Source: an uncultured Ignavibacteria bacterium
GTDB lineage: Bacteria > Bacteroidota > Ignavibacteria > Tepidaquicellales > OLB5
DNA: 64,000 nucleotides
Reading direction: 5' to 3'
NCBI GenBank assembly: GCA_937873695.1
Contig: CALMYL010000021.1
Span: forward strand, 62,001 to 126,000
How positions within the stretch are numbered: position 1 is the stretch's first letter; each line of letters starts with the position of its first letter. The notes under the pieces are model-generated. The model ran no database searches, was not told the origin of the DNA, and saw only the letters and a list, made by a program, of their open reading frames with translations. The translations under genes and the position numbers were made by a program. This document shows positions 1 to 64,000 of this stretch, one piece after another.

Positions 1-625
1 GTTCGGTATAATAGGAGCTGTATATATATCTGAAGTAGCCTCAGCAAAAGAACGGGAGTTTTTAAAACCCTTCATAGAGATCCTTGCAGGAATACCCTCG
101 GTTGTATTAGGATTTTTTGGATTAATAGTAATTGCACCTCTCATAAAAGAGCTATTTGGGCTAAACACAGGTCTTACAGCGTTGACCGGTGCTGTACTGC
201 TTGCCTTTATGGCAATTCCAACAATAATGTCAATTTCGGAAGATGCAATAAAAAGCGTCCCCGCGGCTTATAAGGAAGCATCACTGGCGCTTGGCGCCAG
301 TAAACTGGAGACAATATGGAAAGTAGTAGTTCCCGCAGCGCTTTCGGGTATTGTTGCATCTGTTATGCTTGGTATGGGAAGGGTTGTTGGCGAAACAATG
401 ACTGTTATGATGGTTACAGGAAATGCTCCGGTTATAAGCCTGAACCCGTTTACCTCAGTAAGAACGATGACTGCAACAATAGCCGCGGAAATGGGTGAAG
501 TTACTATTGGTTCAGAACATTACATGGCTTTATTCTGGGTTGGAATAGTACTGATGCTTATGACTTTCAGTTTGAACATGATATCATACAGGGTTTTGAA
601 GAAATACGGAATGATAGAGAAATAA
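1..625 (+). CDS. pstC: Phosphate ABC transporter permease PstC (C-terminal part)
   Basis: Only the last ~207 residues are in the window; the open frame enters at base 2 without a start. This is one of the two inner-membrane permeases of the PstSCAB high-affinity phosphate importer. Several hydrophobic segments are visible. The EAA loop that contacts the ATPase reads EASLALGAS, followed by a VVPAALSG stretch, typical of binding-protein-dependent permeases. The stop codon (623-625) shares one base with the pstA start (TAATG), so the two are probably translationally coupled. Assignment to PstC rather than PstA rests on gene order (C-A-B-phoU). The substrate-binding gene pstS is presumably upstream, outside the window. 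Confidence 0.93.
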   Translation, partial: FGIIGAVYISEVASAKEREFLKPFIEILAGIPSVVLGFFGLIVIAPLIKELFGLNTGLTALTGAVLLAFMAIPTIMSISEDAIKSVPAAYKEASLALGASKLETIWKVVVPAALSGIVASVMLGMGRVVGETMTVMMVTGNAPVISLNPFTSVRTMTATIAAEMGEVTIGSEHYMALFWVGIVLMLMTFSLNMISYRVLKKYGMIEK

Positions 626-1479
626 TGAACAGTAAAAGAACAGGCGAAAAAGTTATTTATTGGTTTATGCGCGGAATTACATACCTTGTAGTGATTTTCA
701 TTGCTTATATCCTGATAGATATACTGATACACGGGCTGCCTGCAATTTCATGGGAGTTTATTACCGGTGACCCCGAGAAGAGCGGCGCTGAAGGAGGAAT
801 CTTTCCCGCAATACTCGGCACGTTCTTTCTTGTGATAGGCACAATTGTAGTTGCATTACCGCTCGGAATGTTCAGCGCAGTGTATTTAACTGAATACGCG
901 AAACAATCGAAATTCACGCAGACAATAAGGATGGCAATAGTAACCCTGGCAGGCGTTCCATCAATTGTGTTTGGGTTGTTTGGACTTGGATTGTTTGTGG
1001 TGGCGCTTGATTTTGGAGCTTCCATTCTTGCAGGAAGCCTGACATTGGCATGTATGATTTTGCCTACAATTATTGTAGCAAGCGAAGAGGCACTGAAAGC
1101 TGTTCCCAGGTACATGAGGGAAGGCAGCCTGGCATTAGGCGCTACAAAATGGGAAACTATCTATAAGAATGTTCTGCCCTACGCATTGCCGGGTATGCTT
1201 ACTGGAGCAATTCTTGGCATAGGAAGGGCGGCGGGTGAAACCGCGCCGATACTTTTGACTGCGGCTGCGTTTTTCCTGCCGGAGCTTCCAAGCTCTGTTT
1301 ACGATCAGGTGATGGCATTGCCATATCACTTATACATACTTGCAACCCAGCACCCTGAGGCCCAGAAGATACTGCCAATGCAGTACGGGACCGCGCTTGT
1401 GCTGTTATTTTTGGTTATCGGATTAAATTTTGTTGCTATAATTTTAAGGATAAAAGTCAGAAAGAAATATAAATGGTAA
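625..1479 (+). CDS. pstA: Phosphate ABC transporter permease PstA
   Basis: Second permease of the Pst importer, 284 aa, normal length. About six membrane segments are visible, the first at residues ~13-33. The EAA loop reads EGSLALGATKWETIYKNVLP, closely matching that of the preceding pstC, as expected for the paralogous pair. The start ATG overlaps the pstC stop by one base, and pstB follows after 39 bases, so this belongs to one pst operon. Family knowledge: PstA and PstC together form the translocation path and bind a PstB dimer. Identification is confident from sequence and operon order. Confidence 0.96.
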   Translation: MNSKRTGEKVIYWFMRGITYLVVIFIAYILIDILIHGLPAISWEFITGDPEKSGAEGGIFPAILGTFFLVIGTIVVALPLGMFSAVYLTEYAKQSKFTQTIRMAIVTLAGVPSIVFGLFGLGLFVVALDFGASILAGSLTLACMILPTIIVASEEALKAVPRYMREGSLALGATKWETIYKNVLPYALPGMLTGAILGIGRAAGETAPILLTAAAFFLPELPSSVYDQVMALPYHLYILATQHPEAQKILPMQYGTALVLLFLVIGLNFVAIILRIKVRKKYKW

Positions 1480-1518
1480 GAGAGATGTTTACAATTTTCT
1501 TGACCAAGGGAAAAATAA

Positions 1519-2295
1519 ATGGCTGAAATACTTGCGGAAAATACAAATAAGGTGCACGTTGAAAATATGAATTTTTATTACGGCAATGTGCAGGCTTTAT
1601 TTGATATTAATATGGATATAGCCGAAAAGAAAGTTACCGCTTTTATAGGGCCATCCGGATGCGGCAAATCAACTTTTTTAAGGACCCTTAACAGGATGAA
1701 TGATATCATTGACGGCACCAGGATAGAAGGTAAAGTTCTTATTGACGGCAGTGATATTTATAACCCGATGACCGATGTGGTGGCGCTCAGAAAAAAAGTA
1801 GGCATGATATTTCAGAAATCGAACCCGTTTCCAAAGTCGATATTTGATAATATTGCTTACGGCCCCAGGCTTCATGGTGTAAAAGATAAGAACCAGCTTA
1901 TGGAAATTGTTGAATCATGCCTGATAAAATCCGCGTTGTGGGATGAGGTAAAGGACAGGCTTGATAAAAGCGCAATGGGTTTATCCGGCGGTCAGCAGCA
2001 GAGACTCTGCATTGCAAGAGCATTGGCAATTAATCCTGAAGTTGTGTTGATGGATGAGCCTGCTTCTGCTTTGGATCCGAAATCTACCCTGAAAATTGAA
2101 GATCTTGTAAATGAATTGAAAAAAGATTACACTATTATTATTGTTACACATAATATGCAGCAGGCTGGAAGAGTATCTGACTACACAGCATTTTTTTACG
2201 AAGGGAAGCTGATAGAATTTGGCCCGACAGGGCTGATATTCACAAAGCCCGTTCAAAAACAAACTGAAGATTATATAACAGGCAGATTTGGTTAG
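1519..2295 (+). CDS. pstB: Phosphate ABC transporter ATP-binding protein PstB
   Basis: 258-aa ATPase of the phosphate importer. Walker A GPSGCGKS is at residues ~44-51, the ABC signature LSGGQQQR at ~155-162 and Walker B VVLMDEP at ~175-181. The Q-loop ([11 protein letters not shown]) with its NPFP stretch is characteristic of PstB. An AAGGGA ribosome-binding site lies 8 bases before the ATG. It lies between pstA and phoU, completing the classical order. It powers phosphate import and, with PhoU, participates in phosphate signalling in well-studied bacteria. All catalytic motifs are intact. Confidence 0.97.
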
Positions 2296-2312
2296 AAAGC
2301 GGAAATAAAATA

Positions 2313-3002
2313 ATGTTACATTACTGGCAACGAGAAATAGAAAATCTGAAAAAGCTGATACTGAGCCTTGGAGCTATTGTAGAAGAGCAGATCCAGCGTT
2401 CGATGCTCTCGCTGGAACGTCGCGATACAGAGCTTGCAGATGAGGTCGTATCACGTGACAGGGAAGTAGACTCACTTGAGATACTTATTGAAGAGGAATG
2501 TTTGAAAATTCTTGCTTTGTACCAGCCTGTTGCAAAGGAGCTTAGGTTTGTAATTGCCGTATTGAAAATGAACAATGATCTGGAAAGAATGGGTGATCTG
2601 GCTGCGAATATAGCAAAGCGCGCAAGATACCTTTCAAGGAAAGAAAAGATCGACCTGCAGGCTGACTTTAAAGGAGCAAGCGAAAAAGTACAGATAATGG
2701 TGAAAAAAAGTCTGGATGCGCTTGTGAATACAGATGTTGCTCTGGCCAGGGAAGTACTTGCAGCTGATGATGAAGTTGATGATCTTACAAAGCAAATGCT
2801 GAAACGCACTATAAATGCTATTGAAAAAGATCCCAAGCATACAAAAGAGTATTTCAGTATCCGTTCAATTTCGAAAAATCTTGAGCGCATAGCGGATTCC
2901 GCGACAAATATTGCTGAAGATGTTGTATATTTATGCAGCGGAGAGATCATAAGGCACCAGTCAGAAGATTTCAATCCTGAAGACACACCCGAGAAAGTTT
3001 AA
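2313..3002 (+). CDS. phoU: Phosphate signalling protein PhoU
   Basis: 229 aa, nearly all alpha-helical, with two tandem PhoU repeats (roughly residues 10-100 and 110-210). Each repeat carries the metal-binding E/DxxxD pattern, e.g. NNDLERMGDLAANIAK and KNLERIADSATNIAED. Family role: PhoU links the Pst transporter to the sensor kinase and represses the Pho response when phosphate is plentiful. It starts 17 bases after pstB and a terminator hairpin follows (3031-3054), so it ends the pst operon. No two-component phoB/phoR pair is in the window. Confidence 0.95.
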   Translation: MLHYWQREIENLKKLILSLGAIVEEQIQRSMLSLERRDTELADEVVSRDREVDSLEILIEEECLKILALYQPVAKELRFVIAVLKMNNDLERMGDLAANIAKRARYLSRKEKIDLQADFKGASEKVQIMVKKSLDALVNTDVALAREVLAADDEVDDLTKQMLKRTINAIEKDPKHTKEYFSIRSISKNLERIADSATNIAEDVVYLCSGEIIRHQSEDFNPEDTPEKV

Positions 3003-3030
3003 GTGCTCTGCAAAAGCATTAACCAAACAA

Positions 3031-3054
3031 AGAGGGCTTGAGGTCCTCTTTTTT
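3031..3054 (+). terminator. Rho-independent terminator after phoU
   Basis: AGAGG (3031-3035) pairs with CCTCT (3045-3049), extended by a G-T and a C-G pair around a 5-base loop, and is followed by a T-run. It lies 28 bases after the phoU stop and closes the pst operon. Confidence 0.75.
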
Positions 3055-3125
3055 AGTTTATCAAAACCTAAATTCCACTACTAATAAATTCACAAAAAAT
3101 ACTCAATTTTTTTTGGTTATGTTTT

Positions 3126-3213
3126 TCAACTTCTTTATATAATTTTAACATTACACTAACCAAATTCTAACAAAAAAATCGAGAATTTAACAAAATTTAG
3201 CGGTTTTTAACAT
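3126..3213 (+). promoter_or_regulatory. Candidate Pho-box array upstream of the DUF47-PiT operon
   Basis: The 180 bases before the DUF47 gene contain repeated YTAACA-like hexamers. Their AAC cores start at 3147, 3158, 3169, 3189 and 3209, with a weaker one at 3128. Spacing is 11, 11, 20 and 20 bases, so all lie on about the same helix face. Known PhoB/PhoP response regulators bind 6-7-bp direct repeats with an 11-bp period, and the Bacillus PhoP unit is TTAACA-like. Downstream is a phosphate transporter operon. Binding by a Pho regulator is inference. The flanks are AT-rich, so chance repeats are possible. Confidence 0.5.
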
Positions 3214-3235
3214 AAAATAGTAAATCGGAACATTT

Positions 3236-3853
3236 ATGTTTAAAAGATTTTTACCTAAACAGAACAAATTTTTTGATATACTTATCGAATTGGCTGAATC
3301 TGTTCTGGAAGCAGCCAAGATGCTTGATGAAATGATGGACAAGCATGAAAATTTCTCGGAGTATTCAAGCAAGATACATTTTATAGAAAACAGGTGCGAT
3401 GACCTTACTCACCAGGTAATTAGCGATCTTAACGATACATTTATTACTCCCATAGATAGAGAAGATATTTTTGCGCTTGTAAATTCACTGGATGATATTG
3501 TAGATACAATTGATACTATTGCTTCAAGACTCAGTATGTACAAACTAAAATCCCCGTTACAGTTCGGTTCACAATTGACAGATATTCTTTTGATACAGAC
3601 AGATGTGCTGTACGATGTAGTGAAGAACCTTCAGAACCCGAAACAGACAACAGATAAGATTGTACAGGTTAAAACACTTGAAACCGAAGGCGATATAGTT
3701 TTTAAAGACGCGTTACTTGACCTGTTTGAAAATGAAAAGGATATTGTTGACCTTATAAAGAAAAAAGAGATTCTGGAAATTATAGAACGCGCGGTTGATA
3801 AGTGCCAGAACGCTTCGACTGTGATTGAAGGAATATTAATTAAGAATATGTAG
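3236..3853 (+). CDS. DUF47 family PhoU-like protein, PiT partner
   Basis: 205 aa, alpha-helical, of the DUF47/TIGR00153 family, which is distantly related to PhoU. The metal-binding-type motif NRCDDLTHQVISDL is at residues ~58-71, and DREDIFALVNSLDDIVDTID at ~78-97 is the family hallmark. It lies 3 bases ahead of the PiT transporter gene, the usual pairing for this family. By analogy it is thought to regulate or assist the low-affinity phosphate permease. The ATG at 3236 follows a region of repeated TTAACA hexamers. Biochemical role of DUF47 is not firmly established. Confidence 0.9.
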   Translation: MFKRFLPKQNKFFDILIELAESVLEAAKMLDEMMDKHENFSEYSSKIHFIENRCDDLTHQVISDLNDTFITPIDREDIFALVNSLDDIVDTIDTIASRLSMYKLKSPLQFGSQLTDILLIQTDVLYDVVKNLQNPKQTTDKIVQVKTLETEGDIVFKDALLDLFENEKDIVDLIKKKEILEIIERAVDKCQNASTVIEGILIKNM

Positions 3854-3856
3854 TAT

Positions 3857-4843
3857 ATGTTTGAACTTGTACTGGTTGTAATTATTATTGCACTGATATT
3901 TGATTTTCTGAACGGTTTTCATGATTCGGCTAATTCAATTGCCACAATTGTATCAACCGGGGTGCTTTCCCCGCAAAAGGCTGTTATGTTTGCAGCCTTT
4001 TTCAATTTTGCGGCGGCCTTCGCATTTGGTGAAGCTGTTGCAAAGACAGTTGGCAGCGGACTTGTTAAGCTGGATAGCGTAGATATTTATGTGATTTTGG
4101 CCGGCTTGCTGGGCGCTATATTCTGGAACATATTTACATGGTATTATGGTATTCCGGTAAGTTCTTCCCATGCACTTATTGGCGGATACGGCGGGGCGGC
4201 AATTGCAAAACTGGGATGGGATGTAATTATCTGGGGCGGATTTGAAAGAGTGGTACTGTTCATTTTTTTAGCCCCCGTTATGGGTTTTATTCTGGGTTTA
4301 ATAAACATGCTGGTAACAAGCTGGATTGTGAAAAACAAGAAGCCCCGGGCTGTTGACAGCGTCTTCCGAAAGCTGCAGCTGGTATCTGCAGCATTCTATA
4401 GTTTTGGCCACGGTTCAAATGACGCTCAGAAAACAATGGGTATAATTGTCTCTGTTATGGTTGCGGCAAAATTCCAGGATGAGTTTTATGTACCCATTTG
4501 GGTGGTAATGGCATGCCATTTGGCAATTGGGTTGGGTACACTTTTTGGAGGATGGAGAATTGTGAAAACAATGGGAATGAAGATCACAAAACTTAAGCCC
4601 ATTGGCGGATTCTGCGCTGAGTTTTCTGGAGCAACAACACTCCTTATGACTGCCTTATTCGGCATTCCTGTAAGCACTACCCAGACAATCACCGGCTCAA
4701 TATTAGGAGTAGGCAGCGTCAAAAGGCTTTCCGCAGTAAAGTGGGGTGTTGCTGGAAAAATTGTTTGGGCCTGGGTACTTACTATTCCGCTTTCCGGTCT
4801 TGTGGGCGCTTTATGCTATTATGCGGTAAGTTTGTTTGTGTGA
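3857..4843 (+). CDS. pit: Inorganic phosphate transporter, PiT family
   Basis: 328-aa integral membrane protein with about 9-10 hydrophobic segments. Both inverted halves carry the PiT signature: FLNGFHDSANSIATIVSTG near residues 16-34 and FGHGSNDAQKTMG near 182-194. These contain the Asn/Asp residues known to be required for transport in the family. It is on the short side, like the archaeal and bacterial forms without a large cytoplasmic loop. Family members move phosphate (often as a metal-phosphate complex) with protons or sodium. It is cotranscribed with the DUF47 gene, and a strong terminator follows. Confidence 0.95.
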   Translation: MFELVLVVIIIALIFDFLNGFHDSANSIATIVSTGVLSPQKAVMFAAFFNFAAAFAFGEAVAKTVGSGLVKLDSVDIYVILAGLLGAIFWNIFTWYYGIPVSSSHALIGGYGGAAIAKLGWDVIIWGGFERVVLFIFLAPVMGFILGLINMLVTSWIVKNKKPRAVDSVFRKLQLVSAAFYSFGHGSNDAQKTMGIIVSVMVAAKFQDEFYVPIWVVMACHLAIGLGTLFGGWRIVKTMGMKITKLKPIGGFCAEFSGATTLLMTALFGIPVSTTQTITGSILGVGSVKRLSAVKWGVAGKIVWAWVLTIPLSGLVGALCYYAVSLFV

Positions 4844-4874
4844 ATTAAATTAATGTAATATTTGTTTTTATTTT

Positions 4875-4905
4875 AAACCCTCCTGAAACCCCGGGAGGGT
4901 TTTTT
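4875..4905 (+). terminator. Rho-independent terminator after PiT
   Basis: AAACCCTCC (4875-4883) pairs with GGGAGGGTTT (from 4893) around a loop of about 9 bases, followed by six T residues. It closes the DUF47-PiT operon 31 bases after the stop. Confidence 0.9.
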
Positions 4906-4949
4906 GCATCTAATTAGTAATCAACAACATAATTTAACTTAATATTCAT

Positions 4950-6818
4950 ATGAAAAGCGTCAAAAACATCATTTTTATTGTGACGTTGTTATTTTCGGCA
5001 ATAAGTGTCTCGTATTCGCAGGGCGAATTGACCAAGCAGACCCATGAACCAAGAACAATTGCGGAAATAGATCTGACCATGGCCGCTTCAGATCACTCGC
5101 TCATAATAGAAGTTGAGCCCCCAAAAATAAACTCTTCATCCATCAGATATTACATGCCCAAAATAGTTCCGGGTACGTATGTGATCAACAATTTCGGAAG
5201 ATTTATATCGGATTTTGCGGCAGTTGATATCGAAGGTAAAGAACTGGTTGTAAACAGAATTGATACAAACACCTGGGAAATTTTGAGTGCTGAGAGATTG
5301 CATAAGATCAGGTACAGGGTTGAAGATACTTATAATTCTGAAAGCACCCCTGTGGTATTTGAGCCAACGGGAACCTGCATAGATTCAGGCAAAGTTTTCA
5401 TGCTGAATAATTTCACCCTTATAGGATATTTTGATGGTTTTAAAGATATGCCGTACACTGTATCAGTCAAAAAACCGGATGGGTTTTACGGTTCAACTTC
5501 AATGCCGCTTGCCTTTACAGAAGACGGGAAAGATGTATACTATCCGAAAAATTATTTTGATCTGCATGATAACCCTATGATGTATACTATACCGGATACT
5601 GCATCTGTAATGGTAAACAACACACGGGTACTGCTTTCTGTTTACTCTCCAAACAAGAAGATCACGGCAAATTATCTTGCTGAGCATACTGCCGAACTTT
5701 TCAAAGCACAGGGAGAGTATCTTGGCGGCGAGCTGCCTGCTGATAAATATTCAGTCCTGGTATATCTCTCTGATGCAGGATTCAGGTCTAATGCTGCGGG
5801 AGCCCTGGAACATTTTAAATCCACTACCTTTTGTTATCCCGAAGTAACAAATGAGGAATTTATTCAGCCATTCAGGGATGTTGTATCTCACGAGTTTTTC
5901 CATATAGTAACACCGCTTGGGATACATTCAAAAGAAATTGGCGATTTCGATTTTATCAATCCCGTAATGAGCAAACACCTGTGGCTGTATGAGGGCTCGA
6001 CAGAATATTACGCGATACATTCTCAGGTTAAGCACGGAATAATTACTCAGGAGCAGTTTTTTAACAAAGTACAGCAAAAAATGTATTTTTCCATGCTTTA
6101 CTTAAATGATACACTTCCTTTTACAGAACTTAGCAAGGGTGCTTTGGATAAGTATAAATCTCAGTATATCAATGTGTACCAAAAAGGAGCATTGATAAAT
6201 ATGTGCCTTGACCTGTATTTGCTGAAACTTTCGGGCGGAAAGTACGGATTGCAGCAGCTTAAGAATGATCTGGGCAAAAAATTCGGGCCTGATGAAGCGT
6301 TTGATGATGAAGAACTGTTTGATATAATCACTGAGATGACCTACCCGGAGATCAGAGAATTCTTCAGGTCGTATGTTGAGGGAAATAAAAAAATACCATA
6401 TAAGCAATTTCTGGAATACGCGGGGTATGAGTATTTTGACAAACTTAAAAAGAAAGTGCCGGCAATGATAGGAGCCGCGCTTCAATATAATGACAGCGGT
6501 ACGCTTGAAGTTGTTGAGGTTTATGATTTTGGCAGGCAACTTGGATTAAAGACTGGCGATAATGTGATAGCAGTGAACGGCAAAGAAGTAAATACTCATA
6601 ATTTCAGATTTATCAGCCGCGATTTTGAAATGAATGCTAAACCGGGTGACGTGGTTGAGATAACTGTAATGAGGAAAAGCAACGGTGCAAGCCTTTTAAA
6701 AGTAATTTTAAAAGCCGAAACCTATATGGTTGAAAAGGAAGAGCAGTTTGTATTGCAGCCGGTAAAAGCACCAACTGCCGAGCAGTTAATGATACGAAAA
6801 GCCTGGATAGATAAGTAG
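4950..6818 (+). CDS. M61 family metallopeptidase with PDZ domain, secreted
   Basis: 622 aa with an N-terminal signal peptide (hydrophobic residues ~6-21, cleavage likely after SYSQ). The zinc motif HEFFH is at residues 314-318. A downstream acidic ligand is likely E348 within LYEGSTEYY. This is the M61 (glycyl aminopeptidase-like) arrangement. The N-terminal ~200 residues match the family's beta-rich domain. A PDZ-like segment (LGLKTGDNVIAVNGKEV) lies around residues 530-590. Probably acts in the periplasm or outside the cell on peptides; the substrate is unknown. Single-gene unit: terminators lie on both sides. Confidence 0.92.
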   Translation: MKSVKNIIFIVTLLFSAISVSYSQGELTKQTHEPRTIAEIDLTMAASDHSLIIEVEPPKINSSSIRYYMPKIVPGTYVINNFGRFISDFAAVDIEGKELVVNRIDTNTWEILSAERLHKIRYRVEDTYNSESTPVVFEPTGTCIDSGKVFMLNNFTLIGYFDGFKDMPYTVSVKKPDGFYGSTSMPLAFTEDGKDVYYPKNYFDLHDNPMMYTIPDTASVMVNNTRVLLSVYSPNKKITANYLAEHTAELFKAQGEYLGGELPADKYSVLVYLSDAGFRSNAAGALEHFKSTTFCYPEVTNEEFIQPFRDVVSHEFFHIVTPLGIHSKEIGDFDFINPVMSKHLWLYEGSTEYYAIHSQVKHGIITQEQFFNKVQQKMYFSMLYLNDTLPFTELSKGALDKYKSQYINVYQKGALINMCLDLYLLKLSGGKYGLQQLKNDLGKKFGPDEAFDDEELFDIITEMTYPEIREFFRSYVEGNKKIPYKQFLEYAGYEYFDKLKKKVPAMIGAALQYNDSGTLEVVEVYDFGRQLGLKTGDNVIAVNGKEVNTHNFRFISRDFEMNAKPGDVVEITVMRKSNGASLLKVILKAETYMVEKEEQFVLQPVKAPTAEQLMIRKAWIDK

Positions 6819-6842
6819 ATCTTTTGCTGTATTTTTTGAACC

Positions 6843-6870
6843 AAAGGCGCTTTTAACATGCGCCTTTTTT
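6843..6870 (+). terminator. Rho-independent terminator after the M61 peptidase
   Basis: AAAGGCGC (6843-6850) pairs with GCGCCTTT (6860-6867) around a 9-base loop and runs into T residues, 25 bases after the stop. Confidence 0.88.
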
Positions 6871-6933
6871 ATTTTTACTGAATGTATTGTTTTACATTGA
6901 AATTAAAATAACATACATTTATGATTGTAAAAT

Positions 6934-9546
6934 ATGGTACAAAATAATACAGTTCAGACCGGAAATTATAAATTCAGATCAATTAAGGTTCACGGAAGCA
7001 ATGAATGGCTTTACGGTACACAAAAGAAATACCGGCAGGTATTCAGCGTAAGATCTATCAAGTATATTTATGTTGAGCTTGCTTTATACAATTTGAAGTT
7101 TGATGAAGCAGACTGGCAGATCACTGTGAACTTTAAAGCTTTTGACGCCAATAATATAACATTGTGCGATAAGCCCGTAACACAAACCGTCACACGCAAT
7201 GAAGATATAGCTTATGTAAGGTATTCCTGGGGAAAAGCGGATCCCGGAGCATACTGGACAAAGGGGTCATACCGCTGGGAAGCATGGTGTGAGGGTGTAC
7301 TGCTTGGTTCAGCGAATTTTCATATGCTTGATGAAGGTGAAATTTCCGAAGAAAGTAATCCGTATTTCGCGCTGAATTCGGTGAAGTTATACGAGGCCCC
7401 TTTTGAAGACGTACCATATGGGCAGAGAAATTATCTGAAGGTATTCAGTGCCGCTAAGACAAGATATATGTGGATAGAAATTGAGGGTGAGAATCTTCAG
7501 TTTGGCAAAAGTGCATGGCAGGGTGAGTTCTTCATCAGGATCAGAGGCAAAGCCGGAGAGAATAGGGCAGAAATTGTTGATTATTACACATATAACAATA
7601 ATTTGAAAAATATCAGATTTGCGCGGGGATGGGGAAGCAAGGAGCCCGGAAGCTGGTATGATGGTGAATATATAATTGAGATTGTTCTTCTGGAGCAGCT
7701 GCTTGGCACTGTTTATGTGAAGTTTGCTGATGAAGAGGAAATTGATACGGAACCCGGTAAATTCTACCTCCCTGGGGAGAGTATGTCATTTCAGGGGAAG
7801 CAGGGTAAAGCCGGAGAGGATAAAGAGCTGACCGAAGCGGAGATAATGAAAGAGATAAATGAGATGATAGGTCTTTCAACTATCAAAGAGAATATAAATG
7901 ATCTGTATGATTATCTGAAGTTTGTTAAGCTAAGAAAAGAAAAGGGTTTTGATGATACCGAAAGGATAAATCTGCATGCGGTTTTTACGGGAAATCCCGG
8001 AACAGGTAAAACCAAAGTTGCATTGATGCTTGGAAAAATTTACAAAAATCTTGGCATCTTAAGCAAGGGGCATGTGCATGAAGTAGACAGGGCTGACCTT
8101 ATAGGCGAATTTATAGGTCAGACCGGACCTAAAGTGAAAGATGCAATAAAGAAAGCGCGGGGCGGCATACTTTTCATTGATGAAGCGTACTCACTTGCCA
8201 GAAAAGGAGATACAGAAAAAGACTATGGCAAAGAAGTTATTGAAATACTAATAAAAGAAATAAGCGACGGACCGGGTGATATCGCAGTCATCGTTGCAGG
8301 TTATCCTGAAGAAATGGAATATTTTATCGAATCAAACCCGGGATTGAAATCAAGGTTTACCCGTTATTTCCATTTTCCTGACTATTCTCCAACAGAACTT
8401 CTTCAAATTGGAAATTACCACGCAGAGCAGATAGATGTTGATCTTGATAAGGATGCGGAGGAATTCCTGTACACTAAACTTGTAGAAGCGTACCGCGACA
8501 GGGATAGGACTTTTGGCAATGCCCGGTATGTGAACTCACTTGTAGATGAAGGTAAAATGAATCTAGGTTTGAGAATAATGGATGGAAATACGAATCTAGA
8601 AACAATTGATGAAAAGGCCATTTCAGTGGTTACCGTTGAGGATATCAGGGATATTTTCAAAAAGAAAGAGCATAAATGGGTTGATATTCCCCCTGATGAA
8701 GAACTGATGCGTGATTCACTTGGAGAGTTAAATAAACTTGTGGGACTGCAGGAGCTGAAAAGCGATATACACGAAATGGTTAAGCTTGTAAGGTATTACC
8801 GCGAAATAGGAAAGGATGTCACGCGGTCATTTTCGCTTCACACTGTGTTCACCGGGAACCCGGGTACGGGAAAAACAACCGTTGCCAGAATAATGGCGCG
8901 AATATTCAGGGCGCTGGGAGTGCTGGAACGGGGCCATTTGGTTGAAGTTGACAGGGAAGAACTGGTTGCGGGTTACATTGGTCAAACGGCGATAAAAACT
9001 GCTGAGAAGATCGATGCAGCGATGGGCGGAGTACTTTTTATCGACGAGGCTTATTCCCTGATGGGTTCAAGTGATAACGATTTCGGGAAAGAGGCTATAG
9101 AGATCATCTTAAAGAGAATGGAAGATAACCGGGGCGAATTTGTTGTGATCTGCGCGGGGTATACCGGTGAAATGGAAAATTTTCTAAAAATGAACCCCGG
9201 GCTGAAATCACGGTTTGACCGGAAATTCAATTTTCCTGACTATACTCCTGATGAACTGTTTTCGATCGCCAAAGTAATTTTATTATCACAGGAACTTGAA
9301 TTTGATCCGGAAGCGTCAGAATATTTCAAGAAGCATATACTTTCGCTTCACAGCTCCAGGGATAAATTTTTCGGGAATGCCCGCGAAATACGGAAATCGC
9401 TCAGTGAAGCTGTGAAGAACCAAAATCTCAGATTGGCGGAAATCAATAAGGAAAAAAGGACCCTTGAAATGATAAGAACTGTAACCCTTGCAGATGTAAA
9501 AGAGCTGGAAACAGAAATTCACGAAGAAAAAAGAATGGGATTTTAA
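6934..9546 (+). CDS. Tandem CbbX/SpoVK-type AAA+ ATPase with duplicated N-terminal beta domain
   Basis: 870 aa. The C-terminal two thirds hold two intact CbbX/SpoVK-class AAA+ modules. Walker A GNPGTGKT is at ~353-360 and ~641-648, and Walker [10 protein letters not shown] at ~413 and ~701. Each has a pore-loop-like F/YIGQT, a sensor 1 ([16 protein letters not shown]) and an arginine-finger stretch NPGLKSRF. The first ~275 residues are two homologous beta-rich repeats. Each ends in a W-G-x-x-x-P-G-x-W-x-x-G-x-Y pattern (around residues 95 and 230) followed by LLG and an acidic DE. No predicted signal or membrane segment. CbbX relatives remodel protein complexes (RuBisCO activase, EccA), but no RuBisCO or ESX gene is here, so the target is unknown. 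A small membrane protein gene follows by 18 bases. Confidence 0.88.
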
Positions 9547-9564
9547 AAATTAATATCTATTATT

Positions 9565-9972
9565 ATGATCGAAGTATTAATTATTGTGGGAGTTTTTGCA
9601 GCCATCATTGGTTTTTTTATGTTCGCATCAAAAAGCGGCGCGAAAATGCTTGCCGAAAGAGATGCCAGAATAGCAAAAGCCGAAAAGGGAAAAGCAACTA
9701 TCATTGGATCTCATGCTGCAGGCATACGAGGTACAGGCAGCGGTGGGCATTACCAGGGCTATGAATTCACACTTGAAGTATCCAATGCATACAAAGAACC
9801 TTACAGGGCGAAATGTGTGTGGGAAGTATATCCTATGGGAGCGCCAAAAGTTCAGGAAGGAATGGAAGTAAACGTTAAAATAGACGCAGAAGATGACCAG
9901 ATTATCTATCCAATGGATCAGGGGCTGGCTTTAAGCTGGAACTATCTTATGATGAACAAAAGAAAAAAGTGA
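9565..9972 (+). CDS. Small membrane-anchored protein of unknown function
   Basis: 135 aa. One N-terminal membrane helix (residues ~3-22) is followed by a short charged helix and a soluble beta-rich domain (~45-120). That domain has a G-rich turn (GIRGTGSGGHYQGYEF) and the pattern EGMEVNVKIDAEDDQIIYP. This resembles short one-helix proteins with an OB-like or DUF3592-like extracytoplasmic domain, but the family assignment is weak. It starts 18 bases after the tandem AAA+ gene and shares its terminator, so the two are probably cotranscribed and may work together (inference). Confidence 0.75.
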   Translation: MIEVLIIVGVFAAIIGFFMFASKSGAKMLAERDARIAKAEKGKATIIGSHAAGIRGTGSGGHYQGYEFTLEVSNAYKEPYRAKCVWEVYPMGAPKVQEGMEVNVKIDAEDDQIIYPMDQGLALSWNYLMMNKRKK

Positions 9973-9990
9973 GCTATATTTTTAAGCAGA

Positions 9991-10027
9991 AAATTCCGGT
10001 TAATTTTCACTAACCGGAATTTTTTTT
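9991..10027. terminator. Bidirectional terminator between convergent genes
   Basis: A perfect 12-bp stem (9991-10002 with 10011-10022) with an 8-base loop is followed by T residues on the plus strand and preceded by A residues. It can stop both the AAA+/membrane-protein operon and the convergent DUF4476 gene. Confidence 0.9.
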
Positions 10028-10035
10028 GTTTACTT

Positions 10036-10560
10036 TCATCTGTAATTTTTTATGTAATTATCCAGGTCAACTACGCTTGACTCAAATGTAAATGAGTTAT
10101 ATAGTTTGTAGTAGTTCTGAGGATCAACTGTATTTCTGAATGAATATTTTGCAAGGTCAAGTTTATTTGATTCGAATACAAACCATGTCAATATTTCTTT
10201 AATCTGTTCTGTGGAAAAATAATTAAGATCTATAACGCTCTTAGTCATATCCATTTTTGTGGATTCAAAAGTTCTGTCTGATATCAGCTGCTTAAATTCT
10301 GCAAAATCTCGGTTTGACATTGGCCTGTATTCATCGTAATACCCAACTTCCCTGTCAGGCGATCTGTGATCGCAGTTTCTGCATGCATCGCATGTGCAGG
10401 TGCAGTTACTATTATCAATATCCTTATCAATAGTCAGAAGATCTCCATCCGTTTCGGCAAATAGAACACGCCCGGTGTAATTGTTGAGGTTACCGGCGAA
10501 AAGTGAATTGTAAGAAATGAACATCATCAAGTAAGCAAGTAAAATTTTTGTGGTTTTCAT
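10036..10560 (-). CDS. Secreted DUF4476 domain protein
   Basis: 174 aa with a signal peptide (residues ~1-22, cleavage near LFAG). The C-terminal ~95 residues (from ~82) match the DUF4476 pattern common in Bacteroidota: FAEFKQLISDRTFESTKMD, then NYFSTEQIKEILTWFVFES, then KYSFRNTVDPQNYYKLYNSF. A Cys-rich stretch (CTCTCDACRNC, ~53-63) sits between signal and domain and could bind metal or form disulfides. Function unknown. A TATATTTG -7 element on the minus strand (10600-10607) suggests its own promoter with a ~35-base leader. Confidence 0.82.
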   Translation of the reverse strand: MKTTKILLAYLMMFISYNSLFAGNLNNYTGRVLFAETDGDLLTIDKDIDNSNCTCTCDACRNCDHRSPDREVGYYDEYRPMSNRDFAEFKQLISDRTFESTKMDMTKSVIDLNYFSTEQIKEILTWFVFESNKLDLAKYSFRNTVDPQNYYKLYNSFTFESSVVDLDNYIKNYR

Positions 10561-10599
10561 ATTATCTTTATTTAGTTATTGTGTTTACTTTTCTACTTA

Positions 10600-10607
10600 C
10601 AAATATA
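10600..10607 (-). promoter_or_regulatory. -7 element (TATATTTG) for the DUF4476 gene
   Basis: Matches the Bacteroidota primary-sigma -7 consensus TAnnTTTG. Predicted start of transcription is near 10595. No convincing -33 TTTG was found at 19-21 bases upstream. Confidence 0.45.
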
Positions 10608-10780
10608 TCATAAGTTTCTGTTTTTACTGTAACAATATGTAAAAGTATGTTAATAAATATTATTTCTGCTTTTGCTTAACTTATTTGATGAACAAATAAT
10701 GCAATGTGTACTCTATTAGATAGAGTGGAATGAAATGAAAATGCTTCTGTTAATATGTATCAATGGCGGCAATATTGTAT

Positions 10781-10788
10781 TATTTTTG
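10781..10788 (+). promoter_or_regulatory. -7 element (TATTTTTG) upstream of the barrel-like gene
   Basis: TAnnTTTG match 50 bases before the start codon of the gene at 10839. The rest of the 278-base divergent intergenic region (10561-10838) shows no other structure I can support. Confidence 0.45.
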
Positions 10789-10838
10789 TGTAAGGACAGA
10801 TTTTCCAGAGATTCTAAATAGAAATTGCGGGAGGTATT

Positions 10839-11684
10839 ATGATTCTTCAAGGAAGAATATTAACCCTTTTCTTTTTGTGTTCAATCATATTCCATCCGGT
10901 ATCCCAAACAAGAGCATATTTAGGGAGCAGCTCAGATTCAACCGAAAGCAGAACGCACGAATATATAAAACTGACTATCCGTAATGCACCTGTATTAACA
11001 CTGCAGTTTGCTGTTGACTATGATTATGGTGTGTTTGAGCTTTCAGCAAATGATAACGGTGACCTGAACCAGGAGCAGTTTATTACCGGCAAGAATTTTG
11101 GCGTAAGGCACGGATTCGGCGCGAACGTAACTGCAAAGTTCCCTTTGCACAAAGCAGGTAACCTGAGGCTGACCTCTGCACTGATGTACAACAGGTTCAC
11201 AAGTAAGTTTAATAAACTATTTGCAGAGCAAAAGGAACAGGATTTTGTGAAATACGATGTCTATTCAATTTCCTTTGGACTTGAAGATAATTTTAATCCC
11301 GGACTTAAATTGCGCGCATTTGCAGGCATTGGAATTCTTGGAAGCATAATTTCGGGGAAAGCTCAGATCACAGATGATGGCGGCACAAATGAATACAGCA
11401 TCAATCCCGCGTTCAGGATAGGCTTGAATATTTATTCCGGATTTGAATACCTGATAAATAAAAATTTTGGTTTAAGTTTCGGGCTTAAATTCACACATGC
11501 AAATCTTTGGCTGAAAGAAAGCAAGATCTCAGATAGCCCGGGTGAACTGGAACTTAATGATCAGAAAGTTAGCAACGGGCAATTGTATTCAGGTTACAGG
11601 CAATTCGCATGGGGTTCATTTGGAATAGGTATAAATTATTATTTGGGAGTGAATGAAAAAGTATACCATTACAGGAAGTTTTAG
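10839..11684 (+). CDS. Predicted outer-membrane beta-barrel protein
   Basis: 281 aa. An N-terminal signal peptide (hydrophobic ~7-20) is followed by alternating amphipathic strands rich in G, F, Y and N, e.g. GVRHGFGANVTAKF, LRAFAGIGILGSII, FGLSFGLKFTHANLW and WGSFGIGINYYLG. Such patterns are typical of small (8-12 strand) outer-membrane barrels in Bacteroidota. It does not end with an aromatic right after the last strand; a short basic tail (KVYHYRKF) follows. No specific family recognised; could be a porin-like or structural protein. A GGGAGG ribosome-binding site lies 6 bases before the ATG. Monocistronic, with a terminator after. Confidence 0.72.
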   Translation: MILQGRILTLFFLCSIIFHPVSQTRAYLGSSSDSTESRTHEYIKLTIRNAPVLTLQFAVDYDYGVFELSANDNGDLNQEQFITGKNFGVRHGFGANVTAKFPLHKAGNLRLTSALMYNRFTSKFNKLFAEQKEQDFVKYDVYSISFGLEDNFNPGLKLRAFAGIGILGSIISGKAQITDDGGTNEYSINPAFRIGLNIYSGFEYLINKNFGLSFGLKFTHANLWLKESKISDSPGELELNDQKVSNGQLYSGYRQFAWGSFGIGINYYLGVNEKVYHYRKF

Positions 11685-11734
11685 CGAGATTAGATAAAAG
11701 TATTCTACGAAATAAAACAAACAGCAGTATTGAT

Positions 11735-11770
11735 AAAATGCCTCAATAACTTTGTTATTGAGGCATTTTT
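11735..11770. terminator. Bidirectional terminator
   Basis: A near-perfect 16-bp stem (11735-11750 with 11754-11769) and 3-base loop, flanked by A and T runs, between the convergent barrel-like gene and the ZU5-like lipoprotein gene. Confidence 0.9.
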
Positions 11771-11810
11771 GAGTTTCAATTCCGTGATGTGTTCAAAATG
11801 AAAAGTAATA

Positions 11811-13118
11811 TCATGGTATTGTGAATGATCTGACATCAACGGAACCGCCGCCCAGGTTGCCGGAATAATTGGTAACACTGCCGTTAACAATTACCCTGCA
11901 GTTGAAGCTTTTGGAAAAACCGGAAAAGTGAGCAACATTTACCCTGTAATCACCTGATGGCACAGTGGTTGTAGTACTGAAAATGTTTTCTATAGCATTC
12001 CCGTTCTGAGACTGCCAGTCTCTATCCAGCGAAAAGTTCGCGCTGGTTGTATTTTGCCAGAAAATGTGCAGGTTGTTTGGTCCATACAAATGAAGGTCAA
12101 GATCAGCGGCATTGCTTGATGTATTTACCCAAGTCAATGTTGCCTGCAGGATACCGGTACCAACCGGAACAGTTGGCGGCGGCCAGTTTTCGGGTCTGCC
12201 TGCTACCCACGAGCCGCCTGCCGGAAGACAGAACGGAACGTAAACCTGTGCATCATAGGTTGACCAGCCATTGAAGACCAGCGGGTCGCTTACTGTAACA
12301 GGCGCAGGAATGCTGTATGTTTCAATTACAGGAGGGTTAGCCTGGCAATTGCTTCTTGTTACCCAAAAGCTGATTGAACCCTGCGGAACAATAGCTTTGG
12401 TCCTGTCAAACTGGCAGCCAAGGAAAATGGGTCCCATATAAGCCTGACCAATCAAACCGCCGCTGTATTGACTGAGTATAGAAGGTTTTTCGGGGGTTAC
12501 ACTCTGAACCGTCAAAATGTAGTTCATAAATGGCTCCGGGGGACAGTCATACACACAGCCGCCCTGCCTGAAATCTGTGTTATCTGATAGATTCTGTTTA
12601 ACCAATACATAATAACCAAGTGAAAGCAGGTCGACGCCTATTTTTCTGCCGGCAGTATCAATTGCGGATGTTGGAATTATCCTCCAGTCCTGAGTAGCAT
12701 CAGAATATTGCAATACGGCAAGATCCTGCGGGGAAGATTCATTGCCGGCGGGGAAAAATAACTGTACAGGTGAATTGAAGTTAAATGATTCGGGACCCGC
12801 TTTCAGGTATTTGCCTATCACAGAATAACCGGATGTTACCGGTGGTATTCCGCTTTCAATTGTTGATGAAGTATTCAGCGAAAAGGTTACCGTGCCTGCT
12901 GTGCCGTTGCTGTTTCTTGGTACATCGCCTGTATGGACTTCAAGCCTGAAACCGTCAAACTCTATGGTCTGCCTTTGGTCAGATGTTACGCTTTGTGAAA
13001 TTCCGTTGCCGCTTCCCGGATCAGTTGGATTGGTGGTAGTATTATCATCAGAACACCCGGTTATGAACAGAGGTAACAGAAACAAAAGAAGCAAAAGGTT
13101 TGAATAATTTTTCTTCAT
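11811..13118 (-). CDS. Lipoprotein with ZU5-like and YfaP/DUF2135-like domains
   Basis: 435 aa. Lipoprotein signal peptide with lipobox ITGC (Cys ~22), then an N/T-rich linker. Residues ~45-180 look like a ZU5-type beta domain (FDGFRLEVHTGDVPRNSNGT and LLSLGYYVLVK). The last ~115 residues match a YfaP/DUF2135-like domain: TLTWVNTSSNAADLDLHLYG, then SGDYRVNVAHFSG. The middle part has cysteines (GGCVYDCPP, LGCQFD) that may form disulfides. It has an AAGGAGAG ribosome-binding site and a minus-strand -7 element TATTTTTG at 13143-13150. Surface or periplasmic role; exact function unknown. Confidence 0.75.
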   Translation of the reverse strand: MKKNYSNLLLLLFLLPLFITGCSDDNTTTNPTDPGSGNGISQSVTSDQRQTIEFDGFRLEVHTGDVPRNSNGTAGTVTFSLNTSSTIESGIPPVTSGYSVIGKYLKAGPESFNFNSPVQLFFPAGNESSPQDLAVLQYSDATQDWRIIPTSAIDTAGRKIGVDLLSLGYYVLVKQNLSDNTDFRQGGCVYDCPPEPFMNYILTVQSVTPEKPSILSQYSGGLIGQAYMGPIFLGCQFDRTKAIVPQGSISFWVTRSNCQANPPVIETYSIPAPVTVSDPLVFNGWSTYDAQVYVPFCLPAGGSWVAGRPENWPPPTVPVGTGILQATLTWVNTSSNAADLDLHLYGPNNLHIFWQNTTSANFSLDRDWQSQNGNAIENIFSTTTTVPSGDYRVNVAHFSGFSKSFNCRVIVNGSVTNYSGNLGGGSVDVRSFTIP

Positions 13119-13142
13119 AAACTCTCCTTTTTATATCGTTCT

Positions 13143-13150
13143 CAAAAATA
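13143..13150 (-). promoter_or_regulatory. -7 element (TATTTTTG) for the ZU5-like lipoprotein gene
   Basis: TAnnTTTG match on the minus strand, giving a predicted transcription start near 13138 and a leader of about 20 bases containing the AAGGAGAG ribosome-binding site. Confidence 0.5.
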
Positions 13151-13314
13151 AATTGATATAAATTTGCGGATAAAATAGAATTCAATCAAAGAAAAATTAT
13201 TTAAAATGTCCCAAACATTTTTGCAGGAAGAATGCAGAAAATGACGAAATGGTATTGTTTTTCAGCATAAAGGATGGGAAAGTGTCCCAGAGAGAATACC
13301 GAATATTTTTTGAA

Positions 13315-13359
13315 ATTGAATACAATATTCTTGAATACAATACTATTGAAGACAATATT
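13315..13359. repeat. Three tandem 15-bp AT-rich repeats
   Basis: Units ATTGAATACAATATT, CTTGAATACAATACT and ATTGAAGACAATATT lie head to tail at 13315-13329, 13330-13344 and 13345-13359, ending inside the stop codon of the DUF1543 gene. Each unit contains a partly palindromic TTGAAnACAA core. Confidence 0.7.
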
Positions 13360-13921
13360 ATAGTTTCATATTTTTCAGATCGGTAAACTGATATCCCAGA
13401 CTGAGAATATTTTCTTTTTTCTTCTCAGACGAGGTAAGTTCAATAACATAACCGGGGATATTCTTCTGAACATTGATGACATCATCAACATCAAATGCGC
13501 TAACAACGTGTTTGTCATCCAGATGCGAACGTACCGCTTCTGCAAGAGACTGACCTTCTGTAAAATCAGGATCTCGTTTCAGCTTCTGATGGATACTGTC
13601 GTTTTCATCCTTAAGAACAAATGGCATTAGTTTGTGGAACTCAGTGAAGTGACCTTCTTTGTAATAGCCTATATTGCCAATTACCAGCATTGGATATCCG
13701 TTTCCGCGCGGGGTGCCTTCTTTTACGGCAATATCAAATCCATCAACATGATTTAACATCATATAAGCATCAATATGTGTGGCCGCGGGCCAGAATTTTT
13801 TCATATATGGCTTCATTAATTCAAGGTCTGTGCCAACACCAATATACAAGTTATGTGATTCGAGCAGGTCGCCTTTATTGTAACCGCCAAGTAAAACAAT
13901 AAATAGCTGTAAATTATTCAT
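13358..13921 (-). CDS. DUF1543 domain protein
   Basis: 187 aa, no signal or membrane segment. It starts with LQLFIVLLGGYNKGDLLESH and continues with FWPAATHIDAYMMLNHVDGF, the conserved signature of DUF1543, a family of small cytoplasmic proteins present in many Bacteroidota and Proteobacteria. The family's usual domain is ~50-60 residues and here appears in an N-terminal and a diverged second copy (~100-187, e.g. HVVSAFDVDDVINVQKN). Function unknown. It stands alone between the lipoprotein gene and tRNA-Glu. Confidence 0.75.
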   Translation of the reverse strand: MNNLQLFIVLLGGYNKGDLLESHNLYIGVGTDLELMKPYMKKFWPAATHIDAYMMLNHVDGFDIAVKEGTPRGNGYPMLVIGNIGYYKEGHFTEFHKLMPFVLKDENDSIHQKLKRDPDFTEGQSLAEAVRSHLDDKHVVSAFDVDDVINVQKNIPGYVIELTSSEKKKENILSLGYQFTDLKNMKL

Positions 13922-13981
13922 ATTTGAATATGTGATTAACTTTATATTCTAATTTTGTGAATATAATTAATTTTGAATATA

Positions 13982-14016
13982 AAAAAGCCTCAAAACCAAG
14001 TGATTTTGAGGCTTTT
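13982..14016 (-). terminator. Terminator downstream of tRNA-Glu
   Basis: A 13-bp stem (13983-13995 with 14004-14016) with T residues on the minus-strand 3' side, starting three bases after the tRNA end. It ends the HIT-protein/tRNA transcript. Confidence 0.85.
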
Positions 14017-14018
14017 CG

Positions 14019-14090
14019 CGCTCCCAACGGGATTCGAACCCGTGTTTCCACTGTGAAAGAGTGATGACCTAACCCCTAGTCGATGGGAGC
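14019..14090 (-). tRNA. tRNA-Glu (anticodon UUC)
   Basis: 72-nt cloverleaf on the minus strand. Acceptor GCTCCCA pairs with TGGGAGC, the anticodon arm TCACT-CTTTCAC-AGTGG gives anticodon TTC, and the T arm contains GGTTCGAATCC. Discriminator base is G. CCA is not encoded (the next bases are CGA), so it must be added enzymatically. It lies 53 bases after the HIT-protein gene in the same direction. Confidence 0.95.
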
Positions 14091-14143
14091 GATTTTTCAA
14101 CAGAATTACAAAAATAAGTAAAATTTTAGATAGTTAAAAGGGG

Positions 14144-14647
14144 CTATTTTGTCAACTTATCCAACGATTTCTTTAGTTTATCAAATGTTCTTCCCATTTC
14201 TTCTGAAATTACCTTAACATCATTCAGCACAGGCATAAAATTGGTATCGCCGTTCCAGCGGGGGACGATGTGAAAATGCAGGTGATCCTCAATTCCCGCA
14301 CCTGCGACTCTGCCCAGGTTTGCGCCAATATTGAATCCATGCGGCTTCATAACATCGTTTAGTGCCCTTGTTCCAAGCTCAAGCAGCGCGAACATTTCAA
14401 GCCTTGTATCTTCATCAAGCTCAGCAAGCTCCCTGGCTTCTTTATACGGCACTATCATCAAATGCCCGCTGTTATACGGGTAAAGATTCATTATAATGAA
14501 ACAAGTTTTTCCCCGGTAGAGCAGGTAATTCTTCCGGTCGTCATTTTCAGCAAGTATCCTTGTGAATAATGATCCGGGAAGCGGTTCTTTCTCTTCCTTA
14601 AATGTATCTATATATTGTGAGCGCCACGGTGACCAGAGTTTTTCCAT
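14144..14647 (-). CDS. HIT family nucleotide hydrolase
   Basis: 167 aa. The histidine triad motif HLHFHIVPRW sits at residues ~122-131, with the family's N-terminal beta strands (FIIMNLYPYNSGHLMIVPY) at ~50-68. This matches the Ap4A-hydrolase/galactose-1-phosphate-adenylyltransferase-like branch (N-terminal EKLWSPWRSQYI). Likely hydrolyses or transfers nucleotidyl groups; the precise substrate is not readable. A TATTTTTG -7 element (14652-14659) ends only 4 bases before the ATG, implying an almost leaderless mRNA. tRNA-Glu is immediately downstream. Confidence 0.9.
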   Translation of the reverse strand: MEKLWSPWRSQYIDTFKEEKEPLPGSLFTRILAENDDRKNYLLYRGKTCFIIMNLYPYNSGHLMIVPYKEARELAELDEDTRLEMFALLELGTRALNDVMKPHGFNIGANLGRVAGAGIEDHLHFHIVPRWNGDTNFMPVLNDVKVISEEMGRTFDKLKKSLDKLTK

Positions 14648-14651
14648 AATT

Positions 14652-14659
14652 CAAAAATA
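14652..14659 (-). promoter_or_regulatory. -7 element (TATTTTTG) abutting the HIT gene start
   Basis: TAnnTTTG on the minus strand whose last base is 5 bases from the A of the start codon at 14647. If used, transcription would begin at or next to the start codon. Confidence 0.5.
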
Positions 14660-14689
14660 GTTTATTTAGAATTTAAATGCTCATAATAA

Positions 14690-14720
14690 AAAAACCCCGA
14701 ACTGTTGATCCGGGGTTTTT
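14690..14720 (-). terminator. Terminator after the EF-G-like gene
   Basis: AAAAACCCCG (14690-14699) pairs with CGGGGTTTTT (14711-14720), about 38 bases downstream of the EF-G-like stop on the minus strand. Confidence 0.88.
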
Positions 14721-14757
14721 GAAAACAAAAATAATTTCGCAATTACTGTATTAGGTA

Positions 14758-16854
14758 CTAGTGAGCTTCTTCCTGTTCCTTCTGGGCTTCGGCCACTATC
14801 TTTGTTTCAATTTCCTTAGGCACCTCTTCGTAGTGCGAAAAGCGGCGTTTGAAAATTCCGCGGCCCTGAGTTATTGAACGAAGTTTTGTAGCGTAATCGT
14901 GAATTTCAGCCAGCGGAACAGTAGCTTTGATGATCTGCATTTTGCCGCTGGAATCCATTCCGGATATTTTTCCCCTGCGTGAGGAAATATCACCCATTAC
15001 ATCACCCATGAATGTTTCAGGAACGGTTACTTCAATTTCGTAAATCGGTTCAAGCAAAACCGGTTTTGCTTCAAGGAATCCTTTTTTGAATGCCTGCGCA
15101 CCGGCGATCTTGAATGCCATTTCTGATGAATCAACATCATGGTATGAACCGAAATGAACGGTCACTTTTACGTCCACAACAGGGTAATGCGCAACGGGTC
15201 CTTTTAAAAGAGCCTCAACAACCCCTTTTTCAACAGCGGGTATGAACTTAGTGGGTATTGCACCGCCAACTACTTCATTGGCAAATTCAAATCCAACACC
15301 GCGCTTCTGGGGCTCCAGCCTTAAGTGTACATGACCGTATTGGCCGTGACCTCCGGATTGCTTTTTATGCTTATACTCAACATCTTCAACTTTACCTTTA
15401 ATAGTTTCTCTAAAAGGAATTTTGGGCTGAACAATATTAACTTCAACACCGTATTTTTCTTTCAGCCTTGCAATGATAATCGCAAGATGAAGTTCACCCT
15501 GGCCGGAAATTATGGTCTGACCCAATTCAGGATCAAAATGGAAGAGGAATGTCGGGTCTTCTTCGTGCAAATGCGCAAGGCCGGAAGCAATTTTATCTTC
15601 ATCACCTTTCTGCTTCGATTTCAATGCCTGCTCTATCAACGCTTCCGGGAAAATGATAGGGTCTATCATTACATTCAGGCCCTTACCGGAAAGCGTGTTA
15701 TTTACATGGGTATCTTTTAATTTTACAACTGCGCCTATATCTCCTGTAACGGCTGTTGTCATATCTTTTCTGTTTTTGCCGTTCATCTGAAATATCTGTG
15801 TCAGTCGCTCAATTTTGTTCCTGTTCTGATTTGTAAGGTCAACACCAGCGCCAACGCTGCCTGATAGCACACGGAAGAATGACATTTCACCAACATGCGG
15901 CTCGCTTAGTGTTTTAAATACAAAAACCGCAGGCGCGCCGTTTGGATCAGGGGCAACTTCAACGTAATCATCGCTGCCGGTCTTCTTTGCCATGAACGGG
16001 GCTGCATCCAATGGGCTTGGGCAGTATTTGCATATAAATTCAGTTAGCGGTTTTACGCCAACACCCGGTAAACCGGCGGTGCAGAGCACCGGAAGTATTT
16101 TCTTTGCCTTAATTTCTCTTGAAAGCCCTTCAATAAGCTCTTCTTCAGTAAGCGTACCGCCTTCATCAAAGAAACGGCTCATAAGCTCTTCGTCTTCTTC
16201 GGCTACAATTTCAATAAGCTCCTGGTGAAGCGAATTTGCTTTTTCCTTTAATGCGTCGGGGATATCATGCTCGGTGTAATCACCTTTTCCATCGGGGTTA
16301 AACTTAAGAAGTTTCATTTTGAGTACATCTACAATGCTGTCAAAACCAAATCCCTGGTTAACGGGGAACTGAAGTTCAGCAACATGGCCGCCGTAATTTT
16401 CTTTAAGCTGCGCCATTGTTGAATCAAAATCAGACTTTTCGTAATCAAGCTTATTGACAACAAAACATATCTCTATACCGTATTCTTTGGCATAGTTGAC
16501 TGCAATTTCTGTGCCAACTTCAACACCTTCGGATGCATTAACTACAATCAGGGCAGTATCCATTATCCTCATAGAAGATTTTACAGAACCTGTAAAATCT
16601 GTGTACCCCGGTGTATCAATAATATTGAGCTTGTAATCTTCCCAATGGGTATTAAGCACAGAGGAGTTAATGGATATTTTTCTTGATATTTCGTCTTTGC
16701 TGTAGTCTGAAGTAGTAGAGCCGTCTTCAATGCTTCCCAGGCGGTTAATTGCTCCGGTAGTGTAAAGGATAGATTCAGCGAGTAGAGTTTTTCCGGAACC
16801 GCCGTGCCCCGCAATTACGACGTTCCTGATTTTTTCCGGTGAGATGTTACCCAA
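14758..16854 (-). CDS. fusA: Elongation factor G-like translational GTPase
   Basis: 698 aa, full EF-G length with domains I-V. The P-loop is GHGGSGKT (residues ~16-23) instead of the classical AHIDAGKT; G3 is DTPG (~80-83) and G4 NKLD (~134-137). Domain IV carries the HFGSYHDVDSSEMAFKIAGA region and domain V the RRGKISGMD stretch. The altered G1 box is typical of the EF-G2/EF-G-like subgroup, so this is probably a second EF-G rather than the housekeeping copy next to rpsG (no ribosomal genes nearby). Exact role of this subgroup (elongation, recycling or stress) is unsettled. The start is TTG with AGAAGGGG 9 bases upstream. A palindrome-rich leader lies upstream. Confidence 0.85.
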   Translation of the reverse strand: MGNISPEKIRNVVIAGHGGSGKTLLAESILYTTGAINRLGSIEDGSTTSDYSKDEISRKISINSSVLNTHWEDYKLNIIDTPGYTDFTGSVKSSMRIMDTALIVVNASEGVEVGTEIAVNYAKEYGIEICFVVNKLDYEKSDFDSTMAQLKENYGGHVAELQFPVNQGFGFDSIVDVLKMKLLKFNPDGKGDYTEHDIPDALKEKANSLHQELIEIVAEEDEELMSRFFDEGGTLTEEELIEGLSREIKAKKILPVLCTAGLPGVGVKPLTEFICKYCPSPLDAAPFMAKKTGSDDYVEVAPDPNGAPAVFVFKTLSEPHVGEMSFFRVLSGSVGAGVDLTNQNRNKIERLTQIFQMNGKNRKDMTTAVTGDIGAVVKLKDTHVNNTLSGKGLNVMIDPIIFPEALIEQALKSKQKGDEDKIASGLAHLHEEDPTFLFHFDPELGQTIISGQGELHLAIIIARLKEKYGVEVNIVQPKIPFRETIKGKVEDVEYKHKKQSGGHGQYGHVHLRLEPQKRGVGFEFANEVVGGAIPTKFIPAVEKGVVEALLKGPVAHYPVVDVKVTVHFGSYHDVDSSEMAFKIAGAQAFKKGFLEAKPVLLEPIYEIEVTVPETFMGDVMGDISSRRGKISGMDSSGKMQIIKATVPLAEIHDYATKLRSITQGRGIFKRRFSHYEEVPKEIETKIVAEAQKEQEEAH

Positions 16855-16884
16855 AATATTCTGCCCCTTCTAATTAATAGTGCA

Positions 16885-16928
16885 AATTTACTGCAGGCAG
16901 CATGCTGCCGGTAATTTACTGCAGTAAA
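16885..16928 (-). promoter_or_regulatory. Direct repeat and palindromes upstream of the EF-G-like gene
   Basis: The 12-mer AATTTACTGCAG occurs at 16885-16896 and 16913-16924. Between them is the 14-bp palindrome GGCAGCATGCTGCC (16896-16909), and the second copy extends into palindrome TTTACTGCAGTAAA (16915-16928). Position 30-75 bases before the start fits an operator or a leader hairpin. The binding factor is unknown. Confidence 0.45.
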
Positions 16929-17027
16929 TAATAATTATTTAAACTAATTTCTATTCAGTTGTATTGTGATGCGGGATTGCCGTTTTAAAGTTAGTCAAAA
17001 ATGCAGCAAAAAAACCGCGTAAAACAA

Positions 17028-17507
17028 CTAATACAGTTCGTCTTCAGTTTCGTAAGTTTTGATCCTTTTTTTATTTTCAGAACCGTTCCTGCTGCCTGAA
17101 AGAACATTTAAAAATGATTTAATCCCTTTTGATAATGCGCTGACCATATTCAATGCATCAAACACATTGGTTTCCACTTCTTTCTGAACCTTCTGCTCAA
17201 AATTAACAATAGAATCCGTAGTATCCTTAACAGTATCTACAATTCCGTTTATTTTTGCTGATTGAATTTTGAGGTTTGAAGAGATCTCTTTGATATCGTT
17301 TGTAATCAGAAGAGAGTTTTCAATTAAAGGTTCGGTTTTTGTGGTGATATGATCAACTTTCGATTCGATATTATCAATTGTGCTGTTGATATTATCGATA
17401 GCGCTGACAATACGTTTTATTGCCCTTATGAGGTATATTACCAGCGCTATCAAAGCTACATACAGCGCAACAACGGCAATGCCAGAGATGAATTCTAATT
17501 CCTGCAT
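17028..17507 (-). CDS. DUF948-like membrane-anchored coiled-coil protein
   Basis: 159 aa. One N-terminal membrane helix (residues ~8-28, VVALYVALIALVIYLI) is followed by a long heptad-like helix full of I, V, N and K (ISAIDNINSTIDNIESKVDH and onward to ~125). This matches the DUF948 (YtxG-like) layout. It lies 49 bases downstream of the YtxH-like gene in the same direction, a pairing also seen in Bacillus general-stress operons. The molecular role is unknown, possibly in envelope stress. Confidence 0.8.
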   Translation of the reverse strand: MQELEFISGIAVVALYVALIALVIYLIRAIKRIVSAIDNINSTIDNIESKVDHITTKTEPLIENSLLITNDIKEISSNLKIQSAKINGIVDTVKDTTDSIVNFEQKVQKEVETNVFDALNMVSALSKGIKSFLNVLSGSRNGSENKKRIKTYETEDELY

Positions 17508-17556
17508 TTAACTGCCTCTTAAATTTACAATGATTATAAATTAAAATATGCGCTGT

Positions 17557-18009
17557 TTAATTTTTGCTGCGTTCATCTTTGTAGGCGTCAACGCCGGCTT
17601 TAATTGCGTCTTTAACCTTAGCTGACTCATCGATGATCTTTTCTTTTGCAACTTCATATGATGATGATGTTTTTTCTTTTGCAACATTCAGTATCTTGTT
17701 GGCATCATCAAGCAGGTTTCCTGCTTTCTTTTTGGCGTCAGAAATTAATTCTTCTGAACGTTTTTTTCCTTCGTTGATAATATCCTGCGCTTTGTGCTTT
17801 GCGATATCAATATATTCCTCTGCATCATCAAGCATTTCGTCCTTTTTGTTCCTTATATCCTCGCGAAGTTCTTTACCGCTTTTTGGCGCATATAAAAGTG
17901 CCAAAACGCCGCCAACAATTCCGCCGGCCAGGAATCCAAGGAACAGACCTTTTGCTACGCCTTTTTCTTCTGACATAGTGTAATCCTCCAATTTAAGTTT
18001 TTTACCCAT
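17557..18009 (-). CDS. YtxH domain protein
   Basis: 150 aa. The glycine-rich hydrophobic segment GLFLGFLAGGIVGGVLALLY (~21-40) is followed at once by APKSGKELREDI, the YtxH hallmark. A long amphipathic Lys/Glu/Ala-rich helix (~55-145) follows with repeats resembling LEA or apolipoprotein helices. Probably membrane associated; YtxH proteins are linked to general stress in Bacillus, but function is unknown. First gene of a two-gene unit with the DUF948-like gene. Confidence 0.85.
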   Translation of the reverse strand: MGKKLKLEDYTMSEEKGVAKGLFLGFLAGGIVGGVLALLYAPKSGKELREDIRNKKDEMLDDAEEYIDIAKHKAQDIINEGKKRSEELISDAKKKAGNLLDDANKILNVAKEKTSSSYEVAKEKIIDESAKVKDAIKAGVDAYKDERSKN

Positions 18010-18180
18010 AAAATTAAGCTTTCGCTCCGGGGTGTGTTTTTTGATTTTTTAATACCTGAAAAATAGCAAAATACCCCGCTATTTTCAATGTAAATTAATT
18101 TACTTTTATTCACCAATTTAAACGAAATTTGGCGGTAAAAAGTTCAAAAAAATGCAATTATTTGGTTTTATGAACATGTT

Positions 18181-19626
18181 TCATCTGACTTTACTTAACA
18201 GCCAGTTACTCAAAGCAACATCTCTGGCCGAGGTTAACTCAGATTTTACTTTTAAGCTTTTTTCTGAGTCAGAATGTATGTTAAGCTTTGTTATTACTGA
18301 TAAATATTTCAGAAAGTTCATATACCTTGTTTTTCGTGCATCAGATATATCACTGCTGCCTGCAATAAAGTGCTTAAAAGAATCGATGAGCGAAAATAAT
18401 TCTTCATAAAAGCCTGAATCAAAATACAGCTGGAGCAGCAAAATTTTGATATCAGATTTGAAAAGAAAAAAATCCTGTTTCACTTTTGACGCATACTTTA
18501 ATGAAACCTCAGTGTTTTTTAAGGCGAAATGTAGTTTTGCTTTTGAATAGTTTACCATGTCTTCTTTATACTGAGGGATAAGGTATTTAGAGTATTTATT
18601 TATGAGGTCCCCGGTAAACTCAAGATCATTTATATCCAGTGCAACCAGAAGCATGTTCCTGTAATGAGATAGATCAAAATATTCTTCCCGGGAATGTCCG
18701 AATAATTTGTGCAGCAGCATTTCTTTGTATATTCCCATAAGTTCAGTATCATAAGCTTTATGTCCATCGTTGCTTTTTCTGATACAGAAACCCGTCATGT
18801 TATTGAAATAAACAAATTTTTCGCTAAAGCTCAGTTCGTTAAAGTGTGAATAAAAAAGTTCTTTGTATTTCTCATAAATTTCATCATCGCATGGTGTCCT
18901 TAAGAGCAGGCCGTAATATTTTAAAGCAAGCACAGAATAGTAAACTGATCCGGAAGTTCTGAGGCTTTCGAGAATGTTTTCTATGTTCACATCCTTGAAA
19001 AAAAGATCGATAAATCCTGTATCAAATTCTGACCCGAATTCATTGTGGAAAAGTGAAAGATCATACCTGCACAGTATTATCTTATTTACCACTGAATATA
19101 AAGTATATTCAGTCCGTTTGGCTATTTCCTTTTTACGGGAATAGATTTCTTCTGCGGAAAATATTTTCTCGGCGGCAATACGGTATAAAAGACTTTTTTC
19201 TTCAAAATATCGTTCACTGAAATCAGAGTTTGGCTTGATCAGGTTTGCGGTTTCAGGAAGCAATTTATCAAACATGTGGTAAAGCTTTCTCCTGTTAAGT
19301 TCGCCAAGCGTTAGCCTGTTGGTTTCAAAATCATTTGACTTAAGACTGTAAATTGCTAAAAACTCCATTGAAGCTTTATATAACCTTGAAAACGCGATAT
19401 TAAGCTTATTCGCGTTGAATTCTTCTCCCGGATATGCAGCCCGGAAAAGATCTTCTTTTGTGAAATTTTTATGATCAAACGCGGGATAATATTTTTTTAC
19501 CGCTTTCAATACCCCCGAGTAGTTTCTTCCTTCATTATGAAAAGGTGACCTCAGAAACTTATCAAATTCAGAGAATTCGATTTCTGAAAAAGTTCTCAAA
19601 ACGTCAATTAATTTGTGTTCGATCAA
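18181..19626 (-). CDS. Uncharacterised helical protein (Bacteroidota-type family)
   Basis: 481 aa, almost entirely alpha-helical, no signal or membrane segment. The N-terminus has the pattern EFSEFDKFLRSPFHNE, then KKYYPAFDHKNFTKEDLF, AAYPGEEFNANKLNIAFSRL. This resembles a family of large uncharacterised proteins I recall from Cytophaga/Bacteroidota genomes (SPF-N and YPxF motifs). The remaining helices have TPR/HAT-like spacing, but no clear consensus repeat. The start is TTG (19624-19626). Function unknown. Confidence 0.7.
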   Translation of the reverse strand: MIEHKLIDVLRTFSEIEFSEFDKFLRSPFHNEGRNYSGVLKAVKKYYPAFDHKNFTKEDLFRAAYPGEEFNANKLNIAFSRLYKASMEFLAIYSLKSNDFETNRLTLGELNRRKLYHMFDKLLPETANLIKPNSDFSERYFEEKSLLYRIAAEKIFSAEEIYSRKKEIAKRTEYTLYSVVNKIILCRYDLSLFHNEFGSEFDTGFIDLFFKDVNIENILESLRTSGSVYYSVLALKYYGLLLRTPCDDEIYEKYKELFYSHFNELSFSEKFVYFNNMTGFCIRKSNDGHKAYDTELMGIYKEMLLHKLFGHSREEYFDLSHYRNMLLVALDINDLEFTGDLINKYSKYLIPQYKEDMVNYSKAKLHFALKNTEVSLKYASKVKQDFFLFKSDIKILLLQLYFDSGFYEELFSLIDSFKHFIAGSSDISDARKTRYMNFLKYLSVITKLNIHSDSEKSLKVKSELTSARDVALSNWLLSKVR

Positions 19627-19749
19627 ATTTCAGTGTATTTATGCGATTTTTTGGAAAAATTTGAAGAACAAAATGCTGAAAATTGAAGCAATTTGCAAGG
19701 ATTAATGAACACTAAGAAAAATTAATGGAAAAAAACAGCATAAAATTTC

Positions 19750-19782
19750 TTTGAATGTGCACATCACTATAAACTAAGTTTG
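19750..19782 (+). promoter_or_regulatory. Bacteroidota-type promoter (TTTG-N21-TAAGTTTG)
   Basis: TTTG at 19750-19753 and TAAGTTTG at 19775-19782 with a 21-base spacer. The predicted transcription start (~19786-19789) falls on the first ATG at 19789, so the mRNA would be leaderless or translation would use the ATG at 19801. Confidence 0.6.
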
Positions 19783-19788
19783 TAAACA

Positions 19789-19992
19789 ATGCGCAATGAA
19801 ATGGAAAAAATAAATGATATAAAAATATCAAAAGGCTACAGGTTAAGTCCGGAAACACACAATATGATCAAACAGATCCAGAATATACTTAACGTAAATA
19901 CCGATGTTGTTTTAAACAAAGCTTGCAGCAGATTTTTAACGGAAATTCAGAATAATAAAAATAAAAATAAATTGAAGGATAACAATAAATGA
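19789..19992 (+). CDS. Small RHH-like protein
   Basis: 67 aa (63 aa if the second ATG at 19801 is used, which the promoter position permits). The segment KGYRLSPETHNMIKQIQNIL (residues ~15-34), followed by a second helix (DVVLNKACSRFLTEIQ), has the strand-helix-helix outline of ribbon-helix-helix DNA-binding proteins. This fold call is tentative. The last four bases overlap the next gene (ATGA at 19989-19992), so the two are translationally coupled. It may regulate its own operon, but nothing in the sequence proves that. Confidence 0.6.
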   Translation: MRNEMEKINDIKISKGYRLSPETHNMIKQIQNILNVNTDVVLNKACSRFLTEIQNNKNKNKLKDNNK

Positions 19993-22103
19993 AACTAATA
20001 GTAACTCTGTTTATTTTACTGGGCTGTACTGCTCAAAATTTTACTCAATGGTCAACACAGTTGTATTTGCCTTCATATAATAATGTATTTAAAGGAGTGC
20101 ATAATCCTGCCGGGAATAAGTACTTTGCAGTAGGCGAAAATGGTGCTGTAAGAAAATCAAATGATCTGATGAATACCTGGACAGAACTTTATACAGGTAC
20201 CACTTTTGATCTGTTTTCAGTGGCTGTGTACGATACAAATAATGTGATTGTTGCCGGTGATTTTGGAACATTGCTGAGATCAACTAATTCAGGGGCGAAC
20301 TGGACACCAATAAATGTTGGTACTACAGATATCATTCGTTGTATTATTTATTTAAATCTGAATACCATTATTGCAGGCGGTGAATCCGGAAGAGTTTTCA
20401 GGACATCCAACGGCGGAGCGAATTGGGGAACAGAGATCTTAGCAGTAACAACCGGAGATATAATGGATATGAGAATATATACCGTACCAAATGGTTTTCT
20501 TTGTACAAGTACTGGAGAAGTGTTTAAGACAACAAATTCCGGTGTAAACTGGATAAATGCAGGCGCTCCTGCAGCATCTTCATATAATGCCCTGGAAGTA
20601 ATTCCGGCACATATTTTAGTCTGCGGCGGTGACGGAAAAATTATCCGTTCAACTGATCTTGGCGCAAACTGGGTGACATTAAATACAGGTGTAACTTCTG
20701 ATCTGAATAGCATTATTTCTCCCGGTTATATTATTGCTGCCGCTGATGACGGCTCAATTATCCTTTCAACTAACAACGGCACGAATTTTACTGCTGTAGT
20801 CCCGGGCGGCGTGAATTCGCCTCAATATAATTGTCTGGCATACGGACCAAACAGCAATTTTCTTGCATTTGGTGAGCGCGGCAATGTAATGAAAAGCACA
20901 AATTTAGGTTTAAACTGGAGCCAGGTTCAGGGATTGGCGGGAACAGGAAGAGGCATAGAAGAAATATATTTTCCTTCACCGCTGACAGGTTATGCTGTTT
21001 GCGGAACGGAATATATTTTAAAGACGACCAGCGGCGGCGCGAACTGGAACACTTTGGTAATGGCGAATACTCATTTCATGAACTCTGTTTGCTTTGTGAA
21101 CACGACAACAGGTTTTGCAGGGGGTAATAATGGTCCGATAAATGACGGAAGCGCGGCGACGATTATGAAAACCACAAATGGCGGGCTAAACTGGTCTTTA
21201 ATAACAATTCCGGGAACAGTCACTATAACTTCAATTAGTTTTTATGATGTTAACACCGGTTGGGCAATGGCTACAACTTCAGTAGCAACAGAGAAGCTGT
21301 TTAAAACAACAAATTCCGGCAGTAACTGGAGTGAAGTTTATTCATTTAACCAGGAAATTGCTGAGATCAAATTTGTAAATCAGCAAACAGGCTGGGTATT
21401 GGGCGAGAGCGGTACGATAGGCAGAACTACAAATGGCGGAACTACATGGCAAAATGCGGCAACTTTGCCGGGGAATTTATTTGGTATAAGCTTTCCAAGT
21501 CAGCAAACAGGATTTGTTTGCGGTACTGCCGGCAAAATTTACAGAACAACAAACAACGGTCAAAACTGGAGTCTGTTACCATCCGGAACAACAAATAACC
21601 TGACAGATATTCATTTTTCTTCTGAAATGAGCGGAATGTGTGTTGGCGAATCAGGAACAAGGCTCATTACTTCCAACGGCGGAAATACCTGGGTTTTGCA
21701 GCAGGAACCGCTGAATGCAGATATCAATGCGTGTTTTATGCCAACAACAATTAATGGTTATGCCGCGGGAAATATAGGTTATATTTCTAATTTCGGTGGT
21801 ATTATCACGGGTTTAAATCAGTCAGCAAATGAAATACCCGGGAATTTCATGTTATATCAGAATTATCCTAATCCTTTTAACCCCACCACGGAAATTGTTT
21901 TTGAAATTCCGTTTTCTTCGCATGTGAATCTAAACGTATACGATGTTACAGGCAGAGTAGTGAAAGCGCTGGTAAATGAAACACTTGCTTCGGGCAAGTT
22001 CAATATTACTTTTGACGCATCAAAACTTTCAAGCGGAATTTATTTCTGTGTTTTGCAGGCGGGTGAATTTTTTCAAACAAATAAAATGATTTTAATTAAA
22101 TAA
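19989..22103 (+). CDS. Secreted YCF48/BNR-type beta-propeller protein with T9SS sorting tail
   Basis: 704 aa. N-terminal signal peptide (~1-16), then about a dozen ~45-residue repeats carrying TTNSGxNW or TTNGGxNW (e.g. STNSGANW, TTNNGQNW), the pattern of YCF48/HCF136-like and BNR/sortilin-type propellers. The C-terminal ~80 residues form a type IX secretion sorting domain (NYPNPFNPTTEIVFEIP, then YDVTGRVVKALVN, SSGIYFCVLQAG), ending in KMILIK. Expected at the cell surface or released. Role unknown; such propellers often bind partners rather than catalyse. It overlaps the RHH-like gene and is 17 bases before a lipoprotein gene. Confidence 0.88.
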   Translation: MKLIVTLFILLGCTAQNFTQWSTQLYLPSYNNVFKGVHNPAGNKYFAVGENGAVRKSNDLMNTWTELYTGTTFDLFSVAVYDTNNVIVAGDFGTLLRSTNSGANWTPINVGTTDIIRCIIYLNLNTIIAGGESGRVFRTSNGGANWGTEILAVTTGDIMDMRIYTVPNGFLCTSTGEVFKTTNSGVNWINAGAPAASSYNALEVIPAHILVCGGDGKIIRSTDLGANWVTLNTGVTSDLNSIISPGYIIAAADDGSIILSTNNGTNFTAVVPGGVNSPQYNCLAYGPNSNFLAFGERGNVMKSTNLGLNWSQVQGLAGTGRGIEEIYFPSPLTGYAVCGTEYILKTTSGGANWNTLVMANTHFMNSVCFVNTTTGFAGGNNGPINDGSAATIMKTTNGGLNWSLITIPGTVTITSISFYDVNTGWAMATTSVATEKLFKTTNSGSNWSEVYSFNQEIAEIKFVNQQTGWVLGESGTIGRTTNGGTTWQNAATLPGNLFGISFPSQQTGFVCGTAGKIYRTTNNGQNWSLLPSGTTNNLTDIHFSSEMSGMCVGESGTRLITSNGGNTWVLQQEPLNADINACFMPTTINGYAAGNIGYISNFGGIITGLNQSANEIPGNFMLYQNYPNPFNPTTEIVFEIPFSSHVNLNVYDVTGRVVKALVNETLASGKFNITFDASKLSSGIYFCVLQAGEFFQTNKMILIK

Positions 22104-22120
22104 GAAGGAGAAAACCAGAA

Positions 22121-22819
22121 ATGAAAATCAAATTATTATTATCAATATTCTTATTGGGGATATTTTTTATAACCGGTTGTGTAAATGTTAATCAAAAAGG
22201 AAAAATAGAAAAAGACGGTTCAGGTTCAATAAACCTGCATTACTGGACAAAAATGAAAAATGTGAAAAACAAACAGGAATTAGGTGGGTTCAGTTTTGAT
22301 GAGGGTAAGATAAAAAGTAAATATTCTTCATCCAATAACGAAGTAAAGGATATAAAAATTGAAGATAAACTGGATGATTCAACAAAACACGTAAACGTAA
22401 GCATTGAATTTGACGATCTGAATAAGCTTAACAGTGCAAGCGGTTTCGCGAAAGTTGCGCCAACATGGAAAGAGGGAAAAGAGGGAGCGGAATTTGAATA
22501 TGTAATTAAGCAGGATACTTCTGCCGCTAAAACCATGAATGCAGGTAAATATGAATTAGTGTATGAGTTTGAGTTTCCTGACGAAGTGCTGAAAACCAAT
22601 GGAATAAAAGACGGTAAGAAAGTTAAGTGGGAAAGATCTTTAAAGGACCTGAAAGAAGACCTGGTTTTAACGGCTACCGTAAAAAGTGACGGAGAAAGCG
22701 CTGGAGACAAAGATAAAAAGGATGGCAAAAAGTGCGGATTATTCGGAATGGAATTGCCGGTGGTCTTTGCCTTAGGTATGGCAGGAATGAGATTTTTTTC
22801 CCGGAGGAAAAGAAAATAA
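22121..22819 (+). CDS. Lipoprotein with C-terminal membrane helix and basic tail
   Basis: 232 aa. Lipobox ITGC puts the lipidated Cys at residue 20. The following VNVNQKGKIEKDGSGSINL recalls LppM-like lipoprotein domains (a strand-turn-strand with DGSGS), an uncertain match. Residues ~30-195 are charged and beta-rich. The end is unusual: a Lys/Asp-rich linker, Cys-Gly, a hydrophobic stretch (LPVVFALGMAGM) and the basic tail RRKRK, like a tripartite C-terminal sorting signal. AGAAGGAG lies 10 bases before the ATG. Likely in the operon with the T9SS propeller. Confidence 0.72.
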   Translation: MKIKLLLSIFLLGIFFITGCVNVNQKGKIEKDGSGSINLHYWTKMKNVKNKQELGGFSFDEGKIKSKYSSSNNEVKDIKIEDKLDDSTKHVNVSIEFDDLNKLNSASGFAKVAPTWKEGKEGAEFEYVIKQDTSAAKTMNAGKYELVYEFEFPDEVLKTNGIKDGKKVKWERSLKDLKEDLVLTATVKSDGESAGDKDKKDGKKCGLFGMELPVVFALGMAGMRFFSRRKRK

Positions 22820-22842
22820 CAGCAATGAATAATCTGTGACTA

Positions 22843-22880
22843 AAAACCATACCTGAAAGCAGATCAGGTATGGTTTTTTT
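22843..22880. terminator. Bidirectional terminator between lipoprotein gene and prs
   Basis: A 14-bp perfect stem (22843-22856 with 22864-22877) and 7-base loop, with A-run before and T-run after, serves both converging genes. Confidence 0.9.
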
Positions 22881-22882
22881 TC

Positions 22883-23821
22883 TTACTCCACTTTAAACAG
22901 CGCGCTTATTGATTGGTTTTCGTTATTCCTTAGTATAGCATGCGCAAACAATCTAGATACATCAAGCACTTCGATCTTCTTAGATTTGATATTCAGCGGA
23001 ACAGTATTAGCGACAACAAGTTTTTTAAGCCCTGAGTTTTCAATTTTCTGCAGTGCCTGCCCTGAAAGTATGGGGTGAGTTGCAGCGCCGTAAATTTCTC
23101 TGGCTCCGTGTTTTTTAAGCGCATCAACTGCTGCTACAAAAGTATTTGCGGTATCGATCAAGTCATCAACTATCAAAACATTTTTACCCTCAACATCGCC
23201 TATAATATTCATTACTTCGGCAACGTTAGGTTTGGGTCTGCGTTTATCTATCAGTATAAGTTCAGCGCCAAGGTTCTTGGCATATGCGCGTGCGCGTTTG
23301 GAACCACCTACATCAGGTGCAGCAACCGCCAGGTTGCGCAGCTTTAATCTTTTGAAGTATTTTAAAAGCAATACAGAGCAGTATAAATGGTCAACCGGTA
23401 TATCAAAAAATCCCTGCAGCTGCGGCGCGTGGAGGTCCATTGTTATGATACGGTCAACACCTGCTTTGGTAAGCAGATTGGCTATGAGTTTAGCTGTAAT
23501 TGATACACGAGGCATATCTTTCCTATCCTGTCTTGCGTATCCAAAGTAGGGAATAACAGCGGTTATCCTTCTTGCCGATGCGCGAACAGCGGCGTCTATC
23601 ATTATGAGCAGTTCCATCAGGTTATCTGATGGCGGGTTGGTTGACTGCACGATGTACACATCTTTGCCGCGGATGTTATCGTTATACTTCACCCAAATTT
23701 CACCATCTGAAAAATTAACTATGCGGCATTTGCCAAGCGGTTTATCTAAATAAGTGCATATGTGTTTAACTAAGTAGTTAGAGTTTCTTCCTGAAAAAAT
23801 CTGTATCTCAGATCTTGCCAT
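22883..23821 (-). CDS. prs: Ribose-phosphate pyrophosphokinase
   Basis: 312 aa, class I PRPP synthetase. It makes PRPP from ribose 5-phosphate and ATP for nucleotide, His and Trp synthesis. Visible signatures: FSDGEIWVKYNDNIRGKDVY near the start, the ATP-binding flexible-loop region PYFGYARQDRK (~95-105), the DLHAPQLQGFFDIPVDHLY segment (~128-146) and the PRPP-binding motif VLIVDDLIDTANTF (~215-228). Length and all motifs are standard. Promoter on the minus strand: TTG-N20-TAAATTTG (23862-23892). Confidence 0.97.
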   Translation of the reverse strand: MARSEIQIFSGRNSNYLVKHICTYLDKPLGKCRIVNFSDGEIWVKYNDNIRGKDVYIVQSTNPPSDNLMELLIMIDAAVRASARRITAVIPYFGYARQDRKDMPRVSITAKLIANLLTKAGVDRIITMDLHAPQLQGFFDIPVDHLYCSVLLLKYFKRLKLRNLAVAAPDVGGSKRARAYAKNLGAELILIDKRRPKPNVAEVMNIIGDVEGKNVLIVDDLIDTANTFVAAVDALKKHGAREIYGAATHPILSGQALQKIENSGLKKLVVANTVPLNIKSKKIEVLDVSRLFAHAILRNNENQSISALFKVE

Positions 23822-23861
23822 TGGTCAGTTTGCTTACCCCCGAGTTGTTTTGTGGAATACA

Positions 23862-23892
23862 CAAATTTATCAATTAATATCTGTATAATCAA
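23862..23892 (-). promoter_or_regulatory. Bacteroidota-type promoter for prs
   Basis: On the minus strand, TTG (23892-23890), a 20-base spacer and TAAATTTG (23869-23862). Predicted start near 23857, leaving a ~36-base leader. Confidence 0.55.
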
Positions 23893-23929
23893 TTTATTAT
23901 ATTTGGGAGTAAAAGCTGAAAATGCGGGG

Positions 23930-24877
23930 TTAATTCAGGCAGAATTGTGAAATGTTTTCTTTCTTCAGTCCGATGGGAAAATGGAGTTCTTTTTGAAGGG
24001 GAGTGGCAGTATTGGGCTTTACCAGTGTGATGATCTGATTAGAAATTGTACTATTTGAGACATTAATTTCATTTAACTTAAGGAACTTATCATCCCCAAG
24101 TACAGCGCCACCGCAATTCAGGAATTTTATTCCTTTTCTTGTGTATTCCCTGTTTTCGTGCAGGTGACCGTGAAGAACAAGCTCAGCTTTTAATTCACTG
24201 ATTTGTTTAATTATCTTTTTCTTATTTCTCAGCTTCATCGTTTGTCTTTCAATAGCCTGCCATATTGTGCTGCCAGAAACAGTATCTTCACCGGAGCTTT
24301 TGTTGAAATGATGATGAGATACAATTATACGTTTCTTTCTGGATTCTCTGTATGTTTCAAGTATCCTGCCAAGTCTGGTAGTGTTGGATGAGGAGATCTT
24401 TCCATTGGAAGCAAAGGGATTTTTTAGTGATGAATAAAATGCTATTGAATTAACACCGCATAACAATATTTCATCCAGTTCTTTTACATATGGAAATATA
24501 TATTCATTATTTTGAAGCGAGCTATAAAATGTTTCCCTGAAGTAATAAGCAAATTCCCTTACTTTTTGATAGTAATTAGTTCTCCTGCATTTACCGGGGA
24601 AGTTAAGTACATCTTCAGCGTAGAATACACCGCCGTATATATCATGATTACCGATCGTAAGGCTTAACTTATCTTTGTGCAAGAGTCCGAATTTTTGAAA
24701 AGTACTTCTGGCAAGCTCAAACGAGGCACTATCTCCATTTTCGGTGATATCACCCGAAACTATTACGTGATCAAAGTTATTGGAATTAATGTATTCAAGC
24801 AGATGCAGGGTATTTCGCAGATTTTCTTTCTTATTTACCGCATCCAGATGAAGATCAGAAATGTGGGCAATTTTCAT
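23930..24877 (-). CDS. Calcineurin-like metallophosphoesterase
   Basis: 315 aa, cytoplasmic. The five metal-site motifs are in order: HISDLHLD (~5-12), VSGDITENGD (~40-49), GNHDIYGG (~76-83), VSHHHF (~199-204) and HGHLHENREY (~235-244). This is the dimetal phosphoesterase superfamily (CpdA/Icc-like arrangement). Substrate cannot be read; cyclic nucleotides, nucleotide sugars and phospholipids are all known for relatives. No partner genes; divergent from the IMPase-family gene. A TAACTTTG -7 element (24903-24910, minus strand) lies 26 bases before the start. Confidence 0.88.
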   Translation of the reverse strand: MKIAHISDLHLDAVNKKENLRNTLHLLEYINSNNFDHVIVSGDITENGDSASFELARSTFQKFGLLHKDKLSLTIGNHDIYGGVFYAEDVLNFPGKCRRTNYYQKVREFAYYFRETFYSSLQNNEYIFPYVKELDEILLCGVNSIAFYSSLKNPFASNGKISSSNTTRLGRILETYRESRKKRIIVSHHHFNKSSGEDTVSGSTIWQAIERQTMKLRNKKKIIKQISELKAELVLHGHLHENREYTRKGIKFLNCGGAVLGDDKFLKLNEINVSNSTISNQIITLVKPNTATPLQKELHFPIGLKKENISQFCLN

Positions 24878-24902
24878 ATATGTCTTTTGTGTACTTTTGA
24901 TC

Positions 24903-24910
24903 CAAAGTTA
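24903..24910 (-). promoter_or_regulatory. -7 element (TAACTTTG) for the metallophosphoesterase gene
   Basis: TAnnTTTG match on the minus strand in the divergent intergenic region. The -33 partner is not clear. Confidence 0.4.
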
Positions 24911-25040
24911 TGCTATTTTTGTTAGAAAATTGTTAGGTACGGGTGAGTTATGTATTATAATTTCAATGCATGCGTAATAATTAATTAAGATTGAATTCAG
25001 ATTTAACAATAAACTAATAATACAGGCTTAATTTTAACAT

Positions 25041-25850
25041 ATGGAATTAAAAAATAAACATCTCGAGCGGTTAACTGAATTCGCCGAAAAGACTGTGAAA
25101 AAGTCGAACCTTATCACCCTGAAGTATTACAGCAAAAAAATAAAGCACAGGGTGAAAGATAACCTGACACCCGTTACTGTGGCAGATATAAAATGCGAGA
25201 ATTTTATCTTGGGTAAGATCAAAGAAAAATTCCCTGAACACAGCATACACGCTGAGGAACATGGTAAGTCAGAAAAACAATCTGAGTTCAAGTGGATAAT
25301 TGACCCAATTGACGGAACCAAGAACTTTATGAGGAAATATCCTTTCTGGGGAACGCTGCTTGCGCTGGAATACCAGGGGAAGGTTGTACTTGGAGTGATA
25401 TCAATGCCTGTGTTGGGCGAGTTTATGATAGCAGCTAAAGGCAAAGGATGCAGGGTAAACGGCAAAAAGGCTAAAGTGAGCAAAATAAAAAAAATAAGTG
25501 AATCATATTTGATTCACGGCGGCCTGAACTATATATTCAGCGAGCCGTACAGGCAGAATTTTGTAAATCTTGTTAAAAGCTCATATTATGATAGGGGTTT
25601 TGGTGACTGCCACGGACATACTTACATCATAAACGGGAAAGCAGAGATAATGGTTGACCCGCACGTTGCACCATATGATGTTGCGCCGGTTAAGATTTGT
25701 GTAGAAGAAGCAGGCGGCAGGTTTACTGATATCCATGGAAATGATACAATATATTCCGGCAGCGCTGTTGTTACTAACGGAAGGGTGCACGATGCAGTGC
25801 TTGAAATGCTGAATGAAAACCTTGAAAGCAGGGAAATAACCAAGGATTAA
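25041..25850 (+). CDS. Inositol monophosphatase family protein (possible histidinol-phosphatase)
   Basis: 269 aa. Metal-binding motifs of the Li+-sensitive phosphatase family are intact: EEHG (~72-75), DPIDGT (~88-93) and the C-terminal APYDVAPVKICVEEAGG (~212-228; usual form WDxAAxxxxxxEAGG). The replacement of W by Y in the C-terminal motif and the preceding DPHVAPYD resemble the HisN-type histidinol-phosphatase branch, so either histidinol phosphate or inositol phosphate could be the substrate. No his genes are nearby to decide. A terminator follows at 25937-25973. Confidence 0.88.
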   Translation: MELKNKHLERLTEFAEKTVKKSNLITLKYYSKKIKHRVKDNLTPVTVADIKCENFILGKIKEKFPEHSIHAEEHGKSEKQSEFKWIIDPIDGTKNFMRKYPFWGTLLALEYQGKVVLGVISMPVLGEFMIAAKGKGCRVNGKKAKVSKIKKISESYLIHGGLNYIFSEPYRQNFVNLVKSSYYDRGFGDCHGHTYIINGKAEIMVDPHVAPYDVAPVKICVEEAGGRFTDIHGNDTIYSGSAVVTNGRVHDAVLEMLNENLESREITKD

Positions 25851-25859
25851 CTGATTACA

Positions 25860-25893
25860 TCCCGCCTATGGCGGGACTGGCAAAAAACGCCAG
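25860..25893. repeat. Two adjacent small inverted repeats (REP-like)
   Basis: TCCCGCC-TAT-GGCGGGA (25860-25876) is followed directly by CTGGC-N7-GCCAG (25877-25893). No T-run follows, so this is not a normal terminator. It resembles short dispersed palindromic elements but only one copy is in the window. Confidence 0.5.
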
Positions 25894-25936
25894 GATTGCT
25901 GATGACAGATTATGGATTAGAAACAGAACTTTGAGT

Positions 25937-25973
25937 AAGCCTCTTTGATTGTAATTTCAAGGGGGCTTTTTTG
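25937..25973 (+). terminator. Terminator after the IMPase-family gene
   Basis: A 12-bp stem with two G-U pairs (25937-25948 with 25957-25968), 8-base loop and T-run to 25972. The G-U pairs favour function on the plus strand. Confidence 0.8.
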
Positions 25974-26025
25974 TTGGTTTTTATGTGAACAGAAATAGAT
26001 AAATTGCGGATTAACAGATAATTTA

Positions 26026-26784
26026 ATGATATATTCTCTTTTATATTCGCTTATTGCGGGGATAGTTACGGGTTTCATTGTATCGGTTCCGCCATTGGGT
26101 CCGATTGCCTTTGCGCTTATTTCAAAAGGATTCAAAGGTGAAGTTAAAGACGGGATGGCAATAGCATCCGGATCGGCTTTTATGGATATGGTATATGCCT
26201 TAATAGCCTTTGGGGGAATATCATTATTTATCTCCTTTTTGCCGGTGAGCTTTGAGCAGGCCATTAACGGGAATATAAATACAATTCAGATATTACTTAC
26301 TTACGCCGGTTGCGTTGTTGTGATTGTGTACGGTATAAAGATCATGAAAACAAAACTTGATCTTGAAAAGTTTGAGGCACGGGAATCTGAACATCTTAGC
26401 AAAGCAAAGGGAAGAGCAGAAGAATTTGCCGCAAAATCTCATGTCCCCAAAAGTGATTCAAGTTTTTTCGGGCAATTCCTAATGGGAGTAATGCTGTGTA
26501 TTTCTTCAATTACACTTCCTGCATCATGGGTGATACTTGTAGGTTACGTTAAAAGCTTCGGTGTTCTTGAAAGTTCCGTTTTCGGGGGACTCGTTTTTTC
26601 AGCGGGGGCATTTACAGGTACCGTGCTTTGGTTCTGGCTGCTGCTTAAATTAATCACGGGTAACAAGCACCGCATAAATAAAAATACTATCGGTAAACTT
26701 AATTTTTATGCCGGCATTGTGCTTATCATTCTCGGAGTATTTCTCTTCAGCAAGGCAACAGGTACTGTGTTCGATATATTCTAG
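26026..26784 (+). CDS. LysE-type amino-acid/metabolite exporter
   Basis: 252 aa, six hydrophobic helices. The N-terminus IAGIVTGFIVSVPPLGPIAF (~9-28) is the hallmark of LysE/RhtB translocators (usual xxxxPGPxxxx). A charged cytoplasmic loop (~108-148) separates the two halves. Likely exports amino acids or related small molecules from the cytoplasm; the substrate is not predictable. Monocistronic, ending 95 bases before the mraZ promoter. No local regulator gene of the LysG type. Confidence 0.85.
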   Translation: MIYSLLYSLIAGIVTGFIVSVPPLGPIAFALISKGFKGEVKDGMAIASGSAFMDMVYALIAFGGISLFISFLPVSFEQAINGNINTIQILLTYAGCVVVIVYGIKIMKTKLDLEKFEARESEHLSKAKGRAEEFAAKSHVPKSDSSFFGQFLMGVMLCISSITLPASWVILVGYVKSFGVLESSVFGGLVFSAGAFTGTVLWFWLLLKLITGNKHRINKNTIGKLNFYAGIVLIILGVFLFSKATGTVFDIF

Positions 26785-26879
26785 TATATTATAGTAACAG
26801 GATAGTTTAAAACAGCTTTACCCGAAAAATCCCTTTACCAAGAAAATTTAAGAAATTTAAAAAAATAGCGAAAAAACCC

Positions 26880-26909
26880 TTGACATATGGATTTTTTTTC
26901 GTATTTTTG
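26880..26909 (+). promoter_or_regulatory. Promoter of the division/cell-wall cluster
   Basis: TTGACA (26880-26885) and TATTTTTG (26902-26909). Counted Bacteroidota-style, TTG is followed by 19 bases and then TAnnTTTG, the textbook spacing. Predicted transcription start at ~26913-26915, inside the TGGAG repeats. The leader to the mraZ start would be ~95 bases. Confidence 0.75.
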
Positions 26910-26912
26910 TAG

Positions 26913-26946
26913 TGGAGGAAAATGGAGGGAAGTGGAGGATTTGGGA
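26913..26946 (+). promoter_or_regulatory. mraZ: Probable MraZ operator (TGGAG repeats)
   Basis: TGGAG occurs at 26913, 26923 and 26933, exactly 10 bp apart, followed by TGGGA at 26942. E. coli MraZ is known to bind 5-bp TGGGN direct repeats with 5-bp spacers at its own promoter. Position at the predicted start site suggests autorepression of the whole cluster. Confidence 0.75.
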
Positions 26947-27008
26947 TTTCACCACACTTTCACCCGGATTTCGATTAAAATCACTCAAAAATAAATAAAA
27001 AACCATCA

Positions 27009-27470
27009 TTGTTTCAAGGGCACTCAAATACTACTATTGATGAAAAAGGCAGATTAATTATTCCTGCCAAGTTCCGCAAGCATATCTTGCCGGAAGCTAA
27101 TGGTATATTGAATGTTACCCTTGGGCGTGATAACTGCATTTGGCTGTTTCCTTCAAATGAATGGATGAAGGTTCTCGAAACCGTACGATCGACCAATCCA
27201 TATACAGATGATGAAGTACTGATGAGAAGGCAAATGTTCTTTTATGCTGATGAGCTTACCGTAGATTCACAGCACAGAATATTGATTCCCCAGGAAATGA
27301 AAGAAATAGTCGGTATCAAAAAAGAAGTACTTCTTTTGGGACAGCTTGAACGCATAGAACTCTGGAATCCGGATACTTATAATAAGTATCTTAAAGGGAG
27401 TCCGGATACATACGAAGGCGTCATGCAGAAAGTGATGACGAAGCTTTATACCAAAAATACCGGTGAGTAG
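27009..27470 (+). CDS. mraZ: Transcriptional regulator MraZ
   Basis: 153 aa. Two SpoVT/AbrB-like halves: FQGHSNTTIDEKGRLIIPAKFRK at the N-terminus (in pieces, residues 2-24) and DELTVDSQHRILIPQEMKE around 82-100. Each carries the DxxGR/QHR-P MraZ motif. Known role: ring-forming DNA-binding protein that controls the mra/dcw cluster. The start is TTG, chosen because homologues begin MFxG and no in-frame ATG lies upstream. The rsmH start is 3 bases after the stop. Its probable operator (TGGAG repeats) is 63-96 bases upstream. Confidence 0.95.
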   Translation: MFQGHSNTTIDEKGRLIIPAKFRKHILPEANGILNVTLGRDNCIWLFPSNEWMKVLETVRSTNPYTDDEVLMRRQMFFYADELTVDSQHRILIPQEMKEIVGIKKEVLLLGQLERIELWNPDTYNKYLKGSPDTYEGVMQKVMTKLYTKNTGE

Positions 27471-27473
27471 ATT

Positions 27474-28412
27474 TTGGATGAAGAATTCTATCACGAACCT
27501 GTTCTTCTGAAAGAAACCACACAGTATCTTTTAGAAGCACACAGAGGCGATTCAAATGGCACAAAAAGGGTTTATGTTGACTGCACACTTGGAGGCGGCG
27601 GTTACACCAAAAAAATATTAGAAGATTCACCCGAAGAAACTGTAGTAATTGCAATAGACAGAGATTTTTACGCAATTGAGCACTGCAAAAGGGTTCTTTC
27701 AGCATATGCAGGCAGGATAATTTTTAAGCAGCAGAACTTTGGAGATATTAAAGATATAATTCAGAGTGAAGGGTTTGAAAATATTGACGGCATAGTAATG
27801 GATCTTGGGCTTTCAACTTACCAGTTAAGCAGCGAAGCAGGGTTCAGTTACCAGAAAGATACAATGCTTGATATGCGTGCTGATAAAAGCCAGCAGTTAA
27901 CCGCAGCAGACGTTCTTAATACATACAGTGAAAAGGATTTGGCTGAGATCCTGTATAAATACGCTGAAATGAGATACAGCAGGCAGATAGCCAGAGAGAT
28001 AGTTGAATACAGGAAAGAAAAAAAGTTTGAAACAACTTTCCAGTTAACGGAGCTTTTAAGCACCAAAGTACCACCCAGATTTTTGAACAGTGATCTATCA
28101 AGGCTTTTCCAGGCAATCAGAATTGAAGTGAACAATGAACTAGAGAACCTTGAGCGTGTACTTGAAGATTCACCGGAGATGATGACAGAAGGGGCAAGAA
28201 TAGTTGCAGTATCATACCACTCGCTGGAAGACAGGATAGTAAAGAAAGCGTTGCGTTCAAATGAAAAGCTTAAGGTATTGACGAAGAAACCTGTAGAGGC
28301 ATCTGAGGAAGAGATAAATTCAAATGTAAGATCAAGAAGCGCCAAGCTTAGAGCTGCAGAAAAGAACTCAAATAAACAGGGCAGTAAAAACAAATACAAA
28401 AAAGATATTTAA
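27474..28412 (+). CDS. rsmH: 16S rRNA m4C1402 methyltransferase RsmH (MraW)
   Basis: 312 aa. N-terminal EEFYHEPVLLKETTQYL and the SAM-binding VDCTLGGGGYTKKIL (~33-47) are diagnostic, as are GIVMDLGLSTYQLS (~104-117) and VVSYHSLED-type VAVSYHSLEDRIVKK (~245-259). It methylates N4 of C1402 in 16S rRNA using S-adenosylmethionine. The start is TTG at 27474, giving MDEEFYHEPV; the ATG at 27478 is out of frame. Its stop codon abuts the GTG of ftsL with no gap. Confidence 0.96.
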   Translation: MDEEFYHEPVLLKETTQYLLEAHRGDSNGTKRVYVDCTLGGGGYTKKILEDSPEETVVIAIDRDFYAIEHCKRVLSAYAGRIIFKQQNFGDIKDIIQSEGFENIDGIVMDLGLSTYQLSSEAGFSYQKDTMLDMRADKSQQLTAADVLNTYSEKDLAEILYKYAEMRYSRQIAREIVEYRKEKKFETTFQLTELLSTKVPPRFLNSDLSRLFQAIRIEVNNELENLERVLEDSPEMMTEGARIVAVSYHSLEDRIVKKALRSNEKLKVLTKKPVEASEEEINSNVRSRSAKLRAAEKNSNKQGSKNKYKKDI

Positions 28413-28727
28413 GTGAGAAGCCCGAAACAAAGAAAAATTTCGTTATTCAACCTGATGGTTATGCTGTTTATAACTGCGGGAATAATAGTTTTCTTTGTTA
28501 ACAATATTATTTCGGTTAATTCACTTGTAGTAGATAATAATAACGTAAGAACAGAAATAAACAAAACCGTTACATCAAACAATAATTTACAGACTGAAAT
28601 AGAACGCTTAACGAATTTTGATAACATAAAGAATACTGCAGTAGATAAACTCGGACTCCAGTATTCAACAAGTAAACCCAAAAAGATCACAATAGAGAGG
28701 TCTGAACTGGAAAAAATCACTCAATAG
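28413..28727 (+). CDS. ftsL: FtsL-like division protein
   Basis: 104 aa, single-pass: short basic cytoplasmic N-terminus, one membrane helix (~13-34, MVMLFITAGIIVFFVNNIIS) and an extracytoplasmic coiled coil (~38-80) with Asn/Leu heptads. Sequence identity in FtsL is always low; position between rsmH and ftsI, size and topology support the call. Known partners are FtsB/DivIC and FtsQ, which together activate FtsW-FtsI. The start is GTG immediately after the rsmH TAA. Confidence 0.82.
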   Translation: MRSPKQRKISLFNLMVMLFITAGIIVFFVNNIISVNSLVVDNNNVRTEINKTVTSNNNLQTEIERLTNFDNIKNTAVDKLGLQYSTSKPKKITIERSELEKITQ

Positions 28728-28775
28728 TAAATAAATAATACATACAAGCCGGAGTGTGTAACCGGCAAAAAAGCA

Positions 28776-30884
28776 ATGCGGGAAAGAACAAACACAAATA
28801 TTAAGGCGAACACAGAAAGAAGAATAACGATCTTTATGGCTGTGTTCGCTTTGTTATTTCTGGTTATCCTGTATAAACTATTTACTATCCAGGTAATTGA
28901 TGCTGCAAGGTACCAGCTTGCGGCAAAAAAACAGTACGAAAGCAAGATCTCGCTTAAATCATCGCGCGGTATTATCTTCGACCGAAAAATGAACTCTCTT
29001 GTTTCAAATATCGTAATGTATTCATTTGCTGCCGATCCGAACATGGTTGATAACAAGGATTCAGTTGCGCAGGTATTTGCGGATATTTTTAAAAAAGACA
29101 AGAGTTACTACCTGGATAAACTGAATTCCAAAAACACTTCTTTCGTATGGCTTGAAAGGAGAATCGATCCCAAGTTTGAGGCGCAGGTAAAAGATATTAG
29201 TTTTTCTGGTGTAATAAAGCTGAATGAACCGAACAGGATATTTAACTATGATAAGCTTTCATCTCAGATAGTAGGTTACACAAACATTGATAACAACGGC
29301 TTAAGCGGAATTGAGCTTGAGCTAAATGAAATGCTATCAGGCAAAGAAGGATATGTTGTCATGCAGAAAGACGGCCTTGGAAGAAAACGTCCCGCAGTAG
29401 AGTACCCAAGGCAGGAACCTGTTGACGGCAACAATGTCATTTTAACAGTTGATATGAACCTTCAGAAAATTGCCGAAGAAGAACTGACTGCCGGTGTTGA
29501 GGCGAATAATTCTACCGGCGGAAAAGTAATTGTTATGAATGTTAAAACAGGTGAGATACTTGCAATGCACTCAATTAACAATGACGGAAGCAGCCAGGAT
29601 AAGATAGCTGAAATAACTGATCTTTATGAGCCCGGTTCAACATTCAAAATTGTGACAGGCGCAGCTGCGCTTGAAGAAAACATGCTAAGTAAGTTTGATG
29701 TCATAAACACCTATGGCGGTGAATATATGAATATCAAGGATTCACACAAATCATCAAGCATGACCTTTCAGCAGGTAATTGAACAATCAAGCAATATAGG
29801 AACAATTCAGGTAGCAAACCGGCTTGGCAGGGAAAGATTTTACAAGTACGCCAGGGATTTTGGTTTTGGTATCACAACGGGGCTTGATTTGCCCGGAGAA
29901 GTAAAAGGCAGATTAAAAAAACCAGTTGAATTTTCGCCCGTTTCGCTCAATTACATGGCAATTGGATACGAAGTGCTTGTAACAGCACTGCAAATGACCA
30001 ATGCTTACGCATGTGTAGCAAACGGCGGAATGATGATGAAGCCGTATATTATAAAGAAAATACTCGCTCCAGACGGTACTTTGTTAAAAGAGTATAAACC
30101 CGTTGAAATTAGAAATGTAATTTCAAAAACAACAGCAAAAGCGCTTACCGAGCTTTTTGTTGGTGTTGTTGAAAACGGTACCGGTAAAGATGCGCGTATA
30201 GAGAATATTAAAATAGCAGGCAAAACCGGAACATCTCAGAAAATGGTTGAAGGAAAATACTCAAAAAGTAAATATACTTCATCATTTATGGGTTATTTTC
30301 CCGCAGAAAATCCGCAGATCGTAATTGCCGTCATAATTGACGCTCCGGGTGCAGGTGAGTATTACGGCGGAAAAGTTTCCGCGCCGATTTTCAAAAAAAT
30401 TGCTGAGAGGATAATTAACTTAACGGGTCTGCATGAATTTTCAGCCCCGGAAAATAACGCGGATATAGTGCTGACATCAAACAGCAAAGTTGATAACACC
30501 TCACTAAATCTTGTGAATTTTGATATCAGTGATGCAATAAGATTCCTTAATGAAAATGAGATTCCCTTTGAGGTTGAAGGCGCGCGTAAGAACGCAATTG
30601 TTGTTTCACAAGAGCAATTCACAGATGAAAAAGGGAACAGGAAAATTAAGCTTGTGACTGCAGGTGCTAACCAGGATGATAAGCTGAATAAGGATAGCCA
30701 CGTTAAGATGCCGGAATTAAGAGGAATGAGTGTAAGGAAATGTATCAAAGTAATGTCCACACTCGGGATCGATTACAAAGTGAACGGGTGCGGCAAAGTG
30801 ACAGCACAGGTACCCGAAGCGGGTACGCAGCTTGCGAAGAATCAGCAGGTAATAATAAATTGTGATCCCCCGGGGAAATTTTAA
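28776..30884 (+). CDS. ftsI: Septal peptidoglycan transpeptidase FtsI (PBP3-like) with PASTA domain
   Basis: 702 aa. One membrane helix (~17-38), a pedestal domain, then the transpeptidase with active-site S288 in STFK, SSN at ~338-340 and KTG at ~483-485. The C-terminal region (~578-700) has a weak PASTA-like segment and a clearer PASTA domain (MPELRGMSVRKCIKVM, ending VIINCDPP). It cross-links septal peptidoglycan with FtsW. PASTA tails on FtsI are common in Bacteroidota and Gram-positives but absent in E. coli. All catalytic residues are present. Confidence 0.95.
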   Translation: MRERTNTNIKANTERRITIFMAVFALLFLVILYKLFTIQVIDAARYQLAAKKQYESKISLKSSRGIIFDRKMNSLVSNIVMYSFAADPNMVDNKDSVAQVFADIFKKDKSYYLDKLNSKNTSFVWLERRIDPKFEAQVKDISFSGVIKLNEPNRIFNYDKLSSQIVGYTNIDNNGLSGIELELNEMLSGKEGYVVMQKDGLGRKRPAVEYPRQEPVDGNNVILTVDMNLQKIAEEELTAGVEANNSTGGKVIVMNVKTGEILAMHSINNDGSSQDKIAEITDLYEPGSTFKIVTGAAALEENMLSKFDVINTYGGEYMNIKDSHKSSSMTFQQVIEQSSNIGTIQVANRLGRERFYKYARDFGFGITTGLDLPGEVKGRLKKPVEFSPVSLNYMAIGYEVLVTALQMTNAYACVANGGMMMKPYIIKKILAPDGTLLKEYKPVEIRNVISKTTAKALTELFVGVVENGTGKDARIENIKIAGKTGTSQKMVEGKYSKSKYTSSFMGYFPAENPQIVIAVIIDAPGAGEYYGGKVSAPIFKKIAERIINLTGLHEFSAPENNADIVLTSNSKVDNTSLNLVNFDISDAIRFLNENEIPFEVEGARKNAIVVSQEQFTDEKGNRKIKLVTAGANQDDKLNKDSHVKMPELRGMSVRKCIKVMSTLGIDYKVNGCGKVTAQVPEAGTQLAKNQQVIINCDPPGKF

Positions 30885-30914
30885 CCGGAATAGATACTAA
30901 GCCATTAATTTAAA

Positions 30915-32405
30915 ATGAAATTCAGTGAAATGCTGACAATTGCAGAAAATGAAATGATCAACCTGGAAGAAAGCTTTGATTTTGAGATCAATAAGCTTAC
31001 TGCCGGCTCAAATGACGTTGAGCAGAATGACATTTTCTTTGCAATTAAAGGATTTGTAACTGATGGCAACAAGTATGTAAAAGACGCATTGAACAGGGGC
31101 GCGAAGGCTGTTATTACTGATGGCGACCCCGGAATGATAGATGGGAGAATTCACAAAGTAGCAGACGCCCGCAGGACAATGGCGAAAATGAGCATTGCTT
31201 ATTACGGATTTCCTTCGGCTAAAATGAAAATGGTGGGTGTGACCGGCACCAATGGCAAGACTACTGTAACATCAATGATAAATTTTGTTCTGCAGTCACT
31301 TGGTAAAAAGACAGGGCTCATAGGGACAAACGGAAATTATATCAATAAGAGATTTCTGAAGACTGAACATACTACACCGGATGCAATTGAGCTTAACAAG
31401 CTGCTAAAAGAGATGATAGATGAAGACGTTGAAATTGCAGTGATGGAAGTATCTTCTCACTCACTGGCGCTTTGCAGGGTATACGGAATAGAATTTGATA
31501 TTGCTGTTTTCACGAATTTAACTCCTGAACACCTGGACTTTCACGGTGATATGGCCGGTTATTTCGATACAAAAAAAATGCTGTTTGATTCGTTGAAAAG
31601 AATTGGCGCTAAGGGCTTACAGCCTGCGGCAATTTACAATTGTAATGATGAATACGGCTCTAAGATCGTTTCAGGAAGTGAAGCGGAAAGGATTGCGTAC
31701 GGATTTGGGTGCGGTACATTTACTGCCAAGAAAATTGAGATGGATATTAACGGTATGAGCTTTGAAGTACTTGTGCCAAGGAACGGCGAAGATGTCGACA
31801 GAATCAAAATAAAAACAAAACTGACCGGAAAGTTCAATGTATCAAACATTTTAGCCGCTGTAGCGGCTCTGCACTCACTGAATGTAAATTACAAAGATAT
31901 AATTAAGTATATAGCTGAATTTGATTCAGTTGACGGAAGGTTTAACAGGGTAAAACTGAATAACGGCGCAGATGCGATAATTGATTATTCGCATACACCT
32001 GATTCACTGTTAAAAGCGCTCACAACCATCAGGGAAATACTTGATGAAAGCGGTTCAAAAGGAAAGATAATAACCGTGTTTGGCTGCGGCGGCAACAGGG
32101 ATAAAGCCAAAAGGCCTATGATGGGAAATATCGCAGTTACTAACAGCAATGAAGTGATAATAACATCTGATAATCCAAGAGATGAAGAGCCGATGAGCAT
32201 AATTGAAGATATTAAAGCCGGGATTTCAAGCGATAACTATACCGTTGAAGAAGACCGTGAACTTGCAATTAAAAAAGCAATTGAAATAAGCGGCAAAGGT
32301 GACATTATACTTATAGCCGGCAAAGGTCATGAAACATACCAGGAAATTAAGGGTGTTAAGCATCATTTAAGCGACAGGGAATTAGCTGAAAAGTACGGAA
32401 AATGA
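30915..32405 (+). CDS. murE: UDP-MurNAc-L-Ala-D-Glu:meso-diaminopimelate ligase MurE
   Basis: 496 aa, cytoplasmic Mur ligase. The ATP-binding loop GVTGTNGKTT (~112-121), HTTPDA (~155-160), central-domain SSHSLAL and C-terminal FGCGGNRDKAKRP are all family features. The substrate-selecting motif DNPR (in TSDNPRDEEP, ~420) is the form found in meso-DAP-adding enzymes, so the third peptide residue is probably mDAP rather than lysine. The stop overlaps the murF start (ATGA). Confidence 0.96.
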   Translation: MKFSEMLTIAENEMINLEESFDFEINKLTAGSNDVEQNDIFFAIKGFVTDGNKYVKDALNRGAKAVITDGDPGMIDGRIHKVADARRTMAKMSIAYYGFPSAKMKMVGVTGTNGKTTVTSMINFVLQSLGKKTGLIGTNGNYINKRFLKTEHTTPDAIELNKLLKEMIDEDVEIAVMEVSSHSLALCRVYGIEFDIAVFTNLTPEHLDFHGDMAGYFDTKKMLFDSLKRIGAKGLQPAAIYNCNDEYGSKIVSGSEAERIAYGFGCGTFTAKKIEMDINGMSFEVLVPRNGEDVDRIKIKTKLTGKFNVSNILAAVAALHSLNVNYKDIIKYIAEFDSVDGRFNRVKLNNGADAIIDYSHTPDSLLKALTTIREILDESGSKGKIITVFGCGGNRDKAKRPMMGNIAVTNSNEVIITSDNPRDEEPMSIIEDIKAGISSDNYTVEEDRELAIKKAIEISGKGDIILIAGKGHETYQEIKGVKHHLSDRELAEKYGK

Positions 32406-33790
32406 ATCTGCAGCTTGATGATATCAGGAAAATTCGCGGAGTAAAGATACATAACGATGAGGTTATTGGAAAAAGGAAGTTTACCGGTGTTTCGATTGAT
32501 TCAAGAAAATGCAGCGCAGGTGATCTCTTCTTTGCGATAAAGGGAGAAAGATTCGACGGACATGATTTTCTAAGCGAAGTAAAAGCAAAATGCGCAGTTG
32601 TAACAGAAAAATGGTTCAGAAAAAATAAAGCGGCAGCAAAGCGTTCTTTTAAAAACAGATGTTTCATCATAGTTAAGGATACCGAAACAGCTCTCGGTGA
32701 AATTGCACGGGTTTACAGAAACAAATTCGTTATACCCGTAATTGCAGTCAGCGGCAGCAACGGAAAGACATCAACCAAGGATTTTATTGCTGAAGTGCTT
32801 GAAGCAAAGTACAATGTTTTAAAGACTGAAGGCAACCTGAATAACCAGCTTGGTGTACCGCTAACGCTTTTCAGGTTAAGAGCTGAACATGAGATAGCTG
32901 TAATTGAAATCGGCACCAATCACTTCGGTGAGGTCGAAAAACTCTGTAGTATAGCGGAACCTCAATTCGGGATAATCACAAATATAGGCAAAGAACACCT
33001 GGAATTCCTGATTGATATTAAAGGCGCTGCCAGGGCTGAAGGTGAATTAGTAGAGTATCTTAAAAAGGTTTACGGAACATTTTTCCTGAATGCGGATGAC
33101 AAGTATCTTGAAAAGTACAGGAAATATAAAAATATAAAGACTTTCAGTTTCGGATTCAAAGGCAGGGCGGAAGTTAAAGCAAAAGTAAAAGGCTTCAATA
33201 AGTTTTACGCTGAACTTGAAATAAATTTTAACAATAAAAAGATCAAAGCTCAATTAAAAAATATCGGGTATCAAAGCTGTAACGCGGCACTTTGTGCCGC
33301 AGCAGTTGGTTTCTACTTCGAAGTCCCGGTTCGTGACATAAAACAGCGGATATCACGGTATAAAATTGAGTCAAACAGGCGCAACCAGCTTAAAAGCATT
33401 AACGGGGTCTGGGTTATTGATGATACATATAATTCCAACCCTGATTCCGTTAAAGCTGCGCTTGAAAATCTTAAGGCGTACCGCATAACAGGCAAAAAAT
33501 ATATAGCTCTTGCTGATATGCTTGAGCTAGGCAAAGCAAGTAAAAAAGAACACTCATCGATCGGTAAAATGGTTAAACAAATGAAGTTTGAAAACCTGTT
33601 AACGTACGGTTCTGATTCATTTAATACCCATAGAGCTGCCAAAGGTGTAAAGAATAATTTCTATTTTGATGATAAGCAGTCAATGAGTTCATTTTTGAAT
33701 CTTCAGCTTAAAAAAGGAGATGTTCTGCTGGTTAAAGGTTCGCGCTCAATGAAGATGGAAGAAATAATCAATAACATATCCGTAAACTAA
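32402..33790 (+). CDS. murF: UDP-MurNAc-tripeptide:D-Ala-D-Ala ligase MurF
   Basis: 462 aa. The N-terminal fold KFTGVSIDSRKCSAGDLFFA (~22-41) is the MurF substrate domain. The P-loop VSGSNGKTSTKDF is at ~116-128 and the downstream VIEIGTNHFGE (~166-176) and DDTYNSNPDSV (~340-350) are characteristic. It adds D-Ala-D-Ala to complete the pentapeptide precursor. Four-base overlap with murE indicates coupling. The sequence is Lys-rich but otherwise standard. Confidence 0.95.
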   Translation: MNLQLDDIRKIRGVKIHNDEVIGKRKFTGVSIDSRKCSAGDLFFAIKGERFDGHDFLSEVKAKCAVVTEKWFRKNKAAAKRSFKNRCFIIVKDTETALGEIARVYRNKFVIPVIAVSGSNGKTSTKDFIAEVLEAKYNVLKTEGNLNNQLGVPLTLFRLRAEHEIAVIEIGTNHFGEVEKLCSIAEPQFGIITNIGKEHLEFLIDIKGAARAEGELVEYLKKVYGTFFLNADDKYLEKYRKYKNIKTFSFGFKGRAEVKAKVKGFNKFYAELEINFNNKKIKAQLKNIGYQSCNAALCAAAVGFYFEVPVRDIKQRISRYKIESNRRNQLKSINGVWVIDDTYNSNPDSVKAALENLKAYRITGKKYIALADMLELGKASKKEHSSIGKMVKQMKFENLLTYGSDSFNTHRAAKGVKNNFYFDDKQSMSSFLNLQLKKGDVLLVKGSRSMKMEEIINNISVN

Positions 33791-33807
33791 TAAAATTCCA
33801 CAGGTAA

Positions 33808-34917
33808 ATGTTATACTATTTAGCGGAATATATAAATAAAACTTTTAATCCACCGGGATTCGACGTTTTCAGATTTTTAACCTGGAGATCGGCTCTTTCC
33901 GCTATTACGGCTATGATAATTTGTTTCTGGATAGGCCCGAAGATATTGAAGATACTGAAAAGAAGACATGTGGGCGAAGAAATCAGACACGATGGCCCCC
34001 AGACTCATTTTTCTAAGGCGGGCACCCCGACAATGGGCGGTGTAATAGTATTGCTGGCAATTCTTGTACCGGTGATATTATGGGGTGACCTTAAAAATAC
34101 ATACATACTGCTTATGCTTCTGGCCACAGTTTGGATGGGTCTTGTCGGCTTTATAGATGATTATCTTAAGGTCGTTAAAAAGATGAAAAAGGGACTGGTA
34201 GCACGATACAAATTAATGAATCAGATCGGCCTTGGAATAGTAATAGCCTGTCTTATTTACTTTCTTCCTGAATTTCAAAAGATAAATTCTGTTACTACTA
34301 TACCGTTCATTAAACAAATCGAGTTTGATTTTTCGTATTTCTACATACCGCTCATGGTATTCATTATTACTGCTACATCTAATGCTGTAAATCTGACAGA
34401 CGGGCTCGACGGGCTGGCTATAGGAACGGTTGGAATAGCCGGACTTGCGATAGGTTTGATAGCGTATTTATCAGGAAATGAAATTTTCAGCCGCTACCTT
34501 GATATAATTTACCTGCCGGGCAATGGTGAACTTGCAGTTTACTGCGCAGCTTTGGTTGGCGCTTCGCTTGGATTTTTGTGGTTCAATTCATACCCTGCGC
34601 AGGTTTTTATGGGTGATACCGGTTCACTGGCGCTTGGCGGAGCTATTGGAACACTATCAATACTGATAAAGAAAGAGTTTTTACTTCCGATACTTGGCGG
34701 AATATTCTTCGCTGAATCACTTTCTGTGATAATCCAGAGATATTACTTTAAATATACAAAGAAGAAATATGGTGAAGGCAGAAGGATATTGAAAATGTCA
34801 CCGCTTCATCATCATTTTGAGCTAAGCGGTATTCCGGAACCGAAGATTGTAACGAGATTTTATATTGTGGCTGTTATCCTTGCGATATTGACGTTCGCAA
34901 CATTTAAGATAAGGTAA
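33808..34917 (+). CDS. mraY: Phospho-MurNAc-pentapeptide transferase MraY
   Basis: 369 aa, ten predicted membrane helices. Diagnostic loops: the GTPTMGGV-type AGTPTMGG (~71-78), FIDDYLKV (~116-123), NLTDGLDGLA (~196-205) and MSPLHHHFE (~330-338), which carry the catalytic Asp and His residues of the family. It transfers phospho-MurNAc-pentapeptide to undecaprenyl phosphate, forming lipid I. Standard length. The gene that follows (34945) is not a usual member of this cluster. Confidence 0.97.
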   Translation: MLYYLAEYINKTFNPPGFDVFRFLTWRSALSAITAMIICFWIGPKILKILKRRHVGEEIRHDGPQTHFSKAGTPTMGGVIVLLAILVPVILWGDLKNTYILLMLLATVWMGLVGFIDDYLKVVKKMKKGLVARYKLMNQIGLGIVIACLIYFLPEFQKINSVTTIPFIKQIEFDFSYFYIPLMVFIITATSNAVNLTDGLDGLAIGTVGIAGLAIGLIAYLSGNEIFSRYLDIIYLPGNGELAVYCAALVGASLGFLWFNSYPAQVFMGDTGSLALGGAIGTLSILIKKEFLLPILGGIFFAESLSVIIQRYYFKYTKKKYGEGRRILKMSPLHHHFELSGIPEPKIVTRFYIVAVILAILTFATFKIR

Positions 34918-34944
34918 ATAATTAAATCTATAAAAGGATCAGAT

Positions 34945-35598
34945 ATGAAAACAACAAAATTAACAAGAACCCTCGTTTTATTATTCCTCTTTACGGGAAT
35001 TACATTTTCACAGCTTTCAGTTGGAGAGCTTAAATTGAAATCTGATGATAATTCAGGTTTGAATTTAAACTCATATAAATTAAAATCAACAGGAGGTAAA
35101 ACGAAGCTTATGCAGAAGCCTACAAAGAAAATTTACTTTGTTCCGGGCGGTAAAATAGGCATGTTTTTCCTTCAGGGTGACTACAACGGCAACCAGCTTA
35201 TATCACTCGAAGCATTCGGCAAGTATGTTGGTGACGGCTTCTGGGCAGAAATAAGTATACCGTTCAGATTTAAAACAAGTCCTGCTTTTACCGATATAGG
35301 ACTAGATATAAACGTAATGTATCCGTTCCTCGGTTCATCTAACAAATCAGAAGTTGACCCGTTTGTAGGGGGCGGGCTCGGACTCCATTTCATCGGCAGA
35401 GATAGGGACGACCCGAATAAAACAAGTGTAGCCGCCCGCGGGGGTCTAGGTCTTAATCTTATCGCAGGAGCGGTTTTTTTCAGGAATTACGATTTTAATA
35501 TAATGATTGAGCTGAAGTACTTTAATTACCTCAGGGAGTTTGATGACCTAAGGTACCAGGGTATAGGCTTAAATGTAGGTGTAACTTTCCCAAGGTAA
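34945..35598 (+). CDS. Secreted, probable beta-barrel protein inside the mur cluster
   Basis: 217 aa. Signal peptide (hydrophobic ~9-21, cleavage after TFSQ). The mature protein is beta-rich with alternating strands: FVPGGKIGMFFLQGDY, FWAEISIPFRFKT, IGLDINVMYPFLG, FVGGGLGLHF, RGGLGLNLIAGAVFF, ending GLNVGVTFPR. This is the outline of an 8-strand outer-membrane barrel, though the terminal residue is Arg, not aromatic. It lies 27 bases after mraY and 6 before murD, with an AAGGA site upstream, so it must be cotranscribed with wall-synthesis genes. Not a known dcw gene; function unknown. Confidence 0.75.
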   Translation: MKTTKLTRTLVLLFLFTGITFSQLSVGELKLKSDDNSGLNLNSYKLKSTGGKTKLMQKPTKKIYFVPGGKIGMFFLQGDYNGNQLISLEAFGKYVGDGFWAEISIPFRFKTSPAFTDIGLDINVMYPFLGSSNKSEVDPFVGGGLGLHFIGRDRDDPNKTSVAARGGLGLNLIAGAVFFRNYDFNIMIELKYFNYLREFDDLRYQGIGLNVGVTFPR

Positions 35599-35604
35599 AT
35601 TACT

Positions 35605-36975
35605 TTGATAGACATTTTAGAAAAAGAAAAGAAAGTAACGATAGTAGGCGCGGCAAGAAGCGGTGTTGCCGCTGCGAAGCTGCTTAAGAGAAAAGGATTT
35701 GATGTTTTTTTAAGCGATTCTACTGATGAAGCTAAAATTGACAGAACATTTTCAGCTGAAATAAAAGAAAAAGGAATTGCACATGAATTCGGTATTCATT
35801 CGGATAGGGCTTTTGAATCCGAAATCATGGTTGTAAGTCCGGGTGTACCGCAGAATTCCGCTATAATACAAAAGGCGCTTGCTAAAGGTATAAATGTTGT
35901 AAGTGAAATTGAGGCGGCTTCCTGGTTCTGCAGAGGAAAAGTAATTGCAATAACCGGAACGAACGGCAAAACTACAACCACAACGCTGATAGGCGAGATC
36001 TTTAAAGATGCCGGTTATAAAACATTTGTTTGCGGAAATATTGGTATAGCTTTCAGCGATATAGTTGAACAGACGGATGAAAAATCAATTGTTGTGCTTG
36101 AAACAAGCAGCTTTCAGCTTGATAACATAAAGAATTTCAAACCATTTATATCAATTTTGCTGAATGTTACTCCGGACCATCTGGATAGATATGAATCTTT
36201 TGAAAAATACCTCGAATCAAAAATGAGAATAGCGGAAAATCAGAGCAGCAGTGACTATTTTGTTTTTAATTATGATGATGAGCTTGTTCGCCGCTCAGCT
36301 AACAGTGTGAATGCAAGCAAATCGGCTTTCAGCCTGAATGTTAACGTTAAACAGGAAACCGGCACAGGTGCTTATGTAAATAATATGGACCTTATCTACT
36401 ACTATTACATGGGTGAAGAAAACGTTATAGATACACAAAAGCTGGTAATAAAGGGAGATCATAACGTGTACAATGCGATGGCATCGGTTATTTCTGCAAA
36501 GATTTTTGGTATCGAAAAGGAATATATAAAGAAGACACTTGAAAACTTTAAGGGTGTTGAGCACAGACTTGAGTATGTTAGAGAGCTTGACGGAGTTAAA
36601 TATTATAATGATTCCAAAGCTACAAACGTAAATTCGGTATGGTATGCGCTGAAAGGATTCACAGAACCGCTTGTACTTATTCTTGGAGGAAAAGATAAGG
36701 GCAATGATTACACCCAGATTGAAAAAGAAGTAAAAGAGCATGTAAAGCATATAATCGCTATCGGCTCATCAAAACAGAAAGTATATGATTTTTTCAAAGA
36801 TAAACTGCCTGTAACAATGGCAGATGATATGAATGATGCTGTTGTTAAAGCCAAAGCAAATGCAGTAAGCAATGATGTAGTACTGCTCTCACCGGCATGC
36901 GCCAGCTTTGATATGTTTGATAATTACGAACACAGAGGACTGGTTTTCAAAGAAATAGTTAATTCACTAAAGTAA
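35605..36975 (+). CDS. murD: UDP-MurNAc-L-Ala:D-glutamate ligase MurD
   Basis: 456 aa. N-terminal Rossmann-like VTIVGAARSGVAAAKLL (~10-26), ATP loop ITGTNGKTTTTTL (~115-127), LETSSFQLD (~165-173) and the C-terminal NDSKATN (~333-339) plus LLSPACASFDMFDNYEHRG (~432-450), all MurD hallmarks. It adds D-Glu to UDP-MurNAc-Ala. The start is TTG, 7 bases after the barrel-gene stop. The ftsW GTG follows after 4 bases. Confidence 0.96.
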   Translation: MIDILEKEKKVTIVGAARSGVAAAKLLKRKGFDVFLSDSTDEAKIDRTFSAEIKEKGIAHEFGIHSDRAFESEIMVVSPGVPQNSAIIQKALAKGINVVSEIEAASWFCRGKVIAITGTNGKTTTTTLIGEIFKDAGYKTFVCGNIGIAFSDIVEQTDEKSIVVLETSSFQLDNIKNFKPFISILLNVTPDHLDRYESFEKYLESKMRIAENQSSSDYFVFNYDDELVRRSANSVNASKSAFSLNVNVKQETGTGAYVNNMDLIYYYYMGEENVIDTQKLVIKGDHNVYNAMASVISAKIFGIEKEYIKKTLENFKGVEHRLEYVRELDGVKYYNDSKATNVNSVWYALKGFTEPLVLILGGKDKGNDYTQIEKEVKEHVKHIIAIGSSKQKVYDFFKDKLPVTMADDMNDAVVKAKANAVSNDVVLLSPACASFDMFDNYEHRGLVFKEIVNSLK

Positions 36976-36979
36976 ATAA

Positions 36980-38128
36980 GTGGAACCAAGAGTAAATAAA
37001 ATAGACCTGTGGCTTCTGATACCTATCCTGGCGCTGATAACATTCAGTCTTGGGGTTGTATACAGTGCATCATCCAGCTGGTCGGCAAAAATGAGCGGCG
37101 ATAGCGCAATGCTTTTCCGCAATCATTTGATGAGGGCCGGCATGGGTATATTCTTGATTTTTCTTGTTTCCAGGGTAAGTTACCTGCAACTTATAAAATA
37201 CAGAAAGTACCTTATGGGTGCGGCGATACTTATGCTTTTGTATCTTTTGTTTGCCGGTGTTGAAACAACAAAGGGTGCTGCCAGATGGATCTATATCGGG
37301 GGATTCAGCTTTCAGCCGGCTGATTTTGTTAAATACGCTTTGTTGATAAACATAGCATACTTACTTTCTAAAAAGAAAGATTACATCCACAATCTGTATT
37401 ATGGCTACCTGCCGGTACTGGGCTACGTACTGGCCGTTGTTGCATTAATTGCTGTTCAGCCGAATTTTTCTACTGCAAGTGTAATATTTATTACAAGCCT
37501 TATGGTTTTCTGGGTAGGGAAAGTGAAAATGAAACATATGGCTATAACGATTGCCTCTATGGTACCGGCTGCAATATTGTTTGTGCTTTCGAAACCGTAC
37601 ATTCTTAACAGGATATTTTCTTACCAGGAGCATACTTCAGGCGGTACCGGTAGTTACCAGCTATCACAGGCGATAATTGGGTTCGGTAACGGCGGGTTTT
37701 TCGGGGTCGGACCGGGTAACTCTAACCAGCGTGAGCTGTTTCTTCCGCAATCTTATGATGACTTTGTGTTTTCTATTGTGGGTGAAGAATACGGCTTCTG
37801 GGGAGTTACAATTGTAATATTACTTTTCGGAATTTTTGTTTACCGCGGATTAAAGCTTTCAAAAAGCATTCCTGATGATTTCGGGAGGTATCTGGCATTT
37901 GGAATAACAATAATTATTGGGATGAATGCTATTATCAATATGATGGTGGCAACAGGTATGATCCCCACAACGGGACAGACACTGCCATTTATCAGCTACG
38001 GCGGAACTTCGATAATATTTAATTCAATTGCGGTTGGAATTTTACTGAATATATCAACATACAGAGTGCAGCCTAAAGGGGCGCTGCTAAGAGAGTCACT
38101 GGCAGCGGCAGGCAACTCACATGAATAG
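36980..38128 (+). CDS. ftsW: Septal peptidoglycan glycosyltransferase FtsW (SEDS)
   Basis: 382 aa, about ten membrane helices. SEDS family signatures are visible: GAARWIYIGGFSFQPADFVK (~95-114), which includes the conserved QPxE/D-type motif, the LSQAIIGFGNGGFFGVGPG region (~229-247) and the C-terminal MIPTTGQTLPFISYGGTS (~332-349). It polymerises lipid II at the septum with FtsI. The start is GTG. The order murD-ftsW-murG is classical. Confidence 0.96.
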   Translation: MEPRVNKIDLWLLIPILALITFSLGVVYSASSSWSAKMSGDSAMLFRNHLMRAGMGIFLIFLVSRVSYLQLIKYRKYLMGAAILMLLYLLFAGVETTKGAARWIYIGGFSFQPADFVKYALLINIAYLLSKKKDYIHNLYYGYLPVLGYVLAVVALIAVQPNFSTASVIFITSLMVFWVGKVKMKHMAITIASMVPAAILFVLSKPYILNRIFSYQEHTSGGTGSYQLSQAIIGFGNGGFFGVGPGNSNQRELFLPQSYDDFVFSIVGEEYGFWGVTIVILLFGIFVYRGLKLSKSIPDDFGRYLAFGITIIIGMNAIINMMVATGMIPTTGQTLPFISYGGTSIIFNSIAVGILLNISTYRVQPKGALLRESLAAAGNSHE

Positions 38129-38134
38129 ATCTGA

Positions 38135-39235
38135 ATGATTAGCAGGATAATTTTTGCGGCCGGTGGAACCGGAGGACATATATACCCGGCAATTGCGATT
38201 GCCGATGAGCTGGTAAAATTAAACAGCAGTATAGAGATTAAGTTTGTAGGGGCAAAAGGCAGGATAGAAGAGAAGATAATTCCTGCAAACGGTTACAAAC
38301 TTGAAACAATAGAAATAACCGGATTTAAAAGAAGCTTAAATTTAAAAAATATATCAGCAGCATTAAAGATATTCAAAGCACTGAAAGACTCGAAAAAAAT
38401 ACTGAAAGATTTTGCACCTGAGCTGGTTTACGGCACAGGTGGTTTTGTATCGGGTCCGGTGCTAAAAGCAGCACAATCGCTGGATATGCCCAATGTAATA
38501 GAAGAAGGTAATTTCTATCCGGGTGTTACAGTTAAACTGGTTTCACCAAAGGCTGATAAGGTAATACTGAATTTTGAAGGTACAAGGAAATTCCTTAAAC
38601 GCACAGATAATACTGTAGTAATGTCATACCCGGTAAGGGAAAACATGAAACAGCATAACAGGGCAGATGCTGCCAGGTATTTCGGACTGGATGAGAGCAA
38701 AAAAATTCTTTTCGTTTTTGGCGGAAGCCAGGGAGCAAGGAGCATTAACTCAGCTCTGCTTAAGTGTTTCAAGAATATTACCGGTTCAGGTACTCAGATA
38801 ATATGGCAGACAGGCGAGAGTGATTTTGAAATGGTTAATTCAGCAGTGTCATCAAATAACAGTGTGAAAGCACTGAAATATATAGATAAGATAGATTATG
38901 CATATTCATGCTGTGACCTTGTTGTTTGCCGTTCTGGAATATCAACAATAATGGAGCTTGCCGGTTTTGGTTTACCTGCAATATTTGTTCCGTACCCTCT
39001 GGCAAGCGAAAATCACCAGGAAAAAAATGCAAGGGCGGTAACAGAAAAGAACGGCGCGGAAATAATCCTGGATAAGGACCTCAACCAAAAACTTGAAACT
39101 TCAATATTAGATCTGCTTAGTGATGAGAACAGATTAATTTACATGAAAAGCAATATAAGCAAACTGGCGGATAAAAAGGCAGCTTCCCGGATCGCAGCAA
39201 TGCTTGTTGAAATGGTAACAAAAAGCAGCAATTAA
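38135..39235 (+). CDS. murG: Lipid II synthase MurG (GlcNAc transferase)
   Basis: 366 aa, GT28 family. The N-terminal glycine loop AAGGTGGHIYPA (~7-18), GFVSGPVLKAA (~102-112), FGGSQGARSIN (~199-209) and the UDP-GlcNAc-binding region CRSGISTIMELAGFGLPAIFVPYP (in the ~262-290 span) are intact. It adds GlcNAc to lipid I on the inner face of the membrane. It begins 6 bases after ftsW; a small membrane-protein gene follows. Confidence 0.96.
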   Translation: MISRIIFAAGGTGGHIYPAIAIADELVKLNSSIEIKFVGAKGRIEEKIIPANGYKLETIEITGFKRSLNLKNISAALKIFKALKDSKKILKDFAPELVYGTGGFVSGPVLKAAQSLDMPNVIEEGNFYPGVTVKLVSPKADKVILNFEGTRKFLKRTDNTVVMSYPVRENMKQHNRADAARYFGLDESKKILFVFGGSQGARSINSALLKCFKNITGSGTQIIWQTGESDFEMVNSAVSSNNSVKALKYIDKIDYAYSCCDLVVCRSGISTIMELAGFGLPAIFVPYPLASENHQEKNARAVTEKNGAEIILDKDLNQKLETSILDLLSDENRLIYMKSNISKLADKKAASRIAAMLVEMVTKSSN

Positions 39236-39261
39236 TTAACAATTAATACTAAAAAATAGTA

Positions 39262-39726
39262 ATGCAGGAAAAAATTCACAGACACAGAATGGATTTTTAT
39301 TACCAGTCACTGGTAATTTACCTGCTGTTTTTTGCCGCATACGTTCTGATAAGAGGAACAGTGGGTGAAAGTTTTAAAGCGCTTTATAATGATCCGATCT
39401 TCTATATACTGATATTATTTATAATAATATTCCTCTTCCTGGTAGTGCTGAATATAATACGCTCTCCGATGATAATATTGAAGAGCGACAGGATAACATT
39501 CAGGAATCGTTTTGGCGAAAGAGAAGTGCTCTTCAGTGATATCCTGACCGTAAAAATTGGCAGAAGAAGAAAACGTGAAGAGGAGATGACATACAGGATA
39601 ATAAAACTTAAATTAAAGAACAGAAGAAAACAATTAAGGATACGTGCAAATGATTTTGAACGCGGCGGTGAACTCATAAATGAATTTTTGAAAATTAAAC
39701 AGCATTCACAGGGCGAGAAGTTCTGA
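39262..39726 (+). CDS. Two-helix membrane protein with PH-like domain, in the mur cluster
   Basis: 154 aa. Two membrane helices (~13-31 and ~45-66) joined by a short loop, then a cytoplasmic, very basic beta-rich segment (~70-125: MIILKSDRITFRNRFGEREV, then LFSDILTVKIGRRRKREEE) and a C-terminal helix. This order matches bacterial PH-domain membrane proteins. It lies between murG and murC, 26 and 8 bases away. No name in the standard dcw set; function unknown. A membrane scaffold or regulator of precursor synthesis is possible but is pure inference. Confidence 0.72.
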   Translation: MQEKIHRHRMDFYYQSLVIYLLFFAAYVLIRGTVGESFKALYNDPIFYILILFIIIFLFLVVLNIIRSPMIILKSDRITFRNRFGEREVLFSDILTVKIGRRRKREEEMTYRIIKLKLKNRRKQLRIRANDFERGGELINEFLKIKQHSQGEKF

Positions 39727-39734
39727 TCAGGCAG

Positions 39735-41108
39735 ATGAGTAAACAGAATATATATTTTATCGGGATAGGCGGAATTGGCATGAGCGGGCTTGCGGAGTAT
39801 TATCTCCGCAACGGTTATAATGTATCAGGCAGTGATATGACAGAAACACACATTACCCAAAGGCTTGCAGGACTTGGCGCTAAAATATATTACGGACACT
39901 CGGCAGTAAACATTACTCCGCAAATTGATACAGTTGTATATACATCAGCCGTAAAGCCTGATAACCCCGAGATGATAAAAGCTGAAGAGCTCGGAATCAG
40001 GAAAGTAAGACGAGCCGAGATGCTTGGCGAAATAGTAAATGATAAGTACTTAATAGCAGTATCAGGTACACATGGCAAAACCACAACTACGGCTATGATA
40101 GGTAAACTGCTGGTTGATTCGGGTCTTGACCCGCTGATTTTTGTTGGCGGTAATGTTCAGCTTTTTGATGGCGGCGCATCAAGATTTGGCAGCGGAAAGT
40201 ATGCCGTTGTTGAAGCTGATGAATATGACAGGTCTTTTTTGGCGCTGAGACCCAACATTGCAATTGTCACAAACATTGACTCTGACCACCTGGATATTTA
40301 TAAAGATCTGGAAGATATTAAAGAAACTTTCAGACAGTTCTGTGACCGCTCAAAATACGGCGCATACATGATCTACTGCGGTGATGATGAAAATATCAAA
40401 AGTTTTATGAATACAATAAACCGCGAGAAAATATCGTACGGTTATGACGAAAAGAATTATCTGAAGATAGTTGATTATAAAGCAGAAAATGACGTGCTGA
40501 ATTTTTCAATATTGAATTCGCACAGGTCATATGATAATGTAGTATTGAACATGATTGGCAGCCATAACGCTTTGAACTCAACTGCCTGTTTCGCAGTATC
40601 TAAAGTGCTTGAAATACCGTTTGATAAATACAGGGAAAGCATTAATTTATTCAGAACGGTAGACAGAAGGCTGCAGCTTAAATTTGATGCAAACGGAGTA
40701 AAGGTGTATGATGATTATTCACATCACCCTGTTGAGGTGACTGCGAGCCTTAAGGGTTTGAAAGAAATGAGCACAGGCAGGCTGAGGACAGTATTCCAGC
40801 CGCATTTGTTTACTCGTACACGCGATTTTTATAATGAGTTTGCACAGGCATTGGCAATTTCTGATGAAGTTCTGCTTATGGATATTTACCCCGCGCGCGA
40901 AAAGCCCATTGAGGGAATTACAAGCGAGCTGATACTGAACGAAGCATTGAATCACAACAGGAACATGAAACTTGTTCATGAAAGCAGGGATATTCTTGCA
41001 TGGCTTATAAATGACCTGAAGCCGGGTGATATAATTGTCTTTCAGGGTGCCGGTGATGTGACAAATCTTTGCAATGAGTTTGTAAATATTTTAAAGAACA
41101 GCAATTGA
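39735..41108 (+). CDS. murC: UDP-MurNAc:L-alanine ligase MurC
   Basis: 457 aa. The N-terminal FIGIGGIGMSGLAEYYL (~7-23) is the UDP-MurNAc domain, ATP loop VSGTHGKTTTTAM is at ~109-121, EADEYDRSFL is at ~164-173 and YDDYSHHPVEV is at ~325-335. All are MurC-specific. It adds the first peptide residue, L-Ala, to UDP-MurNAc. The stop codon overlaps the TTG of murB (TTGA). Confidence 0.97.
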   Translation: MSKQNIYFIGIGGIGMSGLAEYYLRNGYNVSGSDMTETHITQRLAGLGAKIYYGHSAVNITPQIDTVVYTSAVKPDNPEMIKAEELGIRKVRRAEMLGEIVNDKYLIAVSGTHGKTTTTAMIGKLLVDSGLDPLIFVGGNVQLFDGGASRFGSGKYAVVEADEYDRSFLALRPNIAIVTNIDSDHLDIYKDLEDIKETFRQFCDRSKYGAYMIYCGDDENIKSFMNTINREKISYGYDEKNYLKIVDYKAENDVLNFSILNSHRSYDNVVLNMIGSHNALNSTACFAVSKVLEIPFDKYRESINLFRTVDRRLQLKFDANGVKVYDDYSHHPVEVTASLKGLKEMSTGRLRTVFQPHLFTRTRDFYNEFAQALAISDEVLLMDIYPAREKPIEGITSELILNEALNHNRNMKLVHESRDILAWLINDLKPGDIIVFQGAGDVTNLCNEFVNILKNSN

Positions 41109-42010
41109 TATCAATATCAGAAATACAGAAGATCTTTAAGGGAAGGATCACATTAAATGAGCCGCTTGCCCGCTTTACAACTTTCCGTATTGGCGGAGTG
41201 GCTGATTATTTTGTTGAGCCTTCTGATATTGATGATGTAGTAAATATTGTAAAGTATGCAGCTGATCACGGGATTCCCCATTATGTAATGGGTAATGGCA
41301 GCAACATACTTATAAGTGATGATGGAATCCGTGGTATTGTAATAAATCTGGAAACAGGCTTTAATTATTTGAAGCATGAAAACGGGATGATAATTGCCGG
41401 TGCTGGAGTAAAGATCGCCAAGTTTGTTGATTACTGCATACAGAATTCGTATGCGGGAGTTGAAATGCTTGCAGGGATTCCCGCAACAGTGGGCGGCGCA
41501 TTAATTATGAATGCCGGCGCATATGGCGGCGAAACCGCTGATCATGTAACGGAAGTAAAAGTTATCAGAAATGGCAAACTAAGGATATTAAGCAAAGAAG
41601 ATTGCGGTTTTGTTTATAGAAATTCAAATTTAAAAAATACTGTAATCCTTGAAGGTACTTTTAAGCTGCCGATAGGCAACAAAGAAGAAATTTCACAGAA
41701 AAGAAAAGAGCTTATAATGAACCGCAACCAGGCACAGCCTGTTGAAGTTCCGAACGCCGGGTGTGTGTTCAAAAATCCGAAGGATAACAAAGCTGCAATA
41801 CTGATCGATCAGTGCGGTTTAAAAGGAACAAAATTCGGCGGAGCAATGGTATCAACAAAACATGCAAACTTCATTGTGAATTATGACAATGCTACAGCAC
41901 AGGATGTGATTGAACTTGTAAAAATTGTTAAGAGTAATGTTCAGCAGAAAACAGGTATAACTCTGGAAATGGAAGTAAAGCTGATTGGTTTTGAGGAGGT
42001 TACAACATGA
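41105..42010 (+). CDS. murB: UDP-N-acetylenolpyruvoylglucosamine reductase MurB
   Basis: 301 aa, type II-like length. FAD-binding GNGSNILISDDGIRG (~63-77), AGIPATVGGALIMNAGAYGGE (in the ~119-139 region) and the C-terminal GCVFKNP...GLKGTKFGGA...HANFIVN features (~218-262) fit MurB. It reduces enolpyruvyl-UDP-GlcNAc to UDP-MurNAc using NADPH. The start is TTG at 41105, overlapping the murC stop by four bases. Its presence in the division cluster is less usual in Bacteroidota, where murB is often elsewhere. Confidence 0.95.
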   Translation: MISISEIQKIFKGRITLNEPLARFTTFRIGGVADYFVEPSDIDDVVNIVKYAADHGIPHYVMGNGSNILISDDGIRGIVINLETGFNYLKHENGMIIAGAGVKIAKFVDYCIQNSYAGVEMLAGIPATVGGALIMNAGAYGGETADHVTEVKVIRNGKLRILSKEDCGFVYRNSNLKNTVILEGTFKLPIGNKEEISQKRKELIMNRNQAQPVEVPNAGCVFKNPKDNKAAILIDQCGLKGTKFGGAMVSTKHANFIVNYDNATAQDVIELVKIVKSNVQQKTGITLEMEVKLIGFEEVTT

Positions 42011-42819
42011 AGAATTGGAAAATTACTATTTTGTTTACAATTGTAATATTGTTTACTTTTTCAAGCATAGTGCTCTCAGGTCTCTGGAAAGATAAGTCTA
42101 CTATCCGTAATGTTGAATTAAAGGGCAATATTACTCTTTCAAAAGAAGAGTTGTTTGATTTTGCAAGACTGAATGATTCCATGATATGCCAGAACACACT
42201 TTCACTGGATATGATAGAAACAAGGATAGCTAAACATCCGAATATAAAAAAGGCTGTAGTTTTAAAAGACGGTGCGACAATAAAAATAGAAATTGCTGAA
42301 AAAAATCCGTTTGCAGCGGCAACCAACGGCAAGGAAATGTTTTTAGTTGATGACCAGCTTACTTTATACAGGATGAAGAAAGAACATACAAATATTGACC
42401 TGCCGGTAATAAGCGGACTTTCAGGGGAACTTGACGCCGGTGTATATGGTAAAGATGACCTCAATTGTCTCAAAATTGCGCAATATATAATCAGCCAGTC
42501 AATAAAGATCAACAAAAGCCTGTTTAACTATATATCAGAAATTAATTTTGGTGACAGTAACAGTATAATATTAATAACCAGCGATGATGCTACCCCTGTA
42601 TACTTTGTTGACTATGCCGCAGTTGATGCAAAAGGGAACAATTCAGTAAAAGATATCAATAACACGTCGCTCAGAAGATCAATAGATAATAATCTTATAC
42701 AGCTCAATGGTTTTTTAAAGCAGGTGAGGGTATACAGAACTATGAACTCATTCAGGTATATTGATCTGCGTTATAACGACCTGGTGATAGTTAAAAATAA
42801 TGATTTACCTGTTGAATGA
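42007..42819 (+). CDS. ftsQ: Division protein FtsQ/DivIB
   Basis: 270 aa, bitopic: a short basic N-terminus, one membrane helix (~6-23) and a periplasmic region starting with a POTRA domain (IRNVELKGNITLSKEELFDF, then LDMIETRIAKHPNIKKAVVL, ~33-90). The C-terminal ends in the FtsQ-like YIDLRYNDLVIVK. Position between murB and ftsA confirms the call. It connects the FtsLB module with late division proteins. Overlaps murB by four bases (ATGA). Confidence 0.9.
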   Translation: MKNWKITILFTIVILFTFSSIVLSGLWKDKSTIRNVELKGNITLSKEELFDFARLNDSMICQNTLSLDMIETRIAKHPNIKKAVVLKDGATIKIEIAEKNPFAAATNGKEMFLVDDQLTLYRMKKEHTNIDLPVISGLSGELDAGVYGKDDLNCLKIAQYIISQSIKINKSLFNYISEINFGDSNSIILITSDDATPVYFVDYAAVDAKGNNSVKDINNTSLRRSIDNNLIQLNGFLKQVRVYRTMNSFRYIDLRYNDLVIVKNNDLPVE

Positions 42820-42864
42820 TCAAACAGGATCAAAGTAATAAAAACTGAAATATTAACCAATAAA

Positions 42865-44124
42865 ATGGCTAAGAAAAAATCTGAAGAAAATATAATAGTT
42901 GGTTTGGATGTTGGCACAACAAAGATCTGTACAATTGTTGCGCAGGTAAGAGATGACGGCAGACTTAATATCCTTGGTGTGGGCAAAGCACCGTCAACAG
43001 GTCTTTCGCGCGGAATGGTTGTTAACCCGGGTAAAACGCTTGAATCCATAAAAGCATCTGTAAGGGAAGCTGAAGAGCGCTCCGGTTATGATATTAAATC
43101 GGTTACAGTTGGTATCGCGGGTCCCCATATACGCTGTATCCAGTCGGAAGGTATTGTGGCAATTTCCCATCCTGACAGGATAATTACTGAAGATGATATT
43201 GAAAGATTATATGAAAGCGCTAAGAGCCTGAAACTGAGCAAAGATGAAAAGATCATTGATGTTATTCCCCAGGAGTTTATTATTGACAGCAAAGACGGAA
43301 TCTTCGATCTGCCGATAGGTATGTTTGGGCTTAGAATGGAAGCAAAAGTTAACATTCTGACAGGGCTGGTTTCACAGATTGATGACCTTTCTAATTGCGT
43401 GCAGAGCTGCGGTGTGGATATTGATGATATTGTACTCGAGCCGCTTGCTTCATCTTATGCGGTATTAAATGAATCAGAAAAGAAGGTTGGTGTTGCAATG
43501 ATAGATATCGGCGGCGGCACAACTGATATAGCCGTATTCAAAAAAGGGGTAATAAAACACACAGCCGGGATAGGTATTGCAGGCAGCCAGGTAACAAATG
43601 ATATTTCAGAAACACTTGGAATAGATGAAAAAGAAGCCGAAAGAGTAAAGAAGGAATTTGGATATGCGATGGTTAGCGAAATTATCAATGATGATATTAT
43701 AACCATACAGGGAATAAAAGGCAGAAAACCATTAAAGATCGAAAAGAGCATTATTTCAAGGATAATCCAGGCAAGGATGGAAGAGTTATTCGTACTTGCG
43801 GGTCAGGAAATTAAACGCTCAGGTATAGAAAGCTATCTGCCGGCAGGCGTTGTTATAACAGGCGGCGGTTCATTGCTGCGCGGCACCAGGGAGCTTGCCA
43901 ACCAGGTGCTGGGTTCTGAAGTTAATCTTGGTGTGCCGATGGATATCGGCGGTGGACTCATCAAGGAAGTTGAGAGTCCGATTTACGCAACCGGTATCGG
44001 GCTCATACTGCACAGGCTGAAATATCTGAGTCATAAAAAGAGCGCCAAATCATTAAAAGGCAGAAAGCACCCCGGGCTTAAAAATGTTTTCGAGAGAATA
44101 AAACACTGGTTTGACGAATTATGA
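42865..44124 (+). CDS. ftsA: Division protein FtsA
   Basis: 419 aa, actin fold. Phosphate-1 loop VGLDVGTTKICTIV (~12-25), 1C (SHS2) insertion ~95-175, phosphate-2 IDIGGGTTDIAVF (~214-226), adenosine motif VITGGGSLLRG (~330-340). The C-terminal NVFERIKHWFDEL is an amphipathic membrane-targeting helix, as expected. It tethers FtsZ to the membrane and signals to the septal synthases. The ftsZ start lies 84 bases downstream. Confidence 0.96.
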   Translation: MAKKKSEENIIVGLDVGTTKICTIVAQVRDDGRLNILGVGKAPSTGLSRGMVVNPGKTLESIKASVREAEERSGYDIKSVTVGIAGPHIRCIQSEGIVAISHPDRIITEDDIERLYESAKSLKLSKDEKIIDVIPQEFIIDSKDGIFDLPIGMFGLRMEAKVNILTGLVSQIDDLSNCVQSCGVDIDDIVLEPLASSYAVLNESEKKVGVAMIDIGGGTTDIAVFKKGVIKHTAGIGIAGSQVTNDISETLGIDEKEAERVKKEFGYAMVSEIINDDIITIQGIKGRKPLKIEKSIISRIIQARMEELFVLAGQEIKRSGIESYLPAGVVITGGGSLLRGTRELANQVLGSEVNLGVPMDIGGGLIKEVESPIYATGIGLILHRLKYLSHKKSAKSLKGRKHPGLKNVFERIKHWFDEL

Positions 44125-44190
44125 TTTTAAATTAATAATTGAATAAAAAATTTATAAATAATTTAAACTTAAATTTCTTTCTAGGGGAAA

Positions 44191-44198
44191 GAGAAGGA
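44191..44198 (+). promoter_or_regulatory. ftsZ: Strong Shine-Dalgarno site of ftsZ
   Basis: AGAAGGAG, 10 bases upstream of the ATG, in an 84-base AT-rich gap after ftsA. It is one of the few near-consensus ribosome-binding sites in this window. Confidence 0.7.
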
Positions 44199-44208
44199 GA
44201 AAAATAAA

Positions 44209-45456
44209 ATGGCAATTTCACTTGTTACCGATGCTGCTTATGGAGCAAAAATCAAGGTTATTGGTGTAGGAGGCGCAGGAGGCAACGCTATCAATAATAT
44301 GATAGAAAAAGGTCTTGATAGCGTAGACTTCATTGCATTAAATACCGATATTCAGGATCTTGAACGCAGCAAAGCAGATATAAAGATCCAGATTGGCAGA
44401 AACACAACACTTGGGCTTGGTGCCGGTATGGATGAGACCAAAGGCGCGAAAGCGGTTGAAGAAAGCCGCGATGAAATTGAACAGGTTGTAAGAGGATGTG
44501 ACATGGTCTTCATTACAGCTGGTATGGGCGGCGGTACCGGTACCGGCGGAGCGCCGGCAGTAGCAAGGATAGCAAAGGCTACAGGTGCGCTTGTTGTTGG
44601 TATTGTTACCAAACCGTTTGATTTTGAAGGTGATGACAGGTTAAGAATAGCTGATGAAGGCCTCAAAAGATTCAAACAGGAAGTTGATTCGTGCATTGTT
44701 ATACCTAATGAGCGGCTGCTTACCGTTTTAGGAGAAGAAGTTACACTTGAAAACAGTTTCAGGAAAGTTGATGACGTGCTTTATAACGCTACACGCGGTA
44801 TAAGCGATATTATTACCAAAAAAGGTAAAGTGAATGTTGACTTTGCCGATGTTAAGACCATCATGCGTGATATGGGCGATGCATTGATGGGTATTGGTTA
44901 TGCAAAGGGCGAAAACAAAGCGCTCAGAGCAACACAGGAAGCAATTGATAATCCGTTACTGGAAGGTGTTTCAATTGCGGGTTCCAAATCAATTCTGCTT
45001 AACATAATCGCTGATCCGAACTTCAGGATATCTGATCTTAAGAGCATGACCGAGCTTATAAAACAGGCTGCAGGATGCAATTACGGCAAACTTATCTGGG
45101 GCGTTGTTTCTGATGAAAGGCTTGAAGATGAAGTTATAGTTACTATAATTGCAACAGGTTTTACAACTGTTCAGGCAAAACAATCAAACACATATCCTGA
45201 AAAAGATGAAGTGAAATCAAAGAACCTGCTTCTGAATACAGATGATAATATTGTAAAGATACCAAGCACACAGCAGGAACTGCAGGGTCTGGATATCCCG
45301 ACCATACGCAGGAAGGACCTGCTGAGCGCAGAAGATCTCAACAAAATAAGATCAAGAAATGAAGAAATGGATATTGAAGATTTTGATTTCAATTCAGATG
45401 ATTTCAAAATATCCAACGATGATAAGCCGGCTTTCTTGAGAAGGCAAATGGATTAA
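44209..45456 (+). CDS. ftsZ: Tubulin-like division GTPase FtsZ
   Basis: 415 aa. GTP-binding tubulin signature GGGTGTGG at residues ~107-114, N-terminal VIGVGGAGGNAINNM (~17-31) and T7-loop NVDFADVKTIM (~206-216). A disordered acidic linker (~320-402) ends in the conserved C-terminal peptide DKPAFLRRQMD, which binds FtsA. AGAAGGAG is a strong ribosome-binding site 10 bases before the ATG, unlike the weak sites of its neighbours, fitting the high FtsZ level needed. Last gene of the cluster, followed by a structured RNA region. Confidence 0.98.
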   Translation: MAISLVTDAAYGAKIKVIGVGGAGGNAINNMIEKGLDSVDFIALNTDIQDLERSKADIKIQIGRNTTLGLGAGMDETKGAKAVEESRDEIEQVVRGCDMVFITAGMGGGTGTGGAPAVARIAKATGALVVGIVTKPFDFEGDDRLRIADEGLKRFKQEVDSCIVIPNERLLTVLGEEVTLENSFRKVDDVLYNATRGISDIITKKGKVNVDFADVKTIMRDMGDALMGIGYAKGENKALRATQEAIDNPLLEGVSIAGSKSILLNIIADPNFRISDLKSMTELIKQAAGCNYGKLIWGVVSDERLEDEVIVTIIATGFTTVQAKQSNTYPEKDEVKSKNLLLNTDDNIVKIPSTQQELQGLDIPTIRRKDLLSAEDLNKIRSRNEEMDIEDFDFNSDDFKISNDDKPAFLRRQMD

Positions 45457-45535
45457 GTATCAATTACTGATAACTAGTAAGATGTAAAAGTAAAAAATTG
45501 AATTAATAACTTAATTAATAAATATAAAAAGTACT

Positions 45536-45710
45536 GTCCCACTATGGATAAATGTGATAAACGCTTAGTATAGGGGTTGACGTCACGAAGCTGGCCTGCA
45601 GAAGAAGGTATCTTATATTTGCTCTGCCTTCAATACGGTTGCGGCCTGGCTTCGTACCGGACTCGTGCCGGGACCTTGATACTGTTTAACACACGATTTC
45701 TCCTCATCTT
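45536..45710 (+). ncRNA. Candidate structured non-coding RNA, 6S-like rod
   Basis: The 318-base gap after ftsZ has no credible ORF but folds into one long rod. Pairs from outside in: 45544-45553 with 45696-45707 (with bulges); 45554-45562 with 45684-45692 (one mismatch); 45567-45577 with 45673-45683 (one mismatch); an internal bubble (45578-45584 opposite 45656-45672, the latter holding a CCGG/CCGG mini-hairpin); a 16-bp arm 45585-45600 with 45640-45655 (one mismatch); an apical 7-bp stem 45604-45610 with 45625-45631. At least six pairs are G-T on the plus strand and would be A-C on the minus strand, supporting plus-strand transcription. Closing stem, central bubble with 3' mini-hairpin and long terminal stem is the layout of 6S RNA. 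Identity as 6S is inference. A terminator lies downstream and a weak TTGAAT-N19-TATAAA upstream (45498-45528). Confidence 0.55.
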
Positions 45711-45741
45711 TTCCCCGAAAAAAAGCCTCCTCCATTAACCC

Positions 45742-45776
45742 GAAGGGTCCTGACCAAACAGGACCCTTCATTTTTT
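45742..45776 (+). terminator. Terminator after the ftsZ/ncRNA region
   Basis: A perfect 11-bp stem (45742-45752 with 45759-45769) with a 6-base loop and six T residues (45771-45776) on the plus strand. On the minus strand no T-run follows, so it serves ftsZ and/or the RNA rather than the converging WD40 gene. The T-run touches that gene's stop codon. Confidence 0.9.
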
Positions 45777-46821
45777 ACTCCGGCAAAATCTCTGCAATTT
45801 TCCAAAGCATTATCTTTTCATTTGTACCCGCAGCAGCAAGGTATGTTCCATCTGGTGAGAATTTGACTGTGATAACTTCACCATTCAGCCCGGTTAGTGT
45901 TTTTATCAAAGCAGAAGTTTTAACATCCCATATCTTTACGGTTTCATCATTGCTTGCTGTCGCAACGTATTTGCTCTCAGGCGAGAATGAAGCCGAGTTA
46001 ATTGTTCCGGTGTGACCTTTTAATGTTATAATAGAACCACCCGAAGTCACATTCCATATTTTGGCGCTTTCATCCTTGCTGGTGCTGCAAAGATAATTTC
46101 CATCAGCTGAAAATGTGACGAATGTTACCCTTTTGGAATGGCCTTTATATGGGGGAGCGAATTTTTTGTATTCAAAACTGTAAATTGCAATATTTTTGCC
46201 CATACTGCCTGAAGCGAGGTATGAGGCAGTGCTGTTGAAATCACAACTAAAAGCATTATAGCGGTAGGATTCAAACAGTTTCGCACCGAACATCTCACCA
46301 TCCGGGTCATTGGGTTTGCTTAGCCTCAGAGTCTTTATTTTCTCAAATTTTCCTGTTTCAAATAATTCTACAATAAAGTTAAGTCTGATTCCTTTGTTCT
46401 GTTCTTTTTCGGTTGGCTCCCTTGTATACGCCACAGCAAGCTGTTTGCCGTCAGGAGAAAATACGGAGTAATACAGCTCGCCCTCCTTCTTAAAATTTCT
46501 TATTACTTCTTTGGTAGAGGCTTTTATGATATTTACCTCACCCTCATAAGTTGTATAAACAATCAGATTAAGGGAAGCAGGTGAGTAATTTATGCTTGTT
46601 ATGTTTGAACCTGTTTCAAGTGAATGAACCCTGGTCATCGAATTCAGATCAGTAAAGATCAGGTTTCCGTTCTCATCTCCGCCGGCGATTGTACTGCCAT
46701 CAGGCGAAAACGCGATAGTATTGATATTGCCTCTGTAACCGGAAATAGCAGAGTGATCTTGAGTATAAAATGTGGGATTTAAAAGGAAAAATATTAAAAT
46801 AGCTGAAAAATATTTCATCAT
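45775..46821 (-). CDS. WD40 repeat protein, exported
   Basis: 348 aa with a signal peptide (hydrophobic ~4-17, cleavage near FYTQ). About seven WD40-type blades follow; the last three are canonical, e.g. GHSKRVTFVTFSADG...SAKIWNV, GHTGTINSASFSPES...VKIWDV and FSPDGTYLAAAGTNEKIMLW. Earlier blades are degenerate (IAFSPDGSTIAGGDENG, VFSPDGKQLAVAY). It forms a single propeller in the periplasm or on the surface, probably for protein binding. No enzyme motif. The 310 bases upstream (46822-47131) contain only the terminator of the neighbouring minus-strand gene. Confidence 0.85.
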   Translation of the reverse strand: MMKYFSAILIFFLLNPTFYTQDHSAISGYRGNINTIAFSPDGSTIAGGDENGNLIFTDLNSMTRVHSLETGSNITSINYSPASLNLIVYTTYEGEVNIIKASTKEVIRNFKKEGELYYSVFSPDGKQLAVAYTREPTEKEQNKGIRLNFIVELFETGKFEKIKTLRLSKPNDPDGEMFGAKLFESYRYNAFSCDFNSTASYLASGSMGKNIAIYSFEYKKFAPPYKGHSKRVTFVTFSADGNYLCSTSKDESAKIWNVTSGGSIITLKGHTGTINSASFSPESKYVATASNDETVKIWDVKTSALIKTLTGLNGEVITVKFSPDGTYLAAAGTNEKIMLWKIAEILPE

Positions 46822-47035
46822 TCTTGTTTTAATTAACTGTTTTACCTAATTAAACTAACATAAAAAGCATGAAAATAGTTTTATAGATAAATCTCTGGAA
46901 TAAATAACCGGTAGCTTATGAAATTTTGCGTGTGGGTGTTATTAAACTGTTTACTCCTGAAGTGCTTTGTATTAAACCTTTTTGGTATGGCAAAATTGCA
47001 CGTTTTCAGGATGGAAATTCCAAATTCGCAGGAAT

Positions 47036-47062
47036 AAAAAAAGGGCTTACAATGTAAGCCCC
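47036..47062 (-). terminator. Terminator of the secreted protein gene at 47132
   Basis: GGGGCTTAC-ATT-GTAAGCCC on the minus strand followed by seven T residues. It lies about 70 bases past the stop codon. The rest of 46822-47131 shows nothing else I can support. Confidence 0.8.
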
Positions 47063-47131
47063 GGTTCATCTGCTAATTAGTAGGGAATACTATCAGCGTT
47101 AGCTGGTATAGCAGAAAATCATATAATTTAT

Positions 47132-47878
47132 TTACTTCTGATATGTGTATGTGTATGTTGTAACGTAATGGTCTTTACCTACATAACAATCAACAATAAA
47201 CTGGCACATATTAGTTGCATCAAAAAGCATATTTGGTGCGTAGTAAAAACCTTTCTTTACTTCATTTGCGTACTGCTTGTTATCCTTATTCAGCTTCAAT
47301 ACTTCTATCGCATTAGATTCAGGATTTTTAAAGTCACTGCCTGCACGCCCAAAGAACATTTTAATACCGGTGTTTATATTTGCAGTAGTGCTGTAATCAA
47401 TATTCGTGTAAACCGCTTCTAAGTTTAAATAAGCGCCCGGCTGCATATTTTTCGGGGGATCCTGCCATTTAAACCCTGATTCTACCGTGTGTATGATTTC
47501 TATCTTATCTTTCCATGAACATGTTGCCCTGATTCCCGTTTCATTCGTATTCCATTTTGTAATATTCATCAGGTTGTAATTCTTAGTTTCAACTCCCGTT
47601 AAAACCCAGTTTCCGCCTTCCAATTCCTCCGGTATAAATGTCTCTAATTGTATAGTCTGTTCGTTTGCGCCTTTTTCTTCTGTTTTTGTGTTTTCTGCCG
47701 AATTGTTTTCAGTAGAATTGTCTTCCAGAATAATTACATTCGTGCCGTTTTCATTTGAAGTACTTATTTCTGTGTTGTTTACAGAAACATTCTGCGAATA
47801 AATCTGCATGGTCAGTGCAAAAGTCATTGCTGAAAGTAAAGGGATTTTCAATATTTTCAATTTTGTTGACCTTTTCAT
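47132..47878 (-). CDS. Secreted protein of unknown function
   Basis: 248 aa. Signal peptide (basic start, hydrophobic ~11-27, cleavage near IYSQ). Residues ~33-75 are a low-complexity Asn/Thr/Glu linker. From ~80 to the end is a beta-rich domain (EGGNWVLTGVETKNYNL, GIRATCSWKDKIEIIHTVES, YVGKDHYVTTYTYTY) resembling an immunoglobulin or jelly-roll sandwich. No recognised family. It ends in a Tyr/Thr-rich strand. Single gene with its own terminator. Confidence 0.7.
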   Translation of the reverse strand: MKRSTKLKILKIPLLSAMTFALTMQIYSQNVSVNNTEISTSNENGTNVIILEDNSTENNSAENTKTEEKGANEQTIQLETFIPEELEGGNWVLTGVETKNYNLMNITKWNTNETGIRATCSWKDKIEIIHTVESGFKWQDPPKNMQPGAYLNLEAVYTNIDYSTTANINTGIKMFFGRAGSDFKNPESNAIEVLKLNKDNKQYANEVKKGFYYAPNMLFDATNMCQFIVDCYVGKDHYVTTYTYTYQK

Positions 47879-48048
47879 ATAACCATTAATTATAGCCTTA
47901 AATAGGTAGAGTAACTAACTCATTTTAGATGCCATATATCGTCATATACTCTACTACAAATATGGTAGCAAGGACAGGGTTTTCCAATACACGGTATAAG
48001 TGATATTCCTACAATGCGATATATTTATGAATAATTTTAAATTTTTGC

Positions 48049-48056
48049 TATATTTG
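48049..48056 (+). promoter_or_regulatory. -7 element (TATATTTG) abutting the Ig-like lipoprotein gene
   Basis: TAnnTTTG that ends 5 bases before the TTG start codon at 48062, so the predicted transcript is essentially leaderless. Confidence 0.5.
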
Positions 48057-48061
48057 GTTAA

Positions 48062-49501
48062 TTGAAAAATTTCCATTCCATAGAAAACGTTATAAATCTC
48101 ATCACCCGGGTGGTGATTCTGATGGTTTTTGCAGGATTCTGCTCATGTGCTAACCAACAGCCGCCTGGAGGCGGCGATGAGGATAAGACTCCCCCGAAAG
48201 TTAAGATCATTACACCTAAGCCAAATTCCGTAAATTTCAGGGGTAACACTATTTCGTTTGAATTCAATGAGTATATCGATAGGCGCAGCTTTCAGGATGC
48301 ATTCCGTACTTCACCGCAGGTTAAAGGTGATATTGAATTTTCGTGGGGCGCGAAGGATGTTGAAGTGAGGTTCCCGAAGGACCTGGATAAAGTTGACGCT
48401 AACAAGACGTTTGTTGTAACGGTTAGCTCCGCGCTAAAAGATATCAGGGGCAACGCAATTACCGAGCCCTTTAGTTTTGCTTTTTCTACCGGGAGCATGA
48501 TAGATATGGGAGCGATTTCCGGAAAAGTATATGGCGCCGGGAAAAATGTAACATCTATTTTCGCGTATGACCTGAGCAAAAGCTATGACCCTACATTAAA
48601 TCTGCCTGATTATTCAACTGAAACCAATTCAGAAGGAAACTATACTCTTACCAATATGTCTGCAGGCAGGTACAGGTTGCTTGCGGTGATTGATGATGAC
48701 CGTAACCTTCTCTATACCGGTGAGCGTGAGAGCTACGGTGTATTGCCGTATGATATTGATGTGCTTGATTCAGCCACAAAGACCAATGCTGATCTTAACA
48801 TGAAGTTAATTGGCGCGGTTGAAACCGTACAGCCAGAACTTGATATTACAAAATATTTCAAGGATTCACTCAACATTGTATATACTTCTATAGAGTATAA
48901 TTCGTTAACCGTACTTCCTGAGCAAAGTATTTTCATATTCTTTAACAGGCATAAACCAACACGTGAATATTTTACACAGAGCCTGAAGATCACAGATGAG
49001 AACGGGACACCTGAAAGGGTTGTGTATAACTGGAAGAATGATTCACTTGTTGAAATTTTTTCCGCAAACCGGTTTGCCTCAAACAGAAAGTATAATATAA
49101 CTTTTCCTATAAAAACCGGCATAGATACAATTTACAATTTCTCATTGCAATTCAGAACAGTGAGTGTGAATTCATTTGGTGAGCTAAAGGGCAGGGTAAG
49201 CAGTGAATACACTGAGTTTGTTATTACTGACCAGCTCGTAAAAATTGAGCTGACTGCGCCGGCACTTATTCCGTTATTAAAATACAGCTTTGAATCCCGT
49301 GATACTGTTTTTGCCTATAAAAATATCCTCGATGCATCTTACAATTTGTTTTCATACATTGATAAAAATAATAACTCATCCTACGACTACGGCAATCCAT
49401 TGCCGTTCGATTATTCCGAACCGTTTGTATTTTACCCGACTCCAATAAATATCAAAGGCGGCTGGGTAGTTGAAAATGTGAACATAAATTTTGTGAGGTG
49501 A
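48062..49501 (+). CDS. Lipoprotein with Ig-like (Big_5) domain
   Basis: 479 aa. The start is TTG. The N-terminal helix ends in FCSC, with Cys29 the probable lipidation site. Residues ~42-140 form a Big_5-type Ig-like domain: DKTPPKVKIITPKPNSV, ISFEFNEYIDRRSF, GNAITEPFSFAFSTG. A carboxypeptidase-regulatory-like or transthyretin-like segment follows (~150-235, TNSEGNYTLTNMSAGRYRLL), then further beta-rich sequence. This layout is common in Bacteroidota envelope lipoproteins. Role unknown. The stop overlaps the xseA start region (GTGATG). Confidence 0.82.
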   Translation: MKNFHSIENVINLITRVVILMVFAGFCSCANQQPPGGGDEDKTPPKVKIITPKPNSVNFRGNTISFEFNEYIDRRSFQDAFRTSPQVKGDIEFSWGAKDVEVRFPKDLDKVDANKTFVVTVSSALKDIRGNAITEPFSFAFSTGSMIDMGAISGKVYGAGKNVTSIFAYDLSKSYDPTLNLPDYSTETNSEGNYTLTNMSAGRYRLLAVIDDDRNLLYTGERESYGVLPYDIDVLDSATKTNADLNMKLIGAVETVQPELDITKYFKDSLNIVYTSIEYNSLTVLPEQSIFIFFNRHKPTREYFTQSLKITDENGTPERVVYNWKNDSLVEIFSANRFASNRKYNITFPIKTGIDTIYNFSLQFRTVSVNSFGELKGRVSSEYTEFVITDQLVKIELTAPALIPLLKYSFESRDTVFAYKNILDASYNLFSYIDKNNNSSYDYGNPLPFDYSEPFVFYPTPINIKGGWVVENVNINFVR

Positions 49502-50748
49502 TGCAAACAAATCTGCCTGAAATATTAACGGTATCAGAGCTTAATTCCTATATTAAGGTTTTAATTGAAGAGAATTTTAAGTTCGTTCATCTAATTGGTG
49601 AGATATCCAATTTCAAAATTCATACACAATCGGGTCACTATTACTTTACCATCAAAGATGAAAGCTCACAGATAAATGCCGTTATGTGGAAAACCCGCAA
49701 TCAGCAATTGCTCTTCACTCCTGAAGACGGAATGCAGGTTGTGGTAAAAGGCAGGGTAACGGTATATCCCGCACGGGGCAATTACCAAGTTGATGTATGG
49801 GAAATTAAACCGCAGGGAGCTGGCGAGCTTCAGTACAGATTTGAACAGCTAAAACAAAAATTGTTTGAAGAAGGCTTGTTTGACGAGGAACACAAAAAAC
49901 CTTTGCCAAAATATCCGCAAAATGTTGTGATGATTACATCAAAAACGGGAGCTGTGCTGCAGGATTTTATCAACATCACAAAGCGCAGATATCCATTGCT
50001 TAATATTTACTTATATCCTGTAAGTGTTCAGGGTGTAACCGCGGCAAGCTCAGTGATTGACGCCTTAAGCGAAATTCCCAGGCTGATCAGAAGCAAAAAG
50101 CTGCCTGAAATTGATATAATAGTCATAGCGCGTGGCGGGGGATCAATTGAGGACTTATGGCCGTTTAATGATGAAATGCTTGCCAGAGCGGTGTTTGAGT
50201 GCAAAATACCGCTCGTGAGCGCTGTTGGACATGAAGTTGACTTCACTATTTGCGATTTTGTGGCGGATTTGCGGGCTCCGACCCCCTCTGCTGCCGCGGA
50301 GATAATAACTCCGGATATCAGAGAGTTAATTGAAAATCTTGACAAATTTTCGTATTTTTGTAGAAGTTTTGTCCAAGCAAAGCTGGATGGTTATAGAAAT
50401 TCCATAAAAGAAATAGAGGGCAGTTACTATTTTAACCGCCCGAAGGATATTATCTATAATTTTTACCAGAAACTTGATGATTTTTCGAAAAGTATAACCA
50501 ATGTTACCAATAACAGGGTTAACGGATTGAAAAATGAGATAAAATTTTACAAAAAAACGTTACATCATATATCACCTGATAATAATCTTAAAAAAGGCTA
50601 CGCCATTATTAAGAAAAAAGTTGATATTGATGAAATGAGGCTGCAGTTTGATTTCGATAAAATTGTAACGCGCGCTTCAAATCTGAAAAAGGATGAGGAA
50701 GTTGAAATTAAGTTTTACGATAATAAAAAGAACGCAAGGATAATTTAG
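49498..50748 (+). CDS. xseA: Exodeoxyribonuclease VII large subunit
   Basis: 416 aa. N-terminal OB-fold (~8-105: ILTVSELNSYIKVLIEENF, IGEISNFKIHTQSGHYYFTI), then the catalytic core with VMITSKTGAVLQDF (~141-154), IARGGGSIEDLWPFND (~202-217) and VGHEVDFTICDFVADLRAPTPSAAAE (within ~230-258). Family known to degrade single-stranded DNA in both directions with XseB. Start uncertain: GTG at 49498 (overlapping the previous stop as GTGA) or ATG at 49501 give nearly the same protein. xseB follows 5 bases later. Confidence 0.95.
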   Translation: MMQTNLPEILTVSELNSYIKVLIEENFKFVHLIGEISNFKIHTQSGHYYFTIKDESSQINAVMWKTRNQQLLFTPEDGMQVVVKGRVTVYPARGNYQVDVWEIKPQGAGELQYRFEQLKQKLFEEGLFDEEHKKPLPKYPQNVVMITSKTGAVLQDFINITKRRYPLLNIYLYPVSVQGVTAASSVIDALSEIPRLIRSKKLPEIDIIVIARGGGSIEDLWPFNDEMLARAVFECKIPLVSAVGHEVDFTICDFVADLRAPTPSAAAEIITPDIRELIENLDKFSYFCRSFVQAKLDGYRNSIKEIEGSYYFNRPKDIIYNFYQKLDDFSKSITNVTNNRVNGLKNEIKFYKKTLHHISPDNNLKKGYAIIKKKVDIDEMRLQFDFDKIVTRASNLKKDEEVEIKFYDNKKNARII

Positions 50749-50753
50749 CTTTA

Positions 50754-50990
50754 ATGGCACAGAAAAAAACAAAAGGTGAAAGCACATTTGAAGATTCATT
50801 TACCAGGCTTGAAAAAATACTTGAGCAGCTTGAAAGTGATGAATGTACACTTGAAGATACAATAGCACTTTATGAAGAAGGTCTGAACCTTACCAAAGTT
50901 TGTTATGATAAGCTGAATAACGCTGAATTACGTATAAAAGAAATAAATAAGGCATCAAAGACAACAGATATAAAAGATTATAAGGCTTAA
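50754..50990 (+). CDS. xseB: Exodeoxyribonuclease VII small subunit
   Basis: 78 aa, all helical. The motif FEDSFTRLEKILEQLESDECTLEDTIALYEEGLNL (in pieces, ~12-46) is the XseB signature. Several copies of XseB wrap XseA in the known complex. It is 5 bases after xseA; the dxs start is 41 bases downstream. Confidence 0.95.
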   Translation: MAQKKTKGESTFEDSFTRLEKILEQLESDECTLEDTIALYEEGLNLTKVCYDKLNNAELRIKEINKASKTTDIKDYKA

Positions 50991-51031
50991 TAATTTAAAT
51001 CAAAAATTATTTTTCAATTAAAAATATTAAT

Positions 51032-52939
51032 TTGGAAACAGAATATAAGTATCTCAGTTCCATAAATACCCCCGAAGATCTTAAAAAACTTAATTTAACG
51101 GAGCTTAAAGTTCTTGTAGATGAGATCAGGGAGTTTCTGGTTGATACAATATCAAAAATCGGCGGACATTTGGGCGCATCGCTTGGCGTTGCTGAGCTCA
51201 CAGTGGCTCTCCATTACGTGTTCAACACCCCCGATGATAAGTTAATATGGGATGTTGGCCACCAGGGTTATATACATAAAATATTAACCGGCAGAAAAGA
51301 CCAGCTTAAAACAATAAGGCAGTATGGCGGTATCAGCGGATTTTTGAAGCGCTCTGAAAGCGAATACGATGTATTCGGCGCGGGTCACGCAAGCACATCA
51401 CTAAGCGCCGCACTTGGTGTGGCTACAGCCCGTGACTTTCTGAAGAAGAAAAATAAAGTTGTTGGCATTATCGGCGATGGCTCTATGACAGGCGGTATGG
51501 CTTATGAGGCAATGAATAATATAGGTCTTTTAAAGAAAGATATTATTGTTGTGCTCAATGATAATAAAATGTCAATTGCGCCGAATGTGTGGAGCTTGCA
51601 CAATTATTTTAATGAATTCCTTTCAAACCCTTCATACAATAAGTTCAGGAATTACGTTTGGGATGCGACCGGCAAACTTGATCCAAAGATTGGCGACCGC
51701 TTGCGTAACTTTGCCGCTAAAGTTGAAGGCGGATTGAAGGGTGTCGTTACTCCCGGTATGCTTTTCGAAGCCCTTGGTTTCAGGTACTTTGGTCCAATTA
51801 ACGGGCACAATATTGTAAATGTTGTAAAAATATTTGAAGAGATTAAAGATTTCTCGGGTCCGCTGCTTGTGCATGTTGTGACAGAAAAAGGTCATGGGTA
51901 TAAACCGGCTAAGAATCATTACCAGAAGTTCCACGCATCTACACCATGGGATAAAGATACCGGACTGGCAATAAAAAAATCGGGCGGTTCACCCGCATAC
52001 ACAAAGATATTCGGCGAAGCGCTGGTGGAGATTTGCAGAGAAAACGAAAAAGTTGTAGGCATAACAGCCGCAATGCCTGACGGTACGGGTCTTGATATTC
52101 TGCAAAAGGAAATGCCTGAGAGATATTTTGATGTTGGTATTGCCGAACAGCACGCCGTAACATTTGCAGCGGGAATGGCAACCGAAGGATTTACACCTGT
52201 GTGCGCAATATATTCATCATTCATACAAAGGGCATTTGACCAGATAATACATGATTGCGCAATACAAAAATTACCGGTGATATTTGTTATGGATAGAGCA
52301 GGCATTGTAGGCGCTGATGGCTCTACCCATCACGGCGCACTTGATCTGAGTTTCTTCAGGGCAATACAGGGTGTTGTGCTTATGGCACCCAAAGATGAAC
52401 AGGAACTGCGCGATATGCTTTATACCGCTTCTCTTTACAGAAAAGGTCCTATAGCATTAAGATATCCACGCGGTAACGCGCTTGGTGTTGAAATTAAACC
52501 GTTTATGCAGATACCTATTGGTAAAGGTGAAATAGTTGAAAAAGGAGAAGATGCTGCAGTTATCGCAATTGGTGATATGGTAGATGTTGGAATGAAGGTA
52601 AGAGCAGAACTCGCCAAAGAGAATATAGATATTGAAGTTGTAAACGCAAGATTTGTAAAACCGCTTGATGGTGAACTGCTGAAGGATGTTTTCAGCAGGC
52701 ATAAAAAGGTTATAACACTTGAAGATAATGTTATAACAGGCGGATTCGGTTCAGCCATACTTGAATTCATGAATCAGTATAAGATCACCGGAGTTGATGT
52801 TCTGGTGCACGGTCTGCCGGATAAATTTGTTGAGCATGGAACGCCTGATGAGCTGTTCCGCGATCTGAAACTTGATGTTAACGGTGTATCAGAGATCATA
52901 AAAAACCATTTGCTTTCAAAAGAAAAGGTAACTTTGTAA
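51032..52939 (+). CDS. dxs: 1-deoxy-D-xylulose-5-phosphate synthase
   Basis: 635 aa, full length. Thiamine diphosphate motif GDGSMTGGMAYEAMNN (~150-165), HLGASLGVAELTVALH (~45-60), DVGHQGYIHKILTGR, and the transketolase-type AEQHAVTFAAGMA (~370-382) and DRAGIVGADGSTHHG are intact. It condenses pyruvate and glyceraldehyde 3-phosphate, the first step of the MEP isoprenoid pathway, needed for undecaprenyl lipid and quinones. The start is TTG. The next gene begins in the base right after its stop. Confidence 0.97.
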   Translation: METEYKYLSSINTPEDLKKLNLTELKVLVDEIREFLVDTISKIGGHLGASLGVAELTVALHYVFNTPDDKLIWDVGHQGYIHKILTGRKDQLKTIRQYGGISGFLKRSESEYDVFGAGHASTSLSAALGVATARDFLKKKNKVVGIIGDGSMTGGMAYEAMNNIGLLKKDIIVVLNDNKMSIAPNVWSLHNYFNEFLSNPSYNKFRNYVWDATGKLDPKIGDRLRNFAAKVEGGLKGVVTPGMLFEALGFRYFGPINGHNIVNVVKIFEEIKDFSGPLLVHVVTEKGHGYKPAKNHYQKFHASTPWDKDTGLAIKKSGGSPAYTKIFGEALVEICRENEKVVGITAAMPDGTGLDILQKEMPERYFDVGIAEQHAVTFAAGMATEGFTPVCAIYSSFIQRAFDQIIHDCAIQKLPVIFVMDRAGIVGADGSTHHGALDLSFFRAIQGVVLMAPKDEQELRDMLYTASLYRKGPIALRYPRGNALGVEIKPFMQIPIGKGEIVEKGEDAAVIAIGDMVDVGMKVRAELAKENIDIEVVNARFVKPLDGELLKDVFSRHKKVITLEDNVITGGFGSAILEFMNQYKITGVDVLVHGLPDKFVEHGTPDELFRDLKLDVNGVSEIIKNHLLSKEKVTL

Positions 52940-53419
52940 TTGATCAGAGATCTGAAAATATTTCTTTTGTTCCTGATCTTACCGGGACTGGTATCTTTAT
53001 ATTCCTCATGCGACAGTGATAATCCGATGGACACAGGACCGGCTGAGACATTATTGTATGAAGAACCCGGGCTTGTTGATAGCATTGTTGTTACGGGATG
53101 CTATGACTACACAAGATTCCATTTTTTGAATGATACGTTCTTTTTTGGCGGCTATAATAAGCTTAGAATAGAATTTGAGAGCTTTTCATCAAGTGACCGC
53201 TCAAGGATATCATTTGTTGGTTATAATGCTGAAGTTACCAATCAGATCCTTTATACTAAAAGCAATGAAGATGTGAATGTTACCCATAGTTTTGAATTGC
53301 CCGCACCGGCCGATACAACATGGCTGGAACTCAGGCTTTTCCTGAGTCCACAGGTGTGCGGAGAAAATGAATACAGGTATATCAGGGCGCGTGACCTGAG
53401 AATTTACGGAATAAAATAG
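52940..53419 (+). CDS. Small lipoprotein of unknown function
   Basis: 159 aa, TTG start directly after the dxs stop. N-terminal hydrophobic helix (~7-20) then YSSC; Cys24 may be lipidated, although the lipobox is weak. The mature part is beta-rich (DSIVVTGCYDYTRFHFLND, KLRIEFESFSSSDRSRISF, WLELRLFLSPQVCG), with two further cysteines that could pair, and ends RDLRIYGIK. Looks like a small jelly-roll or Ig-like sandwich. Family not recognised. Sits between dxs and miaB in one run. Confidence 0.7.
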   Translation: MIRDLKIFLLFLILPGLVSLYSSCDSDNPMDTGPAETLLYEEPGLVDSIVVTGCYDYTRFHFLNDTFFFGGYNKLRIEFESFSSSDRSRISFVGYNAEVTNQILYTKSNEDVNVTHSFELPAPADTTWLELRLFLSPQVCGENEYRYIRARDLRIYGIK

Positions 53420-53446
53420 AGAAAGTTAAATAAGCTCAGATACAGT

Positions 53447-54832
53447 TTGGAAAAATCAGAACTAAAAAAATATATACCCATTGAAAGCCTGACAGGAAAT
53501 GAAATTCCGGCAAATGATTCCGCGAAAAAGCTTTATGTAGAAACTTATGGCTGTCAAATGAATTTTGCGGATACCGAAATAGTGAACGGTATTATGGGCA
53601 GAAACGGGTATGGCATTACTGATGACATAAACGACTCTGCTATAATCCTTATCAATACATGCAGTATCCGCGAAATGGCGGAAGCCCGTGTACTGCAAAG
53701 GCTCACAGAGATCAAAAAATACAAGAAGAAAAACCCTAAGCTTGTTGTTGGCATAATTGGCTGTATGGCTGAAAGGCTTAAACGTGACCTTGTGACAAAA
53801 AAAGGCGTTGTTGATCTTGTCCTTGGACCAGATGAGTACAGAAAGCTTCCTTCACTCATAGATAATTTAATTGATACGGGTGAAAAAGGTATTGCTGTAA
53901 AACTTTCGCGGGTTGAAACATATGATGATATATTACCGATCCGCAAAGAGGGTATAAGCGCGTGGCTTTCAATAATGCGCGGCTGCGATAAGTTCTGCAG
54001 TTTTTGTGTAGTGCCATACACCCGCGGGCGTGAAAGAAGCAGACCGCTGGAGGGCGTCATTCGCGAAGTAAAACAATTGCGTGATGAAGGTTTTAAGGAC
54101 GTAACACTTCTGGGACAGAATGTTAATTCTTATGTGAGTGAAAAATATGATTTCGCAGACCTGCTTGAGGAGTGTGCCAAAGCTGTGCCCGATATAAGAT
54201 TGAGATTTACAACTTCACACCCGCAGGATCTTTCACTAAAGCTGATTGAAACAATTGCCAAGTACGATAACCTGTGTAATTATATTCACCTTCCGGTTCA
54301 GTCAGGCAGCGACAGAGTACTTGAATTGATGCAGAGAAGCTACACGATCGAGCATTATATGAAGATTATGGATAATATCAAAAAGCTGATCCCCGATGTA
54401 TCGCTTTCAACAGATATTATTACAGGTTTTTGCACTGAAACCGAAGAAGACCATAAAATGACACTGGAAGTAATGAAAGAGGTTCGTTACGACGGTGCTT
54501 ATATGTTCAAATATTCACCCCGCGAAAAGACCAAAGCCTGGAAAATGGAAGATGATGTAGATGAAGAAACTAAAACCCGCAGGCTGGTAGAAATAGTTGA
54601 ACTTCAGAGAAACATATCTGAAGAAAAGAACCTTGAAACAGTTGGCAGTGAATTTGAAGTGATAATAGAAGGAATAAGTAAAAAATCGGATAAGATGTTA
54701 TTTGGCAGGACTACCGGCAATAAGACAGTAATTATCCCGTTAAACGATGCGAAGCCCGGAGATAAAGTAATGGTAAGGATAAACAGGGCAAATTCTGCAA
54801 CTTTGTTTGGTGAAGCAGTAAATATAAATTGA
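53447..54832 (+). CDS. miaB: tRNA-2-methylthio-N6-dimethylallyladenosine synthase MiaB
   Basis: 461 aa. N-terminal UPF0004 domain with Cys at ~36 (TYGCQMNFAD), ~72 (NTCSIRE) and ~106 (GCMAER) for the auxiliary cluster; radical SAM CxxxCxxC at 180-187 (CDKFCSFC); TRAM domain at ~390-458. It adds the methylthio group to i6A37 of tRNAs reading UNN codons. The motif YTRGRERSR after the cluster favours MiaB over RimO or MtaB. The start is TTG. Confidence 0.95.
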   Translation: MEKSELKKYIPIESLTGNEIPANDSAKKLYVETYGCQMNFADTEIVNGIMGRNGYGITDDINDSAIILINTCSIREMAEARVLQRLTEIKKYKKKNPKLVVGIIGCMAERLKRDLVTKKGVVDLVLGPDEYRKLPSLIDNLIDTGEKGIAVKLSRVETYDDILPIRKEGISAWLSIMRGCDKFCSFCVVPYTRGRERSRPLEGVIREVKQLRDEGFKDVTLLGQNVNSYVSEKYDFADLLEECAKAVPDIRLRFTTSHPQDLSLKLIETIAKYDNLCNYIHLPVQSGSDRVLELMQRSYTIEHYMKIMDNIKKLIPDVSLSTDIITGFCTETEEDHKMTLEVMKEVRYDGAYMFKYSPREKTKAWKMEDDVDEETKTRRLVEIVELQRNISEEKNLETVGSEFEVIIEGISKKSDKMLFGRTTGNKTVIIPLNDAKPGDKVMVRINRANSATLFGEAVNIN

Positions 54833-54886
54833 AAAACAAGTATTGTCCAGCATCTCAAAAAGTAAAAGGAGCATCATTTCAATAAG

Positions 54887-56008
54887 TTGAATAGCGAAAT
54901 ACAATACAGCGGACTTCTTGGAGAGTCGATTCCTATTGTTGAGCTTAGGGAGATCATAAAACAGGTTGCCCCAACAGATGTTACTGTGCTTATTACCGGC
55001 GAAAGCGGGTCAGGGAAAGAAGTTGTAGCAAATGAGATATACAAACTCAGCAACAGAAACAATAAACCGTTTATAACCGTCAATTGCGGGGCAATTCCCG
55101 AAGGTATTATTGAAAGTGAATTGTTCGGTCATGTTAAAGGCTCATTTACAGGGGCTTCTGAAAACCGCAAAGGTTACTTTGAAGCTGCAAACGGAGGGAC
55201 GATCTTCCTGGATGAAATTGGTGAACTTCCACTGCAGACACAGGTGAAATTTCTGAGGGTAATTGAAAACGGCGAGTATATGAAAGTCGGCGGCAATAAG
55301 ACAGAAAAAGTTGATGTCAGAATAATCGCCGCGACAAACAAAAATCTTGAACAGCTTATAAGCAATAATTCGTTCCGTGAAGACCTTTACTACAGATTAA
55401 GATCCATAAATATTGTTATTCCCCCGTTACGGGAAAGAAAAAGCGATATAAAACTTCTGTTTGATAAATTTGTCGCAGAATTCACAAAGCGCAATAACAT
55501 TCAGTTTAATGGTATTACGCCGCAGGCAATTGAGTTCATAACCAATTATAACTGGCCGGGAAATGTAAGACAGCTTAAGAATTTCACAGAGAGCCTTATA
55601 ACGCTTAATTCAGACAGGATAATTGAGCTTGATGACGTAATGCGTCAGCTGAGCATACCAAAAAATGAGCTGATGCCGGCAACTGTGAATGGTTATAACA
55701 AACAGGACGAGAGACAATTGCTGTTTGGCGCGCTTTTTGAGCTTAAAAAGGATATTATGGATATCAAGCATCAGCTGACTCAGATGGAAGAGATCAAATC
55801 TTCAGCAGTACCCGAGAGCGGATTTTATGTGAGCGATGATAAAATTGATAACATTACATTTGATGAATTTGAACGTGAATTGCTGACATATTATTATGGC
55901 AAGTATAACGGTAATATTAACAGGATCGCAGATAAGCTTAAGATAAGCAACAGGACATTGTACAGGAAGTTCAAACAATACGGTTTAAAGAACGGGAAAT
56001 TCAGCTGA
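54887..56008 (+). CDS. Sigma-54-dependent transcriptional activator without receiver domain
   Basis: 373 aa. The AAA+ domain begins almost at the N-terminus: Walker A GESGSGKE (~38-45), the sigma-54-contact loop GSFTGA (85-90; usual form GAFTGA), Walker B GGTIFLDEIGEL (~103-114) and RLRSINIVIPPLRERKSDI. A linker precedes a Fis-type helix-turn-helix (NINRIADKLKISNRTLYRKF, ~344-363). There is no response-regulator or GAF domain, so activity may be set by level or a partner, as in PspF. The start is TTG. Overlaps lptE by one base. Target genes unknown. Confidence 0.9.
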   Translation: MNSEIQYSGLLGESIPIVELREIIKQVAPTDVTVLITGESGSGKEVVANEIYKLSNRNNKPFITVNCGAIPEGIIESELFGHVKGSFTGASENRKGYFEAANGGTIFLDEIGELPLQTQVKFLRVIENGEYMKVGGNKTEKVDVRIIAATNKNLEQLISNNSFREDLYYRLRSINIVIPPLRERKSDIKLLFDKFVAEFTKRNNIQFNGITPQAIEFITNYNWPGNVRQLKNFTESLITLNSDRIIELDDVMRQLSIPKNELMPATVNGYNKQDERQLLFGALFELKKDIMDIKHQLTQMEEIKSSAVPESGFYVSDDKIDNITFDEFERELLTYYYGKYNGNINRIADKLKISNRTLYRKFKQYGLKNGKFS

Positions 56009-56526
56009 TGACCTCTGTTAAAAAGAAAATATTACTTCATCTGTTATTAACCGCGTTTGTTATAATATCGGCATCATGCAATTACAGTTTTAAGGGGGCT
56101 TCACCCCCGGAGGGAATAAAGACAATATTTATTCCCAATATACGCGATGAAAGCGGTTTCGGTTTGCCAAATCTTGGTGAGGAAGTTACCACTCTGCTTA
56201 AGAATAAGTTTATAAATGATAATACTCTTGAATATGCCGAAAAAACCAAAGCTGACGGAATGCTTGAGTGCGTGATAAAATCAGTCACCGATGAAGCACT
56301 GGTTGTTACCGGAAATGAGCAGGTTTCCCGCAGAAAAGTTACAATTACCATAAGTGTGGATTTTACAAATCTGAAAAAACAGAAAAATATCTGGAAAAAG
56401 GATTTTTCGAACTGGGGTGAATATGACAGCTCGACCGGCGGTTTCAGCAAACGTGATGAAGGTGTGAGATCTGCCGAAGATAAACTGACAGATGATATTT
56501 TGATAGAGGTCATTTCTAATTGGTAG
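56008..56526 (+). CDS. lptE: LPS-assembly lipoprotein LptE family
   Basis: 172 aa. N-terminal signal helix with possible lipidated Cys24 (SASCNYSF). The segment YSFKGASPPEGIKTIFIPNI (~26-45), with an IFIPNIRDESG start of the second strand, and the later ADGMLECVIKSV fit the Bacteroidota LptE-family (LptE/LolA-like) pattern. LptE plugs the LptD barrel to insert LPS in the outer membrane. The start ATG overlaps the sigma-54 activator stop by one base (TGATG), implying coupling. Confidence 0.82.
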   Translation: MTSVKKKILLHLLLTAFVIISASCNYSFKGASPPEGIKTIFIPNIRDESGFGLPNLGEEVTTLLKNKFINDNTLEYAEKTKADGMLECVIKSVTDEALVVTGNEQVSRRKVTITISVDFTNLKKQKNIWKKDFSNWGEYDSSTGGFSKRDEGVRSAEDKLTDDILIEVISNW

Positions 56527-56536
56527 GGGGTTACAT

Positions 56537-56581
56537 GTTTCAGGTTTCAGGTTTCAGGTTCAGGTTGTAGGTTGCAGGTTG
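56537..56581. repeat. GTTTCAG/GTTGCAG short tandem repeat
   Basis: About six imperfect units of GTTTCAG (x3), GTTCAG, GTTGTAG and GTTGCAG, G-rich on the plus strand, in the gap between lptE and the glycosyltransferase gene. The rest of this 169-base gap has a small CAGG-CTTCG-CCTG hairpin (56604-56616) only. Confidence 0.8.
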
Positions 56582-56695
56582 TCCGCGGCAGCCGGATATC
56601 AATCAGGCTTCGCCTGGTTTCAGGAAGTTCTGGTAAATAATGTTGATGAAGTTATAAAATTAATATATTAGTTTTCTGAAGGATAAGAATAAAAA

Positions 56696-58174
56696 TTGGA
56701 AGAGATAATACTGTTTACTTACATTGGATCACTCCTGATCCTTTTTACATTCGGTTCACATGGTTTCATTATGATTTACTATTACCTTAAGCACAGACAT
56801 AGAAGGGACGATTTTTCAAAAGAGCTTGAAAGCTACCCGGTTGTGACCCTGCAGCTTCCCATATACAATGAAATGTATGTGATAGAACGATTGATAAAGA
56901 CAGTCTGCGAAATGGATTACCCAATTGATAAACTTGAAATACAGGTACTTGATGACTCCACAGATGAAACTGTCGAAATTGTAGATAATATCGTTAAAGA
57001 GTACAAGCTGCAGGGATTTGATATTCATCACATTCACAGAACCGACAGAAGCGGCTATAAAGCAGGTGCTTTAAAAGAAGGCCTTAAAGTAGCTAAAGGT
57101 GAGTTTGTAGGTATATTTGACGCGGATTTTATTCCCCGGAAAAATTTTCTGAAAATAGTTCTTCCATTCTTCAAAGATCCGAAGATCGGCATGGTACAAA
57201 CCAGATGGGAACATCTGAACCGTGCATATTCACTTGTTACGCAGATTCAAGCTCTCGCTTTAGACGGGCATTTTGTGCTAGAGCAGCAGGTGAGGAACAA
57301 GGCCGGATACTTCATTAACTTTAATGGTACAAGCGGTGTATGGCGTAAAGAATGCATCTTTGATGCAGGGAACTGGGAAGCAGATACGCTGACCGAGGAT
57401 CTGGATCTATCTTACAGGGCACAGCTAAAAGGCTGGAAATTCAGATATCTAACTGACTTTACAACACCTTCTGAAGTGCCTTCGGAGATCAACTCCCTTA
57501 AATCTCAGCAGTTCAGATGGACCAAAGGTGCAATTGAAACTGCACGCAAAATGCTTTTCAGGGTATGGGGAGCAAAATTGCCACTTAAAACAAAGATTAT
57601 GTGTACTTTTCATTTGACAAATAATATTGTCTTCCCATTTATTCTTGTTGCATGTTTATTGAACATGCCAATTGTTCTTATCAAGAATACGGGACTTTAT
57701 GATACTTACTTTTTGTTTATGTCTGTATTTGTACTTGCATTTATTGCGTCATTTTTATTCTACCTTTACTCTCAAAAAGATGTATACGAAGACTGGCGCT
57801 CAAGGATACTGCTGTTCCCTGTATTTATGGCGGGCAGTATGGGCTTTGCGATAAATAATACCAAAGCAGTTTTTGAAGCGCTGATAAATAAGAAATCTGA
57901 GTTTGTAAGAACACCAAAATACGGAATTGAAGGTGATAAGGATAAGTGGCAGGATAAAAAATATGTTCACAAAAAATTCGTGAAGTTTTCAGTTATTCTG
58001 GAACTGCTTATTGCTTTATACAGTCTTGCCTGTGTTGTGGTATCTGCAGTTACATTGCAGATATCAGCTATACCTTTCCAATTGATGTATACTTTCGGAT
58101 TCGGGCTGGTTGCATACCTTTCAATTAAACATGTAATTGATACAAACAAAAAAGCAGCTGAACAATCGGCATAG
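56696..58174 (+). CDS. Family 2 glycosyltransferase, membrane bound
   Basis: 492 aa. One N-terminal membrane helix (~4-30), a GT-A catalytic domain with D86-D87 (VLDDSTDE), DAD at ~142-144, ED at ~234-235 and QQFRW at ~271-275, then four C-terminal membrane helices (~300-460). D, D, D, QxxRW is the processive cellulose-synthase-like layout, with closest resemblance to CgsA/beta-glucan or ceramide-glucosyltransferase-like enzymes. Product unknown (polysaccharide or glycolipid). The start is TTG. A TPR gene follows 14 bases later. Confidence 0.9.
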   Translation: MEEIILFTYIGSLLILFTFGSHGFIMIYYYLKHRHRRDDFSKELESYPVVTLQLPIYNEMYVIERLIKTVCEMDYPIDKLEIQVLDDSTDETVEIVDNIVKEYKLQGFDIHHIHRTDRSGYKAGALKEGLKVAKGEFVGIFDADFIPRKNFLKIVLPFFKDPKIGMVQTRWEHLNRAYSLVTQIQALALDGHFVLEQQVRNKAGYFINFNGTSGVWRKECIFDAGNWEADTLTEDLDLSYRAQLKGWKFRYLTDFTTPSEVPSEINSLKSQQFRWTKGAIETARKMLFRVWGAKLPLKTKIMCTFHLTNNIVFPFILVACLLNMPIVLIKNTGLYDTYFLFMSVFVLAFIASFLFYLYSQKDVYEDWRSRILLFPVFMAGSMGFAINNTKAVFEALINKKSEFVRTPKYGIEGDKDKWQDKKYVHKKFVKFSVILELLIALYSLACVVVSAVTLQISAIPFQLMYTFGFGLVAYLSIKHVIDTNKKAAEQSA

Positions 58175-58188
58175 TAACGGATGAGAAA

Positions 58189-58944
58189 TTGGTAGATACA
58201 GAAATAATAAAATACCTGATCCAGAAACTGGAAGATAAGATAAGGAGTAATCCTTTGACCCCTGAGTTTGTTAAGCTGGCCAATTATTATCTTATCAACG
58301 GTAATTCAGCCGAAGCAATTGATCTTCTTCAGGCGGGACTGAAATTTTATCCCAATTACACAACCGCTCACCTGCTTCTTGGAAAAGCATATCTCAGCAG
58401 CAGGTATTTTATGGATGCTAAAAGGATCTTTGAAAAACTGCTTGCGGATAATCCTGAAATGGCAATAGCGCGTAAATACCTGGAGATTGCCTCAGACCTT
58501 ACCAGGACTGAAGTTTCAAGGAGGTATGAAGATGATATTATTCCAAAACTGGAATTTAAGGCCCCGGTTTACAATGATTATGATTATAATTATAACCTGT
58601 TCCCGACATATGAGATAGAAGAGTTGACCGCAGAAAAAATAGACCTTCAGGGAATTGAAGATTCAAATGAATATGCCGAATTCGGAAAAATATTTGAGTC
58701 CCCTCATTTTTTCAGAAAAGAAGGCTCTAAACCCGCATATGAGAAAAAAAGACTGAAGAATAAATTTGAAGTTAAGATAATTACAGAAACTCTTGCTGAT
58801 ATATTTGCCAAACAGGGTAATTATTTTGATGCTATGGAAGCATATACATACCTTTTAAAGATAAAACCTGAGCGAAGCGAAGTGCTGGAGCGGAAGATCG
58901 GCGAAGTTGAGATTCAGATAAATAAGCTGATAAATGATTTTTAG
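58189..58944 (+). CDS. TPR repeat protein
   Basis: 251 aa, no signal or membrane helix. Two N-terminal TPR-like units (~22-90: NYYLINGNSAEAIDLLQAGL, AYLSSRYFMDAKRIFEKLL) and one near the C-terminus (~208-240: IFAKQGNYFDAMEAYTYLLK), with a long low-complexity Tyr/Asp/Glu middle. Start TTG. Located directly after the glycosyltransferase gene, so it may scaffold that enzyme (inference). Followed by a stem-loop at 58967. Confidence 0.8.
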   Translation: MVDTEIIKYLIQKLEDKIRSNPLTPEFVKLANYYLINGNSAEAIDLLQAGLKFYPNYTTAHLLLGKAYLSSRYFMDAKRIFEKLLADNPEMAIARKYLEIASDLTRTEVSRRYEDDIIPKLEFKAPVYNDYDYNYNLFPTYEIEELTAEKIDLQGIEDSNEYAEFGKIFESPHFFRKEGSKPAYEKKRLKNKFEVKIITETLADIFAKQGNYFDAMEAYTYLLKIKPERSEVLERKIGEVEIQINKLINDF

Positions 58945-58966
58945 AATTTTGCGAGGAACGTTGTGA

Positions 58967-59000
58967 CGAAGTAATCTCAAAAATCAATGGGATTGCTTCG
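58967..59000 (+). repeat. Stem-loop after the TPR gene
   Basis: 58967-58978 pairs with 58989-59000, 12 of 12 bases including two G-T pairs, with a 10-base loop. It lacks a T-run, so it is a possible mRNA 3' end structure or a dispersed repeat rather than a standard terminator. Confidence 0.5.
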
Positions 59001-59020
59001 CTTTGCCCGCCAAGTGTCTT

Positions 59021-59413
59021 TTAACCCGGGAGACCCGGCTGCACTTTAACCACCTTTTCACCTTTTATGACCACACTGCCTGATTTTGCACCTTTGTATT
59101 TTGATACATTCTTTCCTTCTGTGTAAGCTACCGGTACCGATTTAGCATTCTTTGCTTTGCTGTAAAACGCGCATATTTCCGCCGCGGTTTTGATATAATC
59201 CTTCGGTATAACCCCGTCAAAATCTACGGGAATCTTAAGTATAGTATGAGAGCCGCTTGTTCCGCGAACGTGGAACCACAGGTCGTTTTGTTTGGTGTAT
59301 TTGAACGAAAGCAGGTCATTAGCCTCGGAGTGTTTGCCCACCCAGACCTCAAATCCTTCACCAAGCGGGAATATGCGGAAGTATTTTAAATTATTGTCTA
59401 TATCCATATACAA
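59021..59413 (-). CDS. Stand-alone NFACT-R (DUF814) domain protein
   Basis: 130 aa. Pattern KYTKQNDLWFHVRGTSGSHTILKI (around residues 38-61), then TAAEICAFYSKAKNAKSVPVAY (~86-107), KNVSKYKGAKSGSVV and a final KVQPGLPG. This matches the NFACT-R RNA-binding domain that ends RqcH/Rqc2 proteins. The N-terminal NFACT-N and coiled-coil parts are absent, and the frame begins shortly before the domain. Could bind tRNA or ribosomes; a role in rescue of stalled ribosomes is inference. Single-gene, no clear partner. Confidence 0.82.
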   Translation of the reverse strand: MYMDIDNNLKYFRIFPLGEGFEVWVGKHSEANDLLSFKYTKQNDLWFHVRGTSGSHTILKIPVDFDGVIPKDYIKTAAEICAFYSKAKNAKSVPVAYTEGKNVSKYKGAKSGSVVIKGEKVVKVQPGLPG

Positions 59414-59530
59414 ATATAGTTAATCATGAGATTATTTGTTGGGATGACGCGCTACATGTTGCCAAAGATCTGTCTGGGTTGTCTCTTCCAGATATTAATC
59501 TGAAGATTTTGAAATTGAAAGATTGTTTTG

Positions 59531-59556
59531 CATTCCCAAACTGGAGTTTGGGAATG
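59531..59556. repeat. Perfect 26-bp palindromic element
   Basis: CATTCCCAAAC-TGGA-GTTTGGGAATG is an 11-bp stem with a 4-base loop (12 bp if CT/AG also pairs). It lies in the 235-base gap 59414-59648, away from both genes, without a T-run. The gap otherwise holds only the atpG terminator. Confidence 0.65.
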
Positions 59557-59593
59557 AGAAATTAAAATTCTGAGGGAGGGGAGCTATTTAATC

Positions 59594-59625
59594 CATAAAA
59601 AAAGACGTCCTGGCGGGACGTCTTT
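59594..59625 (-). terminator. Terminator of the ATP synthase operon
   Basis: Minus-strand hairpin AAAGACGTCC/GGACGTCTTT (stem 59601-59610 with 59616-59625) followed by seven or more T residues. It lies just after the atpG stop, so the beta and epsilon genes are not in this transcript. Confidence 0.9.
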
Positions 59626-59648
59626 ACATGCATAATATTTAAGTGTAT

Positions 59649-60533
59649 TTATCCTTTTGCCAATGCTTCTGCACCGCCAACGATCTCAAGGATCTCTGTT
59701 GTGATCTTAGCCTGGCGGGCTCTGTTGTATGTAAGGTTAAGCGAGTTCAGCAGGTCGTTTGCGTTTGTTGTGGCTGAATCCATCGCTGTCATACGCGCTG
59801 CCTGTTCTGATGCAAATGATTCAAGCAATATACGCCATACCTGAGTGTTCAGGTGTCTTGGCAGTAAATTGGTGACAATATCCACGCTTGAAGGCTCGAA
59901 GATATAATTTGATATCTTTGATTTCTCTCCTTCAGCCGCTTCAAATGGCGGGATAGGGAGGAACTGCTCTTCAACTGTTTTTGACTGAACTACGGATTTA
60001 AATTCATTGTAAATAATTACAACTTTATCAAACCGTTTTTCTGTGTAGCCTTTTATGATCTCTTTTACAACATTCTGAACATCAGAGAAAGTAAGCCTGT
60101 CGAAAATGTTAATTGAACGGGCATATAAGTCATAATTTCTTTTCGAAAAGTAATCGTATGCCTTTTTACCTATCGGAAAAACTGTAAGATCATGGCTGTT
60201 CAAAAAACTGCCGTATTTTTCATGAATGAGAGTGGTCGCAGCTTTAAGGAGATTAGTATTAAATGAACCGCAAAGTCCCCTATCAGCAGCAACAACTACA
60301 ACACATAATTTCTTTATTTCCCGCTGTTTAAGCAGTTCGTTATCAAAGCTTTCAATAGTAGGTATAAGATTACGAAGAATATCACTGATCTTCCGGGCAT
60401 AGGGTCTGGCAGCAACAACATTCTGCTGCGCCTTACGGAATTTTACAGAAGCTATCATCTTCATAGCCTTGGTAATTTTCTCAGTATTCTTGATACTTCC
60501 TATTCTGTCGCGTATTTCTCTTAATGTTGCCAT
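59649..60533 (-). CDS. atpG: ATP synthase subunit gamma
   Basis: 294 aa. N-terminal LREIRDRIGSIKNTEKITKAMKMIAS pattern (in pieces, ~3-28) and C-terminal MDSATTNANDLLNSLNLTYNRARQAKITTEI (in the ~251-282 span) are the conserved shaft helices. It is the rotating central stalk of F1. Last gene of the run atpB-E-F-H-A-G; the terminator comes directly after. The start ATG is 30 bases after the atpA stop. Confidence 0.96.
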   Translation of the reverse strand: MATLREIRDRIGSIKNTEKITKAMKMIASVKFRKAQQNVVAARPYARKISDILRNLIPTIESFDNELLKQREIKKLCVVVVAADRGLCGSFNTNLLKAATTLIHEKYGSFLNSHDLTVFPIGKKAYDYFSKRNYDLYARSINIFDRLTFSDVQNVVKEIIKGYTEKRFDKVVIIYNEFKSVVQSKTVEEQFLPIPPFEAAEGEKSKISNYIFEPSSVDIVTNLLPRHLNTQVWRILLESFASEQAARMTAMDSATTNANDLLNSLNLTYNRARQAKITTEILEIVGGAEALAKG

Positions 60534-60562
60534 TTATTGTTATATAGCGAAATTGTTCTTAT

Positions 60563-62083
60563 TTATTTAACTGAAACTTTGAAGTTGTTCGTGAACCCGT
60601 CAAGGATCTGTTTCAGTTTGACAACTGTATCTTCATTCAGGTCACCGGTGCCTGATATGGTTTCAAGGATATCTTTGTGTTTCAGTTCCATTGTTTCAAG
60701 GAATTCTCTTTCAAACCTTCTTACTTCATTAAGCGGAATCTCATCAAGATATCCGTTTGTACCGGCAAACAGAATTACAACCTGTTTTTCAACAGGGTAG
60801 GGTACATATTGACCCTGCTTAAGTATTTCAACAAGCCTTGCGCCGCGGGTTAATTGCTGCAGCGTAGCTTTATCAAGATCAGAGCCGAACTTGGTAAAAG
60901 CTTCCAAAGCGCGGTACTGTGCAAGATCCAAACGAAGTGAACCTGCCACTTTTTTCATAGCTTTGATCTGAGCTGATGAACCTACACGTGATACTGATAT
61001 ACCAACGTTGATAGCCGGTCTTACGCCTGAGTTGAACAGGTTCGGTTCAAGATATATCTGACCATCGGTAATTGAAATAACGTTTGTAGGAATATACGCT
61101 GATACGTCGCCGGCCTGTGTTTCAATGATCGGCAAAGCTGTTAAACTTCCGCCTCCAAGATCATCGGAGAGCTTTGAAGCTCTTTCGAGCAGTCTTGAAT
61201 GGAGATAGAACACGTCACCGGGGTATGCTTCACGTCCCGGGGGTCTTCTGAGAAGAAGAGATACTTCACGGTAAGCAGCAGCCTGCTTTGAAAGATCATC
61301 GTAGATACACAAAGCGTGTCTGCCTGAATCACGGAAGAACTCACCAAGCGCAGCGCCGGAATAAGGCGCTAAGAACTGCATCGGAGCGGGATCAGAAGCT
61401 GCAGCAGTAATAACAGTTGTAAATTCCATTGCTCCTGCTTCCTGCAGTTTTGCTACAACCTGCGCAACAGTAGATTGTTTCTGGCCGATAGCAACATAAA
61501 TGCAAAAAACACCCTTTCCTTTTTGGTTAATAATTGTATCTACGGCAACAGCTGTTTTACCTGTTTGCCTGTCGCCAATTATAAGTTCTCTTTGTCCTCT
61601 TCCAATCGGTATCATAGAGTCAATAGCCTTAATACCTGTTTGCAGAGGTTCTTTAACAGGCTGTCTGGCAATAACGCCAAGAGCTTTTCTTTCAATTGGA
61701 GAAAATTTATCAGTGGATATGGGTCCCTTGCCATCTACGGGCTGACCAAGAGGGTTAATAACCCTTCCTATCATAGCTTCGCCTACCGGCATTGATGCAA
61801 CTCTGCCTGTACGCCTTACTTCATCACCTTCTTTTACCTGGGTATAATCACCGAATAAAATACATCCCACGTTATCCTCTTCGAGGTTCAGCGCCATACC
61901 GAATACACCATGCGGGAATTCGATAAGCTCACTGGCCATACATTTTGTTAAACCGTAAACACGTGCAACACCATCACCTATCTGTACAACGGTTCCTACT
62001 TCATAAACATCGATCTCTTTTTCAAATCCTGATAATTGTTTTCGAAGTATCGCCGATACTTCATCTGGTTTTACTTCAGCCAT
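60563..62083 (-). CDS. atpA: ATP synthase subunit alpha
   Basis: 506 aa. Walker A GDRQTGKT (~171-178), [16 protein letters not shown] context, [20 protein letters not shown] (in the ~270-290 region), and the arginine-finger region [18 protein letters not shown] (~369-386). Non-catalytic nucleotide-binding subunit of F1 with standard length. Lies between atpH and atpG. Confidence 0.98.
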
Positions 62084-62132
62084 CTCTTTATATTGTTATA
62101 TTAGTTTTAATTTTCCTTTTTTATGAACCCGG

Positions 62133-62684
62133 TCAATTATTGATGCTTCCCATTGAGAATTTTTCCCTGAGAAGCTCGAGCTGCCTTTGAATACTGGCAT
62201 CTATTATTTTATCATCAACACTTGCAATAAATCCGCCTTTAATAGCCGGATCAACTGAATATGCTGCCTGAATTTCTTTTCCTGTGAATGTTTTCAATTT
62301 ATCTGTAAGGGCTTTCTTTTCTCCATCGGTAATTTCGATGGCAGTTTTGACTTTTGCAAGAACTACTCCCTGTTTTTCATTAACCAACGCCGCAAAATCA
62401 TCTGCAATGTCATACAATAGATTGATCCTGTTCTTTTCGCAAAGATATACCAGGAAAGTGAGAGTAAGCTCGTTCACTTTTTCTGCAAACATCGCCCTGA
62501 AAACTTTAGTTTTCTTTTCCGCTGAAATTACGGGTGTAAGTATGAAGTTGGAAAGTTCTTTAGAACCTTCAATAGATCTTTTTATATCTGAGAGGTCTTT
62601 TCTTACATGTTCGACCGATTTACGCTCTTCTGCTGTGGCATAAAGCGCTAAATTGTACTTTCTTGCTACTTTTCTGTTTGTCAT
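62133..62684 (-). CDS. atpH: ATP synthase subunit delta
   Basis: 183 aa, OSCP/delta family. N-terminal six-helix part (RKVARKYNLALYATAEE) and C-terminal ALTDKLKTFTGKEIQAAYSV plus the terminal DPAIKGGFIASVDDKIIDASIQRQLELL segment (in the ~145-172 span) are diagnostic. It joins the peripheral stalk to F1. Order and length are normal. Confidence 0.95.
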   Translation of the reverse strand: MTNRKVARKYNLALYATAEERKSVEHVRKDLSDIKRSIEGSKELSNFILTPVISAEKKTKVFRAMFAEKVNELTLTFLVYLCEKNRINLLYDIADDFAALVNEKQGVVLAKVKTAIEITDGEKKALTDKLKTFTGKEIQAAYSVDPAIKGGFIASVDDKIIDASIQRQLELLREKFSMGSINN

Positions 62685-62717
62685 AATAAAAATTTATCCG
62701 CTGCGGTAAATATCAAA

Positions 62718-63287
62718 TCAATTCTGCGGTATTTTGCCGATGAATCCATCGATTATCTTCTTCTGCTTTGCGGCATCAAGATTTTCATCAATAATTTTTC
62801 CTGCCGCCTGTACTGCCAGGTTTGCAATCTCATCTTTCAAAGAGTTCATTGCCGCTAATTTTTCGCGTTCAATTTCACTCTTGGCCTGTGCTATCATTCT
62901 TGCTGTGTCATCGTTTGTCTTGCTGATAAGATCATTTCGTAATTTTTCCGCAAGTTCTTTTCCTTCAGAAATAACCTTACGTGCGTCTTCATCCGCTTTT
63001 GCAAGAAGCTGTTTGTTTTGAGCAAGTATCTTTTCCGCTTCCTGTTTCAGGTATTCAGCTTTTTCAACTGAATCTCTGATACCCTGTTCTCTGTCATTCA
63101 AAGATTTAAGCAATGGTCCCCATGCATATTTCTTCAGAATGAGAAGAAGAAGGAAAAAGATAATGATCGTCCAGATGAGAAGCCCAGGCTCAACTGAGAG
63201 CAGTGTGTCCTTCTTTTCACCTGTATCATTTGAAATGAAAAGTAATACATTGTAAAATTTTGCTGAAAATATATAAGCTAAAGACAT
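62718..63287 (-). CDS. atpF: ATP synthase subunit b
   Basis: 189 aa. One membrane helix (~31-50, LLIWTIIIFFLLLLILKKYA), preceded by a ~30-residue extension, followed by a long Ala/Glu/Lys-rich coiled coil (~65-180), which is the peripheral stator stalk. The ATG at 63287 gives MSLAYIFSAKFYNV; a shorter start closer to the helix cannot be excluded. The gap to atpE is 154 bases and contains two hairpins. Confidence 0.94.
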   Translation of the reverse strand: MSLAYIFSAKFYNVLLFISNDTGEKKDTLLSVEPGLLIWTIIIFFLLLLILKKYAWGPLLKSLNDREQGIRDSVEKAEYLKQEAEKILAQNKQLLAKADEDARKVISEGKELAEKLRNDLISKTNDDTARMIAQAKSEIEREKLAAMNSLKDEIANLAVQAAGKIIDENLDAAKQKKIIDGFIGKIPQN

Positions 63288-63320
63288 AACTATCCTTTGT
63301 TATAAAAATTGTTTTTTGGT

Positions 63321-63432
63321 GAAGCTCAGCAGATAAAAGAATCTGCCGCTTCGTAATGCGCTGCAGTTTAAGATGGAACAAAAAACCGATATTAACTGCA
63401 CCCGCCCACAAATGCAGGAAGGGCGCAGTTAA
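63321..63432 (-). promoter_or_regulatory. Two mRNA hairpins between atpE and atpF
   Basis: Hairpin 1: 63392-63403 with 63421-63432, 12 pairs on the minus strand including one G-U that would mismatch on the plus strand; it starts 10 bases after the atpE stop. Hairpin 2: GAAGC + GCAGAT with ATCTGC + GCTTC at 63321-63352. Neither ends in a strong T-run, so they may act as stabilising or processing elements rather than full terminators. Confidence 0.6.
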
Positions 63433-63441
63433 TCAATTTTT

Positions 63442-63660
63442 TTATTTTCCAGCTAATATAAAGCAGATAACGAGCGCGAAGAGTGTAACACCTTCTACCA
63501 AAGCTGCCGCGATGATCATTGTAGTTCTAACGTCACCGGTTGCTTCAGGCTGTCTGCCGATAGCTTCCATTGCTGAAGCTGCGAGTCTTCCAATTCCAAG
63601 TCCTGCGCCAATAACTGCAAGTCCTGCACCGATTCCAGCTGCTAATGCTGCTAAACTCAT
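63442..63660 (-). CDS. atpE: ATP synthase subunit c
   Basis: 72 aa hairpin of two membrane helices with the conserved loop RQPE (~36-39). The ion-binding carboxylate is E56 in ALVEGVTLF. The glutamate is followed by Gly, not Ser/Thr, and helix 1 lacks the Gln of sodium-type rings, so this ring probably carries protons (inference from family rules). The N-terminus begins directly with the helix, so no signal sequence. Confidence 0.96.
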   Translation of the reverse strand: MSLAALAAGIGAGLAVIGAGLGIGRLAASAMEAIGRQPEATGDVRTTMIIAAALVEGVTLFALVICFILAGK

Positions 63661-63759
63661 TTGATTTGTATCCTTTCTTAAAAGATTTTGTAGTTAATTA
63701 TATTTGAAGTTTATTTAAATTCCCTGTGAAAAAATCTGTATTAATGTTGAATCTGCTTC

Positions 63760-64000
63760 TTAGTGATCCTGATGTATTGCCATACCGATAAACAATGCTG
63801 AAAGCATTGTGAATATATATGCCTGTAATACTGCTACAAGAATTTCAAGTACATAAATGAACAGTGAAAAACCAATTGATACCGGAATTACAGCGTAACC
63901 CAGCATAAATATGAGTCCGATTAACGCGTAAATTACAATGTGACCTGCTGTCATGTTGGCAAATAGACGAATAGCCAACGCGAATGGTTTTGTAAGTAAT
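63760..64000 (-). CDS. atpB: ATP synthase subunit a (C-terminal part)
   Basis: Only the last ~79 residues are in the window; the frame continues past the right edge. The essential arginine lies in [17 protein letters not shown], followed by two membrane helices and the conserved ending [19 protein letters not shown]. The internal TTG at 63978 is not a real start because the conserved sequence continues upstream of it. Subunit a provides the proton half-channels next to the c ring. Confidence 0.95.

Follow-up and report, generated by a model that had tools for sequence, protein, structure and literature searches.

What is a gene for a putative outer-membrane barrel doing among the genes for wall-precursor enzymes? 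The gene was found in a 64,000-nucleotide stretch of DNA (the window) from an uncultured Ignavibacteria bacterium, where it lies between mraY and murD of the dcw cluster. How diderm bacteria keep wall synthesis in step with the growth and constriction of the outer membrane is an open question outside the Tol-Pal and OmpA models. The cluster extends from mraZ to ftsZ on a single strand (27009..45456, +; delimited by ORFs) in the order mraZ, rsmH, ftsL, pbp, murE, murF, mraY, barrel gene, murD, ftsW, murG, orf154, murC, murB, ftsQ, ftsA, ftsZ. The genes mraY, murD, ftsL, orf154, and ftsQ were scanned against profiles; all other names were read from the sequence. Apart from the barrel gene the cluster is ordinary: the flanking genes follow the usual order of the canonical dcw cluster, whereas the barrel gene is an extra member.

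The open reading frame (34945..35598, +) starts with ATG, is immediately preceded by the Shine-Dalgarno-like sequence AAAAGGA, and encodes a predicted secreted barrel protein of 217 amino acids. Upstream, mraY (33808..34917, +; identified by PF00953 and MraY_sig1) ends at a distance of 27 bases; downstream, murD (35605..36975, +; identified by Pfam Mur ligase domains) begins with a TTG codon 6 bases past the barrel stop, with a possible ribosome-binding AAGG, read by eye, within the final codons of the barrel gene. The tight spacing of the original prediction was thus measured again with the same values. In a sequence scan, terminator-like and promoter-like sites around the barrel gene were no more frequent than expected by chance, which is consistent with a single transcript; the barrel gene probably shares its transcript with the wall-precursor enzymes.

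The protein was compared across 15 genomes from three genera (the window family). Residues 1-22 (34945..35010, +) form a signal peptide, called classical by eye, with a probable cut before Q23, which is invariant in the 15 rows of the alignment. Residues 23-69 (35011..35151, +) were delimited from the alignment as an N-terminal tail, whose periplasmic side follows from the barrel topology assumed below. Signal peptide and tail vary within the family; the tail is of low complexity with frequent LKLKS motifs, and before residue 55 it differs in both sequence and length. The end of the tail ahead of the first strand, QKP[TS]KKIYFVPGG, is nearly invariant, and the segment PFLGxxNKSExDPF is strongly conserved. 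In one family genome (G013; locus L103, about 7253-7400) the tail carries about five tandem GSELT-like units.

A match to the Pfam family OMP_b-brl (PF13505) was found for residues 38-215 of the window protein with E = 1.9e-8 and 35.1 bits, the curated cut-off being 28.7 bits. We take PF13505 to comprise small outer-membrane barrels akin to the OmpA barrel, OmpX, and OmpW. All 15 family members matched this profile at E ≤ 0.1; the copy of the congener G009 scored 29.8 bits, and the copy of G013 was not among the matches at E ≤ 1e-4 in the genome search with PF13505. The window protein resembles OMP_b-brl proteins in its signal peptide, its domain of about 150 residues, its eight predicted strands, and its score above the curated cut-off. 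It differs from them in its position inside the dcw operon, its extra N-terminal tail, its unusual conservation, and the lack of a close homologue outside one family. The proposal that a secreted beta-rich protein is encoded at this position agrees with both the signal peptide predicted by eye and the match to a barrel family.

Residues 70-215 (35152..35589, +) are predicted to form an eight-stranded barrel, based on PF13505, low-confidence AlphaFold2 models, and a residue alternation test. The eight strands anticipated for this protein were returned as main strands by AlphaFold2 both for the whole protein and for residues 54-217, but the mean pLDDT reached only 44-49 (44.5 and 49.1, respectively, with input alignments of 12 close sequences); in the second model, one of the eight main strands was broken in two. 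Alternation of hydrophobic and polar residues in the model strands was equally strong in 7 of 2000 shuffles, in a test which is not fully independent because the strand borders were mostly taken from the model (the first AlphaFold2 model, with the sixth strand lengthened by eye). The C-terminal strand ends in the aromatic residue F215, as C-terminal strands of outer-membrane barrels commonly do. Foldseek searches with the low-confidence model yielded 281 matches at E ≤ 10 and none at E ≤ 0.001, and the best match in a sequence search against solved structures had an E-value of only 0.15. NCBIfam gave no match for the window protein; across the 15 members, three unrelated NCBIfam models were matched by one member each, at E = 0.07 or worse.

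From the Pfam match, the two models, and the residue alternation, an eight-stranded outer-membrane barrel is likely, and we infer its outer-membrane location and topology. The barrel is probably closed, with short predicted outer loops and with charged invariant residues, among them E102, R108, K110, D117, and D121, pointing inward. The N-terminus of OmpA-type barrels is periplasmic. If this holds here as well, the outer loops would be short and the conserved segment 128-139 would be a periplasmic turn.

The gene order mraY-barrel-murD was found in 15/15 genomes of the window family across its three genera, where the original prediction had proposed a search for syntenic homologues. The spacing is short on both sides throughout the family, the start being uncertain in G003. 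The presence of the gene in all family genomes rules out a genome-specific insertion or an annotation artefact. The nearest named records were Ignavibacteria MAGs including Chlorobi bacterium OLB5 (Candidatus Tepidaquicellales at NCBI). In the OLB5 record (L041, about 3950-4000) and in L012, the likely ATG of the barrel gene does not share the frame of the rest of the gene, a run of T lying in between; either the sequence is in error or the start is disrupted.

Outside the family, the region downstream of mraY was inspected in 64 Ignavibacteria genomes (28 from the sister family, 36 from further families); family members aside, these were the ones examined out of 192 genomes of the class in which mraY was matched. 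G042, which gave no mraY match, and G047, in which mraY is cut at a contig end, had been left out before this count. Both genes were adjacent in 59 of the 64 genomes, and none of these 59 carried a barrel gene between them; in three, mraY and murD were 142 to 374 bases apart, a gap that could not accommodate this gene. Within the class, the statement that a gene of this kind is absent from the standard dcw cluster was thus upheld. The gene was lacking in all 28 sister-family genomes examined. In the remaining five of the 64 (G048, G058, G106, G331, G357) no murD was found near mraY, the contig of G357 ending about 100 bases past mraY. At loci L088 and L097 (G048 and G058), and also at L187 and L191, murD does not come after mraY and the dcw cluster is broken.

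A profile of the family gave weak partial matches in only three of 104 other genomes (G016, G075, G091; E = 2e-4 to 9e-4) and a partial match in one of 393 other genomes of the phylum (G431; E = 6e-6), the latter set overlapping the former. Being weak and partial, these four matches were rejected as orthologues and read as general likeness to PF13505; among the genomes searched, no close homologues outside the family were found by sequence. The presence throughout the family and the absence from the other genomes searched in class and phylum mark the barrel gene as an extra dcw gene specific to this family. As for published clusters, the longest dcw version listed in PMC8871954, comprising 17 genes, includes no outer-membrane protein. 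Listings and abstract openings on dcw with outer-membrane proteins and on Ignavibacteria with division contained no report of a barrel gene at a dcw position, and a search on the order name retrieved no paper. Within these listings and abstract openings, an outer-membrane barrel has not been described as a component of the division cluster.

Two further genes were observed in these clusters. The window encodes a membrane protein of 154 amino acids, orf154, between murG and murC (39262-39726), which had no Pfam or NCBIfam match above cut-off. Of 28 Ignavibacteria loci outside the family that extend far enough, 27 have it after murG, G051 being the exception, and by its gene order it is a class-wide dcw gene. 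In the cluster of another family (G052; L096, 2486-2953), a small ORF lies between murD and ftsW which by eye resembles an IS200-type (Y1) transposase.

Conservation of the barrel protein was compared with that of its neighbors. Residues 54-217 of the window protein were 88-99% identical to those of 12 congeners and 82-83% identical to those of the two other genera of the family. The corresponding values were 87-99% (11 of 12 congeners measured) and 85-88% for MraY, 72-96% and 58-68% for MurD, and 61-91% (11 of 12) and 53-61% for MurF; MurE was 63-69% identical to its counterparts in the two other genera. Conservation of these barrel residues was about that of MraY and exceeded that of MurD, MurE, MurF, and MurG. 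Within the family, dN ranged from 0.01 to 0.13 for the same residues, as compared to a dS of about 0.5 up to saturation; in many pairs, synonymous sites had come close to saturation or exceeded it, which points to strong selection on the barrel protein. By this measure, the gene is under purifying selection across the family. This selection and the identical position in 15/15 family genomes exceed what chance would give, and we regard the gene as a genuine member of the dcw cluster that is constrained and specific to its lineage.

The window genome encodes 12 PF13505 proteins above cut-off, including the dcw barrel. In a comparison with a single congener, G009, the dcw barrel showed the highest identity of these 12 (92%); the others reached 89, 87, 83, 81, 80, 74, 69, 59, 56, and 50%, and one was unmatched. 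ORFs were chosen mechanically and only best matches were used in this comparison, so that orthology of the paralogues is not assured.

PF00691, the OmpA-like wall-binding domain, was present in 0/15 members of the barrel family in a profile scan, which rules out an OmpA-type wall anchor by domain. OmpA combines its barrel with the peptidoglycan-binding PF00691, whereas the window protein shares a similar predicted barrel and may have an envelope-structural role, but is without PF00691. Elsewhere in the genome, PF00691 proteins were found in 15/15 genomes of the window family, as compared to 12/29 of the sister family. A wall anchor is therefore not missing from the window family, and a function of the barrel as a stand-in for one was ruled out. 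No support was found for the part of the original prediction that links the barrel to constriction or to wall synthesis, or has it contact peptidoglycan; the protein has no peptidoglycan-binding domain.

Several readings of the gene were weighed against these results. A soluble periplasmic beta-rich protein instead of a membrane barrel would fit the low model confidence and the lack of a significant structural match; it is very improbable given the PF13505 score above the curated cut-off, the strand alternation, and the C-terminal strand ending in F215. More weight is due to the idea that an ordinary small barrel was inserted by chance into a strong constitutive operon and was retained because of the expression level that this place provides, while its function, perhaps that of a minor channel or of a protein at the cell surface, has nothing to do with the wall. 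A place in an operon can, in general, serve expression alone, the number of PF13505 proteins in the genome shows that barrels are plentiful, and the insertion is limited to one family. Nevertheless, this explanation is weakened by a conservation of residues 54-217 close to that of MraY and by a conservation of the protein above that of the genome's remaining PF13505 proteins; furthermore, the short outer loops predicted from the models would be atypical of surface adhesins. We regard it as rather unlikely.

The recruited barrel may alternatively be a dedicated coupler, its tail or the turn near residues 128-139 binding peptidoglycan or a protein of the divisome or elongasome and so linking outer-membrane invagination to wall synthesis. 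The stable dcw position throughout the family, the constraint near that of MraY, and the unusually strong conservation including PFLGxxNKSExDPF and QKPxKKIYFVPGG argue for such a function; against it stand the absence of PF00691 or any other wall-binding domain from the barrel protein, the presence of other wall anchors in all family genomes, the variability of the tail before residue 55, and a sister family that manages without the gene. Coupling in this sense is unlikely, and we consider it doubtful that QKPxKKIYFVPGG and the periplasmic turn tie outer-membrane growth or constriction to peptidoglycan synthesis.

We favor, with about even confidence, the reading that the protein is a structural barrel of the outer membrane which carries a periplasmic tail and is co-expressed with wall synthesis. 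The product would be a small PF13505-type barrel with a signal peptide, a periplasmic tail of roughly 45 residues, and eight antiparallel strands, whose gene would have joined the dcw operon in an ancestor of one Ignavibacteria family and then stayed between mraY and murD. With a probable transcript in common with the wall-precursor enzymes, the amount of barrel would follow growth, coupling its production to that of the wall; the barrel and its periplasmic face may stiffen or anchor the outer membrane while the wall grows. From the operon membership together with the strong conservation, a growth-coupled envelope role is no more than plausible. The gene is confined to a single lineage, represented here largely by MAGs; a putative barrel that every family member keeps in its dcw cluster, under a constraint similar to that on MraY, offers a concrete candidate for a link between the outer membrane and wall growth.
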